Positions 1 to 64,000 of a stretch of DNA of 64,000 nucleotides are shown here, piece by piece. Position numbers and translations under genes: made by a program. The notes beneath the pieces were generated by a model. It worked only from the letters and a program-made list of their open reading frames with translations. It was not told where the DNA came from and made no database searches. The first letter of the stretch is position 1, and each line of letters starts with the position of its first letter. Location of the stretch: positions 248,001-312,000 of the forward strand of contig NZ_QLLY01000005.1 of assembly GCF_003259365.1 (NCBI RefSeq). Direction: 5' to 3'. The DNA comes from Streptomyces sp. PsTaAH-137 (lineage in GTDB: Bacteria; Actinomycetota; Actinomycetes; Streptomycetales; Streptomycetaceae).

Positions 1-927
1 GCGCAGCTCATGGCGGGGATCCGGGCCGGCGGCGGGCAGTCGGGGGCGTTCACCGACCGCATCGAGGCCGACGAGATCCGGCGCCGCATCGAGGAGTTCC
101 GCGCCCGGGTGCGCGACGAGGCGCGGCGCCGGGTCGCCGAGGTCCGCGACCGGGACGAGGTCGCCCGCCGGATGCCCGTGCAGACCCCGGACCGCACGCT
201 GTTCCTGTACGCGGGCAAGGACCAGCTCGCCGAGCTGCGCAGGACCGTGCACCCGCTGGCCCGCAAGCTGGCCACCCGGCTCGCGGCCCGGAGACGACGC
301 GCGTCCCGCGGCCACATCGATCTGCGCCGCACGCTGCGCGGCTCGCTGTCGACCGGCGGTGTGCCGATGAACCCGGTGCTGCGCAGACGGCGCCCGGCGC
401 GTCCCGAACTCGTGCTGCTGTGCGACGTGTCCGGTTCGGTCGCGGGCTTCGCGAACTTCACGATGCTGCTGGTGCAGGCGCTGCACGACCAGTTCAGCAA
501 GATCCGGGTGTTCGCCTTCGTCAACCGCATGGACGAGGTGACCGACCTGATCGCGGACGGCGCCGCCGACCCGGAGGGGCTGAGCGGGCGGATCACGGCG
601 GAGGCGACGCTGACCGGCTGGCACGGCAGCAGCGACTACGGCACGGCGCTGGGCGAGTTCGTGGAGCGCTACGGCGCCGCGGTCGGCCCGCGCACCTCCG
701 TGTTCGTCCTCGGCGACGCCCGCAACAACCAGCAGGATCCGAACCTCCCGGCGCTGCGCCGGATCGTCCGCTCCGCCCGCCGCACCTACTGGCTCAACCC
801 GGAGTCGCGCGCCCAGTGGGACACCGGGGACTCGGCGGCCGGGGTGTACGGCGACGTCGTCGAGATGTACGAGTGCCGCAACGCACGCCAGTTGAGCGCG
901 CTGGTGGGCCGGCTGCTGCCGGTCTAG
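1..927 (+). CDS. VWA domain protein, CoxE-like (5' end outside window)
   Basis: The reading frame is open from the first base and runs into the window, so the ATG at 10 is probably internal and the N-terminus is missing. The visible 308 codons hold an Arg/Glu-rich helical segment and then a von Willebrand A fold with the MIDAS metal motif DVSGSV at about codons 142-147, followed by a conserved SSDYG loop. In this family the VWA protein is normally encoded beside a MoxR-type AAA+ ATPase and acts with it in assembling or remodelling a target complex; such a gene would lie to the left and is not seen. It converges with the PucR gene, with only 10 bp between stops. The family call is firm; the partner and target are inferred. 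Confidence 0.8.
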   Translation, partial: AQLMAGIRAGGGQSGAFTDRIEADEIRRRIEEFRARVRDEARRRVAEVRDRDEVARRMPVQTPDRTLFLYAGKDQLAELRRTVHPLARKLATRLAARRRRASRGHIDLRRTLRGSLSTGGVPMNPVLRRRRPARPELVLLCDVSGSVAGFANFTMLLVQALHDQFSKIRVFAFVNRMDEVTDLIADGAADPEGLSGRITAEATLTGWHGSSDYGTALGEFVERYGAAVGPRTSVFVLGDARNNQQDPNLPALRRIVRSARRTYWLNPESRAQWDTGDSAAGVYGDVVEMYECRNARQLSALVGRLLPV

Positions 928-937
928 CGGGCGCCGC

Positions 938-1996
938 TCACAACGGGCGGCCCGGCCAGTCGAGCAGCCGTGCCCCGATCACCGCGGTCTGGAGCGTGTA
1001 GCGGGAGACCGGGTCGGTGGCGTCGGCGCCGGTCAGTTTGTGGATGCGAGCCAGCCGGTACGTGAGCGCGCGCACGCTCAGTTTCAGCCGCCGGGCCGCT
1101 TCGGCGGCCACGCAGCCGGAGTCGAAGTAGGCGGTGAGGGTGTCGATGAGCGGCTGGGCTCCCCCGCGGGCGCTCTGGAGCGGCCCGAGCGTGGTCTGCA
1201 CGAGGTCCGCCATGGCCTGCCGGTCGCGGGTGAGCACCGGATAGACGAGCAGGTCGGCAGAGCGCAGCACCGGCTCGTCGAACTCCAGGCGCTGGGCTAG
1301 TTCGAGGGTGCTGAGGGCTTCCTCATAGGACTGGACGACGCCGCCGGGGCCCGGCTGGGGGCGGCCGATCGCGACGTGGCCGCCGTCGGTGGCGGCGTAC
1401 GCCTGCTTGGCGAAGAAGCTGAGGATCTCGTCCTGGTCTCCGGGGGCGACGCAGACGAGGCGGCCGTCCTTGGTGGTGAGGAGGATGTCCCGGTCGCCGA
1501 ACCGGCCGATCATCGCCTGTTCCACCCCGCGCGCCACGGCGTCGCCCTCGTCGTACGCGAACTCGCCCTCGGCGACGGCGACCGCGTGCTCGTTGGCGAG
1601 CCGGAGGCCGAACCGTTCGGCGCGCTGGGCCAGTTGGCCCATGTCGCTGCGGCCGTAGAGGAGGTCGTCGATGAACTCGCGGCGGGCGGCCTCCTCCTGT
1701 CGCATGGCCTGGCGCTGAGCACGCTCGTAGCCCTCGGCGAAGGCGTCGACGGCCTGTTCGACGGCGGCCATCACGCTGTCCGGGGCGACGGCTCCGGCCG
1801 GCCAGCCGACGCGTGCGCCGGCGAGGTGTGCGGCGATGAGGGCGCGCAGCCCGTATCCGGCGTCGGCGGCCTGTTCGCCGAGTGCGCGGCGGGTGTCGAG
1901 TTCGTCGCGGGTGAGACGGCGGCCGGTCGCGGAGGCGTCGGCGAGCAGCGCGGCGTACCCGTCCAGGTAGTGGTCGGGTATGTCGTGATCGGCCAT
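938..1996 (-). CDS. PucR family transcriptional regulator
   Basis: A 352-residue protein with a middle CdaR/GGDEF-like region and a C-terminal PucR helix-turn-helix (AAEAARRLKLSVRALTYRL, about 35 residues from the end). The frame stays open to a GTG at 2089 that overlaps the stop of the preceding gene, but that extension contains TTA, ATA and AGG codons at about 2027-2037, which look like AT-rich promoter DNA, not coding sequence. The ATG at 1996 has a GAGGG ribosome site a few bases upstream and is preferred. PucR regulators often control purine or other catabolic genes. Here it follows the giant ATPase by 90 bp, so it may be co-transcribed with it, have its own promoter, or both. Confidence 0.85.
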   Translation of the reverse strand: MADHDIPDHYLDGYAALLADASATGRRLTRDELDTRRALGEQAADAGYGLRALIAAHLAGARVGWPAGAVAPDSVMAAVEQAVDAFAEGYERAQRQAMRQEEAARREFIDDLLYGRSDMGQLAQRAERFGLRLANEHAVAVAEGEFAYDEGDAVARGVEQAMIGRFGDRDILLTTKDGRLVCVAPGDQDEILSFFAKQAYAATDGGHVAIGRPQPGPGGVVQSYEEALSTLELAQRLEFDEPVLRSADLLVYPVLTRDRQAMADLVQTTLGPLQSARGGAQPLIDTLTAYFDSGCVAAEAARRLKLSVRALTYRLARIHKLTGADATDPVSRYTLQTAVIGARLLDWPGRPL

Positions 1997-2085
1997 GGGC
2001 GCCCTCACTGTCGTGCTCTGTCGGCTCCGCCTTATTAACGCATCGTCGGCGGAGACGATCAGCGAGGGGCCCATGGTTCGCCGGT

Positions 2086-5000
2086 TCACGGCTGCTGTTC
2101 CTGACGTGGCAGGGGGCCGGCGGCCCGGGTGATGGCGGACTCGACGGCCGCGACCCGGTCGGCGAGCAGGCCGAGGGCGGCGACGGCGCGGACGACGGGG
2201 TCGTCGCCGTCGGCGCCGCCGAGGGACCGGGTGCGGACGTGGGCGGCTTTCAACTCGGCCCAGCGGTCTGCCTCTTCATCGCTCATCCGGCCGCGCAGCT
2301 CGGCCAGCTTGAGCAGGTTCGCCTCGGCGCCGGAGGTGAGGGTCTGGGCCTCGCCGGTGTAGTGGTCGTCGAGGACGGCGGAGAGTTCCGCGGCGTTCAT
2401 GGCGGGGTCGATCCGGGCGGCGATCTTGTTCATGTTGCGGTACGAGCCCTGGAGCAGGAAGGGCGGTTCGGTACGGGCGTCGTCGGACTGGGCGGCCGAG
2501 GCGATGTAGGCGGCGTTGACGGCGAGGACCGTGTCGCGGGCCGTGCGCAGATGGCGCAGGACGGTGACGATCCGCTCGGTCTCGGCCGGGGCGTAGGGGT
2601 GGGTGAGCCGGTCGGCGCGGGCCGTGGGGTCGTCCGCGGCGAGCCGCAGCAGGAGGTCGAGGTCGGCGCGGTCGCGGCCGGCGAGCGGGGCGAGGTGCGG
2701 GTTGGCGGTGAGCGCGTTCTCGACGAAGCTCAGCGCGAACGCCTCCTCCTTGCCGCTGAGGACGTCGCCGAGGTTCCACACGTCGGCGCGGTTGGCCAGC
2801 ATGTCGGGGATGCGGAAGCGGTGGCCCGACTCGGTGTACGGGTTGCCGGCCATGCACACCGCGAACCTTTTGCCGCGCAGGTCGTGGCTGCGGGGCTCGC
2901 CGTTCCACACGCCGTCCATGCGGCGCTGCCCGTCGCACAGGGCGATGAACTTCTGCAGCAGTTCGGGCGAGGTGTGCTGGATGTCGTCGAGGTAGAGCAG
3001 GACGTTGTTGCCCGCCTCCAGGGCGAAGTTGACCTTCTCGATCTCCTGGCGGGCGGTGACGTTCGGGGCCTCGGCCGGGTCGAGGGAGGTGACGTCGTGA
3101 CCCAGGGCCGGTCCGTCGACCTTGACGAGGAGCATGCCGAGCCGGTCGGCGACGTACTCGACGAGGGTCGTCTTGCCGTAGCCGGGCGGCGAGATCAGCA
3201 GCAACAGGCCGCCCGCCGTGCCGAGTTGCTTGGCGAGGCTGTCGCCGATGAGCGGCAGGTACACCTCGTCGACGAGGCGGCTGCGGACGAAGGTGGGCAG
3301 GACGCGCGGCCGGTGGTCGGCGAGCCGCAGCCGGTCGTGTTCGGCGGCGACCAGCGAGGTCCGCAGCCGCTGGTAGGCACGGAAGCCGGGGACGGTGTGC
3401 TCGCGGAAGTCGCGGGTGCGGGCGAGGAGTTCGTCGAGGCGGAAGGTGAGGCGCCGCCCGTCGATCCGCGGGTGGGTGCCGAGCAGCCCTTCGACGGTGG
3501 CGGCCAGCGGTGCGTCGGCGTCGTGGCGCGGCAGGTCCGGGCAGAGTTCGAGGGCGACGGCCTCGGGCAGTTCACCGGCGTCGTCGCCGACGGCGGTCGC
3601 GTACGCGGTCAGCCAGGCCTCGACGAGGGAGCGGCGCGCGCCGAGGTCACCGACGGCGGCGAGGTCGTCCTCGTACGCCGAACTGTCGACGGCGCGGCGG
3701 AACTTGTCGAGGAAGGTGCGGGCGCCGGTGGCGGTGACGAAGCCCTCGGGGCCGGTGGTGAGCTCCTCGAAGAGGTAGGCGGCGACGTGCCCGGCTTCCT
3801 CGGCGGCGGGCCCGATGCGCTCGGCGACCTCGGCGCACCAGTCGTCGATGGCGGGCGCGAGGCCGAACGTGTCGCGGGCGCGGGCCAGCGACACGGCGCG
3901 TCGGGTCCACTGACCGCGCTGGGTCTCGGTCGTGGCGTGTGCCCAGAACAGCTGGGCGGCGGCGCGGACGGCCGGGGTGTGGCGGAGCAGTCCGGCGCCG
4001 GTGTGCAGGGTCAGCAGCACGGTGAGGATCGCGGTGGCGTCGTGGTCGTGGACGCCGCGTTCGTAGCCCTCGTCGTACGCCTCCTCGGCCGCCGCGCGGA
4101 CCAGGGCGGGCAGGTCGGCGGCGGCGAGGAGGTCCTCGGCGCCGCGCTCGGCGAGGAGGCGGGCGGCGAGGTGTTCGGCGCGGTAGACGTAGGCATTCTC
4201 GGAGGCCAGTGACTGGCCCCAGTGGGCGCGGAGTCCGGCGAAGTCCGGGTCGTCGACGGGGGCGCGGTAGTCGGTGCCGGTGAGCGCGTAGGCCATGCCG
4301 TCGTCGCCGTGCGGGACGAGGGCGAGTTCGGGCAGCCGGGTGTTGACCGCGATGCGGTGCCGGCCGAGCCGGAGCGCGGTGCCGCCGTCGGCGTACAGCT
4401 CGGTGCGGTCGCGCAGGGCGCGCAGGGCGTCCTGGCGGGCGACGGCGAGCCGGCCGTCGAGTTCGTCGGCGCGGACCTGGTCCTCGCGCTCGCGCAGCGC
4501 CTCGACGGTGCGGCGGACCTTGGCGACCATCGGGTCGGAGGCCAGGAACGTGCTGATCTCGTCGAGGGAGCCGAGGTCGGACAGGCGCCGGGCGACGGTC
4601 TCCAGGATGCGCTGTGCGGAGGTGGCGAGGCGTTCGGTGTGCCGGGCGCGGTCGTCGGCGAGGGTCTGCTTGCGGGCGGCGAACGCCTCGTGGATCTCGA
4701 CGCGCCGGGCGTCGAGGTCGGCGAGGAACTCGTCGCTGTCCGCGAAGCGTCCCTCCAGTTTCTCCAGGCGCAGCAGCAGGCGGGCGAGCTGGTCGTCGCA
4801 GGCCTCGGGGGTCGTGGCGGCGGCCAGGGCCCCGGTGACGGCCTGGCCGAGCAGCGAGAACTCGGCGGCGAACTCGGCCCGCCCCTCGTGGACGGCGAGT
4901 TCGCGGCGGCGGGCGTCGAGGGTGGCGCGGGCCCGGTTGACCCCGGCGAGGGCCTCGGCGATGCGCTCCAGGACGTCGGCGCGTACGGTCGCGTCGTCGA

Positions 5001-6942
5001 TGTCGAGGCCGCCGACGACGTCGGTGACGGTCTGCAACTGCTCGGCGAGTTCGGCGACGCGCTCGGCGAGCGGTGCGGCCTCGGCGGTGGTGGCGAGCTG
5101 TGCGGCCTGCTCGGTGAGCTGGTCGAGGTCGGCGTGGTGGGCGGCGAGGGCGTCGGGCCTGGCGAGGAAGGCGACGGCGCGGGCGCCCGCCGAGGCGAGG
5201 TCGGCGGCGAGCTGCTCGGCGAGGGAGTCGATGCGCTCGACGTCGGCGTAGCGCAGGTCCTTGAGGGTGAGCAGGTGGCCCTGGGCGCGGCGCAGCTCGG
5301 TGAGCCGCTCGACCCATTCGTGGGCGCTGCGGGGTGCCTCGCCCCGGATCCGCCGGACCAGGGTGGCGAGGTGGGCGGCGGTCTCGTCGAAGGCGTCGGC
5401 GGCCTGCTGGGTGAGGGCGCGCACGGTCTCGTACTCGGTGACGATCCGGGCGGCTGTGGACCGCAACTCGTCAACTGGCTTGCGGAGTTCGCCGGTGTCG
5501 GCGAGCCAGGGGAAGGTGTCGGTGACGCGTTCGCAGGCGGCGGCCAGGGCTTCGTAGGCGGTGGCCGCCGGGGTGGCCGCGGCCTCCTGGACGGTGTGGA
5601 CGAGGGAGAGGCAGTCGGCGATGCCGCGCACCAGGTCGGCGTTGCCGATGCGGGCCAGTTCGGGGTCGCCGGAGCCTGCGGCGGTCTCGTGGGTGTCGGC
5701 GGTGAAGGGGGTCGCCCAGCTCTGCACGGCGTGGGTCCGGCCGGGTTCGGTGCCCGCGGTGTCGCGCAGCAGCACGAGGGTGCCGTCGTCGAAGAGGGCG
5801 TGGCCGCGGCCGGTGAGCGGGGTGGCGATCTCCTTGCGGATGAGGTGGTAGGGCAGCAGCAGGGTGCGGCCTGCCGCGCGGGCCCGGAAGACGTAGAGGA
5901 CGTCCTCGCCGCCGGGGGCGCGGACGGTGCGCTCGTAGGCGAGGCCGGTGGTGTCGACGGCGTCGAAGGTCTTGTGGGCGCCGGTGGCCAGGCAGTAGCC
6001 GCCGGGGAAGACGACGCCCTGCTCGTCGGGGAGGACCCGGCAGGCCTGGCCGATACCGTCAAGGCGGACGACGGCCTTGGTGAGGGTGTTGAAGACGAGG
6101 TGGCGGTCGGCCGCCTCCTTGTAGGGGCGCACGCGCAGCAGGATCAGCGGGCCGACGCGGGCGTGCGCGACGGCGGCGTCGGCGAGCGACTGGAGCGGTT
6201 CGTCGACGGGTTCGGCGTGGATGCCCGCGCCGGTCTCGGTGTCGTCCTCGGTCTTGACGGTGAGGCTGCCGCCGACCGTGGAGACGTACACCTCGCCGCC
6301 GGGGATCGCGATGTGCGGGTGGCGGCCGAGGACGTGGTCCTCGCGGGTCGTCGGCTGCCAGGTGATGTCGTGGGCGGCGGGCCGTACGTCGTCGCGGTCG
6401 CCGCGCGCGTCGAGGAAGCGGGCGCCGCCGCGGCCGTCGAGCTCCCAGCGCAGGACCCGGATGTCGTCGGCCTTGTCGCCGGTCTGGAAGACGGCGAGCA
6501 ACTTGCCGTCGACGAGCCGGAGTTCGAGGAGGCGGCCGTCGCGGTAGTAGCGGAAGAGGCCGGCGAACTCGGTGCGGAACGCCGGGTCGTCGAGCAGTCC
6601 GGGCACGGCGTCGTCGGGCAGCCTCGCCAGGTCGCCGTCGGGGGCGTGCAGGGCGAAGATGTCGCCGACGCCGGGCGGCTCGGTGCCGAGCACGTCGCGC
6701 AGGCCGACGAGGAGGACACCGCCGACGGCGACGACGTCGCGGGCCAGTCGCGGCGCCTCGGTGCGGAGGTTACCGCTGCCGGTGAGCCTCAGCTCCGTGG
6801 AGCCGAACGCGGCGCCGCGCCGGTCGTTCAACGCCCCTGCGCGGGTCGCGAGTTCGCGAGCCTGCGCGGCGAGCCGGTCGCGCAGTACTTCGTACGTGCC
6901 CGCGTCGGGGCCGTCGGCCGTCCGGGCCGTGCCGGTCTCCAT
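2086..6942 (-). CDS. Giant coiled-coil AAA+ ATPase (DNA repair ATPase family)
   Basis: A 1,618-residue protein. The first 450 or so residues look beta-rich; residues about 470-850 are alanine/arginine/glutamate-rich helices typical of coiled coil; a single AAA+ module lies near the C-terminus with Walker A PPGYGKTT at about 1250-1260 and Walker B LLYLDDIQH at about 1310-1320. Proteins of this plan are annotated DNA repair ATPases without a demonstrated activity. It follows the SPFH gene by 97 bp in the same direction, with an AGGAAAGGA ribosome site, so the two are probably an operon and may form a membrane-tethered ATPase complex. Substrate and role are unknown. The ATPase call is firm; DNA repair is only a family label. 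Confidence 0.8.
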   Translation of the reverse strand: METGTARTADGPDAGTYEVLRDRLAAQARELATRAGALNDRRGAAFGSTELRLTGSGNLRTEAPRLARDVVAVGGVLLVGLRDVLGTEPPGVGDIFALHAPDGDLARLPDDAVPGLLDDPAFRTEFAGLFRYYRDGRLLELRLVDGKLLAVFQTGDKADDIRVLRWELDGRGGARFLDARGDRDDVRPAAHDITWQPTTREDHVLGRHPHIAIPGGEVYVSTVGGSLTVKTEDDTETGAGIHAEPVDEPLQSLADAAVAHARVGPLILLRVRPYKEAADRHLVFNTLTKAVVRLDGIGQACRVLPDEQGVVFPGGYCLATGAHKTFDAVDTTGLAYERTVRAPGGEDVLYVFRARAAGRTLLLPYHLIRKEIATPLTGRGHALFDDGTLVLLRDTAGTEPGRTHAVQSWATPFTADTHETAAGSGDPELARIGNADLVRGIADCLSLVHTVQEAAATPAATAYEALAAACERVTDTFPWLADTGELRKPVDELRSTAARIVTEYETVRALTQQAADAFDETAAHLATLVRRIRGEAPRSAHEWVERLTELRRAQGHLLTLKDLRYADVERIDSLAEQLAADLASAGARAVAFLARPDALAAHHADLDQLTEQAAQLATTAEAAPLAERVAELAEQLQTVTDVVGGLDIDDATVRADVLERIAEALAGVNRARATLDARRRELAVHEGRAEFAAEFSLLGQAVTGALAAATTPEACDDQLARLLLRLEKLEGRFADSDEFLADLDARRVEIHEAFAARKQTLADDRARHTERLATSAQRILETVARRLSDLGSLDEISTFLASDPMVAKVRRTVEALREREDQVRADELDGRLAVARQDALRALRDRTELYADGGTALRLGRHRIAVNTRLPELALVPHGDDGMAYALTGTDYRAPVDDPDFAGLRAHWGQSLASENAYVYRAEHLAARLLAERGAEDLLAAADLPALVRAAAEEAYDEGYERGVHDHDATAILTVLLTLHTGAGLLRHTPAVRAAAQLFWAHATTETQRGQWTRRAVSLARARDTFGLAPAIDDWCAEVAERIGPAAEEAGHVAAYLFEELTTGPEGFVTATGARTFLDKFRRAVDSSAYEDDLAAVGDLGARRSLVEAWLTAYATAVGDDAGELPEAVALELCPDLPRHDADAPLAATVEGLLGTHPRIDGRRLTFRLDELLARTRDFREHTVPGFRAYQRLRTSLVAAEHDRLRLADHRPRVLPTFVRSRLVDEVYLPLIGDSLAKQLGTAGGLLLLISPPGYGKTTLVEYVADRLGMLLVKVDGPALGHDVTSLDPAEAPNVTARQEIEKVNFALEAGNNVLLYLDDIQHTSPELLQKFIALCDGQRRMDGVWNGEPRSHDLRGKRFAVCMAGNPYTESGHRFRIPDMLANRADVWNLGDVLSGKEEAFALSFVENALTANPHLAPLAGRDRADLDLLLRLAADDPTARADRLTHPYAPAETERIVTVLRHLRTARDTVLAVNAAYIASAAQSDDARTEPPFLLQGSYRNMNKIAARIDPAMNAAELSAVLDDHYTGEAQTLTSGAEANLLKLAELRGRMSDEEADRWAELKAAHVRTRSLGGADGDDPVVRAVAALGLLADRVAAVESAITRAAGPLPRQEQQP

Positions 6943-7039
6943 GCGTGGCGTCCTTTCCTGCGTCCTGCACGTTCGGGCAGAGATGTGGTGCGGCCGGAAC
7001 CGCCGACCCCCGTACGGCGGCCCCGGCCGGTCTGTGCGG

Positions 7040-9118
7040 TCAGGCGTGCGCCGCGCCGTTCAGCTTGCCGAGCGGCAGGTCGGCGACGCCCAACTGGCTC
7101 GCCTTGTCGAGCAGTTCGCGGATCTGTCCGGACTGCTCGCCGCCGTCGCGCATCATCTTCATCAGCAGCGCGGAGACGGTGAGGTTCTGCACGTCGGCCG
7201 TGGAGACGGAGCCGAGGATCTTCGACAGGTCGTCGGTGAAGCTGGCCGAGCCGTCCAGCCACGGCTTGGCGAGGGCCTGTGCGGTGTCGGAGTGCTGGAC
7301 GAAGGAGTCGACGCCCTTGCCGAGCGCGATCGAGGACATGAGCCGGTCGAAGAAGACGGACTCGCCGCCCACGATGCTGATGTCGGCGCTCTCCAGGCCG
7401 GTCGCCAGCACCGTGGCCTGCGCCTCGGCGACCTGCCGCTGCACGTCGATCCCGGCGAGCCGGATCTCCTTCTCGGCCTGGAGCCGCAGCCGGTACTCCT
7501 CGTGGCCGCGCGAGGCGTCGTCGAGGGCGGCCATGGCGGCGGCCTTCTCGTTGATGCCCGCCGCCTCGGCCTTCAGCTTGGCGGCGATGGCCTCGGCCTC
7601 GGCGAGCGCCTTGGCCCGGCCGCCCTCGGCCTCGGCGAGTGCCTTGGCCCGCTCGCCGTCCGCCTCGGCGCGCAGCCGCGCCCCGGTCGCCTCGGCCTCC
7701 GCGCGCCCGGCCTTCTCGATGACGTCGGCCTCCTGCTCGCGCACCTGCACCTCGGCGAGACCGGCGGCCGCCGTCTCGGCCTGGATGCCCGCGGCCAGCT
7801 TGACCTTGGCCTGCGCCTGGAGGTCGGCGGACTTCAGCTCGGCCTCGGCGAGGGTGAGCCGTTCGGCGGCGCGGTGCGTGGCGGCCTGCTCGGCGGCCTC
7901 CGCGGCCTTGATGTCCTTGACCAGCTTCTCCTGCGCCTCGGCCTCGGCGGCGATGACGACGGCCTGCCGGTCGCGTTCGGCCGACTCGATCGCGCGGAGC
8001 TTCTTGATGGACTCCTCCTGCTCGGCGACCGTGCGGTCGACGGCGACGCGCTCGCGGATGACCTCGGCGATCTCCCGCTTCTCCGCCTCGACCTCCTTCT
8101 CGGCGGCGATCTTCGTCAGCTGCGTCTCGCGCTCCCGGGCGATGACTTCGAGGAGGCGGTCCTTCTCGATGCGCTCGTTCTCGACGGCGATGACGCGCTC
8201 GCGGTTCTTCTGCGCGACGGCGACCTCGCGGGCCTGGTTCTCGCGCTGCACGCCGAGCTTCTCCTCGGTGGCGAGGAAGGCTCCCTGGGCGCGCAGCCGC
8301 TCTTCCTCGACCACCCGCGCGGTCTCGGCCTCCTCGCGGGCCCGCACGGTGTCGATCTCCCGCTTCTGCTTGATCTCGGCGTCGGCCTGGCGGCGCTCCA
8401 GTTCGAGGATGGTCTCCCGGGCGTCGACGTTCTGCCGGGTGATCTCCTTCTCCTCGGTGCGCTGGAACTCGTTGGTCTTGACGTGCTCGATCGCCGTCAG
8501 TTCGGTGATCTTGCGGATGCCCTGCGCGTCGAGGACGTTGTGCGGGTCGAGCTGGCTGAGCGGCGTCTGCTCCAGGTAGTCGATCGCCGCGTCCTCCAGG
8601 TGGTAGCCGCTCAGGTCGACGCCGATGACCTCGATGATCTTGAAGCGGAGTTCCTCGCGCTTGGTGTAGAGGTCGGTGAAGTCCATGCCCTTGCCGACGG
8701 TCTTGAGCGCCTCGGAGAACTTCGCGTGGAACAGTTCCTGGAGCGTCTTCACGTCGCTGGCGCGGGCGGTGCCGACCGACTGTGCGACCCGGATGACGTC
8801 GTCGACGGTCTTGTTGACCTTCACGAAGAACGAGATCCGGATGTCGGCCCGGATGTTGTCCCGGCAGATCAGGCCGTCGCGGCCGGTGCGGGTGATCTCG
8901 ATGACCTTCACCGAGATGTCCATGACCTCGGCCTTGTGCAGGACGGGCAGCACGACCTGCCCGGTGAAGGTGACGTCCACCTTGCGCATCTTGGAGACGA
9001 TGAGCGCCTTGCCCTGCTCCACCTTCCGGAAGAGTCTGGTGAACACCAGCAGCATGACGGCGAGGACGAGAAGGACAGCGACGACGGACACGCCGATGCC
9101 CACGGTGGTGGCATCCAT
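7040..9118 (-). CDS. SPFH/flotillin-family membrane protein, YqiK-like
   Basis: A 692-residue protein: one N-terminal membrane segment (about residues 6-30), an SPFH/band-7 domain (about 35-200), then a very long charged coiled coil (about 210-560) with near-repeats of the type RAKALAEAE around 500-530, and a non-coiled C-terminal part. Flotillins form oligomeric scaffolds in membrane microdomains. The start at 9118 is preferred over an upstream in-frame start because it has an AAAGGA ribosome site and leads straight into the membrane helix. It is the first gene of a probable operon with the giant AAA+ ATPase, for which it could be the membrane anchor. Confidence 0.88.
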   Translation of the reverse strand: MDATTVGIGVSVVAVLLVLAVMLLVFTRLFRKVEQGKALIVSKMRKVDVTFTGQVVLPVLHKAEVMDISVKVIEITRTGRDGLICRDNIRADIRISFFVKVNKTVDDVIRVAQSVGTARASDVKTLQELFHAKFSEALKTVGKGMDFTDLYTKREELRFKIIEVIGVDLSGYHLEDAAIDYLEQTPLSQLDPHNVLDAQGIRKITELTAIEHVKTNEFQRTEEKEITRQNVDARETILELERRQADAEIKQKREIDTVRAREEAETARVVEEERLRAQGAFLATEEKLGVQRENQAREVAVAQKNRERVIAVENERIEKDRLLEVIARERETQLTKIAAEKEVEAEKREIAEVIRERVAVDRTVAEQEESIKKLRAIESAERDRQAVVIAAEAEAQEKLVKDIKAAEAAEQAATHRAAERLTLAEAELKSADLQAQAKVKLAAGIQAETAAAGLAEVQVREQEADVIEKAGRAEAEATGARLRAEADGERAKALAEAEGGRAKALAEAEAIAAKLKAEAAGINEKAAAMAALDDASRGHEEYRLRLQAEKEIRLAGIDVQRQVAEAQATVLATGLESADISIVGGESVFFDRLMSSIALGKGVDSFVQHSDTAQALAKPWLDGSASFTDDLSKILGSVSTADVQNLTVSALLMKMMRDGGEQSGQIRELLDKASQLGVADLPLGKLNGAAHA

Positions 9119-9604
9119 GGTGGAATCCTTTGGATCCGGGGGCGGATCGCACCCCGAGAAGAAGATGAGAGAACGCGGTCGGAGGCGGCCGTGCCGCACA
9201 CTCCTGCCGGCGCCCGGACCGCCTAGGCGGAGGCCGGGTGAGTGATCGCGCCGGAGCCGTGCGACGACGGCCCGGGTTCGTCGGGAGCGATACGGTCCGT
9301 CGGGCGCGCCGTGCGCCTGCCCGCGTCCGTCCCGAAGCCGGCCGTGAGGAACTCCCCCATTCCTACGCCCCCCTCACCCCGTGCTCGGCTCCGCCCCGGT
9401 GCCACGCCTCGTTTCCGAGCCGCGGCACCGGGGTCCGGCCCCCGTTTCTGCCGTGGTCATCCTGTCCTGGGACAGGGGTTTCGCGCATTGCCGGATTCCG
9501 GCAATCTTTACGCGTTGTTGATGCCAGAGAGCGACACAGGAAGGCCGGTTGAAAGGACGTCAGGACGGATCGGCGCGCCCGCGCCACGACGGCCACGGCC
9601 CCTC
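9119..9604. other. 486-bp intergenic region
   Basis: This stretch lies between the 3' end of the mycothiol-isomerase-like gene and the start of the SPFH gene. Short open frames in it lack ribosome sites and convincing codon use. The only structured signal I see is the perfect 19-bp palindrome at 9487-9505, listed separately. The SPFH promoter should lie in the left part, but I could not pick a convincing -35/-10 pair. Confidence 0.6.
9487..9505. promoter_or_regulatory. Perfect 19-bp palindrome, candidate operator
   Basis: ATTGCCGGA-T-TCCGGCAAT is a perfect 9-bp inverted repeat around one base. It is followed on the + strand by the more AT-rich CTTTACGCGTTGTTGATG, which looks like promoter DNA, yet no plus-strand gene begins after it. 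Its size and symmetry fit a dimeric regulator, for example of the Lrp/AsnC type (inference). It lies about 370 bp upstream of the SPFH start. Confidence 0.45.
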
Positions 9605-10261
9605 TCAACCGAGCAGCACCGGCAGCCGGTCCACCACCTCCCCCAGCGCCGCCCGCTCCGCCGCGTCCGGCGCGCGGCGCCCGGTGCCGAGCAGGAGGGC
9701 GTCCGTGTCGGAGAACGCGGCGGGCAGCGCCGCGCCCGCGACCGCCTCCAGCAACTCCCGTGCGCGGCGCAGCCCTTCGGCCGAGGGCCGGGGCGCGTCG
9801 GGGAGGTCGGCGATCAGGTCGAGGTGGTGCAGCGTCCACTCCAGCACGTAGGCGTCGAGGTAGTCGCCCGCGGTCAGCACCTCGTCGCGGGTGGCGACCC
9901 GCAGCGCCGGGTCCACGAGCCGCGCGGCGCGTCCGGCGGCGGAGCCGACGTCGTCGAGGTGGAACCGGAGCAGGCCCGGGTCCTCGTAGGCGGCGGCGAG
10001 CCGGACCGTGAGCGCGGCGAGGGGATCGTCCTCGCCGGGCCGGTGGTCGTCGATGGTCCAGTAGGTCACCGCGTCCCGGGTCGGAGCGGTGTCCGCGGGG
10101 GTCACCAGGGTGATCAGTACGTCCTGCGCGTCGATGACGAGATGGCAGACCAGGTCGCGGACGAGCCAGCCGGCACAGCCGGACGGCCGCGCGAAGTCCT
10201 CGTCCGTCAGCTCCGCGACCGCCGCGAGCAGGTCGGTCCAGGTACGTGAGAAGAGTTCCAC
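9605..10261 (-). CDS. Maleylpyruvate isomerase / mycothiol-dependent family protein
   Basis: A 218-residue protein of the DinB-fold maleylpyruvate isomerase family common in actinobacteria. It shows the conserved GWLVRDLVCHL helix (about residues 31-41) and the EWTLHHLDL helix (about 140-148), whose histidines would help bind a metal. Some members use mycothiol as cofactor for isomerisation or conjugation; others have no known substrate. The GTG start at 10261 is preceded six bases upstream by TAGCGT, a good -10 element for a leaderless transcript, and there is no ribosome site. It is divergent from the IclR gene, 78 bp away. The specific substrate is unknown. Confidence 0.75.
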   Translation of the reverse strand: MELFSRTWTDLLAAVAELTDEDFARPSGCAGWLVRDLVCHLVIDAQDVLITLVTPADTAPTRDAVTYWTIDDHRPGEDDPLAALTVRLAAAYEDPGLLRFHLDDVGSAAGRAARLVDPALRVATRDEVLTAGDYLDAYVLEWTLHHLDLIADLPDAPRPSAEGLRRARELLEAVAGAALPAAFSDTDALLLGTGRRAPDAAERAALGEVVDRLPVLLG

Positions 10262-10339
10262 GCCCGCACGCTACGCGGACCGGCGCGCCGCCCATCTGAG
10301 GTTTCCGCGATCGTCGCCGCCCGGCGTAGGGTCGCCCCC
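10262..10339. promoter_or_regulatory. Divergent leaderless promoter region
   Basis: The 78-bp gap carries a -10 element for each neighbour at leaderless spacing: TAGCGT at 10273-10268 on the minus strand, six bases before the GTG at 10261, and TAGGGT at 10327-10332 on the plus strand, seven bases before the ATG at 10340. Neither gene has a ribosome binding site. This follows the actinobacterial pattern in which TAnnnT sits 6-7 bases before a start codon that is also the transcription start. Confidence 0.55.
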
Positions 10340-11125
10340 ATGCCCACCAGCGCCTCTCCGGCCGTCGGCCGCGCCCTGGACATCCTGCTCCATCTGTCCG
10401 GCCGGCCGGGTCCGGTCCGCGCACCGGCGCTCGCCGCCGACCTGGGGATCCCGCGCTCCAGCGTCTACCACATCCTCACCGTGCTGGTGGACCGCGGCTT
10501 CGTCACGTACATCCCGGAGGGACAGCTCTACGGGCTCGGGGTCTCGGCCTTCGAGGTCGGCTCGGCCTATCTGCGGCACGAGCCCCTGGAGCGGCTGGCC
10601 CGCCCGCTCGTGCGCACGCTCGCCAGGGAGCTGGGCCAGCCGGTGCACCTCGGGGTGCTGCACGGGGCGGAGAGCGTCTATCTGCTCAAGGAGCTGCCGT
10701 CGGCCTCGCACACGCCGGAGCCCGCGCCGGACCTCGTGACCGATGTCGGTGTCCGGCTGCCCGCCCACCTGACGGCGAACGGCCGCGCCCTGCTCGCCCA
10801 CTCCTCGCCCGCCCAGGTCCGCGCGCTGTTCCCCACCGGGCCGCTGATCACCCGTACGGGCCGGGGCCCGCGCACCCCCGCCGAGCTGCGGCGCGGCCTC
10901 GCCGACGAGCGGGAGCGGGGCTGGTCGGAGGAGGTCGGCCTGGTGACGGAGGGGATGCGGTCGCTCGCGGTGCCCGCCTTCGACCACCTCGGGCAGCCCG
11001 TCGCCGCGCTGTCCACGACCTGGCGGCAGGCGGCGGGGCGCCACTCGGTGGAGGAGATCGCGGAACGGCTGCGGCGCGCGGCGGCCCGGCTCACCGCGGC
11101 GATGCTCGGCCACTCCCCCGCCTGA
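10340..11125 (+). CDS. IclR family transcriptional regulator
   Basis: A 261-residue protein with an N-terminal winged helix (about residues 6-65, containing LAADLGIPRSSVYHILTVL) and a C-terminal IclR effector-binding domain with the typical PAHLTANGRALLA segment. It precedes hutU in the same direction by 184 bp, so it is a reasonable candidate regulator of histidine degradation. The 16-bp palindrome between the two genes may be its operator. The transcript appears leaderless (see the divergent promoter region). The family is certain; the target is inferred from position. Confidence 0.85.
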   Translation: MPTSASPAVGRALDILLHLSGRPGPVRAPALAADLGIPRSSVYHILTVLVDRGFVTYIPEGQLYGLGVSAFEVGSAYLRHEPLERLARPLVRTLARELGQPVHLGVLHGAESVYLLKELPSASHTPEPAPDLVTDVGVRLPAHLTANGRALLAHSSPAQVRALFPTGPLITRTGRGPRTPAELRRGLADERERGWSEEVGLVTEGMRSLAVPAFDHLGQPVAALSTTWRQAAGRHSVEEIAERLRRAAARLTAAMLGHSPA

Positions 11126-11152
11126 GCCCCGACGGGCCCGCCGGGCGAAGCA

Positions 11153-11168
11153 GTCTCGGATCCGAGAC
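11153..11168. promoter_or_regulatory. 16-bp perfect palindrome before hutU, candidate operator
   Basis: GTCTCGGA-TCCGAGAC is a perfect inverted repeat 28 bp after the IclR stop and about 140 bp before the hutU ATG. IclR proteins bind pseudo-palindromes of about this length, so it could mediate control of hutU. A hairpin ending the IclR transcript is a less likely alternative, because there is no loop and no following T run. Confidence 0.4.
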
Positions 11169-11309
11169 ATCTTCCCCGGCGCACTGGTCCGGGAGTCCCC
11201 CTTCTTCTGTGATGGCAGAGCACGAACCGTTCCCCGTCCGGGGCGGTGATCCACCCGTTCCCCGCCGGCGCCCCGTACCGTCGGGAACACCGGCTCTTCT
11301 GGAGGTCTC

Positions 11310-13031
11310 ATGACCGGCTCCGGCCCCCTCCCGCCCGTCACCCGCCACCACCCTCAGGAGAGCCCCTCCGGGGCGCAGCCTCGTCCGGTACGCGCCCCGC
11401 GCGGCACCGAGCTGAACACCCTCGGCTGGCAGCAGGAGGGCGCCCTGCGGATGCTCATGAACAACCTCGACGGCGAGGTCGCCGAGCACCCGGACAAGCT
11501 CGTCGTCTACGGCGGCACCGGCAAGGCGGCCCGGTCCTGGGACGCGTACGACGCGATCGTGCGCACCCTGAAGACGCTGAAGGACGACGAGACGCTGCTC
11601 GTGCAGTCGGGCAAGCCGGTCGGCGTGCTGCGCACGAACGAGTGGGCGCCGCGCGTGCTGCTCGCCAACTCCAACCTCGTGGGCGACTGGGCCAACTGGG
11701 AGGAGTTCCGCAAGCTGGAGGCCGAGGGCCTGACCATGTACGGCCAGATGACGGCCGGGTCGTGGATCTACATCGGCTCGCAGGGCATCGTCCAGGGCAC
11801 GTACGAGACCTTCGGCGCCGTCGCCCGCAAGAAGTTCGACGGCACCCTCGCCGGGACGATCACGCTGACCGCCGGTCTCGGCGGCATGGGCGGCGCCCAG
11901 CCGCTCGCCGTGACGATGAACGAGGGCGTCGCGATCTGCGTCGACGTCGACGAGTCGCGCGTCGACCGCCGCATCGGCACCCGCTACCTGGACGTGAAGG
12001 CCGACAACCTCGACCACGCCCTGGAGCTGGCGGTCAAGGCCCGCGACGAGCGCCGCGGCCTGTCCATCGGCGTCGTCGGCAACGCCGCCGAGGTCTTCCC
12101 GGAGCTGCTGCGCCGCGGCGCACCGATCGACATCGTCACCGACCAGACCTCGGCCCACGACCCGCTCGCCTATCTGCCCGTCGGCATCTCGGTCGAGGAC
12201 TGGGACAAGGAGCGCGAGGCGGACCCGGCCGGGTTCACCGAGAAGGCCCGGCAGTCGATGCGCCTGCACGTGGAGGCCATGGTCGGCTTCCTCGACCAGG
12301 GCAAGGAGGTCTTCGACTACGGAAACTCGATCCGCGACGAGGCCCGCAAGGCCGGCTGCGAGCGGGCCTTCGACTTCCCCGGCTTCGTGCCCGCGCACAT
12401 CCGGCCGCTGTTCGAGGAGGGCCTCGGCCCGTTCCGCTGGGCCGCGCTGTCCGGCGACCCGGAGGACATCGCCAAGACGGACAAGGCGATCAAGGAGCTG
12501 TTCCCGGAGAACAAGCACCTGCACCGCTGGCTGGACATGGCCGCCGAGCGGATCTCCTTCGAGGGCCTGCCGGCCCGTATCTGCTGGCTGGGCTACGGCG
12601 AGCGCCACCTCGCGGGCCTGAAGTTCAACGAGATGGTGGCGAGCGGCGAACTGTCGGCTCCCGTGGCCATCGGCCGCGACCACCTCGACTCGGGTTCGGT
12701 GGCCTCCCCGTACCGCGAGACCGAGGCCATGAAGGACGGCTCGGACGCGATCGCCGACTGGCCGCTGCTGAACGCGCTGGTCAACACCGCGTCGGGCGCC
12801 TCCTGGGTCTCCCTGCACCACGGTGGCGGCGTCGGCATGGGCCGCTCCATCCACGCCGGTCAGGTCTGCGTCGCCGACGGCACCGAGCTGGCCGCCCGCA
12901 AGATCGAGCGGGTGCTCACCAACGACCCGGCGATGGGTGTCATCCGGCATGTCGACGCCGGTTACGAGCACGCGGCCGAGGTCGCCGACGCGCGCGGGGT
13001 GCGGGTGCCGATGCGCGAGGGCGACAAGTAA
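11310..13031 (+). CDS. hutU: Urocanate hydratase
   Basis: A 573-residue cytoplasmic enzyme, the usual length for urocanase. It adds water to urocanate to give imidazolonepropionate in histidine catabolism, using tightly bound NAD+. Visible signatures are GGTGKAAR near the N-terminus, the nucleotide-binding loop [12 protein letters not shown] (about residues 190-201), and the urocanase signature [10 protein letters not shown] at residues 417-426, whose Cys425 is the conserved active-site cysteine. GGAGGT lies at ideal distance before the ATG. An IclR gene is upstream and a histidine phosphatase gene downstream. No other hut gene (hutH, hutI, hutF or hutG type) is present in the window, so the rest of the pathway must be elsewhere. 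Confidence 0.96.
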
Positions 13032-13132
13032 CACCTGCTGCGCAGGACAGGGGGCGGGCCGGTCCGGCTCGGCGGGTGGCACAGTGGAGAGGTTGCACTG
13101 GACATCCCCGGAGACCTGGAGGCCCGCCCCAC

Positions 13133-13801
13133 ATGCGTCTGATCCTCATCCGCCACGGCCAGACCCCGTCCAACCTGAAGCACCTCCTGGACACCGCGGT
13201 GCCCGGCCCCGGCCTCACCCCGCTCGGCCTGGAGCAGGCCGCCGCGCTGCCCGAGGCCCTGGCGGGCGAGGAGATCGACGCGCTGTACGTCTCCACGCTG
13301 CTGCGCACCCAGCTCACCGCCGCGCCGCTGGCCGAGGCCAGGGGCCTGGAGCCCGTCGTGCGCGAGGGGCTGCGGGAGCTGATCGCCGGTGAGCTGGAGA
13401 TGCGCGGCGACGACGAGGCCGCGGGCATCTACATGACGACCGCGTTCGCCTGGGCGGCCGGTGACGTCGAGCGGCGGATGCCGGGCGCGGAGAACGGCAC
13501 CGAGGCCCTCGGCCGCTTCGACGCCGTCGTCGCCGAGGCGGCCGGCTCCGGGGCGGGGACGGTGGCGATGGTCAGCCACGGCGCGGCCATCCGCACCTGG
13601 GTGGCGGCCCGGGCCACCAACATCGACGTCGCCCACTCGGCGTCCCACCCCCTCTCCAACACCGGCGTCGTCGTCCTCGACGGCTCCCCCGAGACCGGGT
13701 GGCGCTGCGTGCTGTGGGAGGGCGAGCCGCTCGGCCCGGCCGACCCCGCGCCGGACGCCGACGGTCCGACGGGCGCCGCGGTCACCGGCGTTGACTCATA
13801 A
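13133..13801 (+). CDS. Histidine phosphatase (phosphoglycerate mutase-like) family protein
   Basis: A 222-residue protein that begins with the catalytic LIRHGQT motif (phospho-acceptor His8) and has the second conserved histidine in AMVSHGAAIRTW. The conserved acid appears in the GELEMRG region. These enzymes dephosphorylate small phosphoesters or phosphoproteins; the substrate cannot be read from sequence. A GGAGG ribosome site lies somewhat far (about 10 bases) from the ATG. The gene starts 101 bp after hutU in the same direction and may be read from the same transcript, but no functional link is evident. Confidence 0.85.
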   Translation: MRLILIRHGQTPSNLKHLLDTAVPGPGLTPLGLEQAAALPEALAGEEIDALYVSTLLRTQLTAAPLAEARGLEPVVREGLRELIAGELEMRGDDEAAGIYMTTAFAWAAGDVERRMPGAENGTEALGRFDAVVAEAAGSGAGTVAMVSHGAAIRTWVAARATNIDVAHSASHPLSNTGVVVLDGSPETGWRCVLWEGEPLGPADPAPDADGPTGAAVTGVDS

Positions 13802-13884
13802 GGGAGTTGACCCACCATCAGGGAATGTGCACTCGCGCCGTTCAAGTGGCGGACGCGGGGTCGCGCACAGTAGAACTGGGCCTC

Positions 13885-14238
13885 ATGTCTGACCAGAGGC
13901 CGGCCCATCGCCCGGCACCGAGGACCGGTCCGCGGTGGGGGTACGCGCCACCCGTCGGCCAGGAGATCAGTGACGGCTACCGGCGGCGGGCCACCCTCCT
14001 CACGCGGTCCGCGCTCACCGTCGGCGGCGTCATGGCGGTCGCCGCCGTGATCAGCGGCGTCCTCGTCTCGCAGGCCGACGCGGACACGCGCGGCGGATCC
14101 GGCGCCTACGGCTACCTCGCCCTCTTCCTCTGGTTCGGGATCCTGGCCGCGACGCCGGTCCTCCTGGCGGTCGCCGTCCCCGCCGCCGTGATGACGCGGC
14201 GCGTGCGCCGGAGCGAGGCGGCGGGGACCGGCGGCTAG
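13885..14238 (+). CDS. Small membrane protein of unknown function
   Basis: A 117-residue protein with a proline-rich N-terminus, then two membrane segments (about residues 50-70 and 82-105) and a basic tail. I do not recognise the family. The ATG at 13885 is chosen because the longer open frame upstream is proline- and histidine-poor and contains no ribosome site; TAGAAC lies eight bases upstream, a weak -10-like element. Its stop overlaps the stop of the chitinase gene on the other strand (shared CTAG). Codon use is like its neighbours, so it is probably real. Confidence 0.6.
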   Translation: MSDQRPAHRPAPRTGPRWGYAPPVGQEISDGYRRRATLLTRSALTVGGVMAVAAVISGVLVSQADADTRGGSGAYGYLALFLWFGILAATPVLLAVAVPAAVMTRRVRRSEAAGTGG

Positions 14239-15284
14239 AGACCCTTCACGTTGTCGCCGAAGGTCCAGCCCTTCGACCCGTCCCAGTTGATCGACCAGGT
14301 CATCAGACCCTTCAGCGCCCCGCCGTACGTGTTCCAGGCCTGGGCCACCTGACCGGTCGTCATGTAGCCGCCGCCGGCGCCCGCTTGGGCGGGAAGTCCC
14401 GGCACCTGCTTGTCGTAGGGCACCTTGATGGTCGTGCCCTGGACGACGAGGCCCTGGTTGAGGCAGCTGGTCTGGGCGGTGAAGCCCTCTACCGTTCCGG
14501 CGGAGTAGGAGTCGCCGGAGCAGCCGTACATCGAGCCGTTGTAGTACTGCATGTTGAGCCACCACAGGCGGCCGTTGTCCGCGTACTTCTTGATGATCGG
14601 GAGGTACGCGCCCCAGATCGAGCCGTACGTGACGCTGCCGCCGGTGACATAGGCGGTCTCGGGGGCCATCGTCAGGCCGAACCCGGCCGGCATCTGCGCC
14701 AGGATGCCGTCGATGATCCGGATCAGGTTGGACTGGGACGTGGACAGCTGGGAGATGCTGCCGCTGCCGGTGAGGCCGGTCTCGATGTCGATGTCGATGC
14801 CGTCGAAGTTGTACTGCTTCAGGATCGGGACGATCGTCTCGACGAAACGGTCCGCGACCGCCGTGGAGTTGAGGTCGATCCCGGCCGTCGCGCCGCCGAT
14901 CGACATCAGGACGGTCTGGCCCGCGTCCTTGGCCTGGCACATCTCGGCCGGGGTCGCGACCTTCACCCCCGTGTCCATGCCGTCCTCCCAGAGCGCCGTG
15001 CCGTCGGAGCGGATCACGGGGAAGGCGGCGTTGATGACGTTGTAGCCGTGCTGGGCGATCGCGGGGTCGGTGAGGGGGGTCCAGCCGAAGGGCGGGTGGA
15101 CGCCGTTGGCGGCGCCGTCCCAGTTCTCCCAGTAGCCCTGGAGGACCTTGCCGGACGGTCTCGGCTTCGTGGCGCAGGTGTCGGCGGCGGGGGCGGCCGG
15201 TGCGGTGACGAGGAGGGTGGTGACGGTCGCGGCCGCGGTGAGGGCGGCGGCGAGGAGGCGGGCGGTGCGAGGGCGCGGTGACAT
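14235..15284 (-). CDS. Secreted family 18 chitinase
   Basis: A 349-residue enzyme with an N-terminal Sec signal peptide (about residues 1-34, cleavage after APA) and a single GH18 catalytic barrel. The catalytic motif DGIDIDIE occupies residues 161-168, with Glu168 as proton donor; an SIGG motif precedes it and SWSIN-type C-terminal sequence (MTWSINWDG) follows. No chitin-binding module is present. It would hydrolyse chitin outside the cell. An AGGGAG ribosome site supports the ATG at 15284. The promoter carries two DasR-type boxes, so N-acetylglucosamine-responsive control is likely. The longer in-frame extension upstream is promoter DNA and is left out. Confidence 0.95.
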   Translation of the reverse strand: MSPRPRTARLLAAALTAAATVTTLLVTAPAAPAADTCATKPRPSGKVLQGYWENWDGAANGVHPPFGWTPLTDPAIAQHGYNVINAAFPVIRSDGTALWEDGMDTGVKVATPAEMCQAKDAGQTVLMSIGGATAGIDLNSTAVADRFVETIVPILKQYNFDGIDIDIETGLTGSGSISQLSTSQSNLIRIIDGILAQMPAGFGLTMAPETAYVTGGSVTYGSIWGAYLPIIKKYADNGRLWWLNMQYYNGSMYGCSGDSYSAGTVEGFTAQTSCLNQGLVVQGTTIKVPYDKQVPGLPAQAGAGGGYMTTGQVAQAWNTYGGALKGLMTWSINWDGSKGWTFGDNVKGL

Positions 15285-15336
15285 GGGGGCTCCCTGGTTC
15301 TCGCTGGACAGTGGTGGGGTGTCGCGAGCATGTCGC

Positions 15337-15377
15337 ACGCTAAGCAGGTCCAGACCTTTCGTCAATGGGTCTGGACC
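15337..15377 (-). promoter_or_regulatory. Chitinase promoter with two DasR-type boxes
   Basis: Reading the minus strand, TTGACG (15365-15360) and TAGCGT (15342-15337) form a -35/-10 pair with a 17-bp spacer. Two GGTCnnGACC inverted repeats lie over it, at 15368-15377 (GGTCTGGACC) just upstream of the -35 and 15347-15356 (GGTCCAGACC) in the spacer, 21 bp apart, so on the same face of the helix. Paired boxes of this kind are known in Streptomyces chitinase promoters and match the DasR dre core. Bound regulator would block RNA polymerase directly. Confidence 0.7.
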
Positions 15378-15571
15378 AATCTGCGCACGTGTGAGGGCAC
15401 GGCCGAGAGGTGTGCGGTCGGTGGCGGTTTCCTGACGGCAACGCGTCCGAAACACCCGCTGCCTACCGTCACCCGCACACCGGTCATGGCTGCAACGGCC
15501 GGTGCGCGTCCGGCCGTTCATCGCCCCGGACGCTAACCAGCCGTCTTCCACCGAGCTTTCAGGGAGGAACG

Positions 15572-16936
15572 ATGGCTGTCTCCGCGCGCACCGATGCCCC
15601 CGCCGACACCGAAGCCGTCGCACCCGAGCAGGGCCCGCACCCCGTGGACGCACAGCCGCCGCTGCGCCGGCTGATCCCGCTCAGCCTTCAGCACCTGCTC
15701 GTCGCCTACGCGGGCATGGCCACGATGCCGCTGCTCGTGGGCACCGCGCTGCATCTGCCCGAGGACCGGATACGGCTTCTCATCACCGCCAACCTGCTGG
15801 TGAGCGGTCTCGCGACGCTGCTCCAGTCGCTGGGGGTCAAGGGCTTCGCCGGGGCGCGCCTTCCCCTGGTCATGGGGTCGACGTTCACGGCCATCACCCC
15901 GGCGGTGCTCATCGGGCAGGAGCACGGGCTCGCCGCGGTGTTCGGCGCGACCATCGTGTCGGGTCTGGTGACGCTGGCGGTCGCGCCGTGGTTCGGGCGC
16001 TGTCTGCACCTGTTCCCGCCGCTGGTGACGGGGACGGTCATCGCCGTGATCGGGTTCTCGCTCGTGCCGTCCGCGGCCGGGCTCGTGACCGGCGGCGGGG
16101 GCGGCGGCAAGGGGCTCGCGCTCGCCGCCGTGACCGTCGTCCTGGTCGTGCTCGTCGAGCGGCTCGCGCCGCCCGCCGTCGCCCGGTTCTCGGTGCTCGT
16201 CGCGATGGCCGCGGGAACCGTACTGGCCGTGCCGCTGGGCCTGTTCGACGGCTCGGGGGTGACCGGGGCGGACGCCGTCACGGTCCCCGAACCCGCCGCG
16301 TTCGGGGCGCCGACCTTCGTGGTGCCCGCGATCGCCGCGATGCTCGTCGTGCAGCTGGTGAACATGGTCGAGTCGGTCGGTGACACCCTCGCCGTCGGGC
16401 AGATCGTGGGGCGCGGCGACGACGCGCCGACCGTGGTGCGAGCCCTGCGCGCGGACGGCGCGGCGACCGTGGTCTCGGGCGCCCTGTCCTCCTTCCCGAT
16501 CGTGACGTTCGGGCAGTCGGTGGGCCTGGTCAGCGTGACGCGGGTGAGGAGCCGCCATGTCGTGGCGCTGTCCGGGGCGCTCATGGTCGTCCTGGCCCTC
16601 GTCCCGGTGCTCGGCGCGGCCGTGGCGGCCGTGCCGGGGCCGGTGCTCGGCGGGGTGTCGCTGGTCATGTTCGGCACGGTCGGCGCGGTCGGACTGCGGA
16701 TCGTCTCCAGGGCCGACCTCACGGACTCCCGCAATCTGCTGACCGTGGCGCTCGCGTTCGGGCTCGGCATGATCCCGGTCGGCGCCCCCGACTTCTACGC
16801 GCCGCTGCCCTCGTACGCGCGCACGGTCCTGGACAGCGGCATCGCCGTCACCGGGATCGTCGCCTTCCTCCTCAACCTGCTGTTCCACCACACTCCCGGC
16901 CGCCCGCTCCGCCTCCGGAAGGAATCCGCGCGATGA
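15572..16936 (+). CDS. NCS2 family nucleobase (xanthine/uracil/urate) permease
   Basis: A 454-residue protein with about 12-14 membrane segments. The family QH pair is present at residues 40-41 in the first helix, and NMVESVGD carries the conserved acidic residues. The nucleobase-ascorbate transporter signature reads QSVGLVSVTR at residues 315-324, with Ser316 where the consensus has Asn. It imports a purine or pyrimidine with protons. AGGGAGGA gives a good ribosome site. The last four bases (ATGA) overlap the start of the amidohydrolase gene, so the two are translationally coupled and probably act on the same base. Confidence 0.9.
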   Translation: MAVSARTDAPADTEAVAPEQGPHPVDAQPPLRRLIPLSLQHLLVAYAGMATMPLLVGTALHLPEDRIRLLITANLLVSGLATLLQSLGVKGFAGARLPLVMGSTFTAITPAVLIGQEHGLAAVFGATIVSGLVTLAVAPWFGRCLHLFPPLVTGTVIAVIGFSLVPSAAGLVTGGGGGGKGLALAAVTVVLVVLVERLAPPAVARFSVLVAMAAGTVLAVPLGLFDGSGVTGADAVTVPEPAAFGAPTFVVPAIAAMLVVQLVNMVESVGDTLAVGQIVGRGDDAPTVVRALRADGAATVVSGALSSFPIVTFGQSVGLVSVTRVRSRHVVALSGALMVVLALVPVLGAAVAAVPGPVLGGVSLVMFGTVGAVGLRIVSRADLTDSRNLLTVALAFGLGMIPVGAPDFYAPLPSYARTVLDSGIAVTGIVAFLLNLLFHHTPGRPLRLRKESAR

Positions 16937-18249
16937 CCCCCGACACGATCTCCGACGTCACCGTCTTCAGCGGCGGCACCTGGCACGCCGCGATGGACGT
17001 CCACCTCGTCGACGGCCGCGTCCACGCCCTCGTACCGAAGGGTGAACTGCCGCACGGGGAGCGGGTCCTGGACGGATCCGGCGCCCATCTGACGCCCGGT
17101 CTCGTCAACACGCACACCCATCTCTTCCAGGCCGGGCTGCGCGGCATCGGTGAGGGGCTGCCGCTGCTGTCGTGGCTGAGCGCCGTCGGCGAGGAGGCGG
17201 CACGGCTGACGCCCGAGCGCGCGTACTGGACCGCTGCCGCCGCCGCGGCCGAGGCCCTGCGCAGCGGTACGACCACGCTCGTCGAGCACATGTGGCCGCA
17301 CCCCTCCCCCGAGGTGCACGACGCGGTGCTGCGGGCCCTGCGGGACAGCGGGGTGCGGGCCGTGCTGTGCCGCGGGGTAGCCGACCGGGCCGACGGCAGC
17401 CGCAAGTGGGGCTTCGACCCGCGCCTGATGCAGCCGCTGAAGGAGGCCCTCGCCCACACGGACGAGCTGATCGGGGCGGCGCGCGGCAGCCGGGTGGCGG
17501 TCGGGGTGGCCGTGCCCAATCCGCGCTGTCTGACCCCGGAGGGCATGGCGGCGGTGCGCGCGTACGCCGACGAGCGCGAACTGCCGGTCTCCCTGCACCT
17601 GTTGGAGACGACGACCGACGACGTGATGTGCCGCGAGCATGCGGGGACCGGCGCCGTCGAGTATCTGGAACGGGCCGGGTTCCTGTGGGAGCGGCTGCTG
17701 GCCGTGCACTGCGTGGAGCTGGACGCGGCGGGCCGCGCGACGCTGGCCAGGAACGGGGTCGGCGTCTCCTACAACCCGCTCTCCAACATGCGGCTCGGCT
17801 CCGGCATCGCCCCGGTGCCGGAGATGCTGGAGGCGGGGCTGCGGGTCGGGCTCGGGGTGGACGGCGCCGCGAGCAACGACACGCAGGACATGCTGGAGGC
17901 ACTGCGCATCGGCGCGTATCTGCAGCGGGCCGCGCACCGCAAGGCCGACCTCCTCGGATTCCCCGAGATGTTCGCCCTGGCCGCGAACGGCGCCAACCGC
18001 GTCCTCGGCCTGGAGGAGCGGCCCGACGGGGTGCAGGTGGGCATGCAGGCGGATCTGGTGCTGCACCGCTTCGACCGGGACTACGCCTGCCTCCCCGTCC
18101 GCGATCCGGGGGCAACCCTGCTGACCTGCGCCGGCAGCAGGACCGTGGCCGCCGTGCTGGTCGGCGGCGAGGTGCTGGTCGAGGACGGCGAGCATGTGCG
18201 GCTGCCCGGGCGGGAGCTGGCCGCCGGGCTCACCTTTACGGCCGCGTAA
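16933..18249 (+). CDS. Amidohydrolase (8-oxoguanine/guanine/triazine deaminase-like)
   Basis: A 438-residue metal-dependent amidohydrolase of the ATZ/TRZ deaminase group. Ligands are visible: HTH at residues 61-63 (NTHTHLFQAGLRG), a histidine in SLHLLET (about 222), a histidine in AVHCVEL (about 257) and the aspartate of GLGVDGAASND (about 312). Such enzymes deaminate guanine, 8-oxoguanine, cytosine-like bases or triazines. Coupling with the NCS2 permease and the nearby 2-oxoglutarate oxygenase supports salvage or catabolism of a purine or modified base. The exact substrate is uncertain. Confidence 0.85.
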   Translation: MTPDTISDVTVFSGGTWHAAMDVHLVDGRVHALVPKGELPHGERVLDGSGAHLTPGLVNTHTHLFQAGLRGIGEGLPLLSWLSAVGEEAARLTPERAYWTAAAAAAEALRSGTTTLVEHMWPHPSPEVHDAVLRALRDSGVRAVLCRGVADRADGSRKWGFDPRLMQPLKEALAHTDELIGAARGSRVAVGVAVPNPRCLTPEGMAAVRAYADERELPVSLHLLETTTDDVMCREHAGTGAVEYLERAGFLWERLLAVHCVELDAAGRATLARNGVGVSYNPLSNMRLGSGIAPVPEMLEAGLRVGLGVDGAASNDTQDMLEALRIGAYLQRAAHRKADLLGFPEMFALAANGANRVLGLEERPDGVQVGMQADLVLHRFDRDYACLPVRDPGATLLTCAGSRTVAAVLVGGEVLVEDGEHVRLPGRELAAGLTFTAA

Positions 18250-18299
18250 CAACAGGATCCCGCGACGAAACACGGGCCCGGCAAGGTGAGGGCATCGCG

Positions 18300-18326
18300 C
18301 ACGGCCCCGGTTCACCGGGGACCGTG
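18300..18326 (+). terminator. Hairpin after the permease-amidohydrolase operon
   Basis: CACGGCCCCGG, loop TTCA, then CCGGGGACCGTG forms an 11-bp GC-rich stem with one bulged A. It lies 50 bp after the amidohydrolase stop and 130 bp before the next gene. There is no T run, which is common for Streptomyces terminators; an mRNA 3'-end stabiliser is the alternative. Confidence 0.5.
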
Positions 18327-18458
18327 CCAGCCCACGGCGCCGGGCCCGGACGGGGTCCGCCGTGACCGTGCCCGCGGACCTCTGTGCGTCCGTGGTGGGG
18401 ATCGCAGGGGCGGTGACTGCATCCCGTGGGACCTCACTCCTCAGGAGCGAAAACCGCG

Positions 18459-19445
18459 ATGACCAACACCACGTACCAGCTGGCCGAGTTGGACAAGGAA
18501 ACCCGGATGGGCGGGGCCGGGACGGAGACCTCCGACCGGGAGATCCGCCGGATCGACCTCACCGACTTCGACGCCCGCAGGGCCGAGATCACCGAGGAGC
18601 TGTGGGCGGCCGCGACCGACATCGGCTTCTTCCAGCTCGTGAACCACGGCATCGAACAGCCCGTCGTGGACGGCGCGTTCGCCGACGCCGCGGGGTTCTT
18701 CGGGCTGCCGGAGGACACCAAGGCGCGGCACGGACTGAAGAAGGGGCTCAACTCCGGCTGGGAGTCGATGACCCAGGTCCGGCCGTCGGTGGGGACACCG
18801 GACCAGAAGGAGTCGTACCAGGTCACCCGGCCGCACATGGAGGGACTGTGGCCGGACGACGCACTGCCCGGCTTCCAGGAGCGCACCCTCGCCTTCGAGG
18901 CGCGCTGCCGGGACCTCGCGATGCGCGTCCTGGGCTGCTTCGCCGACAGGCTGGCGCTGCCCGAGGGATTCTTCGCGCGGGCCCACGACCCGGAGAGCGC
19001 GCAGTACCAGTCGACGCTGCGGATGCTGCACTACTTCGCCGTTCCCGACGACGCCGAGATCCCCGCGGACGTGTGGCGGGCGGGCGCGCACACCGACTTC
19101 GACTGTCTGACGCTGCTGTTCCAGCGCGACGGGCAGGGCGGTCTCCAGGTGTGCCCCGGCAAGGAGGCCGAGGCCCAGGAGTGGACTCCGGTGGAGCCAG
19201 CCGACGGCGTCATCACGTGCAACATCGGCGACATGCTGATGCGGTGGAGCGACGACCGGCTGCCGTCCAACTTCCACCGGGTGAAGTCGCCGGGGCCCGA
19301 CGACGACCGGTCGGCGCGCTACAGCATCGCGTTCTTCGCGCAGGCCGACCGTGACGCGGTGATCGAGGGGCCCGAGCGGCGCTATCCGCCGATCACCGGC
19401 GGCGACTACATCCAGCAACGCATCGCCGCCAACTTCGCCCGATAG
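18459..19445 (+). CDS. 2-oxoglutarate/Fe(II) dioxygenase, isopenicillin N synthase family
   Basis: A 328-residue enzyme with the N-terminal DIOX_N region (about residues 30-140, including GFFQLVNHGI) and the iron-binding barrel. The iron triad is His211, Asp213 (AHTDFD) and His273 (NFHRV), and the 2-oxoglutarate-binding pair is Arg287/Ser289 (RYS). It hydroxylates or oxidatively modifies a small molecule. It follows the permease and deaminase genes, so a nucleobase, as with xanthine or pyrimidine hydroxylases of this fold, is a fair guess but not proven. AGGAG lies about 11 bases before the ATG. Confidence 0.85.
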   Translation: MTNTTYQLAELDKETRMGGAGTETSDREIRRIDLTDFDARRAEITEELWAAATDIGFFQLVNHGIEQPVVDGAFADAAGFFGLPEDTKARHGLKKGLNSGWESMTQVRPSVGTPDQKESYQVTRPHMEGLWPDDALPGFQERTLAFEARCRDLAMRVLGCFADRLALPEGFFARAHDPESAQYQSTLRMLHYFAVPDDAEIPADVWRAGAHTDFDCLTLLFQRDGQGGLQVCPGKEAEAQEWTPVEPADGVITCNIGDMLMRWSDDRLPSNFHRVKSPGPDDDRSARYSIAFFAQADRDAVIEGPERRYPPITGGDYIQQRIAANFAR

Positions 19446-19464
19446 GCGCGCGACAGCGGTCTGT

Positions 19465-20304
19465 CTACGCGCTCGGGCCCTCGGCCCGGATCCGGTCCAG
19501 CCACTCCCTGCCCAGACGATGCCCGTCCGGCAACTGGTCGTCCCGATCCCAGCGCCACGTCGTGATGATCGCGAGCACCAGGATCCGGCAGTCGTGCAGC
19601 AGGTCGGGATCGATGCCCGAACAGTGGGCGGCGACGGCGTCGGGGGCATGGGCGAGGTCGAACTCGACCGGCCCCCGGCACACCGTCTCCAGGTCGATGA
19701 AGAGCGGGCCGTGCCGGGTGGCGAGGAGGTTGCCCGGGTGCGGCTCGCCGTGCAGCAGTTGCTCGGGGCCGCCGCGCCCAGTGATCGCCCGGCACCGCTC
19801 GTCCAGGGTGTCGGCGAGCAGCCGCCGGTCCGCGTCGCCGAGCGCGGGAGTGCGGTCGCGGTCGGCGACGAGGCCGCGGGCCTGCGCGACTCGTTCGGTG
19901 AAGTGGGGCGCAGGGACGTCGAGTTGACGCATTCCGGTGTGGAGCTTCTTCAGCGCGACCGCGTACTCGGCGTCTCCGATCTCTCCCGGCGCCACGGACG
20001 CGTAGTGGGTCCACAGGGTCACCGCGAAGCCGTCCCGCTCGTGGACGTCCGGCGCCACTCTGGGGTCGAGGGCGGCCACCGGGCAGCCGGCCTCGGTGAG
20101 CCGTCGCGCCAGCTCGATCTCGAACCGGGCGACGTGGTCCGTCTCCGGCGCCACCCGGGCCAGGACGTCGCCCGGCAGCAGGCGCAGCGTGAGCTTGTTC
20201 GAGTTCTGGAGCACGATCGCGTCGTCGGCCGCCAGGCCGAGTGACGAGGCGATCGCCTTCGCCGCGGGCACCGCCCGCGCCACCTCCGAAGCCAGCATCG
20301 TCAC
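19465..20304 (-). CDS. Aminoglycoside phosphotransferase-fold kinase
   Basis: A 279-residue APH/choline-kinase-fold protein. The catalytic loop is HGEPHPGN (about residues 190-197; Glu where many members have Asp) and the metal-binding motif is FIDLETVCRGPVEFDLA. It would transfer phosphate from ATP to a hydroxyl of a small molecule or antibiotic. The annotated start is the GTG at 20304; an in-frame ATG two codons later is equally near the GAGAGGGG ribosome site. It is divergent from the DinB-like gene. Nothing in the neighbourhood indicates the substrate, and resistance is not implied. Confidence 0.8.
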   Translation of the reverse strand: MTMLASEVARAVPAAKAIASSLGLAADDAIVLQNSNKLTLRLLPGDVLARVAPETDHVARFEIELARRLTEAGCPVAALDPRVAPDVHERDGFAVTLWTHYASVAPGEIGDAEYAVALKKLHTGMRQLDVPAPHFTERVAQARGLVADRDRTPALGDADRRLLADTLDERCRAITGRGGPEQLLHGEPHPGNLLATRHGPLFIDLETVCRGPVEFDLAHAPDAVAAHCSGIDPDLLHDCRILVLAIITTWRWDRDDQLPDGHRLGREWLDRIRAEGPSA

Positions 20305-20410
20305 GCGCCCCTCTCACCTCGGCCGACCCGCCCCGCACACCCCGCGCACCGTACCCGGTACGGTCACCGGACGCGCGTACGACGTCAGGTCTCACCACGA
20401 AGGACATCCC

Positions 20411-20920
20411 ATGACCACCGACACCCGGGTAGGGCCCCCGCACTTCGGTACGGAACGCGAGACGCTGCGCGCCTTCCTCGACTACCACCGGGAGACCCTC
20501 GCCATGAAGTGCGAGGGCCTGACCGACGAGGAGCTGCGGAAGCAGTCGATGGCACCGTCCACGCTGTCGCTGCTCGGTCTGGTGCGGCACATGGCGGAGG
20601 TGGAGCGCGCCTGGTTCCGGCGGGTGTTCGAGGACCATGACGCGCCGATGGTCTGGTCCGACGAGATCGACTTCCAGGCGGCGTACGACGCGAGCACGTC
20701 GACCCGCGCCGAGGCGTTCACCGCGTGGCGGGCCGAGGTGGAGACCTCCCGGCGGATCGAGCGGGAGGCCGCGTCCCTGGACGTCGCCGGGCATCAGCCG
20801 CGCTGGGGCGAGGACGTATCGCTGCGGATGGTGATGGTGCACGTCCTCCTGGAGTACGGCCGTCACAACGGGCACGCCGACTTCCTGCGCGAGGGCGTCG
20901 ACGGCACGGTGGGCGCCTGA
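20411..20920 (+). CDS. DinB / DUF664 family protein
   Basis: A 169-residue four-helix protein of the DinB-like DUF664 family. Typical features are GLVRHMAEVERAWF (about residues 56-69) and the C-terminal HVLLEYGRHNGHADFLREG (about 143-161), which carry the histidines of the predicted metal site. Members are thought to be thiol-dependent transferases, but most lack a known substrate. GAAGGA precedes the ATG at good distance. A strong bidirectional hairpin follows the stop. Confidence 0.85.
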   Translation: MTTDTRVGPPHFGTERETLRAFLDYHRETLAMKCEGLTDEELRKQSMAPSTLSLLGLVRHMAEVERAWFRRVFEDHDAPMVWSDEIDFQAAYDASTSTRAEAFTAWRAEVETSRRIEREAASLDVAGHQPRWGEDVSLRMVMVHVLLEYGRHNGHADFLREGVDGTVGA

Positions 20921-20933
20921 CCGGGCGGGGAGC

Positions 20934-20960
20934 AGGGCCGCACGCCTTTCGTGCGGCCCT
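20934..20960. terminator. Bidirectional terminator between convergent genes
   Basis: AGGGCCGCACG, loop CCTTT, CGTGCGGCCCT: a perfect 11-bp stem with a 5-base loop between the convergent stops of the DinB-like gene (20920) and the XdhC-family gene (20976). It can end transcription from both sides. Confidence 0.75.
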
Positions 20961-20975
20961 CACTCCGTGCCGCTC

Positions 20976-22088
20976 TCACCCGGCGTGGATCGCGCCGTCC
21001 CCCTCGGCCAGCGGAGCCCCGCTCCCGCCCCGCCGCACCGCCACGATCTCCGCGCCGATGGACATGGCGGTCTCCTCGGGGGTGCGGCCCCCGAGGTCGA
21101 GGCCGATCGGTGAGCGCAGACGGGACAGTTCGCGCGGGGTCACGCCCGCCTCGCGCAGCCGCTGCGAGCGGTCCGCGTGGGTGCGCCGGGAGCCCATCGC
21201 GCCGACGTACGCCGCGGGCAGCCGCAGCGCCACCTCCAGGAGCGGCACGTCGAACTTGGCGTCGTGCGTGAGTACGCACAGCACCGTCCGCTCGTCGGTG
21301 GCGGTGGCCCGCAGATAGCGGTCGGGCCACTCCACGACGACCTCGTCGGCCTCCGGGAAGCGGGCGCGCGTCGCGAACACCGGGCGCGCGTCGCACAAGG
21401 TCACGTGGAACCCGAGCAGCTTGCCGACCCGCACCAGCGCCCCGGCGAAGTCGACGGCGCCGAACACGATCATCCGCGCGGGCGGCACGCTCGACTCGAC
21501 GAACAGGGTGACGTCCGCGCCGCAGCGCGCCGAGCTCTCCGGGACCGCGCAGACGCCGGTGCGCCCGAGGTCGAGGAGGGCCCGGGCCTGCGCGGCGAGC
21601 CCGGCGTCGTCGGCCGAGCCGAGGGCCCCTTCCGCCGAGCCGTCGGGACGTACGAGGAGCAGCCCGCCGGAGTCGACGAGCGGCGCGGGCCCGTCGAGGA
21701 CCCGGGCGAGGGCCACCGCCTCGCCGCGCGCCGCGAGCGCGAGGGCCGCCTCCACCGTCGTACGGGACGGCGAGCCGGTGCGTACGGGGACGACGTGGAC
21801 CTCGACGACTCCCCCGCAGGACAGGCCCACCGCGAACGCGTCGTCGTCGCTGTACCCGAAGCTCTCGCGGACCGGCACGCCGTCCGCGAGGGCCTGCTCG
21901 CACAGCTCGTAGACGGCGCCCTCGACGCAGCCGCCGGAGACCGAGCCGATGACCTCGCCCGCGGTGTCGACGGCGAGGGCCGCGCCCGGCGGACGGGGTG
22001 CGCTGCCGCTCACCGAGACGACGGTGGCGACGGCGAACTCCCGTCCCTGGGCGACCCAATCGGCCAGTTCGGCGGCCAGGTCAAGCAT
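20976..22088 (-). CDS. XdhC/CoxI family molybdenum cofactor chaperone (PaoD-like)
   Basis: A 370-residue protein with an N-terminal XdhC_CoxI domain (VVSVSGSAPRPPGAALAV, about residues 25-42; SGGCVEGAVYE, about 52-62) and a C-terminal Rossmann XdhC_C domain ending in YVGAMGSRRTHADR and the GLDLGGRTPEETAMSI signature. These proteins bind the molybdenum cofactor and insert it, in sulfurated form, into the partner hydroxylase. It is the last gene of a coupled operon; the start ATG at 22088 overlaps the stop of the large-subunit gene by 8 bp and has a GGAAGGG ribosome site. Gene order matches paoABCD of E. coli, where PaoD has this role. Confidence 0.88.
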   Translation of the reverse strand: MLDLAAELADWVAQGREFAVATVVSVSGSAPRPPGAALAVDTAGEVIGSVSGGCVEGAVYELCEQALADGVPVRESFGYSDDDAFAVGLSCGGVVEVHVVPVRTGSPSRTTVEAALALAARGEAVALARVLDGPAPLVDSGGLLLVRPDGSAEGALGSADDAGLAAQARALLDLGRTGVCAVPESSARCGADVTLFVESSVPPARMIVFGAVDFAGALVRVGKLLGFHVTLCDARPVFATRARFPEADEVVVEWPDRYLRATATDERTVLCVLTHDAKFDVPLLEVALRLPAAYVGAMGSRRTHADRSQRLREAGVTPRELSRLRSPIGLDLGGRTPEETAMSIGAEIVAVRRGGSGAPLAEGDGAIHAG

Positions 22089-24219
22089 GCGGCCCTTCCC
22101 GGTCCGCGGCCCGCGATTCACCGTCGAGGATCCGGTCGGGGCGCAGCGGCAGATCGCGGTGGCGGACGCCGGTCGCGTGCCACACCGCGTTGGCGATCGC
22201 CGCGGCGGTGCCGACGATGCCGATCTCGCCGATGCCCTTGATGCCGACGGGGTCGGTCGGGTCCGGGTCGTCGACCCAGTCGGCCTCGATGGCGGGGATG
22301 TCGGCGTTGGCGGCGAAGTGGTAGCCGGCGAAGTCCGCCCCGACGTGGCCGCCGGACGTCTCGTCGCGCACCGCCTCCTCGTGCAGCGCCATGGAGATGC
22401 CCCAGGTCATACCTCCGGTCAACTGGCTGCGCGCGGTGAGGGGGTTGATGATGCGGCCCGCCGCGAAGACCCCGAGGAGTCGGCGTACGCGGACCTCGCC
22501 GGTGGTGACGTCGACGGCGACCTCGGCGAACTGGGCGCCGAACGAGTGCCGTTCCTTCTGCGCCAGTTCGGCCACGAGGCTCGCGGTGTCCGTACGGACC
22601 GTGATGCCGCCCTCCGGGATCTCCCCCGGCGCGAGCGGCAGCGTCTCGCGCAGTTCGCGGGCGGCCGCCATGACGGCCCAGCCCCAGGAGCGGGTGCCCA
22701 TCGAGCCGCCGGAGACCCAGGCGGGCCCGAAGTCGCTGTCGGCGATGCGGACATGGACCCGGTCGGGCGTCACGTCCAGCGCGTCGGCGGCGATCGACGA
22801 CAGGGCCGTGCGCGCGCCCGTGCCGACGTCGGACGCGGTGATCCGGACGGTGAAGGTGCCGTCCTGCTCGGCGGTGACCGACGCGGTGGACGGGGCGACC
22901 CCGGAGGGGAAGGTCGACGCGGAGACGCCGGTGCCGATCAGCCAGCGCCCGTCGCGGCGCGTCCTGGGCCGTGGATCGCGCCCGGCCCAGCCGAAGCGGC
23001 GCGCGCCCTCGTCGAAGCAGGCCAGCAGGTTGCGGCTGCTGAACGGCAGGCCGGAGACCGGGCCGACCTCGGGTTCGTTGCGCACGCGCAGCGCGATCGG
23101 GTCCACGCCGAGCTTCTCGGCGAGTTCGTCGAGCGCGCACTCCACGGCGAACGAGCCGGGTGCCTCGCCCGGCGCCCGCATGAACGTCGGCGTCGGCACG
23201 TCCACCGGCACCACCCGGTGCACGGTGTGGTGCGCGTCGGCCGCGTACATCGCGCGCCCGTAGCCGGCGCTCGACTCGATGAACTCCTTCACGTTCGAGG
23301 TCATGCTGGTGGCTTCATGGCCGAAGGCGCGCAGCCGGCCGTCGGGCGCGGCGCCGAGCCGTACGCGCTGGGAGGTCGGGCTGCGGTAGCCGGTGGCGGC
23401 GAAGACCTGACGGCGTGTCATGGAGACGCGGACCGGGCGCTGGAGCTGGGTCGCGGCCATCACGGCGGCGACGTGGTGGGCCCGCACGCCCTTGGAGCCG
23501 AAGGCGCCGCCGACGTGCTCGGAGCGGACCCGCACGGCCGACAGGTCGAGCGAGAACAGCTTGGCCAGTTCGTCGGCGACCCACATGCTGCCCTGGTTGG
23601 AGTCGACGACCTCCAGGCGCCCGTCCTCCCAGCGCGCGGTGCACGCGTGCGGCTCCATGGCGCTGTGGTGCTGCTCGGGCGTCGTGTACGTGGCGTCGAA
23701 CACCACCTGGGACGCGGCGAGTTCGGCCTCCAGGTCGCCCTTGGTCTCGGTCTGGGCCTCGGGCGTGTAGGCGGCCGGGTGGTCGGCGCGGAACACGCTG
23801 TCGTGCGGCTCGGTGTCGTACGCGACGGTGAGCGCCTCGGCGGCCTCCCTGGCCTGCTCGGACGTCTCGGCGACGACGAGCGCGACGGGCCAGCCCGCGT
23901 GCGGCACCCGGCCGTCCTGGAAGACGCCGAGGATGGGGTCGGGGGCGCCGAGCTGGCCGATGTAGTCGGTCGACACCCGTGGCGCGTTGCCGTGGTGGAG
24001 TACGGCGAGGACGCCGGGCATCGCCGAGACCGCCGCGTCGCCGATCTCCCGGATCCGGCCGCGCGCCACCGTCGACAGCACCAGCCAGCCGTGGGCGAGT
24101 TCGGTGAACGGCAGCTCGCTCGCGTACCGGGCGGTGCCGGTGACCTTCTCCAGTCCCTCGATGCGGGTGCGCGCGGCCCCGACCGAGCGCTGCCCGCTGG
24201 TCGTCGCTGTGGTGGTCAT
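22081..24219 (-). CDS. Molybdopterin-binding large subunit, xanthine/aldehyde oxidoreductase family (PaoC-like)
   Basis: A 712-residue catalytic subunit. It begins with the Ald_Xan_dh_C hammerhead region (EKVTGTARYASE), then the molybdopterin-binding domains with GGAFGSKG and the C-terminal GIKGIGEIGIVG motif, in which Glu665 is the conserved catalytic base of the family. It hydroxylates an aldehyde or N-heterocycle at the molybdenum site and passes electrons to the FeS and FAD subunits. Its length (about 730 in the YagR/PaoC group) and the operon order favour the aldehyde oxidoreductase branch over true xanthine dehydrogenase. ATGA overlaps the stop of the preceding gene. Confidence 0.88.
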   Translation of the reverse strand: MTTTATTSGQRSVGAARTRIEGLEKVTGTARYASELPFTELAHGWLVLSTVARGRIREIGDAAVSAMPGVLAVLHHGNAPRVSTDYIGQLGAPDPILGVFQDGRVPHAGWPVALVVAETSEQAREAAEALTVAYDTEPHDSVFRADHPAAYTPEAQTETKGDLEAELAASQVVFDATYTTPEQHHSAMEPHACTARWEDGRLEVVDSNQGSMWVADELAKLFSLDLSAVRVRSEHVGGAFGSKGVRAHHVAAVMAATQLQRPVRVSMTRRQVFAATGYRSPTSQRVRLGAAPDGRLRAFGHEATSMTSNVKEFIESSAGYGRAMYAADAHHTVHRVVPVDVPTPTFMRAPGEAPGSFAVECALDELAEKLGVDPIALRVRNEPEVGPVSGLPFSSRNLLACFDEGARRFGWAGRDPRPRTRRDGRWLIGTGVSASTFPSGVAPSTASVTAEQDGTFTVRITASDVGTGARTALSSIAADALDVTPDRVHVRIADSDFGPAWVSGGSMGTRSWGWAVMAAARELRETLPLAPGEIPEGGITVRTDTASLVAELAQKERHSFGAQFAEVAVDVTTGEVRVRRLLGVFAAGRIINPLTARSQLTGGMTWGISMALHEEAVRDETSGGHVGADFAGYHFAANADIPAIEADWVDDPDPTDPVGIKGIGEIGIVGTAAAIANAVWHATGVRHRDLPLRPDRILDGESRAADREGPHA

Positions 24220-25244
24220 CGGCCGGCCTCCTGGTCGGAATCGCTGGAACCGTCGCGCCCGGTGAGTTCGGTGAGTTCGGTGAGCATGGCCACGACGAGG
24301 TTGCGCATCAGGGGCACCTTGTACGCGTTCTGCGACAGCGGGCTCGCCGCCGCGAGTTCGGCGTCGGCCGCCGCGGCGAACGCCTCGCCGGTCGCGGGCC
24401 CGCCGAGCAGCGCCCGCTCGGCCGTACGGGCCCGCCAGGGCCGGGAGGCGACGGCGCCGAACGCGAGCCGCACGTCGTGCACGACACCGTCCCGCACGTC
24501 GAGGGCGACGGCCGCCGAGCCGATGGCGAAGGCGTACGAGGCCCTTTCGCGCACCTTGCGGTAGCGGGAGCGGGCGGCGACGGGCGCGGGCGGCAGGACC
24601 ACCCCGGTGATGAGCGCGCCGGACGGCAGGGCCGTCTCCAGGTGCGGGGTGTCGCCGACGGCGAGATAGAAGTCGGCGAGCGCCGACTCCCCGCTCCCCT
24701 CGGCGGTTTCGTACGTGACGACCGCGTCGAAGGCGGCGAGCGCGACGCCCATGTCGGACGGGTGCACGGCCACGCAGTGCTCGCTCGCGCCGAACACGGC
24801 GGCGTTGCGGTGCTCGCCCTCGACGGCGGGGCAACCGCTGCCCGGTACGCGCTTGTTGCACGGCTTGCTGACGTCGGTGAAGTAGCCGCAGCGGGTGCGC
24901 TGGAGCAGATTGCCGCCGACGGTCGCCATGTTCCGCAGCTGCCCGGAGGCACCGGCCAGCACGGCCTGGCTCAGCGCGGGGTAGCGACGGCGCACCTCGG
25001 GGTGGGCGGCGAGGTCGCTGTTGGTGACGGTGGCCCCGATCCGCAGCCCGCCGTCGGGGGTGGACTCGATCCGGTCCAGGGGCAGTTCCCGTACGTCGAC
25101 CAGGCGCGCGGGGCGCTCGATCCCCGCCTTCATCAGGTCGACGAGGTTGGTGCCGCCGCCGAGGAAGCGTGCCTCGGGGTCGGCGCCGAGCACCGCCACC
25201 GCACCGGACACGTCGAGCGCCCGCTCGTAGCCGAACTCCCTCAT
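24216..25244 (-). CDS. FAD-binding subunit with extra [4Fe-4S] cysteines (PaoB-like)
   Basis: A 342-residue CO-dehydrogenase-type flavoprotein subunit. FAD motifs are FLGGGTNLVDLMK (about residues 27-39) and ATVGGNLLQ (107-115). Directly after this comes an insertion TRCGYFTDVSKPCNKR...GSGC with cysteines 119, 129 and 138, and a further cysteine at 157, which are the [4Fe-4S] ligand segment found in E. coli PaoB and in 4-hydroxybenzoyl-CoA reductase but absent from ordinary xanthine dehydrogenase FAD subunits. It relays electrons from molybdenum to FAD. Start and stop overlap its neighbours by ATGA on both sides. Confidence 0.88.
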   Translation of the reverse strand: MREFGYERALDVSGAVAVLGADPEARFLGGGTNLVDLMKAGIERPARLVDVRELPLDRIESTPDGGLRIGATVTNSDLAAHPEVRRRYPALSQAVLAGASGQLRNMATVGGNLLQRTRCGYFTDVSKPCNKRVPGSGCPAVEGEHRNAAVFGASEHCVAVHPSDMGVALAAFDAVVTYETAEGSGESALADFYLAVGDTPHLETALPSGALITGVVLPPAPVAARSRYRKVRERASYAFAIGSAAVALDVRDGVVHDVRLAFGAVASRPWRARTAERALLGGPATGEAFAAAADAELAAASPLSQNAYKVPLMRNLVVAMLTELTELTGRDGSSDSDQEAGR

Positions 25245-25792
25245 GCCAGCTGCTCCTTCGTCTCGGCGGCCTGCTGGACGGCGCGCACGATCGACCCGTA
25301 GGCGCCGCAGCGGCACAGGTTCCCGCTCATCCGTTCCCTGATCTCCTCCGGGGTCAGCGGTGGCGGACCGGCCTCGGGGCGTACGTCACCGGTGGCCGCG
25401 CTGGGCCAGCCCGCCGCGTGCTCCTCCAGGACGGCGAGCGCGGAGCAGATCTGGCCGGGGGTGCAGTAGCCGCACTGGTATCCGTCGAGTTCGAGGAACG
25501 CCTCCTGCACCGGGTGCAGCCGGTCGCCCTCGGCGACGCCCTCGATGGTGGTGATCTCGCGCCCCTCGGCGGCGACCGCGAGCTGGAGACAGGACACCGC
25601 GCGGCGCCCGTCCACGAGCACCGTGCAGGCTCCGCACTGCCCCTGGTCGCAGCCCTTCTTGGTGCCGGTGAGATCGAGCCGCTCGCGCAGGGCGTCGAGC
25701 AGGGTGGTGCGGTGATCGACGGGCAGGGTGTGCTTCTCCCCGTTGACGTGCAGAGTGATCGTGCTGGACGCGGAGTTGTCGGCCGGAGCCAT
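25241..25792 (-). CDS. [2Fe-2S] subunit of molybdenum hydroxylase (PaoA-like)
   Basis: A 183-residue iron-sulfur subunit with the plant-ferredoxin cluster motif (Cys48, Cys53, Cys56, Cys68 in GCDQGQCGAC...C) and the second, all-helical cluster motif (Cys107, Cys110, Cys160, Cys162 in CGYCTPG...CRCG). It carries electrons between the molybdenum and flavin subunits. Unlike E. coli PaoA it has no twin-arginine signal peptide, so this complex should stay in the cytoplasm. It is the first gene of the four-gene operon and is divergent from a TetR gene, with operator-like repeats between. Confidence 0.9.
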   Translation of the reverse strand: MAPADNSASSTITLHVNGEKHTLPVDHRTTLLDALRERLDLTGTKKGCDQGQCGACTVLVDGRRAVSCLQLAVAAEGREITTIEGVAEGDRLHPVQEAFLELDGYQCGYCTPGQICSALAVLEEHAAGWPSAATGDVRPEAGPPPLTPEEIRERMSGNLCRCGAYGSIVRAVQQAAETKEQLA

Positions 25793-25936
25793 GAACAGCC
25801 TTCTTTCGCAGTTGCGTTGCTCTGGTGCGAGGAGAATCGGCGCTGTACGCAGGAGGGGGGCGGCGGTGGACGTACGTCTCGGTGAGACGCCTCGGTGGTG
25901 GGGGTGCGTCGCGGGGACACTATGGTGACCCTAAGT

Positions 25937-25983
25937 GGACACCTGTCCGTTCTACGGTCATCGACCGTAGTGGACAACTGTCC
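25937..25983. promoter_or_regulatory. Composite operator between oxidoreductase operon and TetR gene
   Basis: Three inverted repeats lie in a row: GGACACCTGTCC (25937-25948), CTACGGTC-ATC-GACCGTAG (25952-25970) and GGACAACTGTCC (25972-25983). The outer two share the form GGACA-NN-TGTCC and start 35 bp apart; the middle one is a perfect 8-bp inverted repeat round ATC. The block lies 43 bp before the TetR start and 145 bp before the oxidoreductase operon. The natural reading is that the TetR protein binds the outer pair to control both units, and the middle repeat is for it or for a second factor. Confidence 0.6.
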
Positions 25984-26025
25984 GCCCAGCAAGGATGTTT
26001 CCGAGCCACGGCCGAAGGAGGACGC

Positions 26026-26601
26026 GTGCACCCGGACAAGCAGGCCCCGCTGCGCTCGGACGCCCAGCGCAATCGCGAGCGCATCCTGGAGGTGGCTCTC
26101 ACCGAGCTGACCAGATCGGCCGACGCGCCGCTGAGCGCGATCGCGAAGAAGGCGGGTGTCGGCCAGGGGACGTTCTACCGCAACTTCCCCAGCCGGGAGG
26201 CCCTGGTCCTGGAGGTGTACCGGTACGAGGTACAGCAGGTCGCCGACACCGCCGCCCAGTTGCTGTGCGCCCGCGCGCCGGAGGTGGCGCTGCGGGAGTG
26301 GATGGACCGGCTCGCCCAGTACGCGATGGCCAAGGCGGGTCTGGCGAACGCGCTGCGGGAGGCGACGACTGCCCCCGGCGCCTTCAAGTCCATCGCGCAC
26401 GGTCTGCTGACGGACGCGGTCACGCTCCTGCTCGCCGCGAACGAGGAGGCCGGCACGATCCGGCCCGGCGTGAGCACCGACGACTTCATGCTGGCCATAG
26501 CGGGCCTGTGGCAGATCGACCCGCGGGGCGACTGGCAGGCACGCGCGGGGCGCCTGCTCGATCTGGTGATGGACGGCCTGCGGGCCGGGGCGCCGCACTG
26601 A
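26026..26601 (+). CDS. TetR family transcriptional regulator
   Basis: A 191-residue regulator with the canonical N-terminal TetR helix-turn-helix (LSAIAKKAGVGQGTFYRNF, about residues 34-52) and a helical ligand-binding C-terminal domain. The GTG at 26026 has an excellent GAAGGAGG ribosome site; the longer open frame upstream crosses the operator block and is not coding. Being divergent from the molybdenum hydroxylase operon, it most likely represses that operon and itself and responds to its substrate or product. Confidence 0.88.
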   Translation: MHPDKQAPLRSDAQRNRERILEVALTELTRSADAPLSAIAKKAGVGQGTFYRNFPSREALVLEVYRYEVQQVADTAAQLLCARAPEVALREWMDRLAQYAMAKAGLANALREATTAPGAFKSIAHGLLTDAVTLLLAANEEAGTIRPGVSTDDFMLAIAGLWQIDPRGDWQARAGRLLDLVMDGLRAGAPH

Positions 26602-26621
26602 CGCCCCTTTCGGAAAACGCC

Positions 26622-27419
26622 CTACGACCGCTTGCGGGGCTTGCCCCGCTTGCCGCCCTGCGCCTTCCCGCCCTGGGGCTTTCCACCCTGCTTGCGGCCA
26701 CTGGCCGCCTGCTTCTGCGGCTGCCTTCCGGTGCCGCCCTTCCGCGGTGCCGCGGCCTTCTTGGCCGGGCGCTCGGCAGCGGCCTGCGTGCGGCCCCGGG
26801 AGCTGTTGACCGTGCGGCCGCGCACGATGCCGATGAGGTCCTCGACCTCGTCGGTGGTCCGCTCCTCCGGCCAGGCGAGGCCGATGCTGGAGCCGGGCGC
26901 GTCGGTGACCGTGCGGTAGGTGAGGTCGCGGCGGTGGTGCAGCCGGGCCAGGGACTGCGGCACGACGAGCAGGCCGACGCCCGCCGCGACCAGCTCGACG
27001 GCGTCCGCCGTGGTGGCCGGCCGTTCGAACGCGGGCTGCCCCGGCGGGCGCTCCGCCCACTCCAGTACGTCGTCGAGCGGGTGCTGGACGATCTCGTCGG
27101 CGAGGTCGGCCAGGGTGACCTCCTCGACGGCGGCCACAGCGTGGTCCTTCGGGACCAGCACGACGGTCGTCTCCGTGTACAGGGGGATCGCGCTGAAGAA
27201 CGTACGGTCCACGGGCAGCCGCACCAGCCCGGCGTCGGCGCCACCGCCGCGCAGCACGTCGGCCACCTCGGCGGCGGGCACGGGGACCAGCTCCAGCGGG
27301 ACGCCGGGCAGCCGCTCGCGCCAGATCCGCACCCACTTGGCGGGGGTGGCGCCGGGAACGTACGCGAGCCTGAACCCGGGGGCCGCGGGCGGTGCGGGGG
27401 TTTCTTCCGTGCCTGTCAC
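26622..27419 (-). CDS. LysR-type effector domain without DNA-binding domain, basic tail
   Basis: A 265-residue protein that matches only the substrate-binding half of LysR regulators (about residues 15-195, including FRLAYVPGATPAKWVRIW and VAAGVGLLVVPQSLARL). The winged helix is absent, and there is no room for it upstream. Residues 205-265 are a Lys/Arg/Gly/Gln-rich tail likely to be disordered and to bind nucleic acid. The GTG start has TAGCCT six bases upstream, so the transcript is probably leaderless. It is divergent from a DUF5997 gene, 58 bp away. Function is unknown; it may be a ligand-sensing partner of the DUF5997 protein. Confidence 0.75.
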   Translation of the reverse strand: MTGTEETPAPPAAPGFRLAYVPGATPAKWVRIWRERLPGVPLELVPVPAAEVADVLRGGGADAGLVRLPVDRTFFSAIPLYTETTVVLVPKDHAVAAVEEVTLADLADEIVQHPLDDVLEWAERPPGQPAFERPATTADAVELVAAGVGLLVVPQSLARLHHRRDLTYRTVTDAPGSSIGLAWPEERTTDEVEDLIGIVRGRTVNSSRGRTQAAAERPAKKAAAPRKGGTGRQPQKQAASGRKQGGKPQGGKAQGGKRGKPRKRS

Positions 27420-27477
27420 CTGGCCAGGCTACCCGGCGTGGTCGGGGCTCTCCGTTCGGCTGGATACCCTTGACCTC
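27420..27477. promoter_or_regulatory. Divergent leaderless promoter region
   Basis: The 58-bp gap holds TAGCCT (27431-27426, minus strand) six bases before the GTG at 27419 and TACCCT (27465-27470) seven bases before the ATG at 27478. No ribosome site is seen for either gene, so both are likely leaderless and may be co-regulated. Confidence 0.5.
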
Positions 27478-27876
27478 ATGAGTTCGCAGCAGAGCACCCA
27501 GACCATGAAGCCCGCGACCGCGGCGAAGAAGCTGGGTGTGTACCTCGATGCCACCCCCGCCGAGTTCCGGGACGGCGTCGTCTCGCGCGCCGAACTGGCC
27601 GCGCTGGAGTCCGACCCGCCGCAGTGGCTCGTCGCCCTGCGCGCCGACGGCCCGCACCCGCGCCCGGTCGTCGCGCAGAAGCTGGGCGTCTCCATCGCGG
27701 GCCTGGCCCGTGGCGGCGTCACCGAGGCCCTCACCACGGAGCAGATCGAGTCCCTCAAGACCGAGAACCCCGAGTGGCTCCAGAAGGAGCGCTCCACGCA
27801 GGCCGACGTCCGCAAGGAAAACGTCCGCATCAAGAAGAAGCACGCCGAAGAGGAAGCGCGCCGCGCTCAGAAGTGA
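27478..27876 (+). CDS. DUF5997 family protein
   Basis: A 132-residue protein of the actinobacterial DUF5997 family (ATAAKKLGVYLDATPAEF near the N-terminus; a charged KKKHAEEEARRAQK C-terminal helix). The middle contains RPVVAQKLGVSIAGLARGG, which resembles a helix-turn-helix, but no activity has been established to my knowledge. It is divergent from the LysR-like effector domain protein, and the two may work together. The transcript looks leaderless. A large hairpin terminates it 30 bp after the stop. Confidence 0.75.
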   Translation: MSSQQSTQTMKPATAAKKLGVYLDATPAEFRDGVVSRAELAALESDPPQWLVALRADGPHPRPVVAQKLGVSIAGLARGGVTEALTTEQIESLKTENPEWLQKERSTQADVRKENVRIKKKHAEEEARRAQK

Positions 27877-27905
27877 CGCAGCGGGTCGTCGCCCGGCTGA
27901 CGGCC

Positions 27906-27991
27906 GGTGGGGCTTCGCGCGCAGTTCCCCGCGCCCCTGACCGAGCGCAGCTCGCTTCAGGGGCGCGGGGAACTGCGCGCGAAGCCCCACC
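27906..27991. repeat. Long inverted repeat (35-bp arms), dispersed Streptomyces-type element and terminator
   Basis: Arms 27906-27940 and 27957-27991 are perfect 35-bp inverted repeats; the 16-base loop holds a further 5-bp stem (CGAGC/GCTCG). The core GTTCCCCGCGCCCCT is, from memory, a very common intergenic element in Streptomyces genomes. Here it lies between the convergent DUF5997 and MFS genes and should terminate both. The MFS frame runs into it: the stop codon is at 27957-27959, inside the right arm. Confidence 0.8.
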
Positions 27992-29186
27992 GGGCCGCAC
28001 CCGCCGAACGACCCCCGGGAACGGCAGACGCGGACGCGTCCCGCCACCCCAGCGCCAGCCCCCCGGCCAGCACCAGCGCCCCCAGCACCACCAAAGAGGC
28101 CGCACCCCACCCACCCCGGGAAACCAGGGGCGCGGCCACGGCGGAGCCCACCGCTCCGGCGCAGAAGTACAGCAGCAGATACACCCCGCTGAGACTCCCG
28201 CCCCGCCGCGGATCGACCCCGAGGATCCGGGCCTGGTTGGCGGCCTGCGCGGTGAAGCACCCCGCGTCGAGCAGCGCGAGCCCCACCCCGGTGAGCACCG
28301 GCCGCCCGAGCCCCGCGCACAGCACCCCCGCCCCCACCGCGGCGACCGCCATGCTCACGCAGATCACCGCGCGCGGCGAGTACCGGTCACCGAGCCGCCC
28401 GGCCACCGGCAGCGCGGCGAACCCCAGCGCCCCGGCGAGGCTGTAGAGCCCGATGGCGGCGGCATCGAGCCCGTACGGGGGCTGCGCGAGCCGCACCGTG
28501 AGCGCCACCCAGACCAGGCTGAAGGCGAAGTACCAGAGGCTGCCCTGGACGACGGCCCGACGCAGGGCGCGGTACCGGCGCAGCAGTCCGGGCAGCTCGG
28601 CGAGCGTCGCCAGATAGCCGCCCCGCGGCGCGGGCCGCTCGTCCGGCAGCCGCCACCACGCGCCGCCCGCGCAGGCCAGCACGAGCCCGGCGGAGACGAG
28701 CAGCATCCCGCGCCAGCCGACGGCATCGGCGAGCGCCCCGCCGATGAGCCGGCTGAGCAGGATCCCGGCGGACATCCCGGCGGCGACGAGCCCCACGGCG
28801 GCACCGCGCCGCTCCCCCGGCACCCCTCGCCCCGCGATCGCCGACGCCATCGCGCTGACGCTCGCCCCGGCGCCCACGACGACGTACGCGACGAGCAGCG
28901 GCCCGAGACCGCGGGCGCTCGCCGCGAGCAGCAGTCCTGCGGTCAGGAGCAGGAGCTGTCCGGTGACGAGCCGGCGCGGCGCCGCGCGGTCGACGAGCGG
29001 CAGCAGGAAGGCGAAGCCCGCGATGCAGCCGGCGAGCGCGGCCGTGGTGACGAGCCCGATGGCGGCCGTCGAGGTGCCGGTGTCGCGGGCGATGTCTCCG
29101 AGCGCGGGCTGGACGGCGTAGTTGTTGGCGAGCGCGATCCCGGCGGTGCAGCCGAGGAGCGCGACGCCGCCGCGGGGCAGGCTCAC
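27957..29186 (-). CDS. MFS transporter (DHA1-like), 12 membrane segments
   Basis: A 409-residue major facilitator protein with about 12 membrane helices and a central loop (about residues 195-215). It resembles DHA1 drug/arabinose-type exporters. The GTG start at 29186 overlaps the stop of the XRE-cupin gene (GTGA), so it is translationally coupled to its probable regulator. The last residues, RWGFARSSPRP, are encoded by the arm of the inverted repeat after the gene and are therefore probably an acquired tail, the original stop having been lost or moved. The transported substrate is unknown. Confidence 0.85.
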   Translation of the reverse strand: MSLPRGGVALLGCTAGIALANNYAVQPALGDIARDTGTSTAAIGLVTTAALAGCIAGFAFLLPLVDRAAPRRLVTGQLLLLTAGLLLAASARGLGPLLVAYVVVGAGASVSAMASAIAGRGVPGERRGAAVGLVAAGMSAGILLSRLIGGALADAVGWRGMLLVSAGLVLACAGGAWWRLPDERPAPRGGYLATLAELPGLLRRYRALRRAVVQGSLWYFAFSLVWVALTVRLAQPPYGLDAAAIGLYSLAGALGFAALPVAGRLGDRYSPRAVICVSMAVAAVGAGVLCAGLGRPVLTGVGLALLDAGCFTAQAANQARILGVDPRRGGSLSGVYLLLYFCAGAVGSAVAAPLVSRGGWGAASLVVLGALVLAGGLALGWRDASASAVPGGRSAGAARWGFARSSPRP

Positions 29187-29758
29187 GGCGTCTCGTCCCG
29201 GACGAGCACGACCGCGTAACGGCATTCGCTCGGGGTGGAGTTGACGAAGACGCACGGTGCCGGGGAGCCCAGTTCGACGGTGTCGCCCGCGGCCAGCTCG
29301 TGCACGGTGTCGCCCTCGTGGAAGGTGAGCCGGCCGTCGAGCACCCAGATGATCTGCCGGTGGAACGCGAACGCGGCCGCGGGGTAGGGCACGCGGGCCC
29401 CGGCGGGCAGCCGGACCTCGGCCACCTCGGCGGGGAACCCGGGGCCCGAGATCTGCCGCCGCGCGTACCCCGTCTCCGGGTCGAGCCACCGCGGGGCCGC
29501 CTCGGCGCGCCGGACGCGCTCGGCCTCCGCCGTGCCGTCCGGGTCGAGCAGGGTGGCCACGCTCAGCCGGAACGCGGCCGACAGCTTGCCGAGCACCACG
29601 GCGGTCGGATTGCTCTCGCCGCGCTCGATCCGGTGGATCATGGCGCGCGAGACGCCCGAGGCGTCGGCGAGCTCCGCAAGGGTCCAGTCGCGCCGGTCGC
29701 GCTCCGCGCGGATACGGGCGCCGATCCGCTCCACCAGGGGATCTATCATATTGGACAT
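29183..29758 (-). CDS. XRE family regulator with cupin domain
   Basis: A 191-residue regulator: N-terminal helix-turn-helix (WTLAELADASGVSRAMIHRIE, about residues 24-44) and C-terminal cupin (about 105-185, with FHRQIIWVLDGRLTFHEGD). Such proteins sense a small ligand in the cupin and control an adjacent transporter, here the coupled MFS gene. The ATG at 29758 overlaps the ATG of the divergent acetyltransferase gene (CATG), and TATCGT lies six bases before it, so the message is probably leaderless. An in-frame ATG three codons later is an alternative. Confidence 0.85.
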   Translation of the reverse strand: MSNMIDPLVERIGARIRAERDRRDWTLAELADASGVSRAMIHRIERGESNPTAVVLGKLSAAFRLSVATLLDPDGTAEAERVRRAEAAPRWLDPETGYARRQISGPGFPAEVAEVRLPAGARVPYPAAAFAFHRQIIWVLDGRLTFHEGDTVHELAAGDTVELGSPAPCVFVNSTPSECRYAVVLVRDETP

Positions 29759-29770
29759 GGATCTACGATA
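29744..29770. promoter_or_regulatory. Interlocked divergent leaderless promoters
   Basis: TATCAT (29744-29749, plus strand) lies seven bases before the acetyltransferase ATG at 29757; TATCGT (29770-29765, minus strand) lies six bases before the XRE ATG at 29758. Each -10 element is thus inside the start of the other gene. The arms TCATAT (29746-29751) and ATATGA (29767-29772) form an inverted repeat that could be an XRE operator. Confidence 0.5.
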
Positions 29771-30278
29771 TGAGACGCAGCCGGGGTCCGTGAAGGTCCG
29801 CGCGGCGCACGAGGCCGATCTGGACGCCGTCCTCGGCATCCGCAATCACGCCATCGAGCACGGCACGGCGCTGTGGACGGACACGCCGCAGTCCCGCGAG
29901 GAGGGTGCGGCCTGGCTCGCCGCGCATCTGGGGCGCGGGTCCGCGTACGTGGCCGACAGCGCGGGCGATGTCGTCGGGTTCGGGGTCTACGGCCCCTGGA
30001 AGGACTACTCCGGGTTCCGGCACACCGTGGAGAACTCGGTGTACGTCGCCGAGGGCAACCACGGCCGCGGTGTCGGATCCGCACTGCTCGGCACGCTCGT
30101 CGCGTCGGCGGAGGCGGCGGGGCTGCACGTCATGATCGCCGGGATCGAGGCGGGGAACGCGGCGTCGATCCGGCTGCACGAGCGGCACGGCTTCACGCAC
30201 GCGGGGACGTTGCGGGAGGTCGGCACGAAGTTCGGCAGGTGGCTCGATCTGACGCTGATGCGGCGGCAGCTGAGCTGA
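29757..30278 (+). CDS. GNAT acetyltransferase, phosphinothricin acetyltransferase-like
   Basis: A 173-residue GNAT protein with the acetyl-CoA-binding motif (GNHGRGVGSALL, about residues 101-112) and the family-typical ENSVYVAE and HERHGFTHAGTLREVG segments seen in phosphinothricin/methionine sulfoximine acetyltransferases. It would acetylate a small amine. The ATG at 29757 fits a leaderless message; an internal GTG at 29790 is an alternative start that would remove 11 residues and keep the whole fold. It is divergent from the XRE-cupin and MFS pair, which suggests a detoxification module. Confidence 0.82.
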   Translation: MDLRYETQPGSVKVRAAHEADLDAVLGIRNHAIEHGTALWTDTPQSREEGAAWLAAHLGRGSAYVADSAGDVVGFGVYGPWKDYSGFRHTVENSVYVAEGNHGRGVGSALLGTLVASAEAAGLHVMIAGIEAGNAASIRLHERHGFTHAGTLREVGTKFGRWLDLTLMRRQLS

Positions 30279-30302
30279 GCCCGGCCGGGGAGAGCACGGG
30301 GG

Positions 30303-30659
30303 TCAGCCGGACCGTTCCATGCCTCCGTCGCCTCCGTCGCCTCCGTCGCCTCCATCGCCTTCCGCCGGGTCCCGGGCGCGGAGCATCGCCGCGTCGAGGG
30401 CCTGCCGCGCGCTGTCGGGCAGTTCACCGCCGGCGGTCCAGGCGACGATCCGCTCGGCGATCTCCCGCAGTTTCGTGTTCGTATGCTGCGAGACCTCTCG
30501 GAGCACACTCCAGCCCTGCTCGGGAGTGAGTCCGCCGAGGGCGATGACCACACCGATCGCCTGGTCGACGACGCTGTGCGAAACGATGGCCTGCTGCAGC
30601 TGACGGACCTCGTCCTGCAGTCCGGTGGCCTTGGGACACCGGTCGTCCTGACGCGTCAC
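30303..30659 (-). CDS. Stand-alone ANTAR domain protein
   Basis: A 118-residue protein that is almost entirely an ANTAR RNA-binding domain (QLQQAIVSHSVVDQAIGVVI, then TPEQGWSVLREVSQHTNTKL, about residues 17-70), without the usual GAF or receiver domain. ANTAR proteins bind paired hairpins in nascent RNA and prevent termination. The GTG at 30659 has a GGAGG site about ten bases upstream. The C-terminus is a DGG repeat encoded by a 9-bp tandem repeat. A similar protein is encoded at 31927-32268, with an AraC gene between. Confidence 0.78.
   Translation of the reverse strand: MTRQDDRCPKATGLQDEVRQLQQAIVSHSVVDQAIGVVIALGGLTPEQGWSVLREVSQHTNTKLREIAERIVAWTAGGELPDSARQALDAAMLRARDPAEGDGGDGGDGGDGGMERSG
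30321..30356. repeat. 9-bp tandem repeat inside the ANTAR gene
   Basis: Four consecutive copies of GCCTCCGTC (the fourth has A for G at position 7). Read on the minus strand they encode GGD units near the C-terminus of the ANTAR protein. As the unit is a multiple of three, copy-number change would lengthen or shorten the tail without a frameshift. Confidence 0.85.
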
Positions 30660-30904
30660 CTTGCAGCGCGCCTCCGTTCCTGTTCCCGCGCCTGCGCGCG
30701 CCTCGTCGTGGTGCCGTTCACACCACGGGCACAACTCTGCCCAGCGGAGCCCCACGACACGACACGGCAAACGAAAGACGCAGGTCGGGGCTGTCCAGAA
30801 AACGAAGCGGACAGGACTCCGCTCGGGGGATCGCGTGGCGGTGGCGCCGCCCTCGGTCATATTCTCCTGCCGAGACGGCACGGTGGAGGACGAGGAGAGG
30901 CGGC

Positions 30905-31864
30905 ATGGACACCCTGCACTTCGACAGCAGCGACCTCGAGGTGACGGAGGATTTCCTCTCGCGCAACTACGCGCGGATGCGGATCGGCAACGGCACCCCG
31001 GAGACCGGCCGCGCCCGGATCCGGCGTGACGCGATGCCGGGCGTGACCGTCGACGAGCTCGACCTCGACTTCGACATGAGCTACGCCGTGACGCCGTTGC
31101 AGAAGATCTGTCTGTGTCTCGTGCACGAGGGCACCATCCGGGACCACGGGTTCGCGAAGGTCGAGGACGCCTTCGGCCCCGGCGACGTCGTCTCCTTCGC
31201 GCCGCCCGAACTGCCCTACCAGGGGCGGATCTGCGCCGCCCGCTACAACATCACCATGCTCGATCCGGAGCTGCTGACCAGGGTCGCCGCCACCGATCCG
31301 CGGGCCGCCCCCGGTCCCGTCCGGCTGCTCGACCACCGGCCGACCTCCGACGCCGCGGCCTCCTATCTGCGGCGGACCGTCATCCACGTACGCGACCACG
31401 TGCTCGGCGATCCGGCCACGGCGGCCGAGCCGTTGATCGTGTCGACGGCCGCCCAGCACCTGGCCGCGAGTGTGCTGGCCGCCTTCCCGAACACGGCGCT
31501 CACCGAGCCCACCGGGACGGACCGCCACGACGCGCATTCGGCGACGCTGCGCCGCGCCGTCGCGCACATCGACGAGCACGCGCACGAGGCGCTCACCGTG
31601 GCGGAGATCGCCGCGGCGGCCCATGTCACCATCCGCGCCCTGCAGTACGCGTTCCGCCGCCACCTGGACACGACGCCGCTCGCGCATCTGCGCCGGGTCC
31701 GTCTGGAGCGGGCGCACGCCGACCTGCGGGACGCCGATCCGACGACGGGCGTGACGGTCACGGGCATCGCCGCCCGCTGGGGCTTCTACCACCCGGGCCG
31801 CTTCGCGACGCTCTACCGCGACACCTACGGGCGGCCGCCGCTCCACACCCTGACCGACCGCTGA
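30905..31864 (+). CDS. AraC family transcriptional regulator
   Basis: A 319-residue protein with a C-terminal AraC DNA-binding domain (two helix-turn-helix units, about residues 220-315; LTVAEIAAAAHVTIRALQYAF and GITAIAARWGFYHPGRFATLYR-like second unit) and an N-terminal AraC_binding_2-type region. GAGGAGAGG precedes the ATG. It lies between two ANTAR genes and 245 bp from the divergent one, in a region with no other gene. The effector and targets are unknown. Confidence 0.88.
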   Translation: MDTLHFDSSDLEVTEDFLSRNYARMRIGNGTPETGRARIRRDAMPGVTVDELDLDFDMSYAVTPLQKICLCLVHEGTIRDHGFAKVEDAFGPGDVVSFAPPELPYQGRICAARYNITMLDPELLTRVAATDPRAAPGPVRLLDHRPTSDAAASYLRRTVIHVRDHVLGDPATAAEPLIVSTAAQHLAASVLAAFPNTALTEPTGTDRHDAHSATLRRAVAHIDEHAHEALTVAEIAAAAHVTIRALQYAFRRHLDTTPLAHLRRVRLERAHADLRDADPTTGVTVTGIAARWGFYHPGRFATLYRDTYGRPPLHTLTDR

Positions 31865-31926
31865 ACAACGCCTCCTCCGCCCGCCTTTCTCCGTCCCGCC
31901 CCCCCCTTGCCCCCGGAGGTAGCGCC

Positions 31927-32268
31927 TTGCAGCCCGACGCCCGTGACACACAGCCCGGCTCCGACGACGGCACCGAGCCGTCGGCGCCGACCGTGGCGCG
32001 GATGGAGGACGAGATCGCCCACCTGCGCCGCGAGATGTCCTCGCACGCCGGGATCGACCAGGCCGTCGGCGTGATCCTCACGATGGGCCGGATGACGCCC
32101 GCCGAGGCCCTGGACGCGCTGCGCGAGGTCTCCGCGAGCACCGGCGTCCGGGCCGACCGCCTGGCCCGGATGCTGATCGACTTCCCCCGCACCGGCACGC
32201 TTCCCGCCGCGGTCCGGCAGGAACTGGAACGCCAGGTGGTCCTGCGCCGGGCACCGGACGAGCGGTGA
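31927..32268 (+). CDS. Second stand-alone ANTAR domain protein (TTG start)
   Basis: A 113-residue protein consisting of a disordered N-terminus (about 30 residues) and an ANTAR domain (MEDEIAHLRREMSSHAGIDQ, then TPAEALDALREVSASTGVRA). The only start with a proper ribosome site is TTG at 31927, preceded by CCGGAGGT; no ATG or GTG fits at the N-terminus. It follows the AraC gene by 62 bp and may be in its operon. It resembles the ANTAR protein at 30303-30659 (shared DQA-GV, TP-EA/QG, LREVS pattern), so the two may be paralogues. Confidence 0.75.
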   Translation: MQPDARDTQPGSDDGTEPSAPTVARMEDEIAHLRREMSSHAGIDQAVGVILTMGRMTPAEALDALREVSASTGVRADRLARMLIDFPRTGTLPAAVRQELERQVVLRRAPDER

Positions 32269-32279
32269 CCCCTTGGCGG

Positions 32280-32320
32280 CACTGGCCAGATTCTTTTGGT
32301 TCATGGCCGTCTGGCCACTG
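32280..32320. promoter_or_regulatory. Inverted repeat before quinone reductase gene
   Basis: CACTGGCCAGA (32280-32290) and TCTGGCCACTG (32310-32320) match as inverted repeats at 10 of 11 positions, separated by 19 bases that include the AT-rich TTCTTTTGGTTC. The block ends 35 bp before the ATG of the NAD(P)H oxidoreductase and is a candidate operator for a redox-sensing regulator not encoded here. Confidence 0.4.
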
Positions 32321-32355
32321 ACCGGGCCCGGGGCCGGGCGCGCACGATCGGAGGC

Positions 32356-33129
32356 ATGAACATCCTCTGGGTCTTCGCCCATCCCGAACAGCGCTCCCTC
32401 AACGGCTCCTTGATGACCGACGCGCTCCGCACCCTCGACGGGCTCGGGCACGCGTACGAGGTCTCCGATCTGTACGCCATGAAGTGGAAGGCGGTGCTCG
32501 ACGCCGACGACTTCGGCCCCCCGCCCGCCGACGGGGAGCGGCTGTTCGTCGGGGCCGCACAGGAACGCGCGTACGCGGGCGGTGAGTTGAGTGCCGACAT
32601 CCGCGGGGAGATCGAGAAGCTGGCGCGGGCCGATGTGGTGGTCCTGCACTTCCCCCTGTGGTGGTTCGGGCCGCCGGCCATCCTCAAGGGGTGGTTCGAC
32701 CGGGTCCTGGTGCAGGGTCTCGGGTTCGGGGTGAAGGCGCCGGACGGGCACACCCGCCGCTACGGCGACGGCGGCCTGGCCGGGAAGCGGGCGCTGGTCG
32801 TCACGTCGGTGGGCGCCCGGCCGTCCGGGTTCGGGCCGCGCGGGATCCACGGGCACGTGGACGAGGTGCTGTTCCCGCTGCTGCACGGCACGTTCTGGTA
32901 CACGGGGATGGCGCCGCTCGCGCCGTTCGTGGTGTACGGCGCCGACCGGCACGACCCGGCGGACACGGCCCGGACCTCCGCCGCGCTGCGCGAGCGGCTG
33001 CGCACGCTGCCCGACGAGGAACCCCTGGCGTACCGCGCCGAGGCGGGCGGCGGGTACGACGAGGGTCTGGTGCTGCGCCCGGATCTCGCACCGGGCCGCG
33101 CGGGGCTCGGCGTCCATCTGCGGCCCTGA
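32356..33129 (+). CDS. NAD(P)H dehydrogenase (quinone), flavodoxin-like fold
   Basis: A 257-residue NQO1/MdaB-type flavoprotein. It begins with the FMN/FAD phosphate-binding region (HPEQRSLNGSL, about residues 9-19) and has the FPLWWFGPPAILKGWFDRV signature (about 100-118). It performs two-electron reduction of quinones or related electrophiles, avoiding radical formation. The ATG at 32356 has GGAGG only one base away, unusually close; the AUG may be reached from a shifted ribosome position, or the message may start nearby. An inverted repeat lies upstream. Confidence 0.85.
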   Translation: MNILWVFAHPEQRSLNGSLMTDALRTLDGLGHAYEVSDLYAMKWKAVLDADDFGPPPADGERLFVGAAQERAYAGGELSADIRGEIEKLARADVVVLHFPLWWFGPPAILKGWFDRVLVQGLGFGVKAPDGHTRRYGDGGLAGKRALVVTSVGARPSGFGPRGIHGHVDEVLFPLLHGTFWYTGMAPLAPFVVYGADRHDPADTARTSAALRERLRTLPDEEPLAYRAEAGGGYDEGLVLRPDLAPGRAGLGVHLRP

Positions 33130-33134
33130 CCGCC

Positions 33135-33575
33135 TCAGGCCGTCTTGCGCACCATGAATACGTCCACCGGGTCCTCGGACTCGACGGTGAATCCGAGCCG
33201 TTCGTACAGGCGTCGGGCCTGGCTGCCCTGCAACACGTTCAGCCGGACCGGGACGCCGTCCCGGTCGCAGCGGTCGAGGAGGTGGGTGAGGACGGCCGTG
33301 CCGATGCCGCTGCCCTGGAGGTGGGGCGCGAGGAAGAAGTGCTCCAGCCAGCGGCAGTCCTCGGCCGGGCGCAGCGCGACGCATCCGGCGAACGCGCCGC
33401 CGACCTCGATCACCCAGGCGTACGCGGGCTCGAAACCGTCCCGGAACCGCTGCCGCACCCGGTGCGGATCGAAGCGGCCGAGCCGCTCCAGATCGGGGCG
33501 CATCACGACGGCCCGCAGCTCGACGATCGTCTCGACATCCGCCTCTTGAGCAGGTCTTGTCTCCCAGTCCGCCAT
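33135..33575 (-). CDS. GNAT family acetyltransferase
   Basis: A 146-residue GNAT protein with the acetyl-CoA motif APHLQGSGIGTAVLTHLL (about residues 82-99) and the LNVLQGSQARRLYERLGF segment (about 111-128). Substrate unknown. The ATG at 33575 has TAGGGT (33588-33583) seven bases upstream and no ribosome site, so the message is probably leaderless. It converges with the quinone reductase gene (5 bp between stops) and is divergent from the YihY gene. Confidence 0.82.
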   Translation of the reverse strand: MADWETRPAQEADVETIVELRAVVMRPDLERLGRFDPHRVRQRFRDGFEPAYAWVIEVGGAFAGCVALRPAEDCRWLEHFFLAPHLQGSGIGTAVLTHLLDRCDRDGVPVRLNVLQGSQARRLYERLGFTVESEDPVDVFMVRKTA

Positions 33576-33678
33576 GACGGTGACCCTACCGGGGGCGCTC
33601 GTGGGCCGGCCGACGCGTGCGCGGCGCCGTCGGGGGCACCCGGAGCGCAGAACGGCCCCAGCAGCCCGAGGAGGCGCC

Positions 33679-34704
33679 ATGACCGGTGACCGGAACAGTG
33701 ACGAGGCGCGGGAAGACCGGTCGGGGTCGCGGGAGCCGCGTGAACCGACCGATCTGCCCGCCCGCTCGTGGTGGGCCGTGGTGCGCCGCACGGCCAGGGA
33801 GTTCATCGACGACGATCTGCCCGACAAGGCCGCCTCCCTCACCTACTACGGGGTGCTGTCGCTGTTCCCCGCGCTGCTGGTGCTGATCTCCGGGCTGGGC
33901 GTCATCGGCGAGACGGCGACGAAGAGCGTGCTCGACAATCTGCGCCATCTCGCTCCGGGGCCGGTACGGGATCTGCTGGGCAACGCCGTCGTGGAACTCC
34001 AGGGCGCCGGTGGTTCGAGCGGGGTCGTCGCGGTGGTGAGCCTGGTGGCGGCCATCTGGTCGGCGTCCGGTTACGTCGGGGCGTTCATCCGCACCGCCAA
34101 CGCCGTGTACGACCTCCCCGAGGGCCGCCCGGTGTGGAAGGTGACACCGCTGCGGCTGGCGCTGACGGTGACGTTGATGGTGCTGCTCGCGGTCAGCGCG
34201 ACGATCGTCGTGTTCACGGGGCCGCTGGCGCGCCGGGCCGGGGAGGCGATCGGTGCCGGGGACGTCGCGGTCACCACCTGGAACATCGCGAAGTGGCCGG
34301 TGCTGCTGGTCCTTGTGGCGCTGATGGTGGCGCTGCTGTTCTGGCGTGCGCCCAACGTCCGTGGCGGCGGCTTCCGCTGGCTGAGCCCGGGCAGCGTGGT
34401 GGCGGTGCTGCTGTGGCTGCTGACCTCGGGCGCGTTCGCCCTGTACGTGGCGGGGTTCAGCTCGTACAACAAGACGTACGGCACGCTGGCCGGCGTCATC
34501 ATCTTCCTGGTCTGGCTGTGGCTGTCGAATCTGGCGATCCTGCTCGGCCTGGAATTCGACGCGGAGCTGGCCCGGCAGCGCGCCATCTCCGGCGGGCTGC
34601 CGGAGGGGCAGGAGCCCTACGTGGAGCCGCGCGACACCCGCAAGTGGCCGCCGAAGCTGCGCCGCAGGGCCCGGTTCGGCGACGGTCCGCAGAACGCCGG
34701 GTAG
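33679..34704 (+). CDS. YihY/virulence factor BrkB family membrane protein
   Basis: A 341-residue inner-membrane protein with about six membrane helices. The conserved opening DDLPDKAASLTYYGVLSLFPALL (split here: KAASLTYYGVLSLFPALL, about residues 53-70) and the C-terminal WLWLSNLAILLGLEFDAEL identify the YihY/BrkB (UPF0761) family, sometimes mislabelled ribonuclease BN. Transport or envelope roles have been proposed but are not settled. GAGGAGG precedes the ATG. It lies just before the lipid cluster but upstream of the first shared operator, so I do not count it as part of it. Confidence 0.88.
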   Translation: MTGDRNSDEAREDRSGSREPREPTDLPARSWWAVVRRTAREFIDDDLPDKAASLTYYGVLSLFPALLVLISGLGVIGETATKSVLDNLRHLAPGPVRDLLGNAVVELQGAGGSSGVVAVVSLVAAIWSASGYVGAFIRTANAVYDLPEGRPVWKVTPLRLALTVTLMVLLAVSATIVVFTGPLARRAGEAIGAGDVAVTTWNIAKWPVLLVLVALMVALLFWRAPNVRGGGFRWLSPGSVVAVLLWLLTSGAFALYVAGFSSYNKTYGTLAGVIIFLVWLWLSNLAILLGLEFDAELARQRAISGGLPEGQEPYVEPRDTRKWPPKLRRRARFGDGPQNAG

Positions 34705-34728
34705 ACCCGGCGGCGGCCCCCTACGTCT

Positions 34729-34744
34729 TGTCACCGTGCTGACA
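34729..34744. promoter_or_regulatory. TGTCA-N6-TGACA operator, site 1
   Basis: TGTCA-CCGTGC-TGACA, with one more matching base on each side (TTGTCA...TGACAA; CTTGTCA/TGACAAG in full). It lies 69 bp before the start of the degenerate adenylate-forming gene and matches sites at 37677 and 46005 in both arms and spacing. The cluster's PucR-type regulator is the likely ligand. Confidence 0.65.
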
Positions 34745-34812
34745 AGGCCGCACCGACACGTTCGGGGTGCGCGCACAAGAGGCGGTGGTGGGGGCTGCGG
34801 CACCATCCGTGC

Positions 34813-36213
34813 ATGACGGACGTGTTCGCGCGACGCCCCGAGGACGAGCCGGGTCTGCGGTTCTACGCGGACGGGGTGCCGCCGTCCCTGTCGGTGCCCC
34901 GGGTACCGCTGTCCGCGCTGCTGGACGACGCGGCCCGCCGCTTCGGGTCCCGCACGGCGCTGTCCCACCACGGCCGCAGGACCGGATACCGCGCGCTGCG
35001 CCGCTCGACGGTGCGGGTCGCGGCGGCTCTTGAACGGCTGGGGGTGCGGCGGGGCACCTGGGTGCTCACGCTGCTGCCGGACTGCCCGGAGCTGGTCGTG
35101 CTGTGCCAGGCCGCCTGGCGTCTCGGCGCGGTCCTGGTGCCGTGGCATCCGGCGGACCACCGGTCGGCGGGCGCCGTCCTCGCGGGCCGGGCGGGGCCGG
35201 TGGTCGTCGCGGTGCCGCGCGAGCCGGACGCCGAGACCGTCAAGGCGTGGGGCTGCGAGGTGCTGGTGACGGTGGACGTCCCCGGGCCCCGCCCCGCGCC
35301 GTCCGGCGCCGTCGGCCGCCCGCGGGTGAGGCGTCAGCCGAGCCCGGTCGTGGTCCGCTGGCGGGACCTCGACCGCAGCCGCACGGGAGCGCTGCCCGAG
35401 GTGCGGGACCGGCCGTGGTCGCGCGGCCCGGAGCCCGACGACATCGCGGTGATCCGGTACAGGCGTGGCGGCGCCCCGGTCGCGCTGTGCCACCGGCATC
35501 TGATGGCGGCCGCGCATCAACTGGCCGCCTGGTATCCGGAGTTGTCCCGGCGTCGGGGACGGCTGCTCTCGCTGGCGCCGCTGTGGACGGTGCGGGGGCT
35601 CGTCCTCGGGACGCTGGCGGCGCCGTTGGTCGGGGCGCGCACCGTCCTGGTGCCGGATCCGGCTCCGGCGGCGGTGCTGCGGGCCGCACGCCGGGCCGCG
35701 CCGACCGTGCTCGCGGCGCCGCCCGCCACCCTGGTCCGGCTCCTGGAGCGTCCCGCGCACGAGCGGGAGGCGCTCGCCACGGTGCGCGCGGTGCTCACCG
35801 CACCGCTGGACGCGGCGACCGGGCGGCGGGTGCGGGAGACGTTCGGCGCCCGGATCGTGGAGGCGTACGGGCCGGACGCGGCCTGCGGTGTCGCGCTCGC
35901 CAACCCGCCGACGGCGGACGCCCGTTCGGGCACGGCGGGGCTCGCGCTGCCCGGCACCCGGGTGCGGATCGCGGTGGAGGGGAACCTCGCGGCGGACGCG
36001 CTGCCGGGCGACGCCGGTGAGCTGTTGCTGCGCGGCCCCCAGGTCAGCAGGCTCCGCGTCGGGGAGGTCGAGGACGTGCTGCCGGACGGCTGGCTGCGGA
36101 CGGGGCGGCTCGCGGTGCGCGGGCCCGACGGATTCGTCACGCTCCTCGGCGACTCCACCGGGGCCGCCGGCGTCGGCGGTTCCGGTGGCGTCCCGGGCGG
36201 CGGAGCGCGATGA
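34813..36213 (+). CDS. Degenerate adenylate-forming (AMP-binding) protein, lacks C-terminal domain
   Basis: A 466-residue protein with the fold pattern of acyl-CoA/acyl-AMP ligases (PLSALLDDAARRFGSRTAL, LPDCPELVVLCQAAWRLGAV) but with the catalytic motifs lost. The P-loop region (about residues 213-226) reads IRYRRGGAPVALCH without the TSGxTG core; the A5 motif is AYGPDAACG (about 351-359) without its Thr-Glu; and in GWLRTGRLA (426-434) the ATP-ribose-binding Asp is Arg. The protein ends at the hinge, so the small C-terminal domain with the catalytic lysine is absent (family length 550-600). It is probably not an active ligase and may be a partner or regulator of the fatty acyl-AMP ligase. Its promoter carries operator site 1. 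Confidence 0.75.
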   Translation: MTDVFARRPEDEPGLRFYADGVPPSLSVPRVPLSALLDDAARRFGSRTALSHHGRRTGYRALRRSTVRVAAALERLGVRRGTWVLTLLPDCPELVVLCQAAWRLGAVLVPWHPADHRSAGAVLAGRAGPVVVAVPREPDAETVKAWGCEVLVTVDVPGPRPAPSGAVGRPRVRRQPSPVVVRWRDLDRSRTGALPEVRDRPWSRGPEPDDIAVIRYRRGGAPVALCHRHLMAAAHQLAAWYPELSRRRGRLLSLAPLWTVRGLVLGTLAAPLVGARTVLVPDPAPAAVLRAARRAAPTVLAAPPATLVRLLERPAHEREALATVRAVLTAPLDAATGRRVRETFGARIVEAYGPDAACGVALANPPTADARSGTAGLALPGTRVRIAVEGNLAADALPGDAGELLLRGPQVSRLRVGEVEDVLPDGWLRTGRLAVRGPDGFVTLLGDSTGAAGVGGSGGVPGGGAR

Positions 36214-37576
36214 GGGTCACCAGCGCCCCGAACAGGACGCATCCGGCGGCCAGTTGGAGTCCGTTGTCGTAGCCGTCGAGGAAGGCGGCACGCGGGTCGG
36301 CGCCGTCGCGCAACGCCCCGCGTTCGGTGCGGGTGAGCACGATGCCGACGAGAACGACGCCGAACACGCCGCTGATCTCGCGTGCCGCACTGACCAGGCC
36401 CGACGCCATGCCGGTGCGGGTGGCGGGGACGCCCGCGACGGAGCGAACGGTCAGCGGTGTGGTGAGCGCCGAGCCGACGCCGATCAGCAGCAGCCCCGGC
36501 TGCAGTTCCGCGTACGTGGCGTGCGCCCCGGTGCGGGAGACGAGGACGAGGCCCGCCGCGACCAGGGCGAGCCCTGCGGCGATGGACCGGTGCGCGCCGA
36601 GGAGGCGGGCCGCGCGCTCCGCGAACGGCGTGCAGACCAGCAGGGCTCCGGCCAGCGGCAGGAACGCGAGGCCCGCCTTCACCGGGGAGAAGCCGAGCAC
36701 GTGCTGGAGGTAGAGGGCGGTGAAGAAGAAGACTCCGTTGACGCCGATGCCCCACAGCACCTGCGCCGCGACCCCGCCGACGAGGAACCGGTCGCGCAGC
36801 ATCCGCAGGTCCACCACCGGGAGGAAGGTGCGGGTCTCGACCACCAGGAAGGCCGCCCCGGCCGCCGCCGCCAGCCACAGGCACAGCGGGACGGGCGGGG
36901 TGCTGAAGGTGTCCTCGCCGCCTTTGACCAGGGCGTAGGTCAGGAGGAACAGGGCGAGCGCGGAGAGGGCGACGCCGGGCAGGTCCAGGAGGGCGGGCAG
37001 GCGCGCGGCGCGTTGCCCGCGGGCGGCGGGGACGGCGGGGACGAGCAGCAGGGCGAGCACCCCGAACGGCACGTTGAGCAGGAACACCCAGTGCCAGCCC
37101 CAGTGTTCGGTGACGAAGCCGCCGATGACCGGGCCGAGCGCGAGGGCGATGGCCAGCGAGGCCGTCCACAGCCCGACGGCGGTGGCGCGGCGCCGGGCCG
37201 GCAGGTCGGCGGCGACGACCGCGAGGGACGCCGGGATGACGAGAGCGGCTCCGGTGCCCTGCACGGCGCGGGCCGCGACGAGCGTGGTGCCGCTGTCCGC
37301 GAGGGCGGCCGCCGCGGAGGCGAGGGTGAACACGGCGAGGCCGGCGGCGAGCACCGGGCGGCGCCCGACGAGGTCGGTGAGCCGGCCGCCGGCCAGCAGC
37401 AGCGCCCCGAACGACAGGACGTAGCTGGTGGCGACCCACTCCAGGCCGGCGACCGAGAGCCCCAGGTCGTCCTGCACGCTGGGCAGCGCCACGTTGATGA
37501 CGGTGTTGTCGAGCGTGGTGAGGAATCCGGCCAGGGACAGCAGGAGGAGCAGCGCCGACAGTCGTCCCCGGTGCAT
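36137..37576 (-). CDS. DHA2 (EmrB/QacA) family MFS exporter, 14 membrane segments
   Basis: A 479-residue protein with about 14 membrane helices. It has FLTTLDNTVINVALPSV in helix 1, motif A GGRLTDLVGRRPV after helix 2 and motif C GPVIGGFV in helix 5, all typical of proton-driven DHA2 exporters. GGGGAG precedes the ATG at 37576. It is divergent from the fatty acyl-AMP ligase gene and shares its intergenic region and operator site 2, so export of the cluster's product or an intermediate is likely. Its last 25 codons overlap, on the opposite strand, the end of the degenerate ligase gene by 77 bp. Confidence 0.88.
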   Translation of the reverse strand: MHRGRLSALLLLLSLAGFLTTLDNTVINVALPSVQDDLGLSVAGLEWVATSYVLSFGALLLAGGRLTDLVGRRPVLAAGLAVFTLASAAAALADSGTTLVAARAVQGTGAALVIPASLAVVAADLPARRRATAVGLWTASLAIALALGPVIGGFVTEHWGWHWVFLLNVPFGVLALLLVPAVPAARGQRAARLPALLDLPGVALSALALFLLTYALVKGGEDTFSTPPVPLCLWLAAAAGAAFLVVETRTFLPVVDLRMLRDRFLVGGVAAQVLWGIGVNGVFFFTALYLQHVLGFSPVKAGLAFLPLAGALLVCTPFAERAARLLGAHRSIAAGLALVAAGLVLVSRTGAHATYAELQPGLLLIGVGSALTTPLTVRSVAGVPATRTGMASGLVSAAREISGVFGVVLVGIVLTRTERGALRDGADPRAAFLDGYDNGLQLAAGCVLFGALVTLIALRRPGRHRNRRRRRPRWSRRGA

Positions 37577-37676
37577 GTGCCGCTCCCCTTCCGCCTGGCC
37601 CGTCGGACACCGGGATTGTCCGGGCCGGAGCGGCGGTCGCACTGCTGCGCGGGATGCCCATTCGGGGTGCGCGGCT

Positions 37677-37692
37677 TGTCATCCGGCTGACA
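37677..37692. promoter_or_regulatory. TGTCA-N6-TGACA operator, site 2
   Basis: TGTCA-TCCGGC-TGACA lies 105 bp before the fatty acyl-AMP ligase start and 100 bp before the divergent MFS start. Over 18 bp it matches site 1 at 15 positions (CTTGTCA...CTGACA). A further half-site, TGTCA, is at 37710-37714. The 13-mer TTCGGGGTGCGCG at 37661-37673 also occurs near site 1 (34761-34773). Confidence 0.65.
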
Positions 37693-37797
37693 TCCGGTGC
37701 CGCGCGAACTGTCACCGCCTCGTCTTTCTGCCGCACGCGCCGAAGCGGAACCTTGGGCCTCTGCCCCACCGTCCGTCACCTCCGTGGAGTTGCCGTC

Positions 37798-39543
37798 ATG
37801 ACCTCCCCGACGACTGACCCGACCGCCTGCGCCCCGGCCGGCGGGCCGCCCGAGGACGCGCCGCTGCTCACCGACCGGCTGCGTCACTGGGCGGCCGAGC
37901 GTGCCGCCCGCCGGGCCTTCACCCAGGTCGACTTCCCCGAGCCGCACTCCCCCGGTGTGCACCGGACCCTGGGCTGGCGCTCCCTGGAGGAGCGGGCCCG
38001 CGCGGTCGCCGGGCTCCTCGCGCGGACGGTGCGCCCGGCGGACCGGGTCGCGCTGCTGCTGCCGCAGGGCCTCGACTACGCGGTGGCGTTTCTGGGGTGC
38101 CTGTACGCGGGGGTCGTCGCGGTGCCGCTCTTCGGCCCCGGACTGCCGGGCCACGAGGGGCGGTTGGCGGCGGTTCTGGCGGACTGCGAACCGGCCTGTG
38201 TGCTCACCGACGGTCCGTCGCGGGGTTCCGTGGAGGCGTTCGTCGACGGCCGGATCCCCGTACTCGACACCAGCGGGGCGGGCCCGGCCCCGGCGGCGGA
38301 CGAGCTGCCGCGGCCGGCGGGCGACGACGTGGCGTATCTCCAGTACACGTCGGGCTCCACCCGCAGCCCGTCCGGGGTGATGGTGACGCACGCGAACGTC
38401 GTCGCCAACGCCCGGCAGGCGGTGACGGCGTTCGGCGCCGCGGCGGGCCGCACCACGACGGTCGGCTGGCTGCCGCTCTTCCACGACATGGGTCTGGTGC
38501 TGAGCGTGGCCGCGCCCGTGTACGCGGGGTTCTCCTCGGTGCTGCTCGACCCGGTGGCGTTCCTGGAGCGGCCGGTGCGCTGGCTGCGGCTGCTCGGCGG
38601 CTATCCGGGGACGATCAGCGCGGCGCCCAACTTCGCGTACGACTACTGCGTCTCGCGCGTCGACGCGGAGGAGCTGGCCGGGCTGCGGCTCGACCGGGTG
38701 GCGGCGCTGCTCAACGGCAGCGAACCGGTGCGGCCCAACACCCTTGAGCGGTTCCGGACGGTGTTCGCCGCCGCGGGGCTCGCGCCACAGGCGGTGTGTC
38801 CCGCGTACGGGCTCGCGGAGGCGACCGTGTTCGTGACGGCGGCCGACCGTACGGAGCCGTCGGTGACGGTGGAGTGCGACGCGGCGGCGCTCGCGGCGGG
38901 CCGGATCGAGCCGGGCGGGACCGCGCGCCTGGTCGACTGCGGCCGTCCGGTCGGCCAGGAGGTGCGGATCACGGACCCGGACACGGGCACGGAGCTCGGC
39001 GCGGACCTGGTCGGGGAGATCGTGGTGCGCGGGCCGAACGTCGGCGCGGGCTACTGGAAGCAGCCCGAGCGCTCGGCGGAGACGTTCCGCGGCGGATGGC
39101 TGCGCACCGGCGATCTGGGGGCGCTGCACGACGGGCGGCTGCTGGTGACGGGCCGCCTCAAGGACCTCATCGTCGTCGACGGCCGCAATCACTATCCGCA
39201 GGACGTGGAGGAGACCGTGCAGTCCGTGGTGGAGCTGGTGCGCCGGGACCGGCTCGCGGCCTTCCTCGTCCCGCACTCCGGCGGCGCCGACGAGGGCGAG
39301 GAGCTGGTGGTCGTCGCCGAGGCGCGGCGCGACGCGGCTCCGGAGGAGGCGTCGGTGCGGGCGGCTGTCGCGGCGGCGCGCGGCGAGGTCGCCGCCCGGC
39401 ACGGGCTGCGCCTCGCCGCGCTGCTGCTCGTCCCGGCGGACTCGGTGCCGCGCACGTCGAGCGGGAAGGTGGCGCGGGCGGCGTGCCGGGAGCGTCTCCT
39501 CGCCGGAGATCTCCGGCCGTTCCCGGCGGGGGTGACGGAGTGA
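37798..39543 (+). CDS. Long-chain fatty acyl-AMP ligase (FadD32-like FAAL)
   Basis: A 581-residue adenylating enzyme. The P-loop is YTSGSTRSPSG (from residue 183), followed by the FAAL/FACL GWLPLFHDMGL motif. The hinge sequence GRLKDLIVVDGRNHYPQDVE is the form typical of fatty acyl-AMP ligases, which hand the acyl-AMP to an acyl carrier protein and not to CoA; the catalytic lysine is Lys557 (SSGKVAR). The stop overlaps the start of the synthase gene (GTGA), so the acyl chain is almost surely loaded on the synthase's N-terminal carrier domain, as FadD32 does for Pks13. TGGAG precedes the ATG. Chain length cannot be read from sequence. Confidence 0.9.
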   Translation: MTSPTTDPTACAPAGGPPEDAPLLTDRLRHWAAERAARRAFTQVDFPEPHSPGVHRTLGWRSLEERARAVAGLLARTVRPADRVALLLPQGLDYAVAFLGCLYAGVVAVPLFGPGLPGHEGRLAAVLADCEPACVLTDGPSRGSVEAFVDGRIPVLDTSGAGPAPAADELPRPAGDDVAYLQYTSGSTRSPSGVMVTHANVVANARQAVTAFGAAAGRTTTVGWLPLFHDMGLVLSVAAPVYAGFSSVLLDPVAFLERPVRWLRLLGGYPGTISAAPNFAYDYCVSRVDAEELAGLRLDRVAALLNGSEPVRPNTLERFRTVFAAAGLAPQAVCPAYGLAEATVFVTAADRTEPSVTVECDAAALAAGRIEPGGTARLVDCGRPVGQEVRITDPDTGTELGADLVGEIVVRGPNVGAGYWKQPERSAETFRGGWLRTGDLGALHDGRLLVTGRLKDLIVVDGRNHYPQDVEETVQSVVELVRRDRLAAFLVPHSGGADEGEELVVVAEARRDAAPEEASVRAAVAAARGEVAARHGLRLAALLLVPADSVPRTSSGKVARAACRERLLAGDLRPFPAGVTE

Positions 39544-42500
39544 ACGGCCGGGGCGACGGGACGGGCGGTGCCGAAGGGATCCGCGAGCTGCTGGTCACCC
39601 GGCTCGGCGCCTGGTACGGAGTCGCGCCCGAGGAGGTGACGGACGACCGGCCGCTCGCCGAACTGGGCCTCACCTCGCGCGACGCCGTCGCGCTCACGGC
39701 ACTGCTCGGGGAGGCGGTGGGGCGGCGGCTGCCCGCGACCCTGCTGTGGGAGTCGCCGACCCCGGCCGCGCTGCTGGCGGCGCTGACCGAACCCGAGGAG
39801 CCGGTCCAGGACAACGCACCTTCCCACCAAGGAAGTTCACCGGTCGCCGTCGTCGGTCTCGGCTGTCGCTTCCCCGGCGGCGCCGACTCCCCGGCCGCGT
39901 ACTGGCGGCTGCTCACCGAGGAGCGGGACGCCGTCACGACGGTGCCCGAGGGCCGCTGGGATCCCTTCGTGCCGCCGGGCTCGGAGCTGCCCGCCGGACT
40001 GTCCCGGCACGGCGGCTTCCTCCGTGACGACAGGGGCGATCAACTGGCTGCTTTCGACGCCGAGTTCTTCGGGATCGGCGTGGACGAGGCCGTCGCGCTC
40101 GATCCGCAGCAGCGGCTGCTCCTGGAGGTGGCGCGGGAGGCGCTCGACCACGCGGCGCTGCCCGCGCCCTCGCTCGCGGGCTCGCGGACCGGGGTGTTCG
40201 TCGGGGTCAGCGGCACCGAGTACGCCCATCTCACAGCGGCCCGGCCGGAGTCGGTGACCCCGTGGACCGCGTCGGGCGGCGCGCTGAGCGTGACCGCGGG
40301 CCGGCTGTCGTACCTGCTGGATCTGCGGGGCCCCTCCCTGGCCGTGGACACGGCGTGCTCCTCGTCGCTGGTGGTCGTCGACCACGCGGTGCGCAGTCTG
40401 GCGGAGGGCACGTCGGACGTGGCGCTCGCGGCCGGGGTGAACGTGCTGCTGTCGCCCGCCGTGACGCTCGGTTTCCAGCGGGCGGGCGCGCTGGCGGCGG
40501 ACGGCCGCTGCAAGGCCTTCGACGCCGCCGCCGACGGCATGGTGCGCGGGGAGGGCTGCGGGGTCGTCGTCCTCAAGCGGCTCGCGGACGCGGAGCGGGA
40601 CGGTGACCGGATCCTCGCCGTGATCACCGGTACCGGAGTGAACAGCGACGGCCGGTCGAACGGCCTGACCGCGCCGAACGGCTCCGCGCAGCGCGCCCTC
40701 GTTCGCCAAGTGCACGGCTCCGGAGGCCCGTTGGTCGACTACGTGGAGGCGCACGGAACCGGCACGCCGCTCGGCGACCCGGTCGAGGCTGCCGCGCTCG
40801 GCGCCGCGCTCGGCCGGGGCCGCCTTCCTCGACAGCCGCTGCTGCTCGGCTCGGTGAAGACGAACCTCGGGCATCTGGAGGCCGCCGCCGGGATCGCCGG
40901 CCTCATCAAGACGGTGCTCGCCCTGCACCACGACGAGCTGCCGCCGCAGCTGCACTTCACCGCGCCGGGACCGCACCTGGACCTCGACGCGCTCGGCCTG
41001 CGGGTCGTCGCGGAGCCCGAGCCGTGGCCCCGCTACTCGGGCACGGCGACGGCGGGCGTATCCGCGTTCGGGTTCAGCGGCACCAACGCGCATGTGGCGC
41101 TCGCCGAGCACCGGGTCCCGCCCGGGGCGGACGCCGGTCCGGCGGACCGGCCGTCGGTACTGCTGCTCGACGCGCCGACCCCTTCCCGGCTGCGCGCCCA
41201 GGCGGGCGAGCTGGCGGACTGGCTCGACTCCCCCGGCAGCGGTCCGGCCCGCCTCACGGACCTCGGCACGACCCTGGCGGGCCGGACCGGCCGGGGCCGG
41301 GCGCGGGCGGCCGTCGTGACCCACGACCGGGCCGGGGCGGCGACCGCCCTGCACCGCTTCGCCGCCGGATCCCCGGACGCCCGTCTCGTCACGGTGGACC
41401 GGCCGCCGCTGCGCGCGGGTGCCCCGGGCCCGGTCTGGGTGTTCTCCGGCTACGGCTCGCAGTGGCCCGGCATGGGCCGTCGGCTCCTCGCATCGGAACC
41501 GGTGTTCGCGGCCACCGTCGACCGGCTCGAACCCGTCCTGCGCGAGCACGCCGGAGTGTCCCTGCGCGCCGCGACCGAACCCGGCGCCGACCTGTCGTCG
41601 CCCGACGTCGTCATGCCCGTCCTGTACGGGCTTCAGGTCGCGCTCGCCGAGCTGTGGCGGTCCTACGGGGTCGAGCCCGCGGCGGTCATCGGGCACTCGC
41701 TCGGCGAGATTGCGGCGGCCGTCGCCGCGCAGGCCCTCGACCCGACGACGGGCGCGCGCATCGTCGCCGTGCGGTCCCGGCTCCTCGCGACGCTGCGCGG
41801 CGGCGCGATGGCCGTGGTCGATCAGCCGGCCGACGCCGTCGCCGACGTGGCGGGCACGCTGCCGTCGGTGCACATCGCGGTGCACGCCTCGCCCGAGCAG
41901 TGCGTGGTCACCGGTTCGGCCGACGACGTGGCGGCGCTCGTCGCCCGGGTCACCGCCGACGGGGGCTTCGCGCGGACCCTGCCGGTGACCGCGGCGGGGC
42001 ACTCGCCGGACGTGGAGCCGCTGCTCGACGAGTTCGCCTGGGAGCTGGGCACGGTGTCCTGCGCGCCCCCGCTGTGCCGACGCTACTCCACGGTCCTGGA
42101 CGATCCGCGGGCCGGCGATCCCTGCGACACGGCGTACTGGCGGCACAACCTGCGCCGTCCGGTGCGGTTCGCGCAGGCGGTGCGCGCGGCGGCCGACGAC
42201 GGGCATCGCGTCTTCGTCGAAGTCGCCCCGCATCCGACGCAGTTGCATCCGCTGACCCGCACCCTGGAGGCGGCGGGCGCGCCGGACGCGCTGATCGTGC
42301 CGACGCTGCGCCGCGGCACCGACGACGCGGTCGCGTTCCGCACCTCGCTCGCGACGCTGCTCGTGCACGGGGTGCCGGTGCCGTCGGCGCGCGAGACGCT
42401 GCACCCCGGCGGACGGATCGTCGACGTGCCCTCGCCGCGGTGGCGGCACCGGCGGTTCTGGTTCGGCGAGACACCCGAGACGCCCGAGACCCCTGAGCCG

Positions 42501-43604
42501 GACACCGAGGGGGTTCGCGCCACGCCTCTGGACCGGTTGCGGGCCGTGGTCGCCGGGGTGATGGGCTTCGGGCCCGACCGTCTCGACCCGGACGTGCCGC
42601 TCACCGAGCTGGGCCTCGACTCCCTCACCGCCGTCCGCATCAGGACCGCCGTGGAGCGGGAGTTCGGGGTGGAGGTGGAGCCGGGCGCGCTGCTGCGGCG
42701 GGGGACGCTGCGGGGCGTCGCGGAGCTGCTGGACGGCGGGCCCGGCACGGCCTCACCCCTCCTCCCCGATCCCTCCGTGCCCGCCGCGCACTCCGGCACG
42801 CCCGGTCTCCTGCGCACGTTCCCCGGCGACGGCCCCGGTGCCCCGCTGTTCCTGTGCCATGCCGCGGGGGGTTCGAGCGACGTGTACGGGCGGCTCGCGG
42901 CGCGGCTCGACGGGCGGCGCCCGGTGTTCGGCTTCGACCGGGTCGAGCGGCCCGACGACGTGCGGGCCCGGGCCGCCGAGTTCGCGTCCCGCATCCGTGC
43001 GATCCGGCCCGCGGGTCCGTGGGCGGTGGGCGGCTGGTCGTACGGCGGGCTCGTGGCCCAGGAGACCGCGCGGCTGCTGTCCCGGCACGGCACGGTGCCG
43101 GCGCTCGTCCTCGTCGACTCGGTGCTGCCGCTCCCGGCGCCGCCGGCCCGGACCCCGGCCGACGAGGCACGGCGCCGCTTCGCGGACTTCGCCGCGTACA
43201 TCGCCGCCACCTATGGAGCCGAACTCAGGCTCCCCTATGAGGACTTGGGGGCGCTGGACGACACCGGGCAGGTCGACCTGGTCCTCAAGCTCCTGGAACA
43301 GGCCGTCGAGCTGCCCGCGTCGGTGCTCGCGCATCAGCGGACCTCGTACCTCGATCTGCGCAGCGGTGAACGGCACACCCCGGGCCCCTACGCGGGGCGC
43401 ACCCTGCTGTACCGGGCGACGCTGCCCGCGCCGCACACGGTGCGCGACGCCCGCTACGAGCGCACCGACACAGCGCTCGGCTGGGACGCGTACTGCACCG
43501 ATCTCACCGTCACCCCGCTCACCGGGCACCACCTGGCGCTGCTCGATCCGCCGGTGGTCGACGATCTCGCCGCCGCCCTGACCCGCGACCTCGCCACCAA
43601 CTGA
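39540..43604 (+). CDS. Single-module polyketide synthase, ACP-KS-AT-ACP-TE (Pks13-like)
   Basis: A 1,354-residue synthase. Domains: N-terminal carrier (about 10-85; Ser46 in [10 protein letters not shown]), ketosynthase (about 100-525; Cys273 in DTACSSS, His405, His445), acyltransferase (about 630-920; Ser720 in GHSLGE; specificity motif AAGH at 818-821), second carrier (about 995-1065; Ser1028 in ELGLDSL), thioesterase (about 1100-1350; Ser1167 in GGWSYGG, Asp1193, His1330 or 1331). There are no reductive domains. This is the order of mycobacterial Pks13, which condenses an acyl-AMP-derived chain on the first carrier with a carboxyacyl unit on the second, but shorter (Pks13 is about 1,730). 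Expected product: an alpha-alkyl beta-keto acyl chain. The linker at 977-989 is a TPE repeat. GTG start coupled to the ligase gene. Confidence 0.9.
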
Positions 43605-43632
43605 CCCGTACCCCATTGCACTTGGAGTCCTC

Positions 43633-44649
43633 ATGCGCCGTCCCCGCAGACCGGCCCGCGCCCGCTCGACCGCGCTCGTGGCCGCCGTCGCCCTCTTCGC
43701 CACCGGCGGCGCGCTCGGCGCCTCGACGGCGCAGGGCGCGCCGGTGACGGCCGTCGGGCAGGGGGTACGGGCCGCCGACGGGGCCACGATCGTCGGGCAG
43801 ACCTGGCTGGACGACCGGACGGTCGATCTGACCGTCCGCTCCCCCGCCGTGGGCGCCGACGTGCCGGTGCGGGTGCTGCTGCCCGCCTCCTACGCGAGCG
43901 CGCCCGACCGGGAGCGGCCCGTCCTCTATCTGTTGCAGGGCGCGCACGACGACTACACGTCGTGGACGCGGGAGACGGACATCGAGACGTTCCTCGCCGA
44001 CCAGGACGTCATCACCGTCATGCCGTCCTCGGGGCCGACCGGGATCCCCACCGACTGGTGGAATCTCGGGCGGAGTTCGCCCGACTACGAGACGTTCCAG
44101 GTCGACGAGGTGATGCATCTGCTGCGCGGCGCGTTCCACGCGGGCGAGCGGCGGGCCGTCGCTGGGGTGTCCACCGGCGGGTACGGCGCGCTGGCGTTCG
44201 CGGCGCGCAGGCCCGGCACGTTCGCCGCGGCCGCCTCGTACAGCGGCGTCCTCGACACGACCGCGCTCGGCATGGTCACCGTCGTGAGCGCGATCGTGGC
44301 CCGGGAGCTGCAACTGCCCGGCATGTTGTGGGGCAACGCGATCCTGCAGCGCGCGAACTGGACCGCGCACAACCCGTACGCCCTGGCCGACCGGCTCAAG
44401 GGCACTCGCCTGTACCTCTCGCAGGGCAGCGGCATCCCCAGCACCGACTTCGGGAACCTCGAAGGCGGCGTCCTGGAGGGCACGTTGTGGGGACAGGCGA
44501 AGCAGTTCACCGCACGCCTGGCGGCGCTGGGCGTGCCCGCGCAGACCCATCTGTACCAGGGCGGCACGCACGGCTGGTCGTCCTGGCAGGGCGAGTTCGA
44601 GGCGTCGTGGCCGACGCTCGCCGCGGGCCTCGGACTCACCGGCAACTGA
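43633..44649 (+). CDS. Secreted antigen 85/esterase D-type acyltransferase (mycolyltransferase-like)
   Basis: A 338-residue alpha/beta hydrolase with a Sec signal peptide (about residues 1-36, cleavage at AQG-A). The nucleophile is Ser180 (GVSTGGYGAL); the histidine is His313 in GTHGWSSWQGEF, which parallels the HSWEYW region of antigen 85; YLLQGAHDDYTSW and the DWW segment also follow the antigen 85 pattern, and the acid is probably Glu277 or Glu282. Antigen 85 enzymes move mycolic acids between trehalose and cell-wall sugars. Coming 28 bp after the Pks13-like gene, it probably transfers or releases the cluster's acyl product outside the cell. A plain secreted esterase is the alternative. 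GGAG precedes the ATG. Confidence 0.82.
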   Translation: MRRPRRPARARSTALVAAVALFATGGALGASTAQGAPVTAVGQGVRAADGATIVGQTWLDDRTVDLTVRSPAVGADVPVRVLLPASYASAPDRERPVLYLLQGAHDDYTSWTRETDIETFLADQDVITVMPSSGPTGIPTDWWNLGRSSPDYETFQVDEVMHLLRGAFHAGERRAVAGVSTGGYGALAFAARRPGTFAAAASYSGVLDTTALGMVTVVSAIVARELQLPGMLWGNAILQRANWTAHNPYALADRLKGTRLYLSQGSGIPSTDFGNLEGGVLEGTLWGQAKQFTARLAALGVPAQTHLYQGGTHGWSSWQGEFEASWPTLAAGLGLTGN

Positions 44650-44685
44650 CCCCTCCGCCACACCCTCACGCCCGGAAGGAACGTC

Positions 44686-45975
44686 ATGGAACTCGATCCG
44701 CTCGCCGAAGCGGTACTGGCCGACGCGCCGCCCGACACCCTCGGCCGGTTACCGGTACCGGACGACTACGTGGCCGCGCACCTGCGGGCCGAGGACGTCG
44801 GCACGTTCACCGGTGTCGACGACAAGGACGTCCGCAAGTCGATCCACGTCGGCCGGGTCCCGATGCCCGAACTCGCCCCGGACGAAGTGTTGGTGGCGGT
44901 GCTCGCCAGCGGCATCAACCACAACACCGTGTGGTCGGCGATGTTCGAGCCGCTGTCCACCTTCTCCTTCCTGCGCAAGTTCGGCCGCGACGGCGGCTGG
45001 GCGGCACGGCATGACGCCCCGCAGCACGTCATCGGCTCGGACGCGGCCGGAGTGGTCGTGCGCGCGGGCGCGGGCGTGCGGCGCTGGCGGGTCGGCGACC
45101 GGGTGGTCGTCTCACCCGTGTACGTCGACGACGAGGACCCGGCGACGCACGCCGACGGGATGCGCGGCGCCTCACAGCTCGCCTGGGGCTTCGAGACGAA
45201 CTTCGGCGGCCTCGCCCACTACTGCGTCGCCCGCGCCAACCAACTCCTGCCGAAACCAGCCCACTTGACGTGGGAGGAGGCGGCCAGCAACCCGCTGTGC
45301 GCGGGCACCGCGTACCGGATGCTCGTCAGCGAGCGGGGCGCCCGGATGAAGCAGGGCGACGTCGTCCTCATCTGGGGCGCCGCGGGCGGCCTCGGCGCGT
45401 ACGCGGCGCAGCTCGTGCGCGGCGGTGGCGGTATCGCCGTCGGTGTCGTCGGCAGCGAGGAGAAGGCGCGCGCGGCGCGGGAGTTCGGCTGCCACGTCGT
45501 GATCGACCGGCGCGAGATCGGCCTCGACGGCGGGGTGCCCGAGGACCCGTCCGTGCCGGGGCGCCGCCTCGGCGCGCTGATCAGGAAGGAGGTCGGCGAG
45601 GACCCGCACATCGTCTTCGAGCATGTCGGCCGGGCGACCTTCGGCGTGTCCGTGTACGTGGTCGGGCGCGGCGGCACTGTGGTGACGTGCGGCTCGACCA
45701 CCGGCTACCAGCACGAGTTCGACAACCGCTACCTGTGGATGCGGCTCAAGCGCGTCATCGGCAGCCACGGCGTCAACCTCGACGAACTGGCCGCCATGCA
45801 GCGCCTGGTGGAGCTGGGCCGGCTGCGGCCCGCGCTGTCGGTGACGTACCCGCTGGAGGAGACGGCGGAGGCGGCCCGCCTCGTGCAGAGCGGACGGCAC
45901 ATCGGCAAGGTCGGGGTGCTGGCGCTCGCACCGCGGACCGGACTCGGAATCAGCGGGCCCGCGCCGGTTTCCTAG
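44686..45975 (+). CDS. ccr: Crotonyl-CoA carboxylase/reductase
   Basis: A 429-residue medium-chain dehydrogenase of the CCR group. It reduces a 2-enoyl-CoA with NADPH and carboxylates it to an alkylmalonyl-CoA. The NADPH loop is GAAGGLGAYA (231-240). Residues that hold CO2 in characterised CCRs are all conserved at matching places: Asn80 (INHNTVW), Phe169-Glu170 (GFETN) and His361 (GSHGVN). GGAAGGA precedes the ATG. Lying after the synthase and acyltransferase genes, it most likely supplies ethylmalonyl- or longer alkylmalonyl-CoA to the synthase AT domain, whose AAGH motif resembles that of ethylmalonyl-type ATs. It replaces the acyl-CoA carboxylase of the mycolate system. Confidence 0.92.
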   Translation: MELDPLAEAVLADAPPDTLGRLPVPDDYVAAHLRAEDVGTFTGVDDKDVRKSIHVGRVPMPELAPDEVLVAVLASGINHNTVWSAMFEPLSTFSFLRKFGRDGGWAARHDAPQHVIGSDAAGVVVRAGAGVRRWRVGDRVVVSPVYVDDEDPATHADGMRGASQLAWGFETNFGGLAHYCVARANQLLPKPAHLTWEEAASNPLCAGTAYRMLVSERGARMKQGDVVLIWGAAGGLGAYAAQLVRGGGGIAVGVVGSEEKARAAREFGCHVVIDRREIGLDGGVPEDPSVPGRRLGALIRKEVGEDPHIVFEHVGRATFGVSVYVVGRGGTVVTCGSTTGYQHEFDNRYLWMRLKRVIGSHGVNLDELAAMQRLVELGRLRPALSVTYPLEETAEAARLVQSGRHIGKVGVLALAPRTGLGISGPAPVS

Positions 45976-46004
45976 GGGCCGGTGAGCATGGGGGCCGACA
46001 GAAC

Positions 46005-46020
46005 TGTCAGATACATGACA
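46005..46020. promoter_or_regulatory. TGTCA-N6-TGACA operator, site 3 (regulator gene promoter)
   Basis: TGTCA-GATACA-TGACA lies 30 bp after the ccr stop and 119 bp before the PucR-type gene. It shares both arms and the 6-base spacer with sites 1 and 2. A second, overlapping dyad, GACAG-AA-CTGTC (45997-46008), uses the same TGTC half-site, which suggests additional protein contacts and autoregulation. Confidence 0.65.
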
Positions 46021-46139
46021 CCGTTCGGCGCGGCGGGAGGTTACGTCTGGCGCCGGGGGCGCGGGGACACCACCATGGCGTACCCCCGCAGAACCCCTAC
46101 AGATTCCCCCCAGGATCCCCGCCTCTGCTGGAGACCCCC

Positions 46140-47324
46140 ATGACCACCGCTCTGGCGCATCCGTTCCCCTCCGCGCCTCCCCCGCACGAGCTGCGCCGCC
46201 TGCTCGGCCGGTACGTCCCGGCCGCCGTGGCGGAGATGGAGCACGAGGTCACCGCCCGGCTCCCCGCCTATGCCGACGCGTTCAACCGCACCAGGGACTT
46301 CACGGTGCACCGGGTCGTCGACCGGACCGTGCACCTGTTCCTCGCCGCGCTCGGGGCGCCCGGGCCCGGCGCGGCAGCCCCGCTGTCGGACCTCACCGCC
46401 CTCTACGAGCGGCTCGGCGCCCAGCACTGCCGGTCCGGCCATCCGGTCGACACGCTGGGCACGGCCCTGGGCGTCGCGGGCCAGGTGGCCCGTCGGCGGC
46501 TGATCAGGGCCGCGTACCGGTTCCACTGGCCGGAGTCGACACTCGGGTGCCTGATCGAGACGACGTTCGTGCTGATCCGCGCGGCGACCGAGTCCGCGCT
46601 TGCCGGCTTCGCCCAGGAGGACGGGCCGCGCTCGGCGCTCGACGGGCGGCGGGCGCGGCTGCGGGACGCGCTGGTCGCGGACCTCCCCGTCGACGGCGCC
46701 TCGCTCACCGCGCTCGCCGAGGCGGCCGCCTGGCCGTTGCCGGACGCGGTGGCGGTGGTCGCCCTGCCACCGGGCACGGTGCCCCGCGCGGCGGCGCTGC
46801 CCGACGAGGTGCTGGTGCAGGACGCGCCCGACGCGCCGTATCTGATCCTGCCCGGCGAGCGCGCCGGGCTTCCGCTGCCGCGCACGAGGGGCGCCGCGCT
46901 CGGCCCGCTGGTGCCGGTCGGCCGGGCCGCCGACTCGCTGCGCTGGGCGCGGCACGCCGTCGAGCTCGTGCGCCGCGGTGTGCTGCCCGCGGGCCGGCCG
47001 CTGCGCTGCGCCGACCATCTCGGCACGCTCACCGCCTCGCGGGCTGGCGATCTGCTGGACGCGGCGGCCGTCCGGACCCTGGGACCGCTGCTGGAACTGC
47101 CCGAGCGGCGCCGGGCCCCGCTGCTGCGCACCCTGTTCGCCTACCTCGACAGCGGCGACAACGCCGTCGTGACGGCCCGGCGCCTGTACGTCCACGAGCA
47201 GACGGTGCGCTACCGGCTGCGGCAGATCGCCGCGGTGACCAGGGACGCCCAGCCGAGCGGGCAGGGCCGCCTGGAGACGATGCTGGTGCTCGCGCGGTTG
47301 CTCGGGGGCGGAGCCACCTCGTAG
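46140..47324 (+). CDS. PucR-type transcriptional regulator of the lipid cluster
   Basis: A 394-residue protein with an N-terminal helical region (about 10-165), a middle sensing region and a C-terminal PucR helix-turn-helix (AVVTARRLYVHEQTVRYRLR, about residues 342-361). GGAG lies before the ATG. It follows ccr in the same direction but has its own leader with operator site 3, so it is probably autoregulated and controls the cluster through the TGTCA-N6-TGACA sites. The assignment as cluster regulator is inferred from position and shared sites; the ligand is unknown, perhaps an acyl-CoA. Confidence 0.82.
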   Translation: MTTALAHPFPSAPPPHELRRLLGRYVPAAVAEMEHEVTARLPAYADAFNRTRDFTVHRVVDRTVHLFLAALGAPGPGAAAPLSDLTALYERLGAQHCRSGHPVDTLGTALGVAGQVARRRLIRAAYRFHWPESTLGCLIETTFVLIRAATESALAGFAQEDGPRSALDGRRARLRDALVADLPVDGASLTALAEAAAWPLPDAVAVVALPPGTVPRAAALPDEVLVQDAPDAPYLILPGERAGLPLPRTRGAALGPLVPVGRAADSLRWARHAVELVRRGVLPAGRPLRCADHLGTLTASRAGDLLDAAAVRTLGPLLELPERRRAPLLRTLFAYLDSGDNAVVTARRLYVHEQTVRYRLRQIAAVTRDAQPSGQGRLETMLVLARLLGGGATS

Positions 47325-47414
47325 CTCCTCTCCGGTGGAACACGGGGGCGGATCGGTTTTACGGTCGAGGTGACCGATCCTCGTACCCCCTCGCGGAACA
47401 CGGAGCTGACCCCC

Positions 47415-48110
47415 ATGTCGAAGATTCTTTTCGTCGTCACCGGCGCGGACCACTGGACCCTCGCCGACGGCACCCCGCACCCCACCGGCTTCTGGGCCGA
47501 GGAGGCCGCCGCCCCGTACGAGGCGTTCAAGGCCGCGGGCCACGAGGTCGTCGTCGCCACGCCCGGCGGAGTCGTGCCCACCGTGGACCAGGGAAGCCTC
47601 GCGCCGGAGATGAACGGCGGCCAGGAGGGCGCCGACCGGATCGCGCGCGCACTCGACACCATGACGGAGCTGCGGTCGCCGCTGAAGCTGGAGGAGGTGG
47701 ACCTCGACGACTACGCCGCCGTCTTCTACCCGGGCGGTCACGGGCCCATGGAGGACCTCGCCGTCGACGCCGACTCCGGCGCGCTGCTGACGGCCGCCCT
47801 CGACTCCGGCAAGCCGCTCGGCGTCGTCTGCCACGGCCCGGCCGCCCTGCTCGCCGCGACGCGCGAGGACGGCACGAACGTGTTCCGGGGCTACGAGGTC
47901 GCCGCGTTCACCAACGAGGAGGAGACGCAGGCCGGTCTCGCGGACCGGGCGAAGTGGCTCCTCCAGGACCGGCTCACCGAGGCCGGGGTACGGGTCCTCG
48001 TGGGCGAGCCTTGGGCGCCGAAGGTGGTCACCGACCGCAACCTCGTCACCGGCCAGAACCCGGCCTCCTCGGCGCCGCTCGCCACGGAACTGCTCAAGCG
48101 GCTGGGCTGA
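47415..48110 (+). CDS. DJ-1/PfpI family protein (type 1 glutamine amidotransferase-like)
   Basis: A 231-residue protein of the Hsp31-like DJ-1/PfpI group. The nucleophile elbow is Cys139 in GVVCHGPAALL, and the conserved PGGHGPMEDL segment is at about 112-121. Relatives are glyoxalase III/deglycase or chaperone-like proteins that counter reactive carbonyls. GGAG precedes the ATG. It follows the lipid cluster regulator by 90 bp but has no copy of the cluster operator, so I treat it as separate. It converges with the helicase gene. Confidence 0.85.
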   Translation: MSKILFVVTGADHWTLADGTPHPTGFWAEEAAAPYEAFKAAGHEVVVATPGGVVPTVDQGSLAPEMNGGQEGADRIARALDTMTELRSPLKLEEVDLDDYAAVFYPGGHGPMEDLAVDADSGALLTAALDSGKPLGVVCHGPAALLAATREDGTNVFRGYEVAAFTNEEETQAGLADRAKWLLQDRLTEAGVRVLVGEPWAPKVVTDRNLVTGQNPASSAPLATELLKRLG

Positions 48111-48128
48111 CCGCCCGCCGTCGAGCCG

Positions 48129-49535
48129 TCAGCCGCCGCGCCGCACCCGGGCCGCCTTGCGGGCCTCGGCCAGTTTGCGGGCCTCGCTCGACTTGCGGGA
48201 CGACCTGCCGCCGGAACCGGAACCGGCCCCGGAGTTGCTCTTGTCCTTCCTGCTGCCCAGGCCCCGGAACGGCTCGTTGTGGTTCTTGGGCCGGGCCGCG
48301 GCGGGACCGCCGTCGAGCGGGACGCCGGAGGGCTTGCGGGCGCCGGTGATCCGGCTCAGTTCCGCCTCGCCGGAGCGCACCTTGGTGGTCGTGGCCCGGA
48401 CCCCGGCCTCCGCCAGCACCCGGCTCGCCTCCCGGCGCTCGCCCGAGAGCACCAGGGTGACGACCGTGCCGGAGCGGCCGGCCCGGGCCGTGCGGCCCGC
48501 CCGGTGCAGATAGTCCTTCGGGTCCGTCGCCGGGGAGACGCTGACCACCAGGTCGAGATCGTCGATGTGCAGCCCGCGCGCCGCGACATTGGTCGCGACC
48601 AGGGCGGTGACCTGCCCGTTCTTGAACTGCGCCAGGGTGCGGGTGCGCTGCGGCTGGGCCTTGCCGCTGTGCAGGCCCGCGGCGGCGACCCCGCTGGCCC
48701 GCAGATGGCGGGTGAGCTGGTCGACGCCGTGCTTGGTGTCCAGGAACATCAGGACGCGGCCGTCGCGGGCGGCGATCTCCGTGGCCACGGCGTACCGGTC
48801 CGGTCCGTGCACGAGCAGGACGTGGTGCGCGATGGCGTCGACGGCTCCGGCCGACGGGTCGACCTCGTGGACGGCGGGGTCGTGGAGGTAGCGGGCGACC
48901 AGTGAGTCGACGTCGCGGTCGAGGGTGGCCGAGAACAGCATCCGCTGCCCGTCGGGACGCACCTGGTCCAGGGCCTCGGTGACCTGCGGCAGGAATCCCA
49001 TGTCGCACATCTGGTCGGCCTCGTCCAGGACCGTGATGCGCACCCGGTCCAGACGGCAGTCCTTGCGCTGGATCAGGTCGTGCAGCCGGCCGGGCGTCGC
49101 GATCACGATCTCGGCGCCCTCCCGCAGCGCGGCGGACTGCCGGCCGATGGAGACACCGCCGACGACGGTCGCCAGCCGCAGCTTCAGCGCCTGCGCGTAC
49201 GGGGCGAGCGCCTCGCCGACCTGCTGTGCCAGCTCCCGCGTGGGCACCAGGACGAGCACGAGCGGCTGCTTGGGCTGTGCGCGGCGTCCGGCCGTGCGGG
49301 CGAGCAACCCCAGGCCGAAGGCGAGCGTCTTGCCCGATCCGGTGCGCCCGCGGCCGAGCACGTCCCGGCCCGCCAGCACGTTCGGCAGCGCGGCCGCCTG
49401 GATGGGGAACGGCTCGCTCACCCCGTGTTCGTCGAGCGTGCGCAGCACCTCGGCCGGCAGCCCCAGCTCCGCGAAGGACGCCACCGGCGGCAGCGCGGGC
49501 GTGGGAGTGGAGTCGGCGCGTGCTGATTCGCTCAC
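48129..49535 (-). CDS. DEAD-box RNA helicase (RhlE-like)
   Basis: A 468-residue ATP-dependent RNA helicase. Motifs: Q motif EPFPIQAAALP (about 41-51), Walker A RTGSGKT (64-70), DEAD in LDEADQM, SAT, and HRAGRTARAG in the second RecA domain. The C-terminal 70 residues are basic and Gly/Ser/Lys-rich, typical of RNA-binding tails. It would unwind RNA duplexes in ribosome assembly, mRNA decay or cold response. The GTG start has a GGAAGG site. Confidence 0.92.
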   Translation of the reverse strand: MSESARADSTPTPALPPVASFAELGLPAEVLRTLDEHGVSEPFPIQAAALPNVLAGRDVLGRGRTGSGKTLAFGLGLLARTAGRRAQPKQPLVLVLVPTRELAQQVGEALAPYAQALKLRLATVVGGVSIGRQSAALREGAEIVIATPGRLHDLIQRKDCRLDRVRITVLDEADQMCDMGFLPQVTEALDQVRPDGQRMLFSATLDRDVDSLVARYLHDPAVHEVDPSAGAVDAIAHHVLLVHGPDRYAVATEIAARDGRVLMFLDTKHGVDQLTRHLRASGVAAAGLHSGKAQPQRTRTLAQFKNGQVTALVATNVAARGLHIDDLDLVVSVSPATDPKDYLHRAGRTARAGRSGTVVTLVLSGERREASRVLAEAGVRATTTKVRSGEAELSRITGARKPSGVPLDGGPAAARPKNHNEPFRGLGSRKDKSNSGAGSGSGGRSSRKSSEARKLAEARKAARVRRGG

Positions 49536-49693
49536 GGGGAGCCTTCCTCTGAGGGGAACCGTACCGAGGAGGGCGCGGCGGGAGAACAGATCACGCTAGC
49601 ACGGGTCCGGGGCGCGCCCGCCCGGAGCGGGAACGACCGCGACGCTCGCCCCGTATCCGGGCATAAAGCGACTTACTGGGATTCCATGGAGGG

Positions 49694-50911
49694 ATGCCGC
49701 ACCTCACGATCAGCCGCCGTGCCTTCACCGCCCTGCTGACGGGCTGCGCCCTGGCGGGCTGCTCGTCGGGAGGATCGGGGCCGGCCTCCGGCGGATCGAC
49801 GCGGGACGCCGTCGGACGCGCGTACACGTTCCTGGACCGGCGGGTCGACGAGGCGGCGGGCACTCCCGGCGGGCTGCCCCGGAGCTACACCGGCGGGTAC
49901 ATGGCGCGCCATCACTCCACGGTGGCCTTCACCTACGACGTCGCGCTCGTGATCATCGCGTACTGCATGCGGGGCAGGGACGCGGACCTGGACCGGGCCG
50001 CCGCGCTCTCCCGCACCCTGGTGGCGCTCCAGGAGCAGGACGCCGAGGACGACGGAAGGCTGCGCCAGTCCTACGCGTCGGGTCGCCCGTCGGCGGGGGC
50101 GAGGGTGCCGGAGGCCGCCGCCGACGACGTCTTCACCGGGACCCTGGCCTGGGCGGGCCTCGCCCTGCTGCACGCGCACAAGGCCACGGACACGGCCGCG
50201 TTCCGCTCGGGAGCCCTGCGTGCCGCGCAATGGATCCAGGACACCACCTTCCGCTCGTCGGGCACCGCCGGGTACGCGGGCGGACTCACCGCCGCCGGGA
50301 AGAAGGTGGCCTGGCGGTCCAGTGAGCACAACGCCGATGTCGCCGGGTTCTTCCGGGCGCTCGGCAGCGCGGTGGACGACGACGCCTGGGGCGGCCGGGC
50401 CGACACCGCGGTGGCCTTCCTCGACGCCATGTGGGACGCGGACCGCGGCGCCTTCTGGACCGGCACCGGCACCGACGGCAGCACGGTGAACCGCAGCCCG
50501 GTGCCGGAGGACCCGCAGACCTGGTCGTACCTGGCCACCCGCGACAACCGCCATGCGACGTCCCTGGACTGGGCGCTGCGGCACCTCGCGGCGAAGGACA
50601 ACGGCTTCGTCGGGGTGTCGGTCAGCGACGCCGACACCTCGAAGGTGTGGTTCGAGGGGACCGGCCACCTCGTGTGCGCGCTGCGAGCCAGGAACGGCGG
50701 CGGGGACGCGGCGCGGGCCGACCGGCTCCTCGCCTCCCTGCGCAGGGCGCAGTCCGACGCGCCGGGCGCGGACGGGTACGGGCTGGTGGCGGCCTCGTCC
50801 GACGGCCTGGACACGGGCGACGGCGACCGGCTCTACGCCAGTCTGCACACCGGGACCACGGCCTGGTTCGCCCTGGCCGGGCAGCGTGCCAATCCGTTCG
50901 TACTGGGCTGA
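49694..50911 (+). CDS. Tat-exported lipoprotein of unknown function
   Basis: A 405-residue protein with a twin-arginine signal (SRRAF at residues 7-11) and a lipobox LAGC with Cys23, so it should be exported folded and lipid-anchored outside the membrane. The rest is helical with recurring W/Y/H-rich segments (YMARHHSTVAFTYDVAL, SSEHNADVAGFFRALG, TSLDWALRHLA, SKVWFEGTGHLVCAL) that suggest an (alpha/alpha)6 barrel as in glycoside hydrolases and epimerases. GGAGGG lies directly before the ATG. It converges with the polysaccharide-type operon, 25 bp apart, and may act on the same polymer. I do not recognise a named family. Confidence 0.7.
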   Translation: MPHLTISRRAFTALLTGCALAGCSSGGSGPASGGSTRDAVGRAYTFLDRRVDEAAGTPGGLPRSYTGGYMARHHSTVAFTYDVALVIIAYCMRGRDADLDRAAALSRTLVALQEQDAEDDGRLRQSYASGRPSAGARVPEAAADDVFTGTLAWAGLALLHAHKATDTAAFRSGALRAAQWIQDTTFRSSGTAGYAGGLTAAGKKVAWRSSEHNADVAGFFRALGSAVDDDAWGGRADTAVAFLDAMWDADRGAFWTGTGTDGSTVNRSPVPEDPQTWSYLATRDNRHATSLDWALRHLAAKDNGFVGVSVSDADTSKVWFEGTGHLVCALRARNGGGDAARADRLLASLRRAQSDAPGADGYGLVAASSDGLDTGDGDRLYASLHTGTTAWFALAGQRANPFVLG

Positions 50912-50936
50912 TCCCCCGGCCGCGCCGGTCGCGCCG

Positions 50937-51116
50937 TCAGACCAGCCACCACCAGCGGGCCACCAGAAGCGCCGCGACGACCAGCAGGACGACGAGCTCC
51001 AGCCAGAACAGCCGGTGATCGGCGCGCCGGTCCCGGCGGGTGAGTTCGCGGGCCCGCTCGGTGAGCGAGGGGACGTCGAACGGCCCCTGGCTCCCGGGGC
51101 TCTTGTGCGGTGTCAT
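50937..51116 (-). CDS. 59-residue single-pass membrane protein
   Basis: A tiny protein with a charged N-terminal half (LTERARELTRRDRRADHRLF) and one C-terminal membrane segment (about residues 39-56) ending in RWWWLV. The start ATG overlaps the stop of the glycosyltransferase gene (ATGA), so it is translationally coupled and very probably real. It may be an accessory subunit of the glycosyltransferase, in the way small membrane proteins accompany some synthases. No family recognised. Confidence 0.65.
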   Translation of the reverse strand: MTPHKSPGSQGPFDVPSLTERARELTRRDRRADHRLFWLELVVLLVVAALLVARWWWLV

Positions 51117-52609
51117 CGCGGCGCCGCCACCTTTCCGGTCTTCTCGGTCTTGTCCCAGGTCATCTGGGCGTGCCGGAGTTCCTGGACGAACGACGCGACC
51201 AGGCAGGCGGCCAGCAGCGAGCCGTATCCGGCGAGGTGGAGGAGAGGCGGTGCGAGCCACCGCATGCGGGTTCCGGTCAGCAGCTTGGCGCACCACGCGA
51301 TGGGCATGGACAGGGCGAGCCAGGCGTAGACGGCGATCATCACCGGGTGGGACGTGCCGTCCTGCGGCACCAGGCCGATCCGGTCGAGCACGGGGACGAA
51401 GACGCCGGGCAGCGCGGTGATCACGAGGATGCAGAAGGCGATGGCGCCGGGATAGATCAGCGCCTCGAACCAGCTGCGGCGGAACGTCGACGGGTCGATC
51501 ACCGCGCAGAGCAGCGTGATCAGCAGATAGCAGATCAGGTTGATCACCCACAGCACGTGGAACAGCGGCCAGGCGCGGTCGGGGTCGGTGAAGTACAGGA
51601 ACAGCAGCGAGGCGGAGCACGCCACGAGGAGCACCGGAGTGGCGAGCAGCGAGAACCAGATCAGGCCGAACAGGAACGAGCCGAGCCGGTGGGTGCCGCC
51701 CGAGGTCCGGCCGCGGAACCAGACGTCGCGGTAGCGGCGGGTGACCTGGACGTTGCCGCGCGCCCAGCGCAGCCGCTGCTTCCACAGGCCCGTCAGCGTC
51801 GCCGGTTCCTCGGCGAGCACGGTGGCGAAGCCGTCGAAGACGACGCGCCGCCCGGCCAGTTGGGTCTCGAAGGTGGTGACGGTGTCCTCGGCGAGCGTGC
51901 CGGTGTCGAACCGGCCGCCGATGGCCTCCAGGTTGGCCCGGGTGTGCAGCTGGGCCCCGCCGGCCAGACAGGCGACGACGCCCAGGACGTTCTGGGCGCG
52001 GCGGGCGGCGGCCTGGGCGGTGATGTACTCGTAGGCGATGTAGCGGGTGAGGTAGTTGCCCTGTTTCCCGCTGCCCTCCTTGATGTACGCGGTCACGGCG
52101 CCCACCTCGGGGTCGGCGAGGTGCCGGGTCATCCGCCACAGCGCGTCGTGCTCGAAGACGACGTCGGCGTCCATGACGAGCACCGCCTCGGCCCAGTCGT
52201 CGTCCAGGACGTGGGCGAGGCCGTGGTTGAGGGTGTGGGCCTTGCCCTGGCCGCCCTGTTCGCGGCGCAGGTGGACCACCTGGCCGGGATGGCGGCGGAT
52301 CAGCTCGCTCATCACGTCGGGCGTCTCGTCGGTGCTGGCGTCGTCGATGATGAAGACGCGCAGCCGGTCTCCCGGGTAGTGCAGGGAGAGCAGGGCCTCG
52401 ACGGAGCCGGTGAGGACGGGGGCCTCGTTCCAGGCGGGGATGAGGATGGCGGTGCACGGCAGGTACAGGTCGTCCCGGTCCTCGTACAGGTGCCGGAACC
52501 GTTGCAGCCCGATGAGCAGGAACTGGAGCACTCCGACGACCAGCGGCACCGCGCCGAGGAAGACGATCACCTCGGCGACGGTGTGCGCGATCCCGCCCAG
52601 GACGTTCAT
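51113..52609 (-). CDS. Processive family 2 glycosyltransferase (membrane polysaccharide synthase type)
   Basis: A 498-residue membrane glycosyltransferase. One N-terminal helix, then a GT2 catalytic domain with IIDDAS (first Asp), DADV (DxD), LAEDTVTT (ED base) and QRLRWARGN (Q/RxxRW), the full set of cellulose/hyaluronan synthase-type processive enzymes, then four or five C-terminal helices. It should polymerise and extrude a glycan from a nucleotide sugar. GGAGG precedes the ATG at 52609, which overlaps the stop of the PHP gene. There is no PilZ domain, so cyclic-di-GMP control is not indicated. Confidence 0.88.
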   Translation of the reverse strand: MNVLGGIAHTVAEVIVFLGAVPLVVGVLQFLLIGLQRFRHLYEDRDDLYLPCTAILIPAWNEAPVLTGSVEALLSLHYPGDRLRVFIIDDASTDETPDVMSELIRRHPGQVVHLRREQGGQGKAHTLNHGLAHVLDDDWAEAVLVMDADVVFEHDALWRMTRHLADPEVGAVTAYIKEGSGKQGNYLTRYIAYEYITAQAAARRAQNVLGVVACLAGGAQLHTRANLEAIGGRFDTGTLAEDTVTTFETQLAGRRVVFDGFATVLAEEPATLTGLWKQRLRWARGNVQVTRRYRDVWFRGRTSGGTHRLGSFLFGLIWFSLLATPVLLVACSASLLFLYFTDPDRAWPLFHVLWVINLICYLLITLLCAVIDPSTFRRSWFEALIYPGAIAFCILVITALPGVFVPVLDRIGLVPQDGTSHPVMIAVYAWLALSMPIAWCAKLLTGTRMRWLAPPLLHLAGYGSLLAACLVASFVQELRHAQMTWDKTEKTGKVAAPR

Positions 52610-53337
52610 CGCGCCTCCGCCTCGGCCAGGGCCTGCCGCACCCAGGGGAAGACCCCGACGGCGTCCGCCCGGTGCGCGTCGCTGCCCGCGACGAGCCGCA
52701 CCCCGGCGCGGGCGAGGAGGGCCGCGGTGCGCGGGGCGGGGCAGCGCCACTTCTCGTTGAGTTCGACCGGGACACCGTGTCTGCGGCAGGCGCGGGCCAG
52801 CGGTTCGAGGAGCGTGGCGTCGACCGCCGCCTCGTCGAGCCCGGCCTTGGGCAGCACGCTGAACAGGTGGGCGACATGAGCGCTGCGGCCCGCGGGTACC
52901 GCGGCCACGGCCCGGGCCGTGGCCCGGACGAGGAGTTCGAGCGCCGTGTCGGGGGTGAGCGCGCCGGTGGCGAGCCGCTCGCGGACCTCGTCGGGGTGGG
53001 CGGGTCCGGCCGGGAGGGGGAAGCGGTGGTCGGCGAGGGCGACGTGGTCGATGCCGGTGAGGTCGTCCGGCAGGTCGATCCGGCCGTCGGTGTCCATGAT
53101 CTTCGCCTCGACGCCGCAGACGAGGCTGACGGGGGTGGTGATGCGGGCGGCGCGCACGGCGGCCACGTACTGGGGCAGATAGGTGGTGTCGGCGCGGACG
53201 TGATCGGTGACGATCAGGGTGCCGAGCCCGGCGGTCTCGGCGGCGGCGACGACCCGGTCGAGCGGGTCGTGACCGTCGGAGAAGTCGGTGTGGGTGTGGA
53301 AGTCGGCGCGCAGGACCAGTGGGGGGCGCGGGCTCAT
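52606..53337 (-). CDS. PHP domain phosphoesterase
   Basis: A 243-residue PHP protein with the whole set of metal-binding motifs: DFHTHTDFSDGH near the N-terminus, VTDH, VCGVEAKI, the SAHVAHLF histidine and GSDAHR near the C-terminus. These are trinuclear-metal phosphoesterases acting on histidinol phosphate, nucleic acid ends, phosphotyrosine or sugar phosphates. Coupling on both sides (ATGA overlaps with the ATP-grasp gene before it and the glycosyltransferase gene after it) implies a step in the same pathway, such as removing a phosphate from an intermediate. Confidence 0.85.
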   Translation of the reverse strand: MSPRPPLVLRADFHTHTDFSDGHDPLDRVVAAAETAGLGTLIVTDHVRADTTYLPQYVAAVRAARITTPVSLVCGVEAKIMDTDGRIDLPDDLTGIDHVALADHRFPLPAGPAHPDEVRERLATGALTPDTALELLVRATARAVAAVPAGRSAHVAHLFSVLPKAGLDEAAVDATLLEPLARACRRHGVPVELNEKWRCPAPRTAALLARAGVRLVAGSDAHRADAVGVFPWVRQALAEAEAR

Positions 53338-54428
53338 CGCGGGCCTCCCGCGCCGGTCCCGGTCTCCCGTGCGTCCACCTTGCCCTCCATGGCTCCCATG
53401 TCGCCCAGTTCGGCGGGGTGCATGACGACGTCCTGCCAGTGCCGGACGACCGCGGTCTCGCGGTGGGCGATCCGGTCGGGCAGGTCGACGCCCAGGAGTC
53501 CGGCGACGGCCCAGCGGGGCATGTCGACCCCGGCGGCGACGGTCAGCGAGAGCCCGCCCGGCGGGCGCGGGTTGACCTCCAGGAGCGCGGGGCGGCCGTC
53601 GCGGTCCTCGCGCACCTGGACGTTGAGGACTCCGCGCAGGCCCAGCGTGTGCACGGTGGCCTCGGCGAGGGCGGACAGCTCGGGCGCGTGCAGGACGCGG
53701 CCCGCGACGACGATCCCGGAGTCTGTCTTGTCCCGGGCGCGCGGCACCGCGGCCACCACCCGTCCGGTGCCGTCGGTGAGCACGTCCACCGAGTACTCGG
53801 TGCCCGGCAGCATCTCCTGCACCAGGTACGAGCCGTCCTGCGGGAGCCGGGCGAGGCCGGCCGCGTCCTCGACGAGCGTCACCCCGCGCGAGCCGGATCC
53901 GGTCCGGGGTTTGGCGATGGCGGGGAAGCCGCCGTCGAACCCGTTCTCGGCACTGGCGCCCGAGGGACCGAGCAGGCGGGTGACCGGGACCCGTACGGCG
54001 CCCTCGCACGCCTGGGCGAGCCGCCATTTGTCCAGGCAGGTCTCCAGCCCGTCCGCGTGGGGGACCAGGACCCGTACGCCGGCGTCGGCGAAGCCGTCGG
54101 CGGCGCGGGCGAGCGCCACGAGCTCGGCGTCCACGGTGGGGACGAGCACGTCGACGGCGTATCTGCGGCACAGGGCCAGGGCGGCCCGCGCGAAGGCCGG
54201 GTCGTCGCCGGGCGGCAGCAGCAGCCGGTAGGCGCGGGGCACGAGGTACAGGCCCGCGCCGAGCGGGTCGATGTCGGCGGCGTACCGCTCGGCCGCGCCG
54301 TCGAGGGCGCGCAGGAAGCAGACGCCGGACGGTCCTCCGGCGCCGGTGACCAGCACTCTGGGCGGGCGGCCGAGGGGCGCCGCGAGATCGGGTCCCGCGA
54401 CCGGGCCGGGCCGGGTCGGCTCAGCCAT
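53334..54428 (-). CDS. ATP-grasp family ligase
   Basis: A 364-residue ATP-grasp protein like carbamoyl-phosphate-synthase-type and PylC-like ligases. An N-terminal Rossmann-like part (RVLVTGAGGPSGVCFLRAL, about 36-54) is followed by the ATP-binding region with AIAKPRTGSGSRGV, the hinge QEMLPGTEYSVDV and the metal/ATP motif EVNPRPPGG. It would join a carboxylate to an amine or similar nucleophile via acyl phosphate. The ATG at 54428 overlaps the PIG-L gene stop by 8 bp. Ligation of an amino acid to a sugar or lipid is a possible role, given the neighbours. Confidence 0.82.
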   Translation of the reverse strand: MAEPTRPGPVAGPDLAAPLGRPPRVLVTGAGGPSGVCFLRALDGAAERYAADIDPLGAGLYLVPRAYRLLLPPGDDPAFARAALALCRRYAVDVLVPTVDAELVALARAADGFADAGVRVLVPHADGLETCLDKWRLAQACEGAVRVPVTRLLGPSGASAENGFDGGFPAIAKPRTGSGSRGVTLVEDAAGLARLPQDGSYLVQEMLPGTEYSVDVLTDGTGRVVAAVPRARDKTDSGIVVAGRVLHAPELSALAEATVHTLGLRGVLNVQVREDRDGRPALLEVNPRPPGGLSLTVAAGVDMPRWAVAGLLGVDLPDRIAHRETAVVRHWQDVVMHPAELGDMGAMEGKVDARETGTGAGGPR

Positions 54429-55551
54429 GGTCGCCTGCGAAGAAGCCGAGCGGAGTGGCGTCACGGATGACCTCCAGGGGTTCGGCGTAGCGGGCCTGGG
54501 AGAAGCGGCCCCAGTAGCGGGCGGTCGAGCGCAGCAGGTCCTCGTCGAGGTACCAGCGGCTGCCCGCCTGGGAGCCGTGCGCCCGGATCGCGGCGAGCTT
54601 GGCGTCCAGGTCGGACTCGCTCAGGCCGACGAATCGGTTGGGGTGGTAGGAAACGGTGGCCGACGGCGACTGGTAGCACGCGAGGCGTGGGACGCGCCGG
54701 CAGGCGACGAGCGTCGCCCGGTGCACCGCTCGGTGGTCCTGGTGGGTGTCGCTGGCGGAGTGCACGAGCACGACGTCCGGCCTGGTCTTCTCCACCGTGC
54801 GTTCGATGACGCGGACCGTGCTGCTGTCGTCGCTGATCGAGCCGTCCGGCAGGTCCTCCATGACGAGTCGCGCGCCCATGACCTCGGCGGCGCGCAGGGC
54901 CTCGCCGCCGCGCCGCTCGGGGTCGCCCCCGCCGCCGCCGTGGGAGAGGGTCAGCACGGTGATGTCCCAGCCCTCGGCGGCCCGCAGGTGGATGGTGCCG
55001 CCCGCGCCGATCTCGACGTCGTCCGGATGGGCGCCGACCACGAGCATGCTCACGGGCTTCGGCGCGGGGGTCGCGGCCGGGGGCACGAGAGTCTGGTGCC
55101 GGGCCCGGCCGACCGCCGCGACCAGTCCGGCCGTATCGCCGCGTTCGACCATGTCGGCGGCGCGGCCGCGCAGTGCGGCCAGCGCGCGGTGGGTGCTCGG
55201 TGCGTCGTCGGTGACCACGACCGGAACGCCGGGATTCTGCGCGTACCACGCGCCGAGGAACGCGGTCAGGTTCTCGTCGCCCCCGCCGAGCCCGGTGTCC
55301 CAGACGGCGATGTCCCAAGCCCGCACGGGTGACGGAGGTCTGCGCCCGGCTTCGAGGAACGCGGCGGACGATCCCACGGTGTGCACATGGGTCACTCCGT
55401 GGTTGCGCAGCGCCTCGGCGGCGGCGGACGCGATCCGCTCGTCACGGTCGGCCAGCAGGAGGCGGGCCCCGGACAGAACGGGCCGGGCGTCGTGCGCGGA
55501 CGGCGCCCTGTCATCGGAGCCTGGCAAAGATTGGCTGGACATATCCGACAT
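54421..55551 (-). CDS. Receiver-like domain fused to PIG-L (LmbE) deacetylase
   Basis: A 376-residue fusion. Residues about 28-155 resemble a response-regulator receiver: acidic pair in LLLADRDE, Asp85 at the phospho-acceptor position (DIAVWDTGL) and VVVTDD after the fourth strand, but the conserved lysine is not evident. Residues about 165-370 are a PIG-L zinc deacetylase with AHPDDVE (174-180) and HQDHRAVH. PIG-L enzymes remove acetyl from N-acetylglucosaminyl lipids, mycothiol precursors or similar. It is the first gene of the coupled operon. TACAGT lies seven bases before the ATG at 55551, so the message looks leaderless. The fused receiver suggests that deacetylation is controlled by a signal. 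Confidence 0.8.
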   Translation of the reverse strand: MSDMSSQSLPGSDDRAPSAHDARPVLSGARLLLADRDERIASAAAEALRNHGVTHVHTVGSSAAFLEAGRRPPSPVRAWDIAVWDTGLGGGDENLTAFLGAWYAQNPGVPVVVTDDAPSTHRALAALRGRAADMVERGDTAGLVAAVGRARHQTLVPPAATPAPKPVSMLVVGAHPDDVEIGAGGTIHLRAAEGWDITVLTLSHGGGGGDPERRGGEALRAAEVMGARLVMEDLPDGSISDDSSTVRVIERTVEKTRPDVVLVHSASDTHQDHRAVHRATLVACRRVPRLACYQSPSATVSYHPNRFVGLSESDLDAKLAAIRAHGSQAGSRWYLDEDLLRSTARYWGRFSQARYAEPLEVIRDATPLGFFAGDHG

Positions 55552-55558
55552 AAGGGCA

Positions 55559-55564
55559 ACTGTA
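55559..55564 (-). promoter_or_regulatory. Leaderless -10 of the PIG-L/ATP-grasp/PHP/GT2 operon
   Basis: TACAGT (55564-55559) is seven bases before the ATG at 55551, and no ribosome site is present. The sequence CTGTAAATCGGACTGTACAG around it (minus strand) has CTGTA/TACAG arms that may be an operator. Confidence 0.45.
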
Positions 55565-55688
55565 CAGTCCGATTTACAGACCCCCGGGGGCCGAAAGCCC
55601 CTCCGGCACGTGGGCGTTTCCTCCGGCTTTGTTTATGCCGCCAACAGCGATAAAGGGGGACAATCGAGTCCGAGGACCTGGAGGAGCC

Positions 55689-56588
55689 ATGGCGCAGACC
55701 CGCTTCGCCCCCGACCGGGGGCTGACCTCGCGCATGGTCACGACGATGTTCTTCATCGGACTGCTGTACGTCGTGATCGTCGGAGTGCTCGTCGTCCTGC
55801 TCAAGGGCGCGTGGGTGGTGATCCTGCTGTTCGCCGGCGCCCTGTTCATCGCCCAGTTCTGGTTCAGCGACCGCATCGCCGCCTTCAGCATGGGCGCCCG
55901 CGAGGTCACCGCCGAGCAGGCGCCGGAGCTGCACGCGGCGGTGGACCGGCTGTGCGCGCTGGCGGACATGCCCAAGCCGCGGGTCGCCGTCGCGGACTCG
56001 GACGTGCCGAACGCGTTCGCGACCGGCCGCAACCGGAAGAACTCGATGGTGTGCGCCACGACCGGCCTGCTGCGCCGCCTCGAACCGGAGGAGCTGGAGG
56101 GCGTCCTGGCGCACGAGCTGTCGCACGTGGCGCACCGCGACGTGGCCGTGATGACCATCGCCTCGTTCCTCGGCGTGCTGGCCGGGCTGATCACCCGGTC
56201 CGCCCTGTGGAGCGGCATGGGCCGCAGCAACCGCGACAACAACGCGGCAGCGGCCGTCCTGATCGTCACCGCGGTCAGCGCCGTCGTCTACGCCATCAGC
56301 TTCCTGCTCACCCGGCTGCTGTCGCGCTACCGCGAGCTGTCCGCCGACCGGGCGGCCGCGCTGCTGACGGGCCGGCCGTCCGCCCTCGCCTCGGCGCTGA
56401 CCAAGGTGACCGGCCAGATCGCGCAGATCCCGACCCGGGACCTGCGCAAGGCCGAGCCGTTCAACGCCTTCTTCTTCGCCCCCGCGTTCAACAAGGAGAG
56501 CTTCAGCCGGCTGCTGTCCTCGCACCCCACGCTCGAACAGCGCCTCGACCAGCTGGGCCGCATCTCGGCGCAGCTCGGCCGCCCGTAG
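55689..56588 (+). CDS. htpX: Zinc metalloprotease HtpX
   Basis: A 299-residue membrane protease. Two N-terminal membrane helices (about 17-38 and 41-58), the zinc motif HELSH at 142-146, a further pair of hydrophobic segments (about 155-172 and 190-207) and the third ligand region SRYRELSADRAAA. It degrades misfolded membrane proteins. GAGGAG precedes the ATG. It is followed 79 bp later by pspAB, a known actinobacterial pairing that links it to phage-shock-type envelope stress. Confidence 0.93.
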   Translation: MAQTRFAPDRGLTSRMVTTMFFIGLLYVVIVGVLVVLLKGAWVVILLFAGALFIAQFWFSDRIAAFSMGAREVTAEQAPELHAAVDRLCALADMPKPRVAVADSDVPNAFATGRNRKNSMVCATTGLLRRLEPEELEGVLAHELSHVAHRDVAVMTIASFLGVLAGLITRSALWSGMGRSNRDNNAAAAVLIVTAVSAVVYAISFLLTRLLSRYRELSADRAAALLTGRPSALASALTKVTGQIAQIPTRDLRKAEPFNAFFFAPAFNKESFSRLLSSHPTLEQRLDQLGRISAQLGRP

Positions 56589-56667
56589 TCCCACGAAAGT
56601 CCCACGAAAAGCGCACCCCGGGCGTTCGCCGGGAGAAGGCACCACGGGAAGGAAATCAGGACGCCGT

Positions 56668-57228
56668 ATGGGATTCCTCGACGCCATCCTCGGCCGGAGC
56701 AAACCGGTCCGGCCCGACCTCGACCAGCTCTTCGCCCTCCCCTCGGCCGCCATCACCTTGCAGGCGGCGGCGTCGCTCGTCCCGACCGGAGCGGGGTCCG
56801 TCTGCTTCGCGACCGTCGAGGGCGGAGCGTTCGCCCGCATCCAGGAGGACATGGGCGAACTCCTCGACGGCCCCGTGACGTTCACCCAGGACGGCCTCGG
56901 CTACACCTGGCTCGAAGTGCGTCACACGCCGGACGACGTGGCGGGTCTGGTCAACGACCTGCACGCGGTGAACACCTCGCTGGAGGAGAGCGGGTTCGGC
57001 CCGCACCTGCTCTGCTCCCTGGTCGGCTTCACGGACGGCCAGGGGCGCTCCGTCGCACTCGTCTACCTCTACAAGCGCGGCACCTTCTACCCCTTCGCCC
57101 CCAAGGAGGGGCAGAAGCGGGACAACTCCCTGGAGCTGGAGGTGCGCGCCGCCCTCACCGACGACCTGCGGGTGGAGCAGGACCTCGGCCGGTGGTTCCC
57201 CGTCTGGGACGCCCCCGGCCTGAGCTGA
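56668..57228 (+). CDS. pspAB: PspA-associated protein PspAB
   Basis: A 186-residue protein beginning MGFLDAILGRSKPVRPDLDQLF, the characteristic start of PspAB, with no membrane segment. It is found with PspA and HtpX in actinobacterial envelope-stress systems; its biochemical role is not established. GGAAGGA lies upstream of the ATG. Same direction as htpX and probably co-transcribed. It converges with the aldo/keto reductase gene (13 bp apart). Confidence 0.85.
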   Translation: MGFLDAILGRSKPVRPDLDQLFALPSAAITLQAAASLVPTGAGSVCFATVEGGAFARIQEDMGELLDGPVTFTQDGLGYTWLEVRHTPDDVAGLVNDLHAVNTSLEESGFGPHLLCSLVGFTDGQGRSVALVYLYKRGTFYPFAPKEGQKRDNSLELEVRAALTDDLRVEQDLGRWFPVWDAPGLS

Positions 57229-57241
57229 GCGGCGCGTCCGG

Positions 57242-58171
57242 CTACGGGAGCGTGTGCCCGGCCGCGCGGAAGAGCCGGTACCACTCCTCGCGGGTGAGCG
57301 GCAGCTCGGAGCCGGCCGCCGACTCGGCGACCCGGCCCGGGTTGGTGGTGCCGAGGACAACCTGCATGTTCGCCGGGTGTCGGGTGATCCAGGCGACGGC
57401 GACGCCGGTCGGCGTCACCTCGTACTTGGCGGCCAGCTCGTCCAGTACGTCGTTGAGTTCGGGGTGCGTCTCGCGGTCGCCGATGAAGACGCCGTCGAAG
57501 AAGCCCTTCTGGAACGGGGACCAGGCCTGAAGGGTCATCCCCTTCAGGCGGGAGTAGTCGAGCAGGCCGTTGTCCCGGCTGACCGACTGGTCGAGTCCGG
57601 CCATGTTCGCGGCGACCCCGGAAGCGATCATCGGGCAGTGGGTGATGCTCAGCTGCACCTGATTGGCGACGAGGGGCTGCCGCACCGCGGTCTTGAGGAG
57701 TTCGACCTGGCCCGGGGTGTGGTTGGAGACCCCGAAGTTCACGACCTTGCCGGCCGCGTGCAGCTCGTCGAAGGCCGCGGCCACCTCCTCGGGCTCCACG
57801 AGGGTGTCGGGCCGGTGCAGCAGGAGCAGGTCGAGGTAGTCGGTGCGCAGGGCCGCCAGCGACTCGTCGACGGTGCGCAGGATGTGCTCTTTGGAGAAGT
57901 CGAAGTACCCGGACCGGATACCGACCTTGCTCTGGATGACGATCGACTCCCGCTCGGCGGCGGTGAGCTTGACGGCCTGCCCGAACCGCTCTTCGCAGGC
58001 GTGGCGCGTGGGGCCGTAGATGTCGGCGTGGTCGAAGGTGTTGACGCCCGCGTCCCGGGCGCTGCCGTACAGCGTACGGATGTCCTCGTCGGGAAGGTCG
58101 GCGATGCGCATGAGCCCCAGGACGATGTTCGAGGCGCGCAGCTCGGTACCGGGGAAAGAGATCGTCTTCAT
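57242..58171 (-). CDS. Aldo/keto reductase
   Basis: A 309-residue NADPH-dependent oxidoreductase of the YdhF-like group. The catalytic tetrad is Asp47, Tyr52, Lys82 and His119 (FDHADIY, SKVG, LLLHRPD). It would reduce aldehydes or ketones; the substrate is unknown. GAGAGGA lies before the ATG at 58171. It stands alone, divergent from the carboxypeptidase gene. Confidence 0.92.
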   Translation of the reverse strand: MKTISFPGTELRASNIVLGLMRIADLPDEDIRTLYGSARDAGVNTFDHADIYGPTRHACEERFGQAVKLTAAERESIVIQSKVGIRSGYFDFSKEHILRTVDESLAALRTDYLDLLLLHRPDTLVEPEEVAAAFDELHAAGKVVNFGVSNHTPGQVELLKTAVRQPLVANQVQLSITHCPMIASGVAANMAGLDQSVSRDNGLLDYSRLKGMTLQAWSPFQKGFFDGVFIGDRETHPELNDVLDELAAKYEVTPTGVAVAWITRHPANMQVVLGTTNPGRVAESAAGSELPLTREEWYRLFRAAGHTLP

Positions 58172-58291
58172 GCCCGCATCCTCTCAGGCCGCCCGGCGGC
58201 TCGGCGGCACGAGATCCGCCAGGTGCCTGCACGCAATCTTCATGGATCGTCAGAACCCTTGCGCCTGTTACCCGGTTATGACATGGCGATC

Positions 58292-58322
58292 TTGACACTC
58301 GCCGTCGGCCCGCAAGTAGGTT
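58292..58322 (+). promoter_or_regulatory. Housekeeping-type promoter of the carboxypeptidase gene
   Basis: TTGACA (58292-58297) and TAGGTT (58317-58322) are a consensus-like -35/-10 pair with a 19-bp spacer. Transcription would start near 58329 and give a leader of about 55 bases before the ATG at 58382. A T-rich run (TTTTTTCC, about 58336-58343) lies in the leader. Confidence 0.6.
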
Positions 58323-58381
58323 CGGTATGCACTGATTTTTTTCCTTGTGACGAACCGGCGTCCCTCGCGCCGGGAGAAGGG

Positions 58382-59395
58382 ATGCCTATGGGTAGCCACG
58401 CCCGCCCCAGCCGACTGCACCGCACCGGGGCCCGCGTCGCGACGGTCGCGCTGTTCGGCGCCTTCCTGCCGATCACCGCCGGGGGCCTCGCCCAGGCCGA
58501 CACCGCGCCCGTCACGAACTCCGCGGGCGAGACCGACCGGGCGAGCGCCGACACGCTCGCGGCCTCCGGCCAGGACACGAGCGCGGCGGAGACCAGATCC
58601 ACGTCCCAGGACGTACCGGACACCGCACTCGCCAACGCCTATCTGCTGGACGCCCGCGACGGCAGCCAGGAGCGCGAGATGTGGGCCGGGGCCCAGGCCG
58701 ACCAGAGCGTGTCGATGGCCAGCACCACCAAGATCATGACCGCGCTCGTCGTGCTCCGGCACCCGGAGTGGCTGGACCGGCAGATCACGGTGAAGCAGGA
58801 GTACCGCGACTACGTCCAGGAGAACGGCGCCAGCACCGCGGACCTCCAGACCGGCGACACGCTGACCGCCCGCCAGTTGCTGCACGCCATGCTGATCCCG
58901 TCCGGCGGGGACGCCGCGATGGCCCTGGCCGACAGCTTCGGCACCGGGGACACCATGGACGCGCGGATCGCCGACTTCGAAAGCCAAATGAACACCGAGG
59001 CGCAGCAGCTGGGCATGACCGGCACGCACTTCGACTCGTTCGACGGCATCTCGCACGGCGACAACCGCAGCACCGCCCGCGATCTGGCCAGGCTGGGCCA
59101 GCGCGCGATGCTCAAGCCGGTGTTCGCCGACATCGTGAAGACGAAGAAGTTCGAGACCGAGGCCCCCGCGGCCAACGGCCGTACGCGCTACTACACCTGG
59201 GTCACCACCAACGACCTGCTGAGCAGCTACGACGGCGCCCTGGGCATCAAGACGGGCAGCGGCGCGGAGGCCGGTTACTCCCTGGTCTTCGCCGCGCAGC
59301 GGGACAACCGCACGCTGGTCGGCGCGATCGTCGGGGCCGACAAGGAGGTCTTCGCCGACGCCGCGAAGATCCTCGACTGGGGCTTCGCCCACTGA
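58382..59395 (+). CDS. D-alanyl-D-alanine carboxypeptidase (penicillin-binding protein, S11 family)
   Basis: A 337-residue secreted enzyme with an N-terminal signal sequence (about residues 1-38), a Thr/Ala/Ser-rich linker (40-80) and an S11 transpeptidase fold. Active-site motifs: Ser114-Thr-Thr-Lys117 (SxxK), Lys290-Thr-Gly292 (KTG), and Ser174-Gly-Gly176 where the second motif is normally SxN (SGN). It would trim the terminal D-Ala from peptidoglycan stem peptides outside the membrane. An alternative ATG two codons later (58388) is better spaced from the GGGAGAAGGG site. A strong terminator follows. Confidence 0.9.
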   Translation: MPMGSHARPSRLHRTGARVATVALFGAFLPITAGGLAQADTAPVTNSAGETDRASADTLAASGQDTSAAETRSTSQDVPDTALANAYLLDARDGSQEREMWAGAQADQSVSMASTTKIMTALVVLRHPEWLDRQITVKQEYRDYVQENGASTADLQTGDTLTARQLLHAMLIPSGGDAAMALADSFGTGDTMDARIADFESQMNTEAQQLGMTGTHFDSFDGISHGDNRSTARDLARLGQRAMLKPVFADIVKTKKFETEAPAANGRTRYYTWVTTNDLLSSYDGALGIKTGSGAEAGYSLVFAAQRDNRTLVGAIVGADKEVFADAAKILDWGFAH

Positions 59396-59412
59396 CCGGG
59401 CACCCTCCACAG

Positions 59413-59458
59413 GCGTGGGCCCTGCTCCTCCAACTGACGGGAGGAGCAGGGCCCACGC
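59413..59458. terminator. Bidirectional terminator, 19-bp stem
   Basis: Arms 59413-59431 and 59440-59458 form a perfect 19-bp stem with the 8-base loop AACTGACG, just after the carboxypeptidase stop (59395) and before the convergent methyltransferase stop (59487). It can terminate both genes. Confidence 0.85.
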
Positions 59459-59486
59459 TTGTGCGTAAGTCTCCGGAACGGGTGTG

Positions 59487-60233
59487 TCAGCGCTGCATGA
59501 GAGCGAAGACGCCCCAGCCGAGATGTTCACGCGTGGCGCGGGCGTACCGGGCGGGCTCGTCGGTGAGTTCCTCCCGTACCTCGGGGGCCATGGCGTCGTC
59601 CGGGTTGTCGTCGAGCCAGCGGCGCATGCTGAGCCACTGGGCGGCGGCGTACCGGTCCCAGCTGTCCTGGTCGGCCAGCGTCATCTCCACGACGTCGTAC
59701 CCGAGATCCTGGAACCGCCCGATGAGGTCCGGGAGTTCGAGGAAGTCGGCGATGGCCGTGGCATGGCAGTCCTGGGCGGTCCGCTCGTCCGGCGGGGTCC
59801 GCCGCCAGTACGGCTCGCCGATCAGCATCAGGCCTCCGGGGCGCAGGCTGCGCCGGAGCAGCTCGATCGTTCCGGCGACGCCGTCGCCGATCCAGGTGGC
59901 GCCGATGCAGGTCGCCAGATCGACCGGCTCGTCCGCGACGTGGCCGGCGGCGTCCCCGTGCAGGAAGCGGACGCGGTCGGCGACGCCGAGTTCGACGGCG
60001 CGGGCCTTGGCCTGCTCGGTGAACAGGGTGCTGATGTCGACGCCGGTCCCGGTGAAGCCCAGGTCACGCGCCCAGGTGCACAGCATCTCGCCCGAGCCGC
60101 TGGCCAGGTCGAGCATCCGGGTGCCGGGGGCGAGGCGCAGCGACTCGCCGAGAGAGGCGAGCTTGACCGCGGTGAGCGGGTTGTGGATCCGGTGGCCGCT
60201 CTCGCGGATGGTGAAGATGCGGGGAAGGTCCAT
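59487..60233 (-). CDS. SAM-dependent methyltransferase
   Basis: A 248-residue class I methyltransferase with motif I MLDLASGSGEML (about residues 40-51), an acidic residue after strand 2 (GTGVDIST) and GGLMLIGEPYW after strand 5. Substrate unknown. The ATG at 60233 has an AAAGGA ribosome site eight bases upstream, which favours it over the ATG at 60254. It lies downstream of the 22-residue peptide gene and the cyclodeaminase on the same strand, separated by an unusually low-GC leader of about 215 bp with no recognised riboswitch. Confidence 0.85.
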   Translation of the reverse strand: MDLPRIFTIRESGHRIHNPLTAVKLASLGESLRLAPGTRMLDLASGSGEMLCTWARDLGFTGTGVDISTLFTEQAKARAVELGVADRVRFLHGDAAGHVADEPVDLATCIGATWIGDGVAGTIELLRRSLRPGGLMLIGEPYWRRTPPDERTAQDCHATAIADFLELPDLIGRFQDLGYDVVEMTLADQDSWDRYAAAQWLSMRRWLDDNPDDAMAPEVREELTDEPARYARATREHLGWGVFALMQR

Positions 60234-60448
60234 GACCTTGATCCTTTCTGTCATGCCTGGTGGAGGGTGTCGACGCGCCGGTCCTGCGGGACGGCGCACA
60301 CGGGCGCAGAAGGATCAGGTGGATGTGAACGTGAAGGTGAAGTGAGTCGATGAGACACAGTGGAGACCCTTGGACAGGGGCCCCGCCGGACGGCAGGCGT
60401 GCCGGAACCGGTCCCCCGTAGAAGGAGAGGCGGGAAGGCAGGCGTGGG

Positions 60449-60517
60449 TCAGGACGAGGCCCGGGACGTGAGGATGATCCGGGCACCGCAGACGGCGGTG
60501 GTCTCCACAGCGACCAT
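60449..60517 (-). CDS. Candidate 22-residue peptide
   Basis: The sequence reads MVAVETTAVCGARIILTSRA followed by two serines and a stop. A nine-base AGGAGGTGA ribosome site, fully complementary to the 16S rRNA 3' end, ends six bases before the ATG. About 19 of 21 codons after the start end in G or C, like the neighbouring genes. It lies 72 bp after the cyclodeaminase stop and 215 bp before the methyltransferase, on the same strand. It could be a leader peptide, a small signalling peptide, or the translated part of a regulatory leader. No family recognised. Confidence 0.45.
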   Translation of the reverse strand: MVAVETTAVCGARIILTSRASS

Positions 60518-60589
60518 GCAACTCACCTCCTGGAAATCTCCGTGAGCGACCTTGTCGTCGCTTCACCGGCAACGATAACACCGGTCCTC

Positions 60590-61555
60590 TCACGGCCGCC
60601 GGAGACGGTCGAGGGCCGTCTCGGCCGCGGCGAGGTCCTGGGGACCGATGCCGATGAGCTTGGCTACGGTGATGTCGTCGGGTGTGCGCCGTCCGGCGAT
60701 CCGCCCGGCCAGGACCTCGCCGATCTCACCGTCGACGCGCTCCGCGGTGATCTCGCCGCGTGCGATGGCGGCATGCACGTCCCCGTACTGCAGGGCCAGT
60801 TCGCGGCTGTCCACGACGATGCGGGTGGCGCGGTGCAGGCAGGCGCCGTCGAGTTCACGCTTGTCCGGGTCGTCGGCGCCGAGCGCGGTGATGTGCTGCC
60901 CGGGGCGGAGCCAGGAGCCGAGGAGGACGGGGGTGGGGCTCGCCGTCGCGGTGACGACGATGTCGGACCGGCGCACGGCCCGCTGCGGATCGGTGGCCGC
61001 GACGACCTCCACGTGCGGCAGGTCCTTGCCGAGACGATCGGCGAGGGCCGTCGCCCGGCGAGGGTCGCGGCCCCAGACGTGCATCTCGCGGATCGGGCGC
61101 ACGAGGGTGAGGGCCCGCGCCTGGAGTCCGGCCTGCCTGCCGGTGCCGAGGACGGTGGCGGTGGTGGCGTCGGGACGGGACAGCGCGCGGGCGCAGACGG
61201 CTCCCGCCGCGGCCGTGCGGAGATCGGAGAGGTGGTGCTCGTCCTCCAGTACGGCGGTGACGGCTCCGGTCGACGCGTCGAAGAGCGCGACGAACCCGCC
61301 GCCTTCGGGCAGGCCGTGGGCCCGGTTGCCGGGGAACCAGTTGGCGATCTTGACGAGGAAGTGGCGGCTCCCGGGCAGGTGGGCGGCCTTGATGTGGGAG
61401 TCTCCGCCGTGGGCGACGGGCAGCACCATGACCGGCGCCCGGGCACCCTCGGTAGTGCTGTACGCGACGAAGGCGTCGGCGACCGGTTCCACGAGGTCGG
61501 CGAGGTCCACGGCGGCACGGATGCGGTCGGCCGGGTGGACGGCGAAGTCGGGCAT
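60590..61555 (-). CDS. Ornithine cyclodeaminase / mu-crystallin family protein
   Basis: A 321-residue NAD(P)-dependent enzyme with the Rossmann motif VLGTGRQAGLQARAL (about residues 127-141) and the family segments HIKAAHLPGSRHFLVKI and LGADDPDKREL. Members convert ornithine to proline, reduce cyclic imines, or dehydrogenate amino acids such as alanine and 2,3-diaminopropionate precursors. It starts 11 bp after the PhzF-like gene stop; GAGGA supports the ATG at 61555. Together with PhzF-like and MocR neighbours it points to amino-acid metabolism; the substrate is unknown. Confidence 0.85.
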   Translation of the reverse strand: MPDFAVHPADRIRAAVDLADLVEPVADAFVAYSTTEGARAPVMVLPVAHGGDSHIKAAHLPGSRHFLVKIANWFPGNRAHGLPEGGGFVALFDASTGAVTAVLEDEHHLSDLRTAAAGAVCARALSRPDATTATVLGTGRQAGLQARALTLVRPIREMHVWGRDPRRATALADRLGKDLPHVEVVAATDPQRAVRRSDIVVTATASPTPVLLGSWLRPGQHITALGADDPDKRELDGACLHRATRIVVDSRELALQYGDVHAAIARGEITAERVDGEIGEVLAGRIAGRRTPDDITVAKLIGIGPQDLAAAETALDRLRRP

Positions 61556-61566
61556 GGGAGGCGTCC

Positions 61567-62436
61567 TCACTCGGGCAGGGTGTCGAGGGTCCCGCGGGCC
61601 ACGACGCTCACGTCGCCGCCGACGCGGATGTTGTGCGGCGCGTCGGGGCGCCCCTGCGCCGTAACGGTGAGGAGGCTGGGACGGCCGGTGAAGCGCCCCT
61701 GCCTCAGGGTGAACTCCTCGTCGACGGGCACGAGTTGCTGCTGGGCCAGGTAGGCGCCGACACAGCCGGCCGCACTGCCGGTGGCGACGTCCTCCATGAC
61801 ACCGTCGTTGTTCCAGTGGCGGCCCTCCAACGCCTCGACGTCGAGCAGGTACGCGAACTGCGCACCGTACCGTCCGACCAGTTCCGCGAAGTCGTCGCGC
61901 ACGATCCTCGCCTCGGCGAGACCTCCCACGACGGGCACGACGAGATACCGCAGGCCCGTGGAGACCGTGCGCAGCGGAAGGTCGGCGAGCGTCCGCTCGG
62001 GCAGGTTCAGGGCAGCCGCGATCTCCGCCCTGCCCCCCTCCGGGACGGTCGCGAGGAACTCCGGCGCGCCCTGGTCGAGTTCCGCGCGATACCCGCCGGT
62101 GATGGGCCGGGTGGACACCTCGACGGTCCTTCCGGTGAGGTGGAACGTCCAGCGCAGGGGGCCGGGTGCCCCGTCGCGCTCGTGGAGCACGGCGGCGGCG
62201 CCCAGGACCGGGTGTCCGGCGAAGTCGAGCTCCTCGAAGAGGTCGAAGATACGCGCGGTGACGTGCCGCACCCCCTCTCCTCGGCTCAGGAAGATCGTCT
62301 CGAAGTGGCGGAGCTCCTGGGTGATCGCCAGCATCTGCGCGGCGGAGAGTCCGGGATCGTCGGGGAAGACGGCAAGGCTGTTGCCGGTGTACGCCCGTGA
62401 GGCGAACACGTCGACGTGGCGATAGAGCAGGGGCAT
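61567..62436 (-). CDS. PhzF family isomerase/epimerase
   Basis: A 289-residue protein of the PhzF/diaminopimelate epimerase-like fold. It opens with YRHVDVFASRAYTGNSLAVF, the typical PhzF start with the GN catalytic region, and has the HFETIFL glutamate, FDLFEELDFAGHPVLGAA and ATGSAAGCVGAYL motifs. PhzF proteins isomerise or epimerise small acids without cofactor. The ATG at 62436 matches the family start; an in-frame ATG at 62505 would add 23 unlike residues. First gene of the operon with the cyclodeaminase; divergent from MocR. Confidence 0.85.
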   Translation of the reverse strand: MPLLYRHVDVFASRAYTGNSLAVFPDDPGLSAAQMLAITQELRHFETIFLSRGEGVRHVTARIFDLFEELDFAGHPVLGAAAVLHERDGAPGPLRWTFHLTGRTVEVSTRPITGGYRAELDQGAPEFLATVPEGGRAEIAAALNLPERTLADLPLRTVSTGLRYLVVPVVGGLAEARIVRDDFAELVGRYGAQFAYLLDVEALEGRHWNNDGVMEDVATGSAAGCVGAYLAQQQLVPVDEEFTLRQGRFTGRPSLLTVTAQGRPDAPHNIRVGGDVSVVARGTLDTLPE

Positions 62437-62518
62437 GAGGTTCCCGGGCGGTGCGAGAGCGGTCTGGTACGTGTCGACGCTAGGCGGCGCCGCTCGGGCC
62501 GTCATGGTCCAATCCGCG

Positions 62519-62524
62519 TAACGT
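62519..62524 (+). promoter_or_regulatory. Leaderless -10 of the MocR gene
   Basis: TAACGT lies seven bases before the GTG at 62532, and there is no ribosome site. This spacing decides the start in favour of 62532 over a GTG at 62523 that overlaps the -10 element. Confidence 0.5.
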
Positions 62525-62531
62525 GGACCAG

Positions 62532-63947
62532 GTGGATGGTGTGGTGCGACGGGTCCCGGCGTCACGGTTTCCGTCCCTGCTCGGCGACTGGCGTGCGGGG
62601 GACGGTTCGCTGGCGCGCCGACTGGCCGGCGCCGTAGAGAAGGCCGTGCGCGACGGGCGGCTGCCCCTCGAGGCGCGGCTCCCGGCCGAGCGTCTGCTCG
62701 CCGACGAGCTGGGCCTCGCGCGGGGCACCGTGGCGGCGACCTACCAGATCCTGCGCGACGAGCAGCTGATCGTGACCCGCACCGGGTCCGGCAGCACGGT
62801 CTCCCTGCCGCCCCGGCTGCACGACCGCCTCTCGCCGTGGGCCAGCGACCGGGGCGAGGCGGGCCGGGACGGAGCGCCGCTGGACCTCACCGTCGCGGAG
62901 CCCGCGGCGCCCTTCGACGAACTGCTCCGGGCCGTGCGCGAGGCGACCGAGGCACTCCCGGCCGCGCTCCTGGGGAACGCTTCCGCGGGCCTGCACACGG
63001 CGGTCGCCGCGCTCTACGACTCCCAGGGCCTCCCGACCGGCCCCGAGAACGTCCTTCTGACCAGCGGAGCCGACGCGGCACTGAGCCTCCTCACGGCCGC
63101 ATACCTGCGCCCGAACAGCAGAGTCGTCCTGGACTCCCCCACCTACCCCGGCGCGCTCGCCCTGTTCCGGGCCGCCGGCGCCCGCCTGATCCCCCAGCCC
63201 CTCACACCCACCGGCTGGGACGTCCCCGCCCTGGACCGCACCCTCACCGAGGCCCGGCCGTCCCTGACCTACCTGGTCCCGGACTTCCACAACCCGACCG
63301 GCCTGCTGATGGGCGAGGAGGACCGTGCCGATCTCGGACGGCGACTGCGCGCCCACGACACCCTGCTCGTCCTCGACGAGACCATGCGGGACCTGGACCT
63401 GCGCGACGACGCCGCACCGCCGCCCCGGACCGCGGCGCGCGCCGGTGACCGGCGGGTCGCGTACGCGGGTTCCCTGAGCAAGTCACTGTGGCCGGGCCTG
63501 CGCGTGGGCTGGATCCGCGCCCACCCGGACACCGTCCGCCGCCTGGCGGCCCTCCCGCTCGCGGCAGCGCTGGCCCCCTCCCCCTTCGATCAGCTGGTGG
63601 CAGCCCGGCTCCTGGACCACAGGGAAGCGGTGCTCACCCGCCGACGCGCACAACTGCGCCTCCAGCGCGACCACTTGGCGACACGACTACGAACGTTGCC
63701 GTGGTGCCGCTTCCAGGTTCCGCAGGGCGGTCTGTCCCTGTGGCTGGAACTCCTCGACGCCGACTCCGGCCAGCTGACCACGCTGGCGGCCACCCGCAAC
63801 CTCGCCCTCACCCCGGGCCACCACTTCTCCCCCGACGGCGCCCTGGACCGCTACCTCCGCATCCCGTTCACCCTGCCGCCCGAGGCACTCGACACGGCGA
63901 TCGACAGGCTCGCCGAGGCGCATGAGGGGCTGGGGGGCGGGCGCTGA
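62532..63947 (+). CDS. MocR-type regulator (GntR helix-turn-helix plus aminotransferase domain)
   Basis: A 471-residue fusion: an N-terminal GntR winged helix (about residues 15-85; LPAERLLADELGLARGTVAATY) and a fold-type I aminotransferase domain (about 110-465) with the PLP lysine in AGSLSKSLWPGLRVGW. MocR regulators use bound PLP to sense amino compounds and usually control divergent genes, here the PhzF-cyclodeaminase pair. Whether it also regulates PLP synthesis (PdxR type) cannot be said; no pdxST is in the window. The transcript appears leaderless. Confidence 0.88.
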   Translation: MDGVVRRVPASRFPSLLGDWRAGDGSLARRLAGAVEKAVRDGRLPLEARLPAERLLADELGLARGTVAATYQILRDEQLIVTRTGSGSTVSLPPRLHDRLSPWASDRGEAGRDGAPLDLTVAEPAAPFDELLRAVREATEALPAALLGNASAGLHTAVAALYDSQGLPTGPENVLLTSGADAALSLLTAAYLRPNSRVVLDSPTYPGALALFRAAGARLIPQPLTPTGWDVPALDRTLTEARPSLTYLVPDFHNPTGLLMGEEDRADLGRRLRAHDTLLVLDETMRDLDLRDDAAPPPRTAARAGDRRVAYAGSLSKSLWPGLRVGWIRAHPDTVRRLAALPLAAALAPSPFDQLVAARLLDHREAVLTRRRAQLRLQRDHLATRLRTLPWCRFQVPQGGLSLWLELLDADSGQLTTLAATRNLALTPGHHFSPDGALDRYLRIPFTLPPEALDTAIDRLAEAHEGLGGGR

Positions 63948-64000
63948 GGTTTCAGGGCCCGCCCCAGCTCACGCTCTCGTCAACCGAGAAACGACAACCG

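Follow-up and report, generated by a model that had tools for sequence, protein, structure and literature searches.

Organization of the cassette

The cassette occupies positions 34813-47324 of the window, the 64,000-nucleotide stretch of Streptomyces sp. PsTaAH-137 DNA that we analysed. Every gene named here is an open frame, and the FAAL, synthase, esterase, DHA2 exporter, ccr and regulator genes listed in the original prediction all lie where it had placed them. Gene order, domains, motifs, kinship and conservation were read from the sequences themselves. The features are:

34813..36213, + strand: AMP-binding (adenylation) protein, degenerate and truncated (PF00501 only, C-terminal domain absent)
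36137..37642, - strand: DHA2-family MFS exporter (TIGR00711, 227.1 bits, below the cut-off of 230.2)
37798..39543, + strand: FAAL (fatty acyl-AMP ligase; top PDB matches are FadD32-type structures, 385 bits)
39540..43604, + strand: ACP-KS-AT-ACP-TE synthase in Pks13 order, without KR (Pfam: KS, AT, two ACPs, TE)
41691..42005, + strand: AT site GHSLGE to specificity motif TAAGHS, small-residue xAGH type (AT alignment)
42807..43601, + strand: TE domain, Pks13-TE type (the 7 best PDB matches are all Pks13)
43633..44649, + strand: secreted mycoloyltransferase-like acyltransferase/esterase (best PDB match PS1/MytA, 9e-39)
44686..45975, + strand: CinF-type enoyl-CoA carboxylase/reductase, ccr (best PDB match CinF, 606 bits; next 458)
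46140..47324, + strand: PucR/CdaR-type regulator (PF13556 HTH_30)

The FAAL and synthase genes had been described as translationally coupled, and this is right, because the FAAL stop codon TGA and the synthase start codon GTG (39540) overlap by four bases. A GTG at 38796, given as the start in the open reading frame list, lies too far upstream for the synthase. The usual form of the ATP-loop motif is absent from the protein at 34813, as it is from four other aligned rows (one locus, fetched twice, accounts for two of them), and this protein is probably a non-catalytic relic or accessory. Since the motif is lost, we did not adopt a role for it as a CoA ligase feeding the CCR.

The synthase and FAAL are relatives of Pks13 and FadD32

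The Pfam domains of the synthase and its motifs (both ACP serines, the KS Cys-His-His, the AT Ser and the TE Ser) agree with the predicted Pks13 domain order. Its best PDB match was Pks13 (854 bits), with MAS second (625 bits). In a KS-AT tree, the synthase, its sister cassettes and Pks13 formed one group (100/99) apart from the 13 other PKSs sampled; within this sample the synthase does not fall among ordinary PKSs. This group was defined after a KS tree, which used 15 of 24 Pks13 rows and gave the same grouping at 90/85; two rows of the KS-AT tree, L056 and L191, are identical (one locus fetched twice). The mycolata Pks13 rows made up their own 100/100 clade, which excluded the synthase, and the Pks13 equivalog model NF040607 scored 1160.5 bits, in four stretches, against a cut-off of 2100. 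By itself, the AT is closer to the ATs of mycocerosate and phthiocerol synthases than to that of Pks13 (at most nine distinct motif sets per group were listed for the AT). The TE, as judged from its sequence, is Pks13-like by a wide margin, its Pks13 matches in the PDB ranging from 7e-41 to 2.8e-37 and the next best standing at 2e-14.

Residues 24-574 of the 581 in the FAAL align to a FadD32-type structure, which is nearly the full length, and its P-loop, YTSGSTRSPSG, is of the FAAL type seen in the FadD32 alignment. The NCBIfam model for FadD32 scored 451 bits against a cut-off of 975. The FAAL tree, which held 11 of 13 Streptomyces cassettes, one of three other cassettes and six of seven mycolata loci (the losses being due to a coverage filter or to removal of identical rows), placed the enzyme in a clade separate from FadD32 and left the branching order relative to FadD32 unsettled.

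The secreted esterase has mycoloyltransferase kinship

The esterase has the mycoloyltransferase fold and a Ser-Glu-His triad (Ser180, Glu282, His313) whose columns are invariant in the alignment. When its predicted fold was submitted to Foldseek, mycoloyltransferases filled the first 24 rows. Together with the PDB sequence search and the tree, this sets the hydrolase among mycoloyltransferase relatives rather than unrelated esterases. Neither of the two groupings named in the original prediction as refuting it, the synthase with ordinary PKSs and the hydrolase with unrelated esterases, was thus observed. The signal peptide of the esterase was identified by reading the sequence rather than with a prediction program. 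In the esterase tree, a 100/100 branch parted 16 mycolata rows from 28 rows, leaving our esterase outside the mycolata mycoloyltransferase clade; one mycolata row, on a very long branch, stood on the other side. Rows L294, L297, L298 and L304 (no match) and L301 and L302 (short) did not enter this tree. For all three proteins, then, the predicted likeness to FadD32, Pks13 and Ag85 stood as kinship, by structure matches and trees, and failed as membership: the missed cut-offs and clade positions led us to reject assignment to those families, and the proteins belong to sister lineages instead.

Four lone Streptomyces relatives of the esterase (L264, L265, L266 and L272) had no cassette genes near them within the stretch fetched. 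The esterase family is therefore not tied to the lipid proposed below.

The cassette is widespread

With the esterase as query, 80 relatives were fetched, and all 80 had a synthase match next to the esterase; the same was true of 30 of 30 loci in its own genus, its own locus counted. The pairing is thus more than chance, and we rejected a chance neighbourhood; the arrangement is a widespread cassette and no singleton, patchily distributed within the genus. Eight of the 20 regions fetched first were loci fetched again later, and these are excluded from the counts termed distinct. A PucR-type match was found in 65 of the 80 relatives (29-41% identical, on either side), and an MFS match in 21, one of them (L149) just 30% identical. 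MFS matches also adjoin many KR-type cassettes, and the DHA2 protein is likely a lipid exporter.

In 49 of the 80 relatives we found the row AccD-FAAL-synthase-esterase-PucR-cutinase. The cutinase and a second protein in these AccD-type sisters both have signal-peptide-like starts, which points to lipid work outside the cell. Versions with a KR are present in Streptomyces, Nonomuraea and further families; one such locus, G562, showed no match to the esterase within the stretches that were fetched. In the stretch concerned, the Nonomuraea and Embleya plasmid records have no genes annotated.

A CCR in the apparent place of AccD4

The CCR scored 533.2 bits with TIGR01751 (cut-off 378.55). Like CinF, it carries Ala and Gly as its two pocket residues, which we take to be Ala163 and Gly362; the same pair recurred in each of the 27 distinct CCRs of the cassettes (31 hits), and the ordinary CCR aligned with them has Ile and Phe. 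The enzyme would make alkylmalonyl-CoA. Sixteen of the 80 fetched loci carried a CCR and 52 an AccD4-like AccD, none carried both, and neither was seen in 12; in six relatives with full flanks, neither lay within 10 kb. Among 91 distinct KR-less loci the counts were 18 with a CCR, 61 with an AccD and none with both. The synthase tree requires at least three switches between CCR and AccD, a count that stays at 3 with the CCR-bearing row G537 in or out. The window's cassette contains no AccD, and its ccr seems to take the place of AccD4.

The AccD of the sister cassettes grouped with the AccD of Pks13 loci (84/78), outside the latter's own 100/100 clade. This tree kept eight of ten Streptomyces loci, and two cassette AccDs, L216 and L229, stood among rows labelled as paralogues.

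CinF, RevT and other alkylmalonyl-CoA-forming CCRs resemble the window's enzyme in that CinF is its best PDB match and shares its two pocket residues. Those enzymes serve modular assembly lines, whereas the one in the window would feed a single-module, Pks13-like synthase. In Streptomyces the work of a CCR can be done by a carboxylase beta-subunit: one report describes MccB (SamR0483), of the stambomycin system, substituting for RevT (PMC5187497). The likeness of MccB to the cassette AccD would lie in a carboxylase route to medium-chain alkylmalonyl-CoA.

Comparison with the mycolic acid locus

The mycobacterial and corynebacterial locus consists of fadD32-pks13-accD4 with Ag85-type fbp genes and the cutinase-like Rv3802c, and one paper describes fadD32-pks13-accD4 as confined to bacteria that make mycolic acids (PMC9900942). 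The window shares with this locus a FAAL gene immediately ahead of an ACP-KS-AT-ACP-TE synthase gene, with an enzyme of the mycoloyltransferase fold close by; AccD-type Streptomyces sisters also share a carboxyltransferase and a cutinase-family protein with it. Unlike the mycolata locus, the window carries a CCR and lacks an AccD, and its proteins are sister lineages. The sister row found in 49 of 80 relatives has content similar to that of the mycobacterial locus but a different order: AccD leads the row and the esterase follows the synthase, while in mycolata loci the esterases lead and AccD closes the row. At 26 of 570 bits, the Streptomyces cutinase does not qualify as Culp6, and MFS, PucR, CCR and cutinase queries matched none of ten mycolata loci.

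Proposed pathway and alternatives

We consider it probable that the cassette directs biosynthesis of an alpha-branched, mycolate-type lipid via one Claisen condensation, and that this lipid is exported and then transferred or released outside the cell. The substrates, chain lengths, single condensation, acceptor and every chemical step are inferred. The FAAL would convert a fatty acid to acyl-AMP and load it onto the N-terminal ACP (ACP1). The CinF-type CCR, replacing the AccD4-type carboxylase of mycobacteria and of most fetched sister cassettes, would turn a medium- or long-chain 2-enoyl-CoA into alkylmalonyl-CoA by reductive carboxylation. The AT, with its xAGH pocket, would put the alkylmalonyl unit on ACP2, and the KS would carry out one decarboxylative Claisen condensation to give an alpha-alkyl beta-ketoacyl-ACP. 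Because there is no KR in cis, the product would remain beta-keto, barring a reductase encoded elsewhere. The Pks13-type TE would pass the chain to an acceptor or to water, and the DHA2 pump would export it. Outside the cell, the secreted mycoloyltransferase-like enzyme would shift the acyl chain to another acceptor or cleave it. With this compact set of genes, whose enzymes are akin to those of mycolate assembly and attachment, a bacterium outside the mycolate group may combine two fatty chains in one branched lipid that is handled outside the cell.

The same single condensation could instead yield a small diffusible metabolite, be it a signal, an antibiotic or a ketone, rather than an envelope lipid. 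Its alpha branch would be short (ethyl to hexyl) on a medium chain, the TE would hydrolyse the product, and the esterase would only trim or detoxify it. We regard this as possible though rather doubtful. Clustered CCRs supply adjoining polyketide synthases, according to PMC5187497; CinF, the nearest CCR of solved structure, acts on octenoyl-CoA; the DHA2 exporter, the PucR regulator and the patchy occurrence in the genus would all fit a metabolite cluster. However, both the TE and the esterase look like enzymes that transfer acyl groups in mycolate assembly, and the two signal-peptide-bearing candidates in the AccD-type sisters, the cutinase and its companion, argue for lipid work outside the cell.

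A glycolipid of the glucolipsin kind is unlikely. Glucolipsin, known from Streptomyces and Nocardia, is a dimer of glucose and a 2-methyl-3-hydroxy C18 acid, as PMC4365757 describes; such macrodiolide glycolipids have an alpha-branched beta-hydroxy acyl group esterified to glucose C6 (same source). Here a branched hydroxy acid would be glucosylated at its 3-OH and joined through its carboxyl to glucose C6 of a second unit, the mycoloyltransferase-like enzyme making the C6 link as Ag85 joins mycolate to trehalose. A GT1/GT28-type glycosyltransferase was present in 9 of the 17 KR-bearing loci examined versus none of 91 distinct KR-less loci. Against this, eight of the 17 had no glycosyltransferase match (flank lengths differ), and our literature search showed no glucolipsin gene cluster. 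Because the window's cassette has neither a KR nor such a glycosyltransferase, this reading is limited to the KR/glycosyltransferase sister type, and glucolipsin serves as a comparison of compounds only.

That a stand-alone FAAL-PKS pair sits by accident beside a secreted esterase of housekeeping function and a ccr with a metabolic role is highly improbable: single members do occur elsewhere (lone esterases, other ketosynthases in the genome), but the conserved synthase-esterase neighbourhood, seen in the 80 relatives and in other families including Nonomuraea, contradicts it.

Wider implications

Returning to the exported branched lipid, one tentative extension is that the cassette is ancestral: many non-mycolate actinomycetes would export mycolate-like lipids and couple these to a sugar or to a polymer at the surface, with the alpha chain drawn from a carboxylase or a CCR. 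On that reading, which we hold to be possible and no stronger, the lipid system would be older and broader than mycolates, and mycolate synthesis an offshoot of it. The literature searched, part of it aimed at CCRs, yielded no known product and no description of the cassette, in keeping with the original prediction; the cassette would thus predict a class of exported branched lipids, none found described there, in a genus heavily mined for metabolites. The related sets of Streptomyces and Nonomuraea would supply an outgroup for mycolate assembly, a hint at its origin, and harmless hosts in which to study FAAL-Pks13-mycoloyltransferase chemistry. The cassettes change between CCR and carboxylase while the other genes stay, which amounts to a natural experiment on alpha-chain supply.

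The synthase groups with Pks13

The gene set in the window is a real, conserved, mycolate-type condensation cassette. All of the genes named in the original prediction were present, with family assignments as claimed, in a genome of 8.96 Mb whose closest named cassette relatives are Streptomyces. The proposed translational coupling of the fatty acyl-AMP ligase (FAAL) and synthase genes was borne out by a 4-base overlap of the synthase start with the FAAL stop, and the 1354-aa synthase indeed has the Pks13 domain order (ACP, KS, AT, ACP, TE). No reductase domain was found in the synthase, in which only a short gap separates the AT from the second ACP.

Among solved structures, Pks13 was the best match to the synthase (854 bits), followed by mycocerosic acid synthase (625 bits). 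For the TE alone, seven Pks13 sequences headed the matches (7e-41 to 2.8e-37), everything else being no better than 2e-14, and the AT alone was closer to mycocerosate/phthiocerol synthases than to Pks13. The NCBIfam Pks13 model gave the synthase 1160 bits, under its cut-off of 2100. A 38-row KS-AT tree united 6 Pks13 rows with 19 from cassettes (Streptomyces types A, B and C and other families; two identical) in one group (100/99), separate from 13 other PKSs that were themselves among the matches listed for the Pks13 model, upholding the predicted Pks13-like synthase; the group had been defined once an earlier KS tree had given this grouping at 90/85. The Pks13 rows formed their own clade (100/100) on a long branch; the tree did not settle the order of lineages within the group, and a single clade of cassettes without Pks13 was not rejected (p-AU 0.24).

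An AGH motif in the AT would suit larger extender units. AGH-type motifs occurred in all eight type A (window-like) rows, in the nine printed type B (AccD-type) rows from a set of 12, in the one type C row and in 5/7 other cassettes; the 16 printed Pks13 rows had GASH (13) or GAGH (3).

Relationships of the partner proteins and the predicted pathway

The FAAL had been predicted to be FadD32-like, and FadD32-type structures were its top solved matches; in the FAAL tree, however, the cassette FAALs formed a clade apart from FadD32 (81/80; Streptomyces A and B, 99/98), lying beside the FadD32 clade and a second clade, presumably FadD26/28-type, with the branching order open. The antigen-85-like assignment of the esterase likewise stood in part. 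The best solved structures were the corynebacterial mycoloyltransferases PS1/MytA (9e-39) and Cmt1 (4e-26), with Ag85A (3e-15) behind one other esterase (8e-18), and Foldseek rows 1-24 for the AlphaFold2 model (pLDDT 82.7) were all mycoloyltransferases. None of Ser180, Glu282 and His313 varied among 13 cassette esterases or across an alignment of 11 rows with three mycolata enzymes. The tree placed the esterase across a 100/100 branch that splits 16 mycolata rows from 28 others, the latter including lone non-cassette relatives; one very long mycolata row fell with the other side.

The CCR matched CinF at 606 bits, versus 458 for the next solved structure. At two CinF pocket positions, which we take to be Ala163 and Gly362, the window CCR has Ala and Gly where an ordinary CCR aligned Ile and Phe, and both residues recurred in every distinct cassette CCR (27, from 31 hits). 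Streptomyces cassette AccD, the AccD of genome G562 and Pks13-adjacent AccD formed one group with moderate support (84/78), beside paralogues that are presumably propionyl-CoA-carboxylase-type enzymes.

In mycobacteria, FadD32 supplies ACP1 with a long chain and the alpha chain is carboxylated by AccD4; Pks13 then condenses the two and joins the product to trehalose through its TE, and CmrA reduces it (PMC9900942). The same logic would hold in the window, with the CCR, in contrast, taking the role of AccD4 in alpha-chain supply. Published work describes a wide enoyl-CoA scope for CinF (PMC8252502) and a working carboxylase/CCR swap in Streptomyces, in which MccB replaces RevT (PMC5187497). What is shown is the sequence evidence; from it we infer a single condensation, as originally predicted, together with the chain lengths, the fate of the keto group, the acceptor and the role of the esterase. 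The chemistry as far as an alpha-alkyl beta-ketoacyl chain is likely, and a putative transfer to an acceptor outside the cell is plausible.

An adenylation-domain protein at 34813-36213, a possible pseudo-enzyme, has lost its ATP-loop motif and lacks a C-terminal domain; it is kept beside the cassette in a few type A relatives (L143, L124 and L128, the same as L039). Downstream of the window cassette, glycosyltransferase family 2, ATP-grasp and PIG-L deacetylase genes (51113-55551) perhaps form another small cluster. Downstream of some type A cassettes (loci L040-L043) are histidine-kinase-like, roadblock-like, small GTPase-like and P450 genes, presumably resembling a conservon.

Distribution in Streptomyces

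Of 295 genomes from the genus, 147 carried esterase matches (E 1e-20), the weaker ones including lone relatives. A synthase match adjoined all 30 of the best esterase loci (own included), with CCR in 7 and a PucR regulator in 22 within short flanks. A scan of named genomes gave 182 relatives; in the best 80 of them, two titled 'Actinobacteria bacterium' and the other 78 Streptomyces, the genome-neighbourhood check again placed a synthase match beside every esterase (80/80), along with FAAL (72), PucR (65), cutinase (54), a second secreted protein (53), AccD (52), MFS (21) and CCR (16). CCR and AccD never occurred together in these 80; 12 had neither, six of them ending early upstream, and 49 shared the order AccD, FAAL, synthase, esterase, PucR, cutinase. 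The 91 distinct loci without a ketoreductase (KR) had CCR in 18, AccD in 61 and both in none. Two loci combine AccD with a type A synthase (L144 by tree, L146 by similarity), and the supply enzyme changes at least three times on the synthase tree. We recognised no description of the Streptomyces cassette in the literature searched (titles and abstract starts, few subscription journals), and one may exist elsewhere.

Adjoining the cutinase in AccD-type cassettes is a conserved protein of ~500-590 aa (L046 14184-15851, minus strand), without a Pfam match but with a GHSLGG stretch, perhaps a lipase. No cassette genes were found in the fetched stretches around lone esterases at L264 (G000:C1:649500-669000), L265, L266, L272 and L308 (12001-12870). 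The S. fungicidicus lone relative is on a 927 kb plasmid, where an incomplete gene table shows no gene, and on a 6 kb contig (L269, G262:C176) an esterase relative lies with an MFS gene but without a synthase, which the contig ends may hide.

Comparison with mycolata and KR-type cassettes

The fadD32-pks13-accD4 locus is described in one source as restricted to mycolic acid producers (PMC9900942). FAAL, synthase, esterase and AccD queries matched in all 10 mycolata loci fetched, and cutinase, CCR, MFS, PucR, glycosyltransferase, MmpL and KR queries in none of the 10. Gene order also differed: mycolata have esterases, FAAL, synthase and AccD, whereas AccD comes first in the Streptomyces row. 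Another source describes the Rv3799c to Rv3804c cluster with a cutinase (PMC2625445). The Streptomyces cutinase may parallel Rv3802c, but with 26 bits under the Culp6 model, where the cut-off is 570, it is not a member of that family.

Across 296 genomes of the class, the Pks13 model gave 24 matches at 2583-2845 bits, all in f4, presumably the mycolic acid family. Eight matches from families f17 and f18 came next, at 942-1022 bits; all eight had a KR match, with the KR of the query confirmed by Pfam, and seven had an esterase match within ~7 kb; in the eighth (G562), AccD and MFS adjoin the synthase and no esterase match was present in the fetched stretches. Family f46 has the arrangement FAAL-synthase-AccD-esterase. 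In Nonomuraea gerenzanensis, CCR, a KR-bearing synthase, esterase, glycosyltransferase, MFS, MmpL and FAAL lie within 35 kb; this complete KR-type cassette (L306) is on NZ_LT559118.1, recorded as a plasmid, although its 11.85 Mb suggests a chromosome. Of the 17 KR-type loci, 6 are from Streptomyces, 1 is from Nonomuraea and 10 are from other families; at least 9 had a glycosyltransferase, versus 0 of the 91 distinct KR-less loci, and at least 5 an MmpL, versus 1 of 91, these counts being lower bounds because flank lengths vary. The MmpL-family transporter adjoining five KR-type cassettes (L276, L281, L282, L306 and L103) parallels MmpL3, which serves mycobacterial mycolate export.
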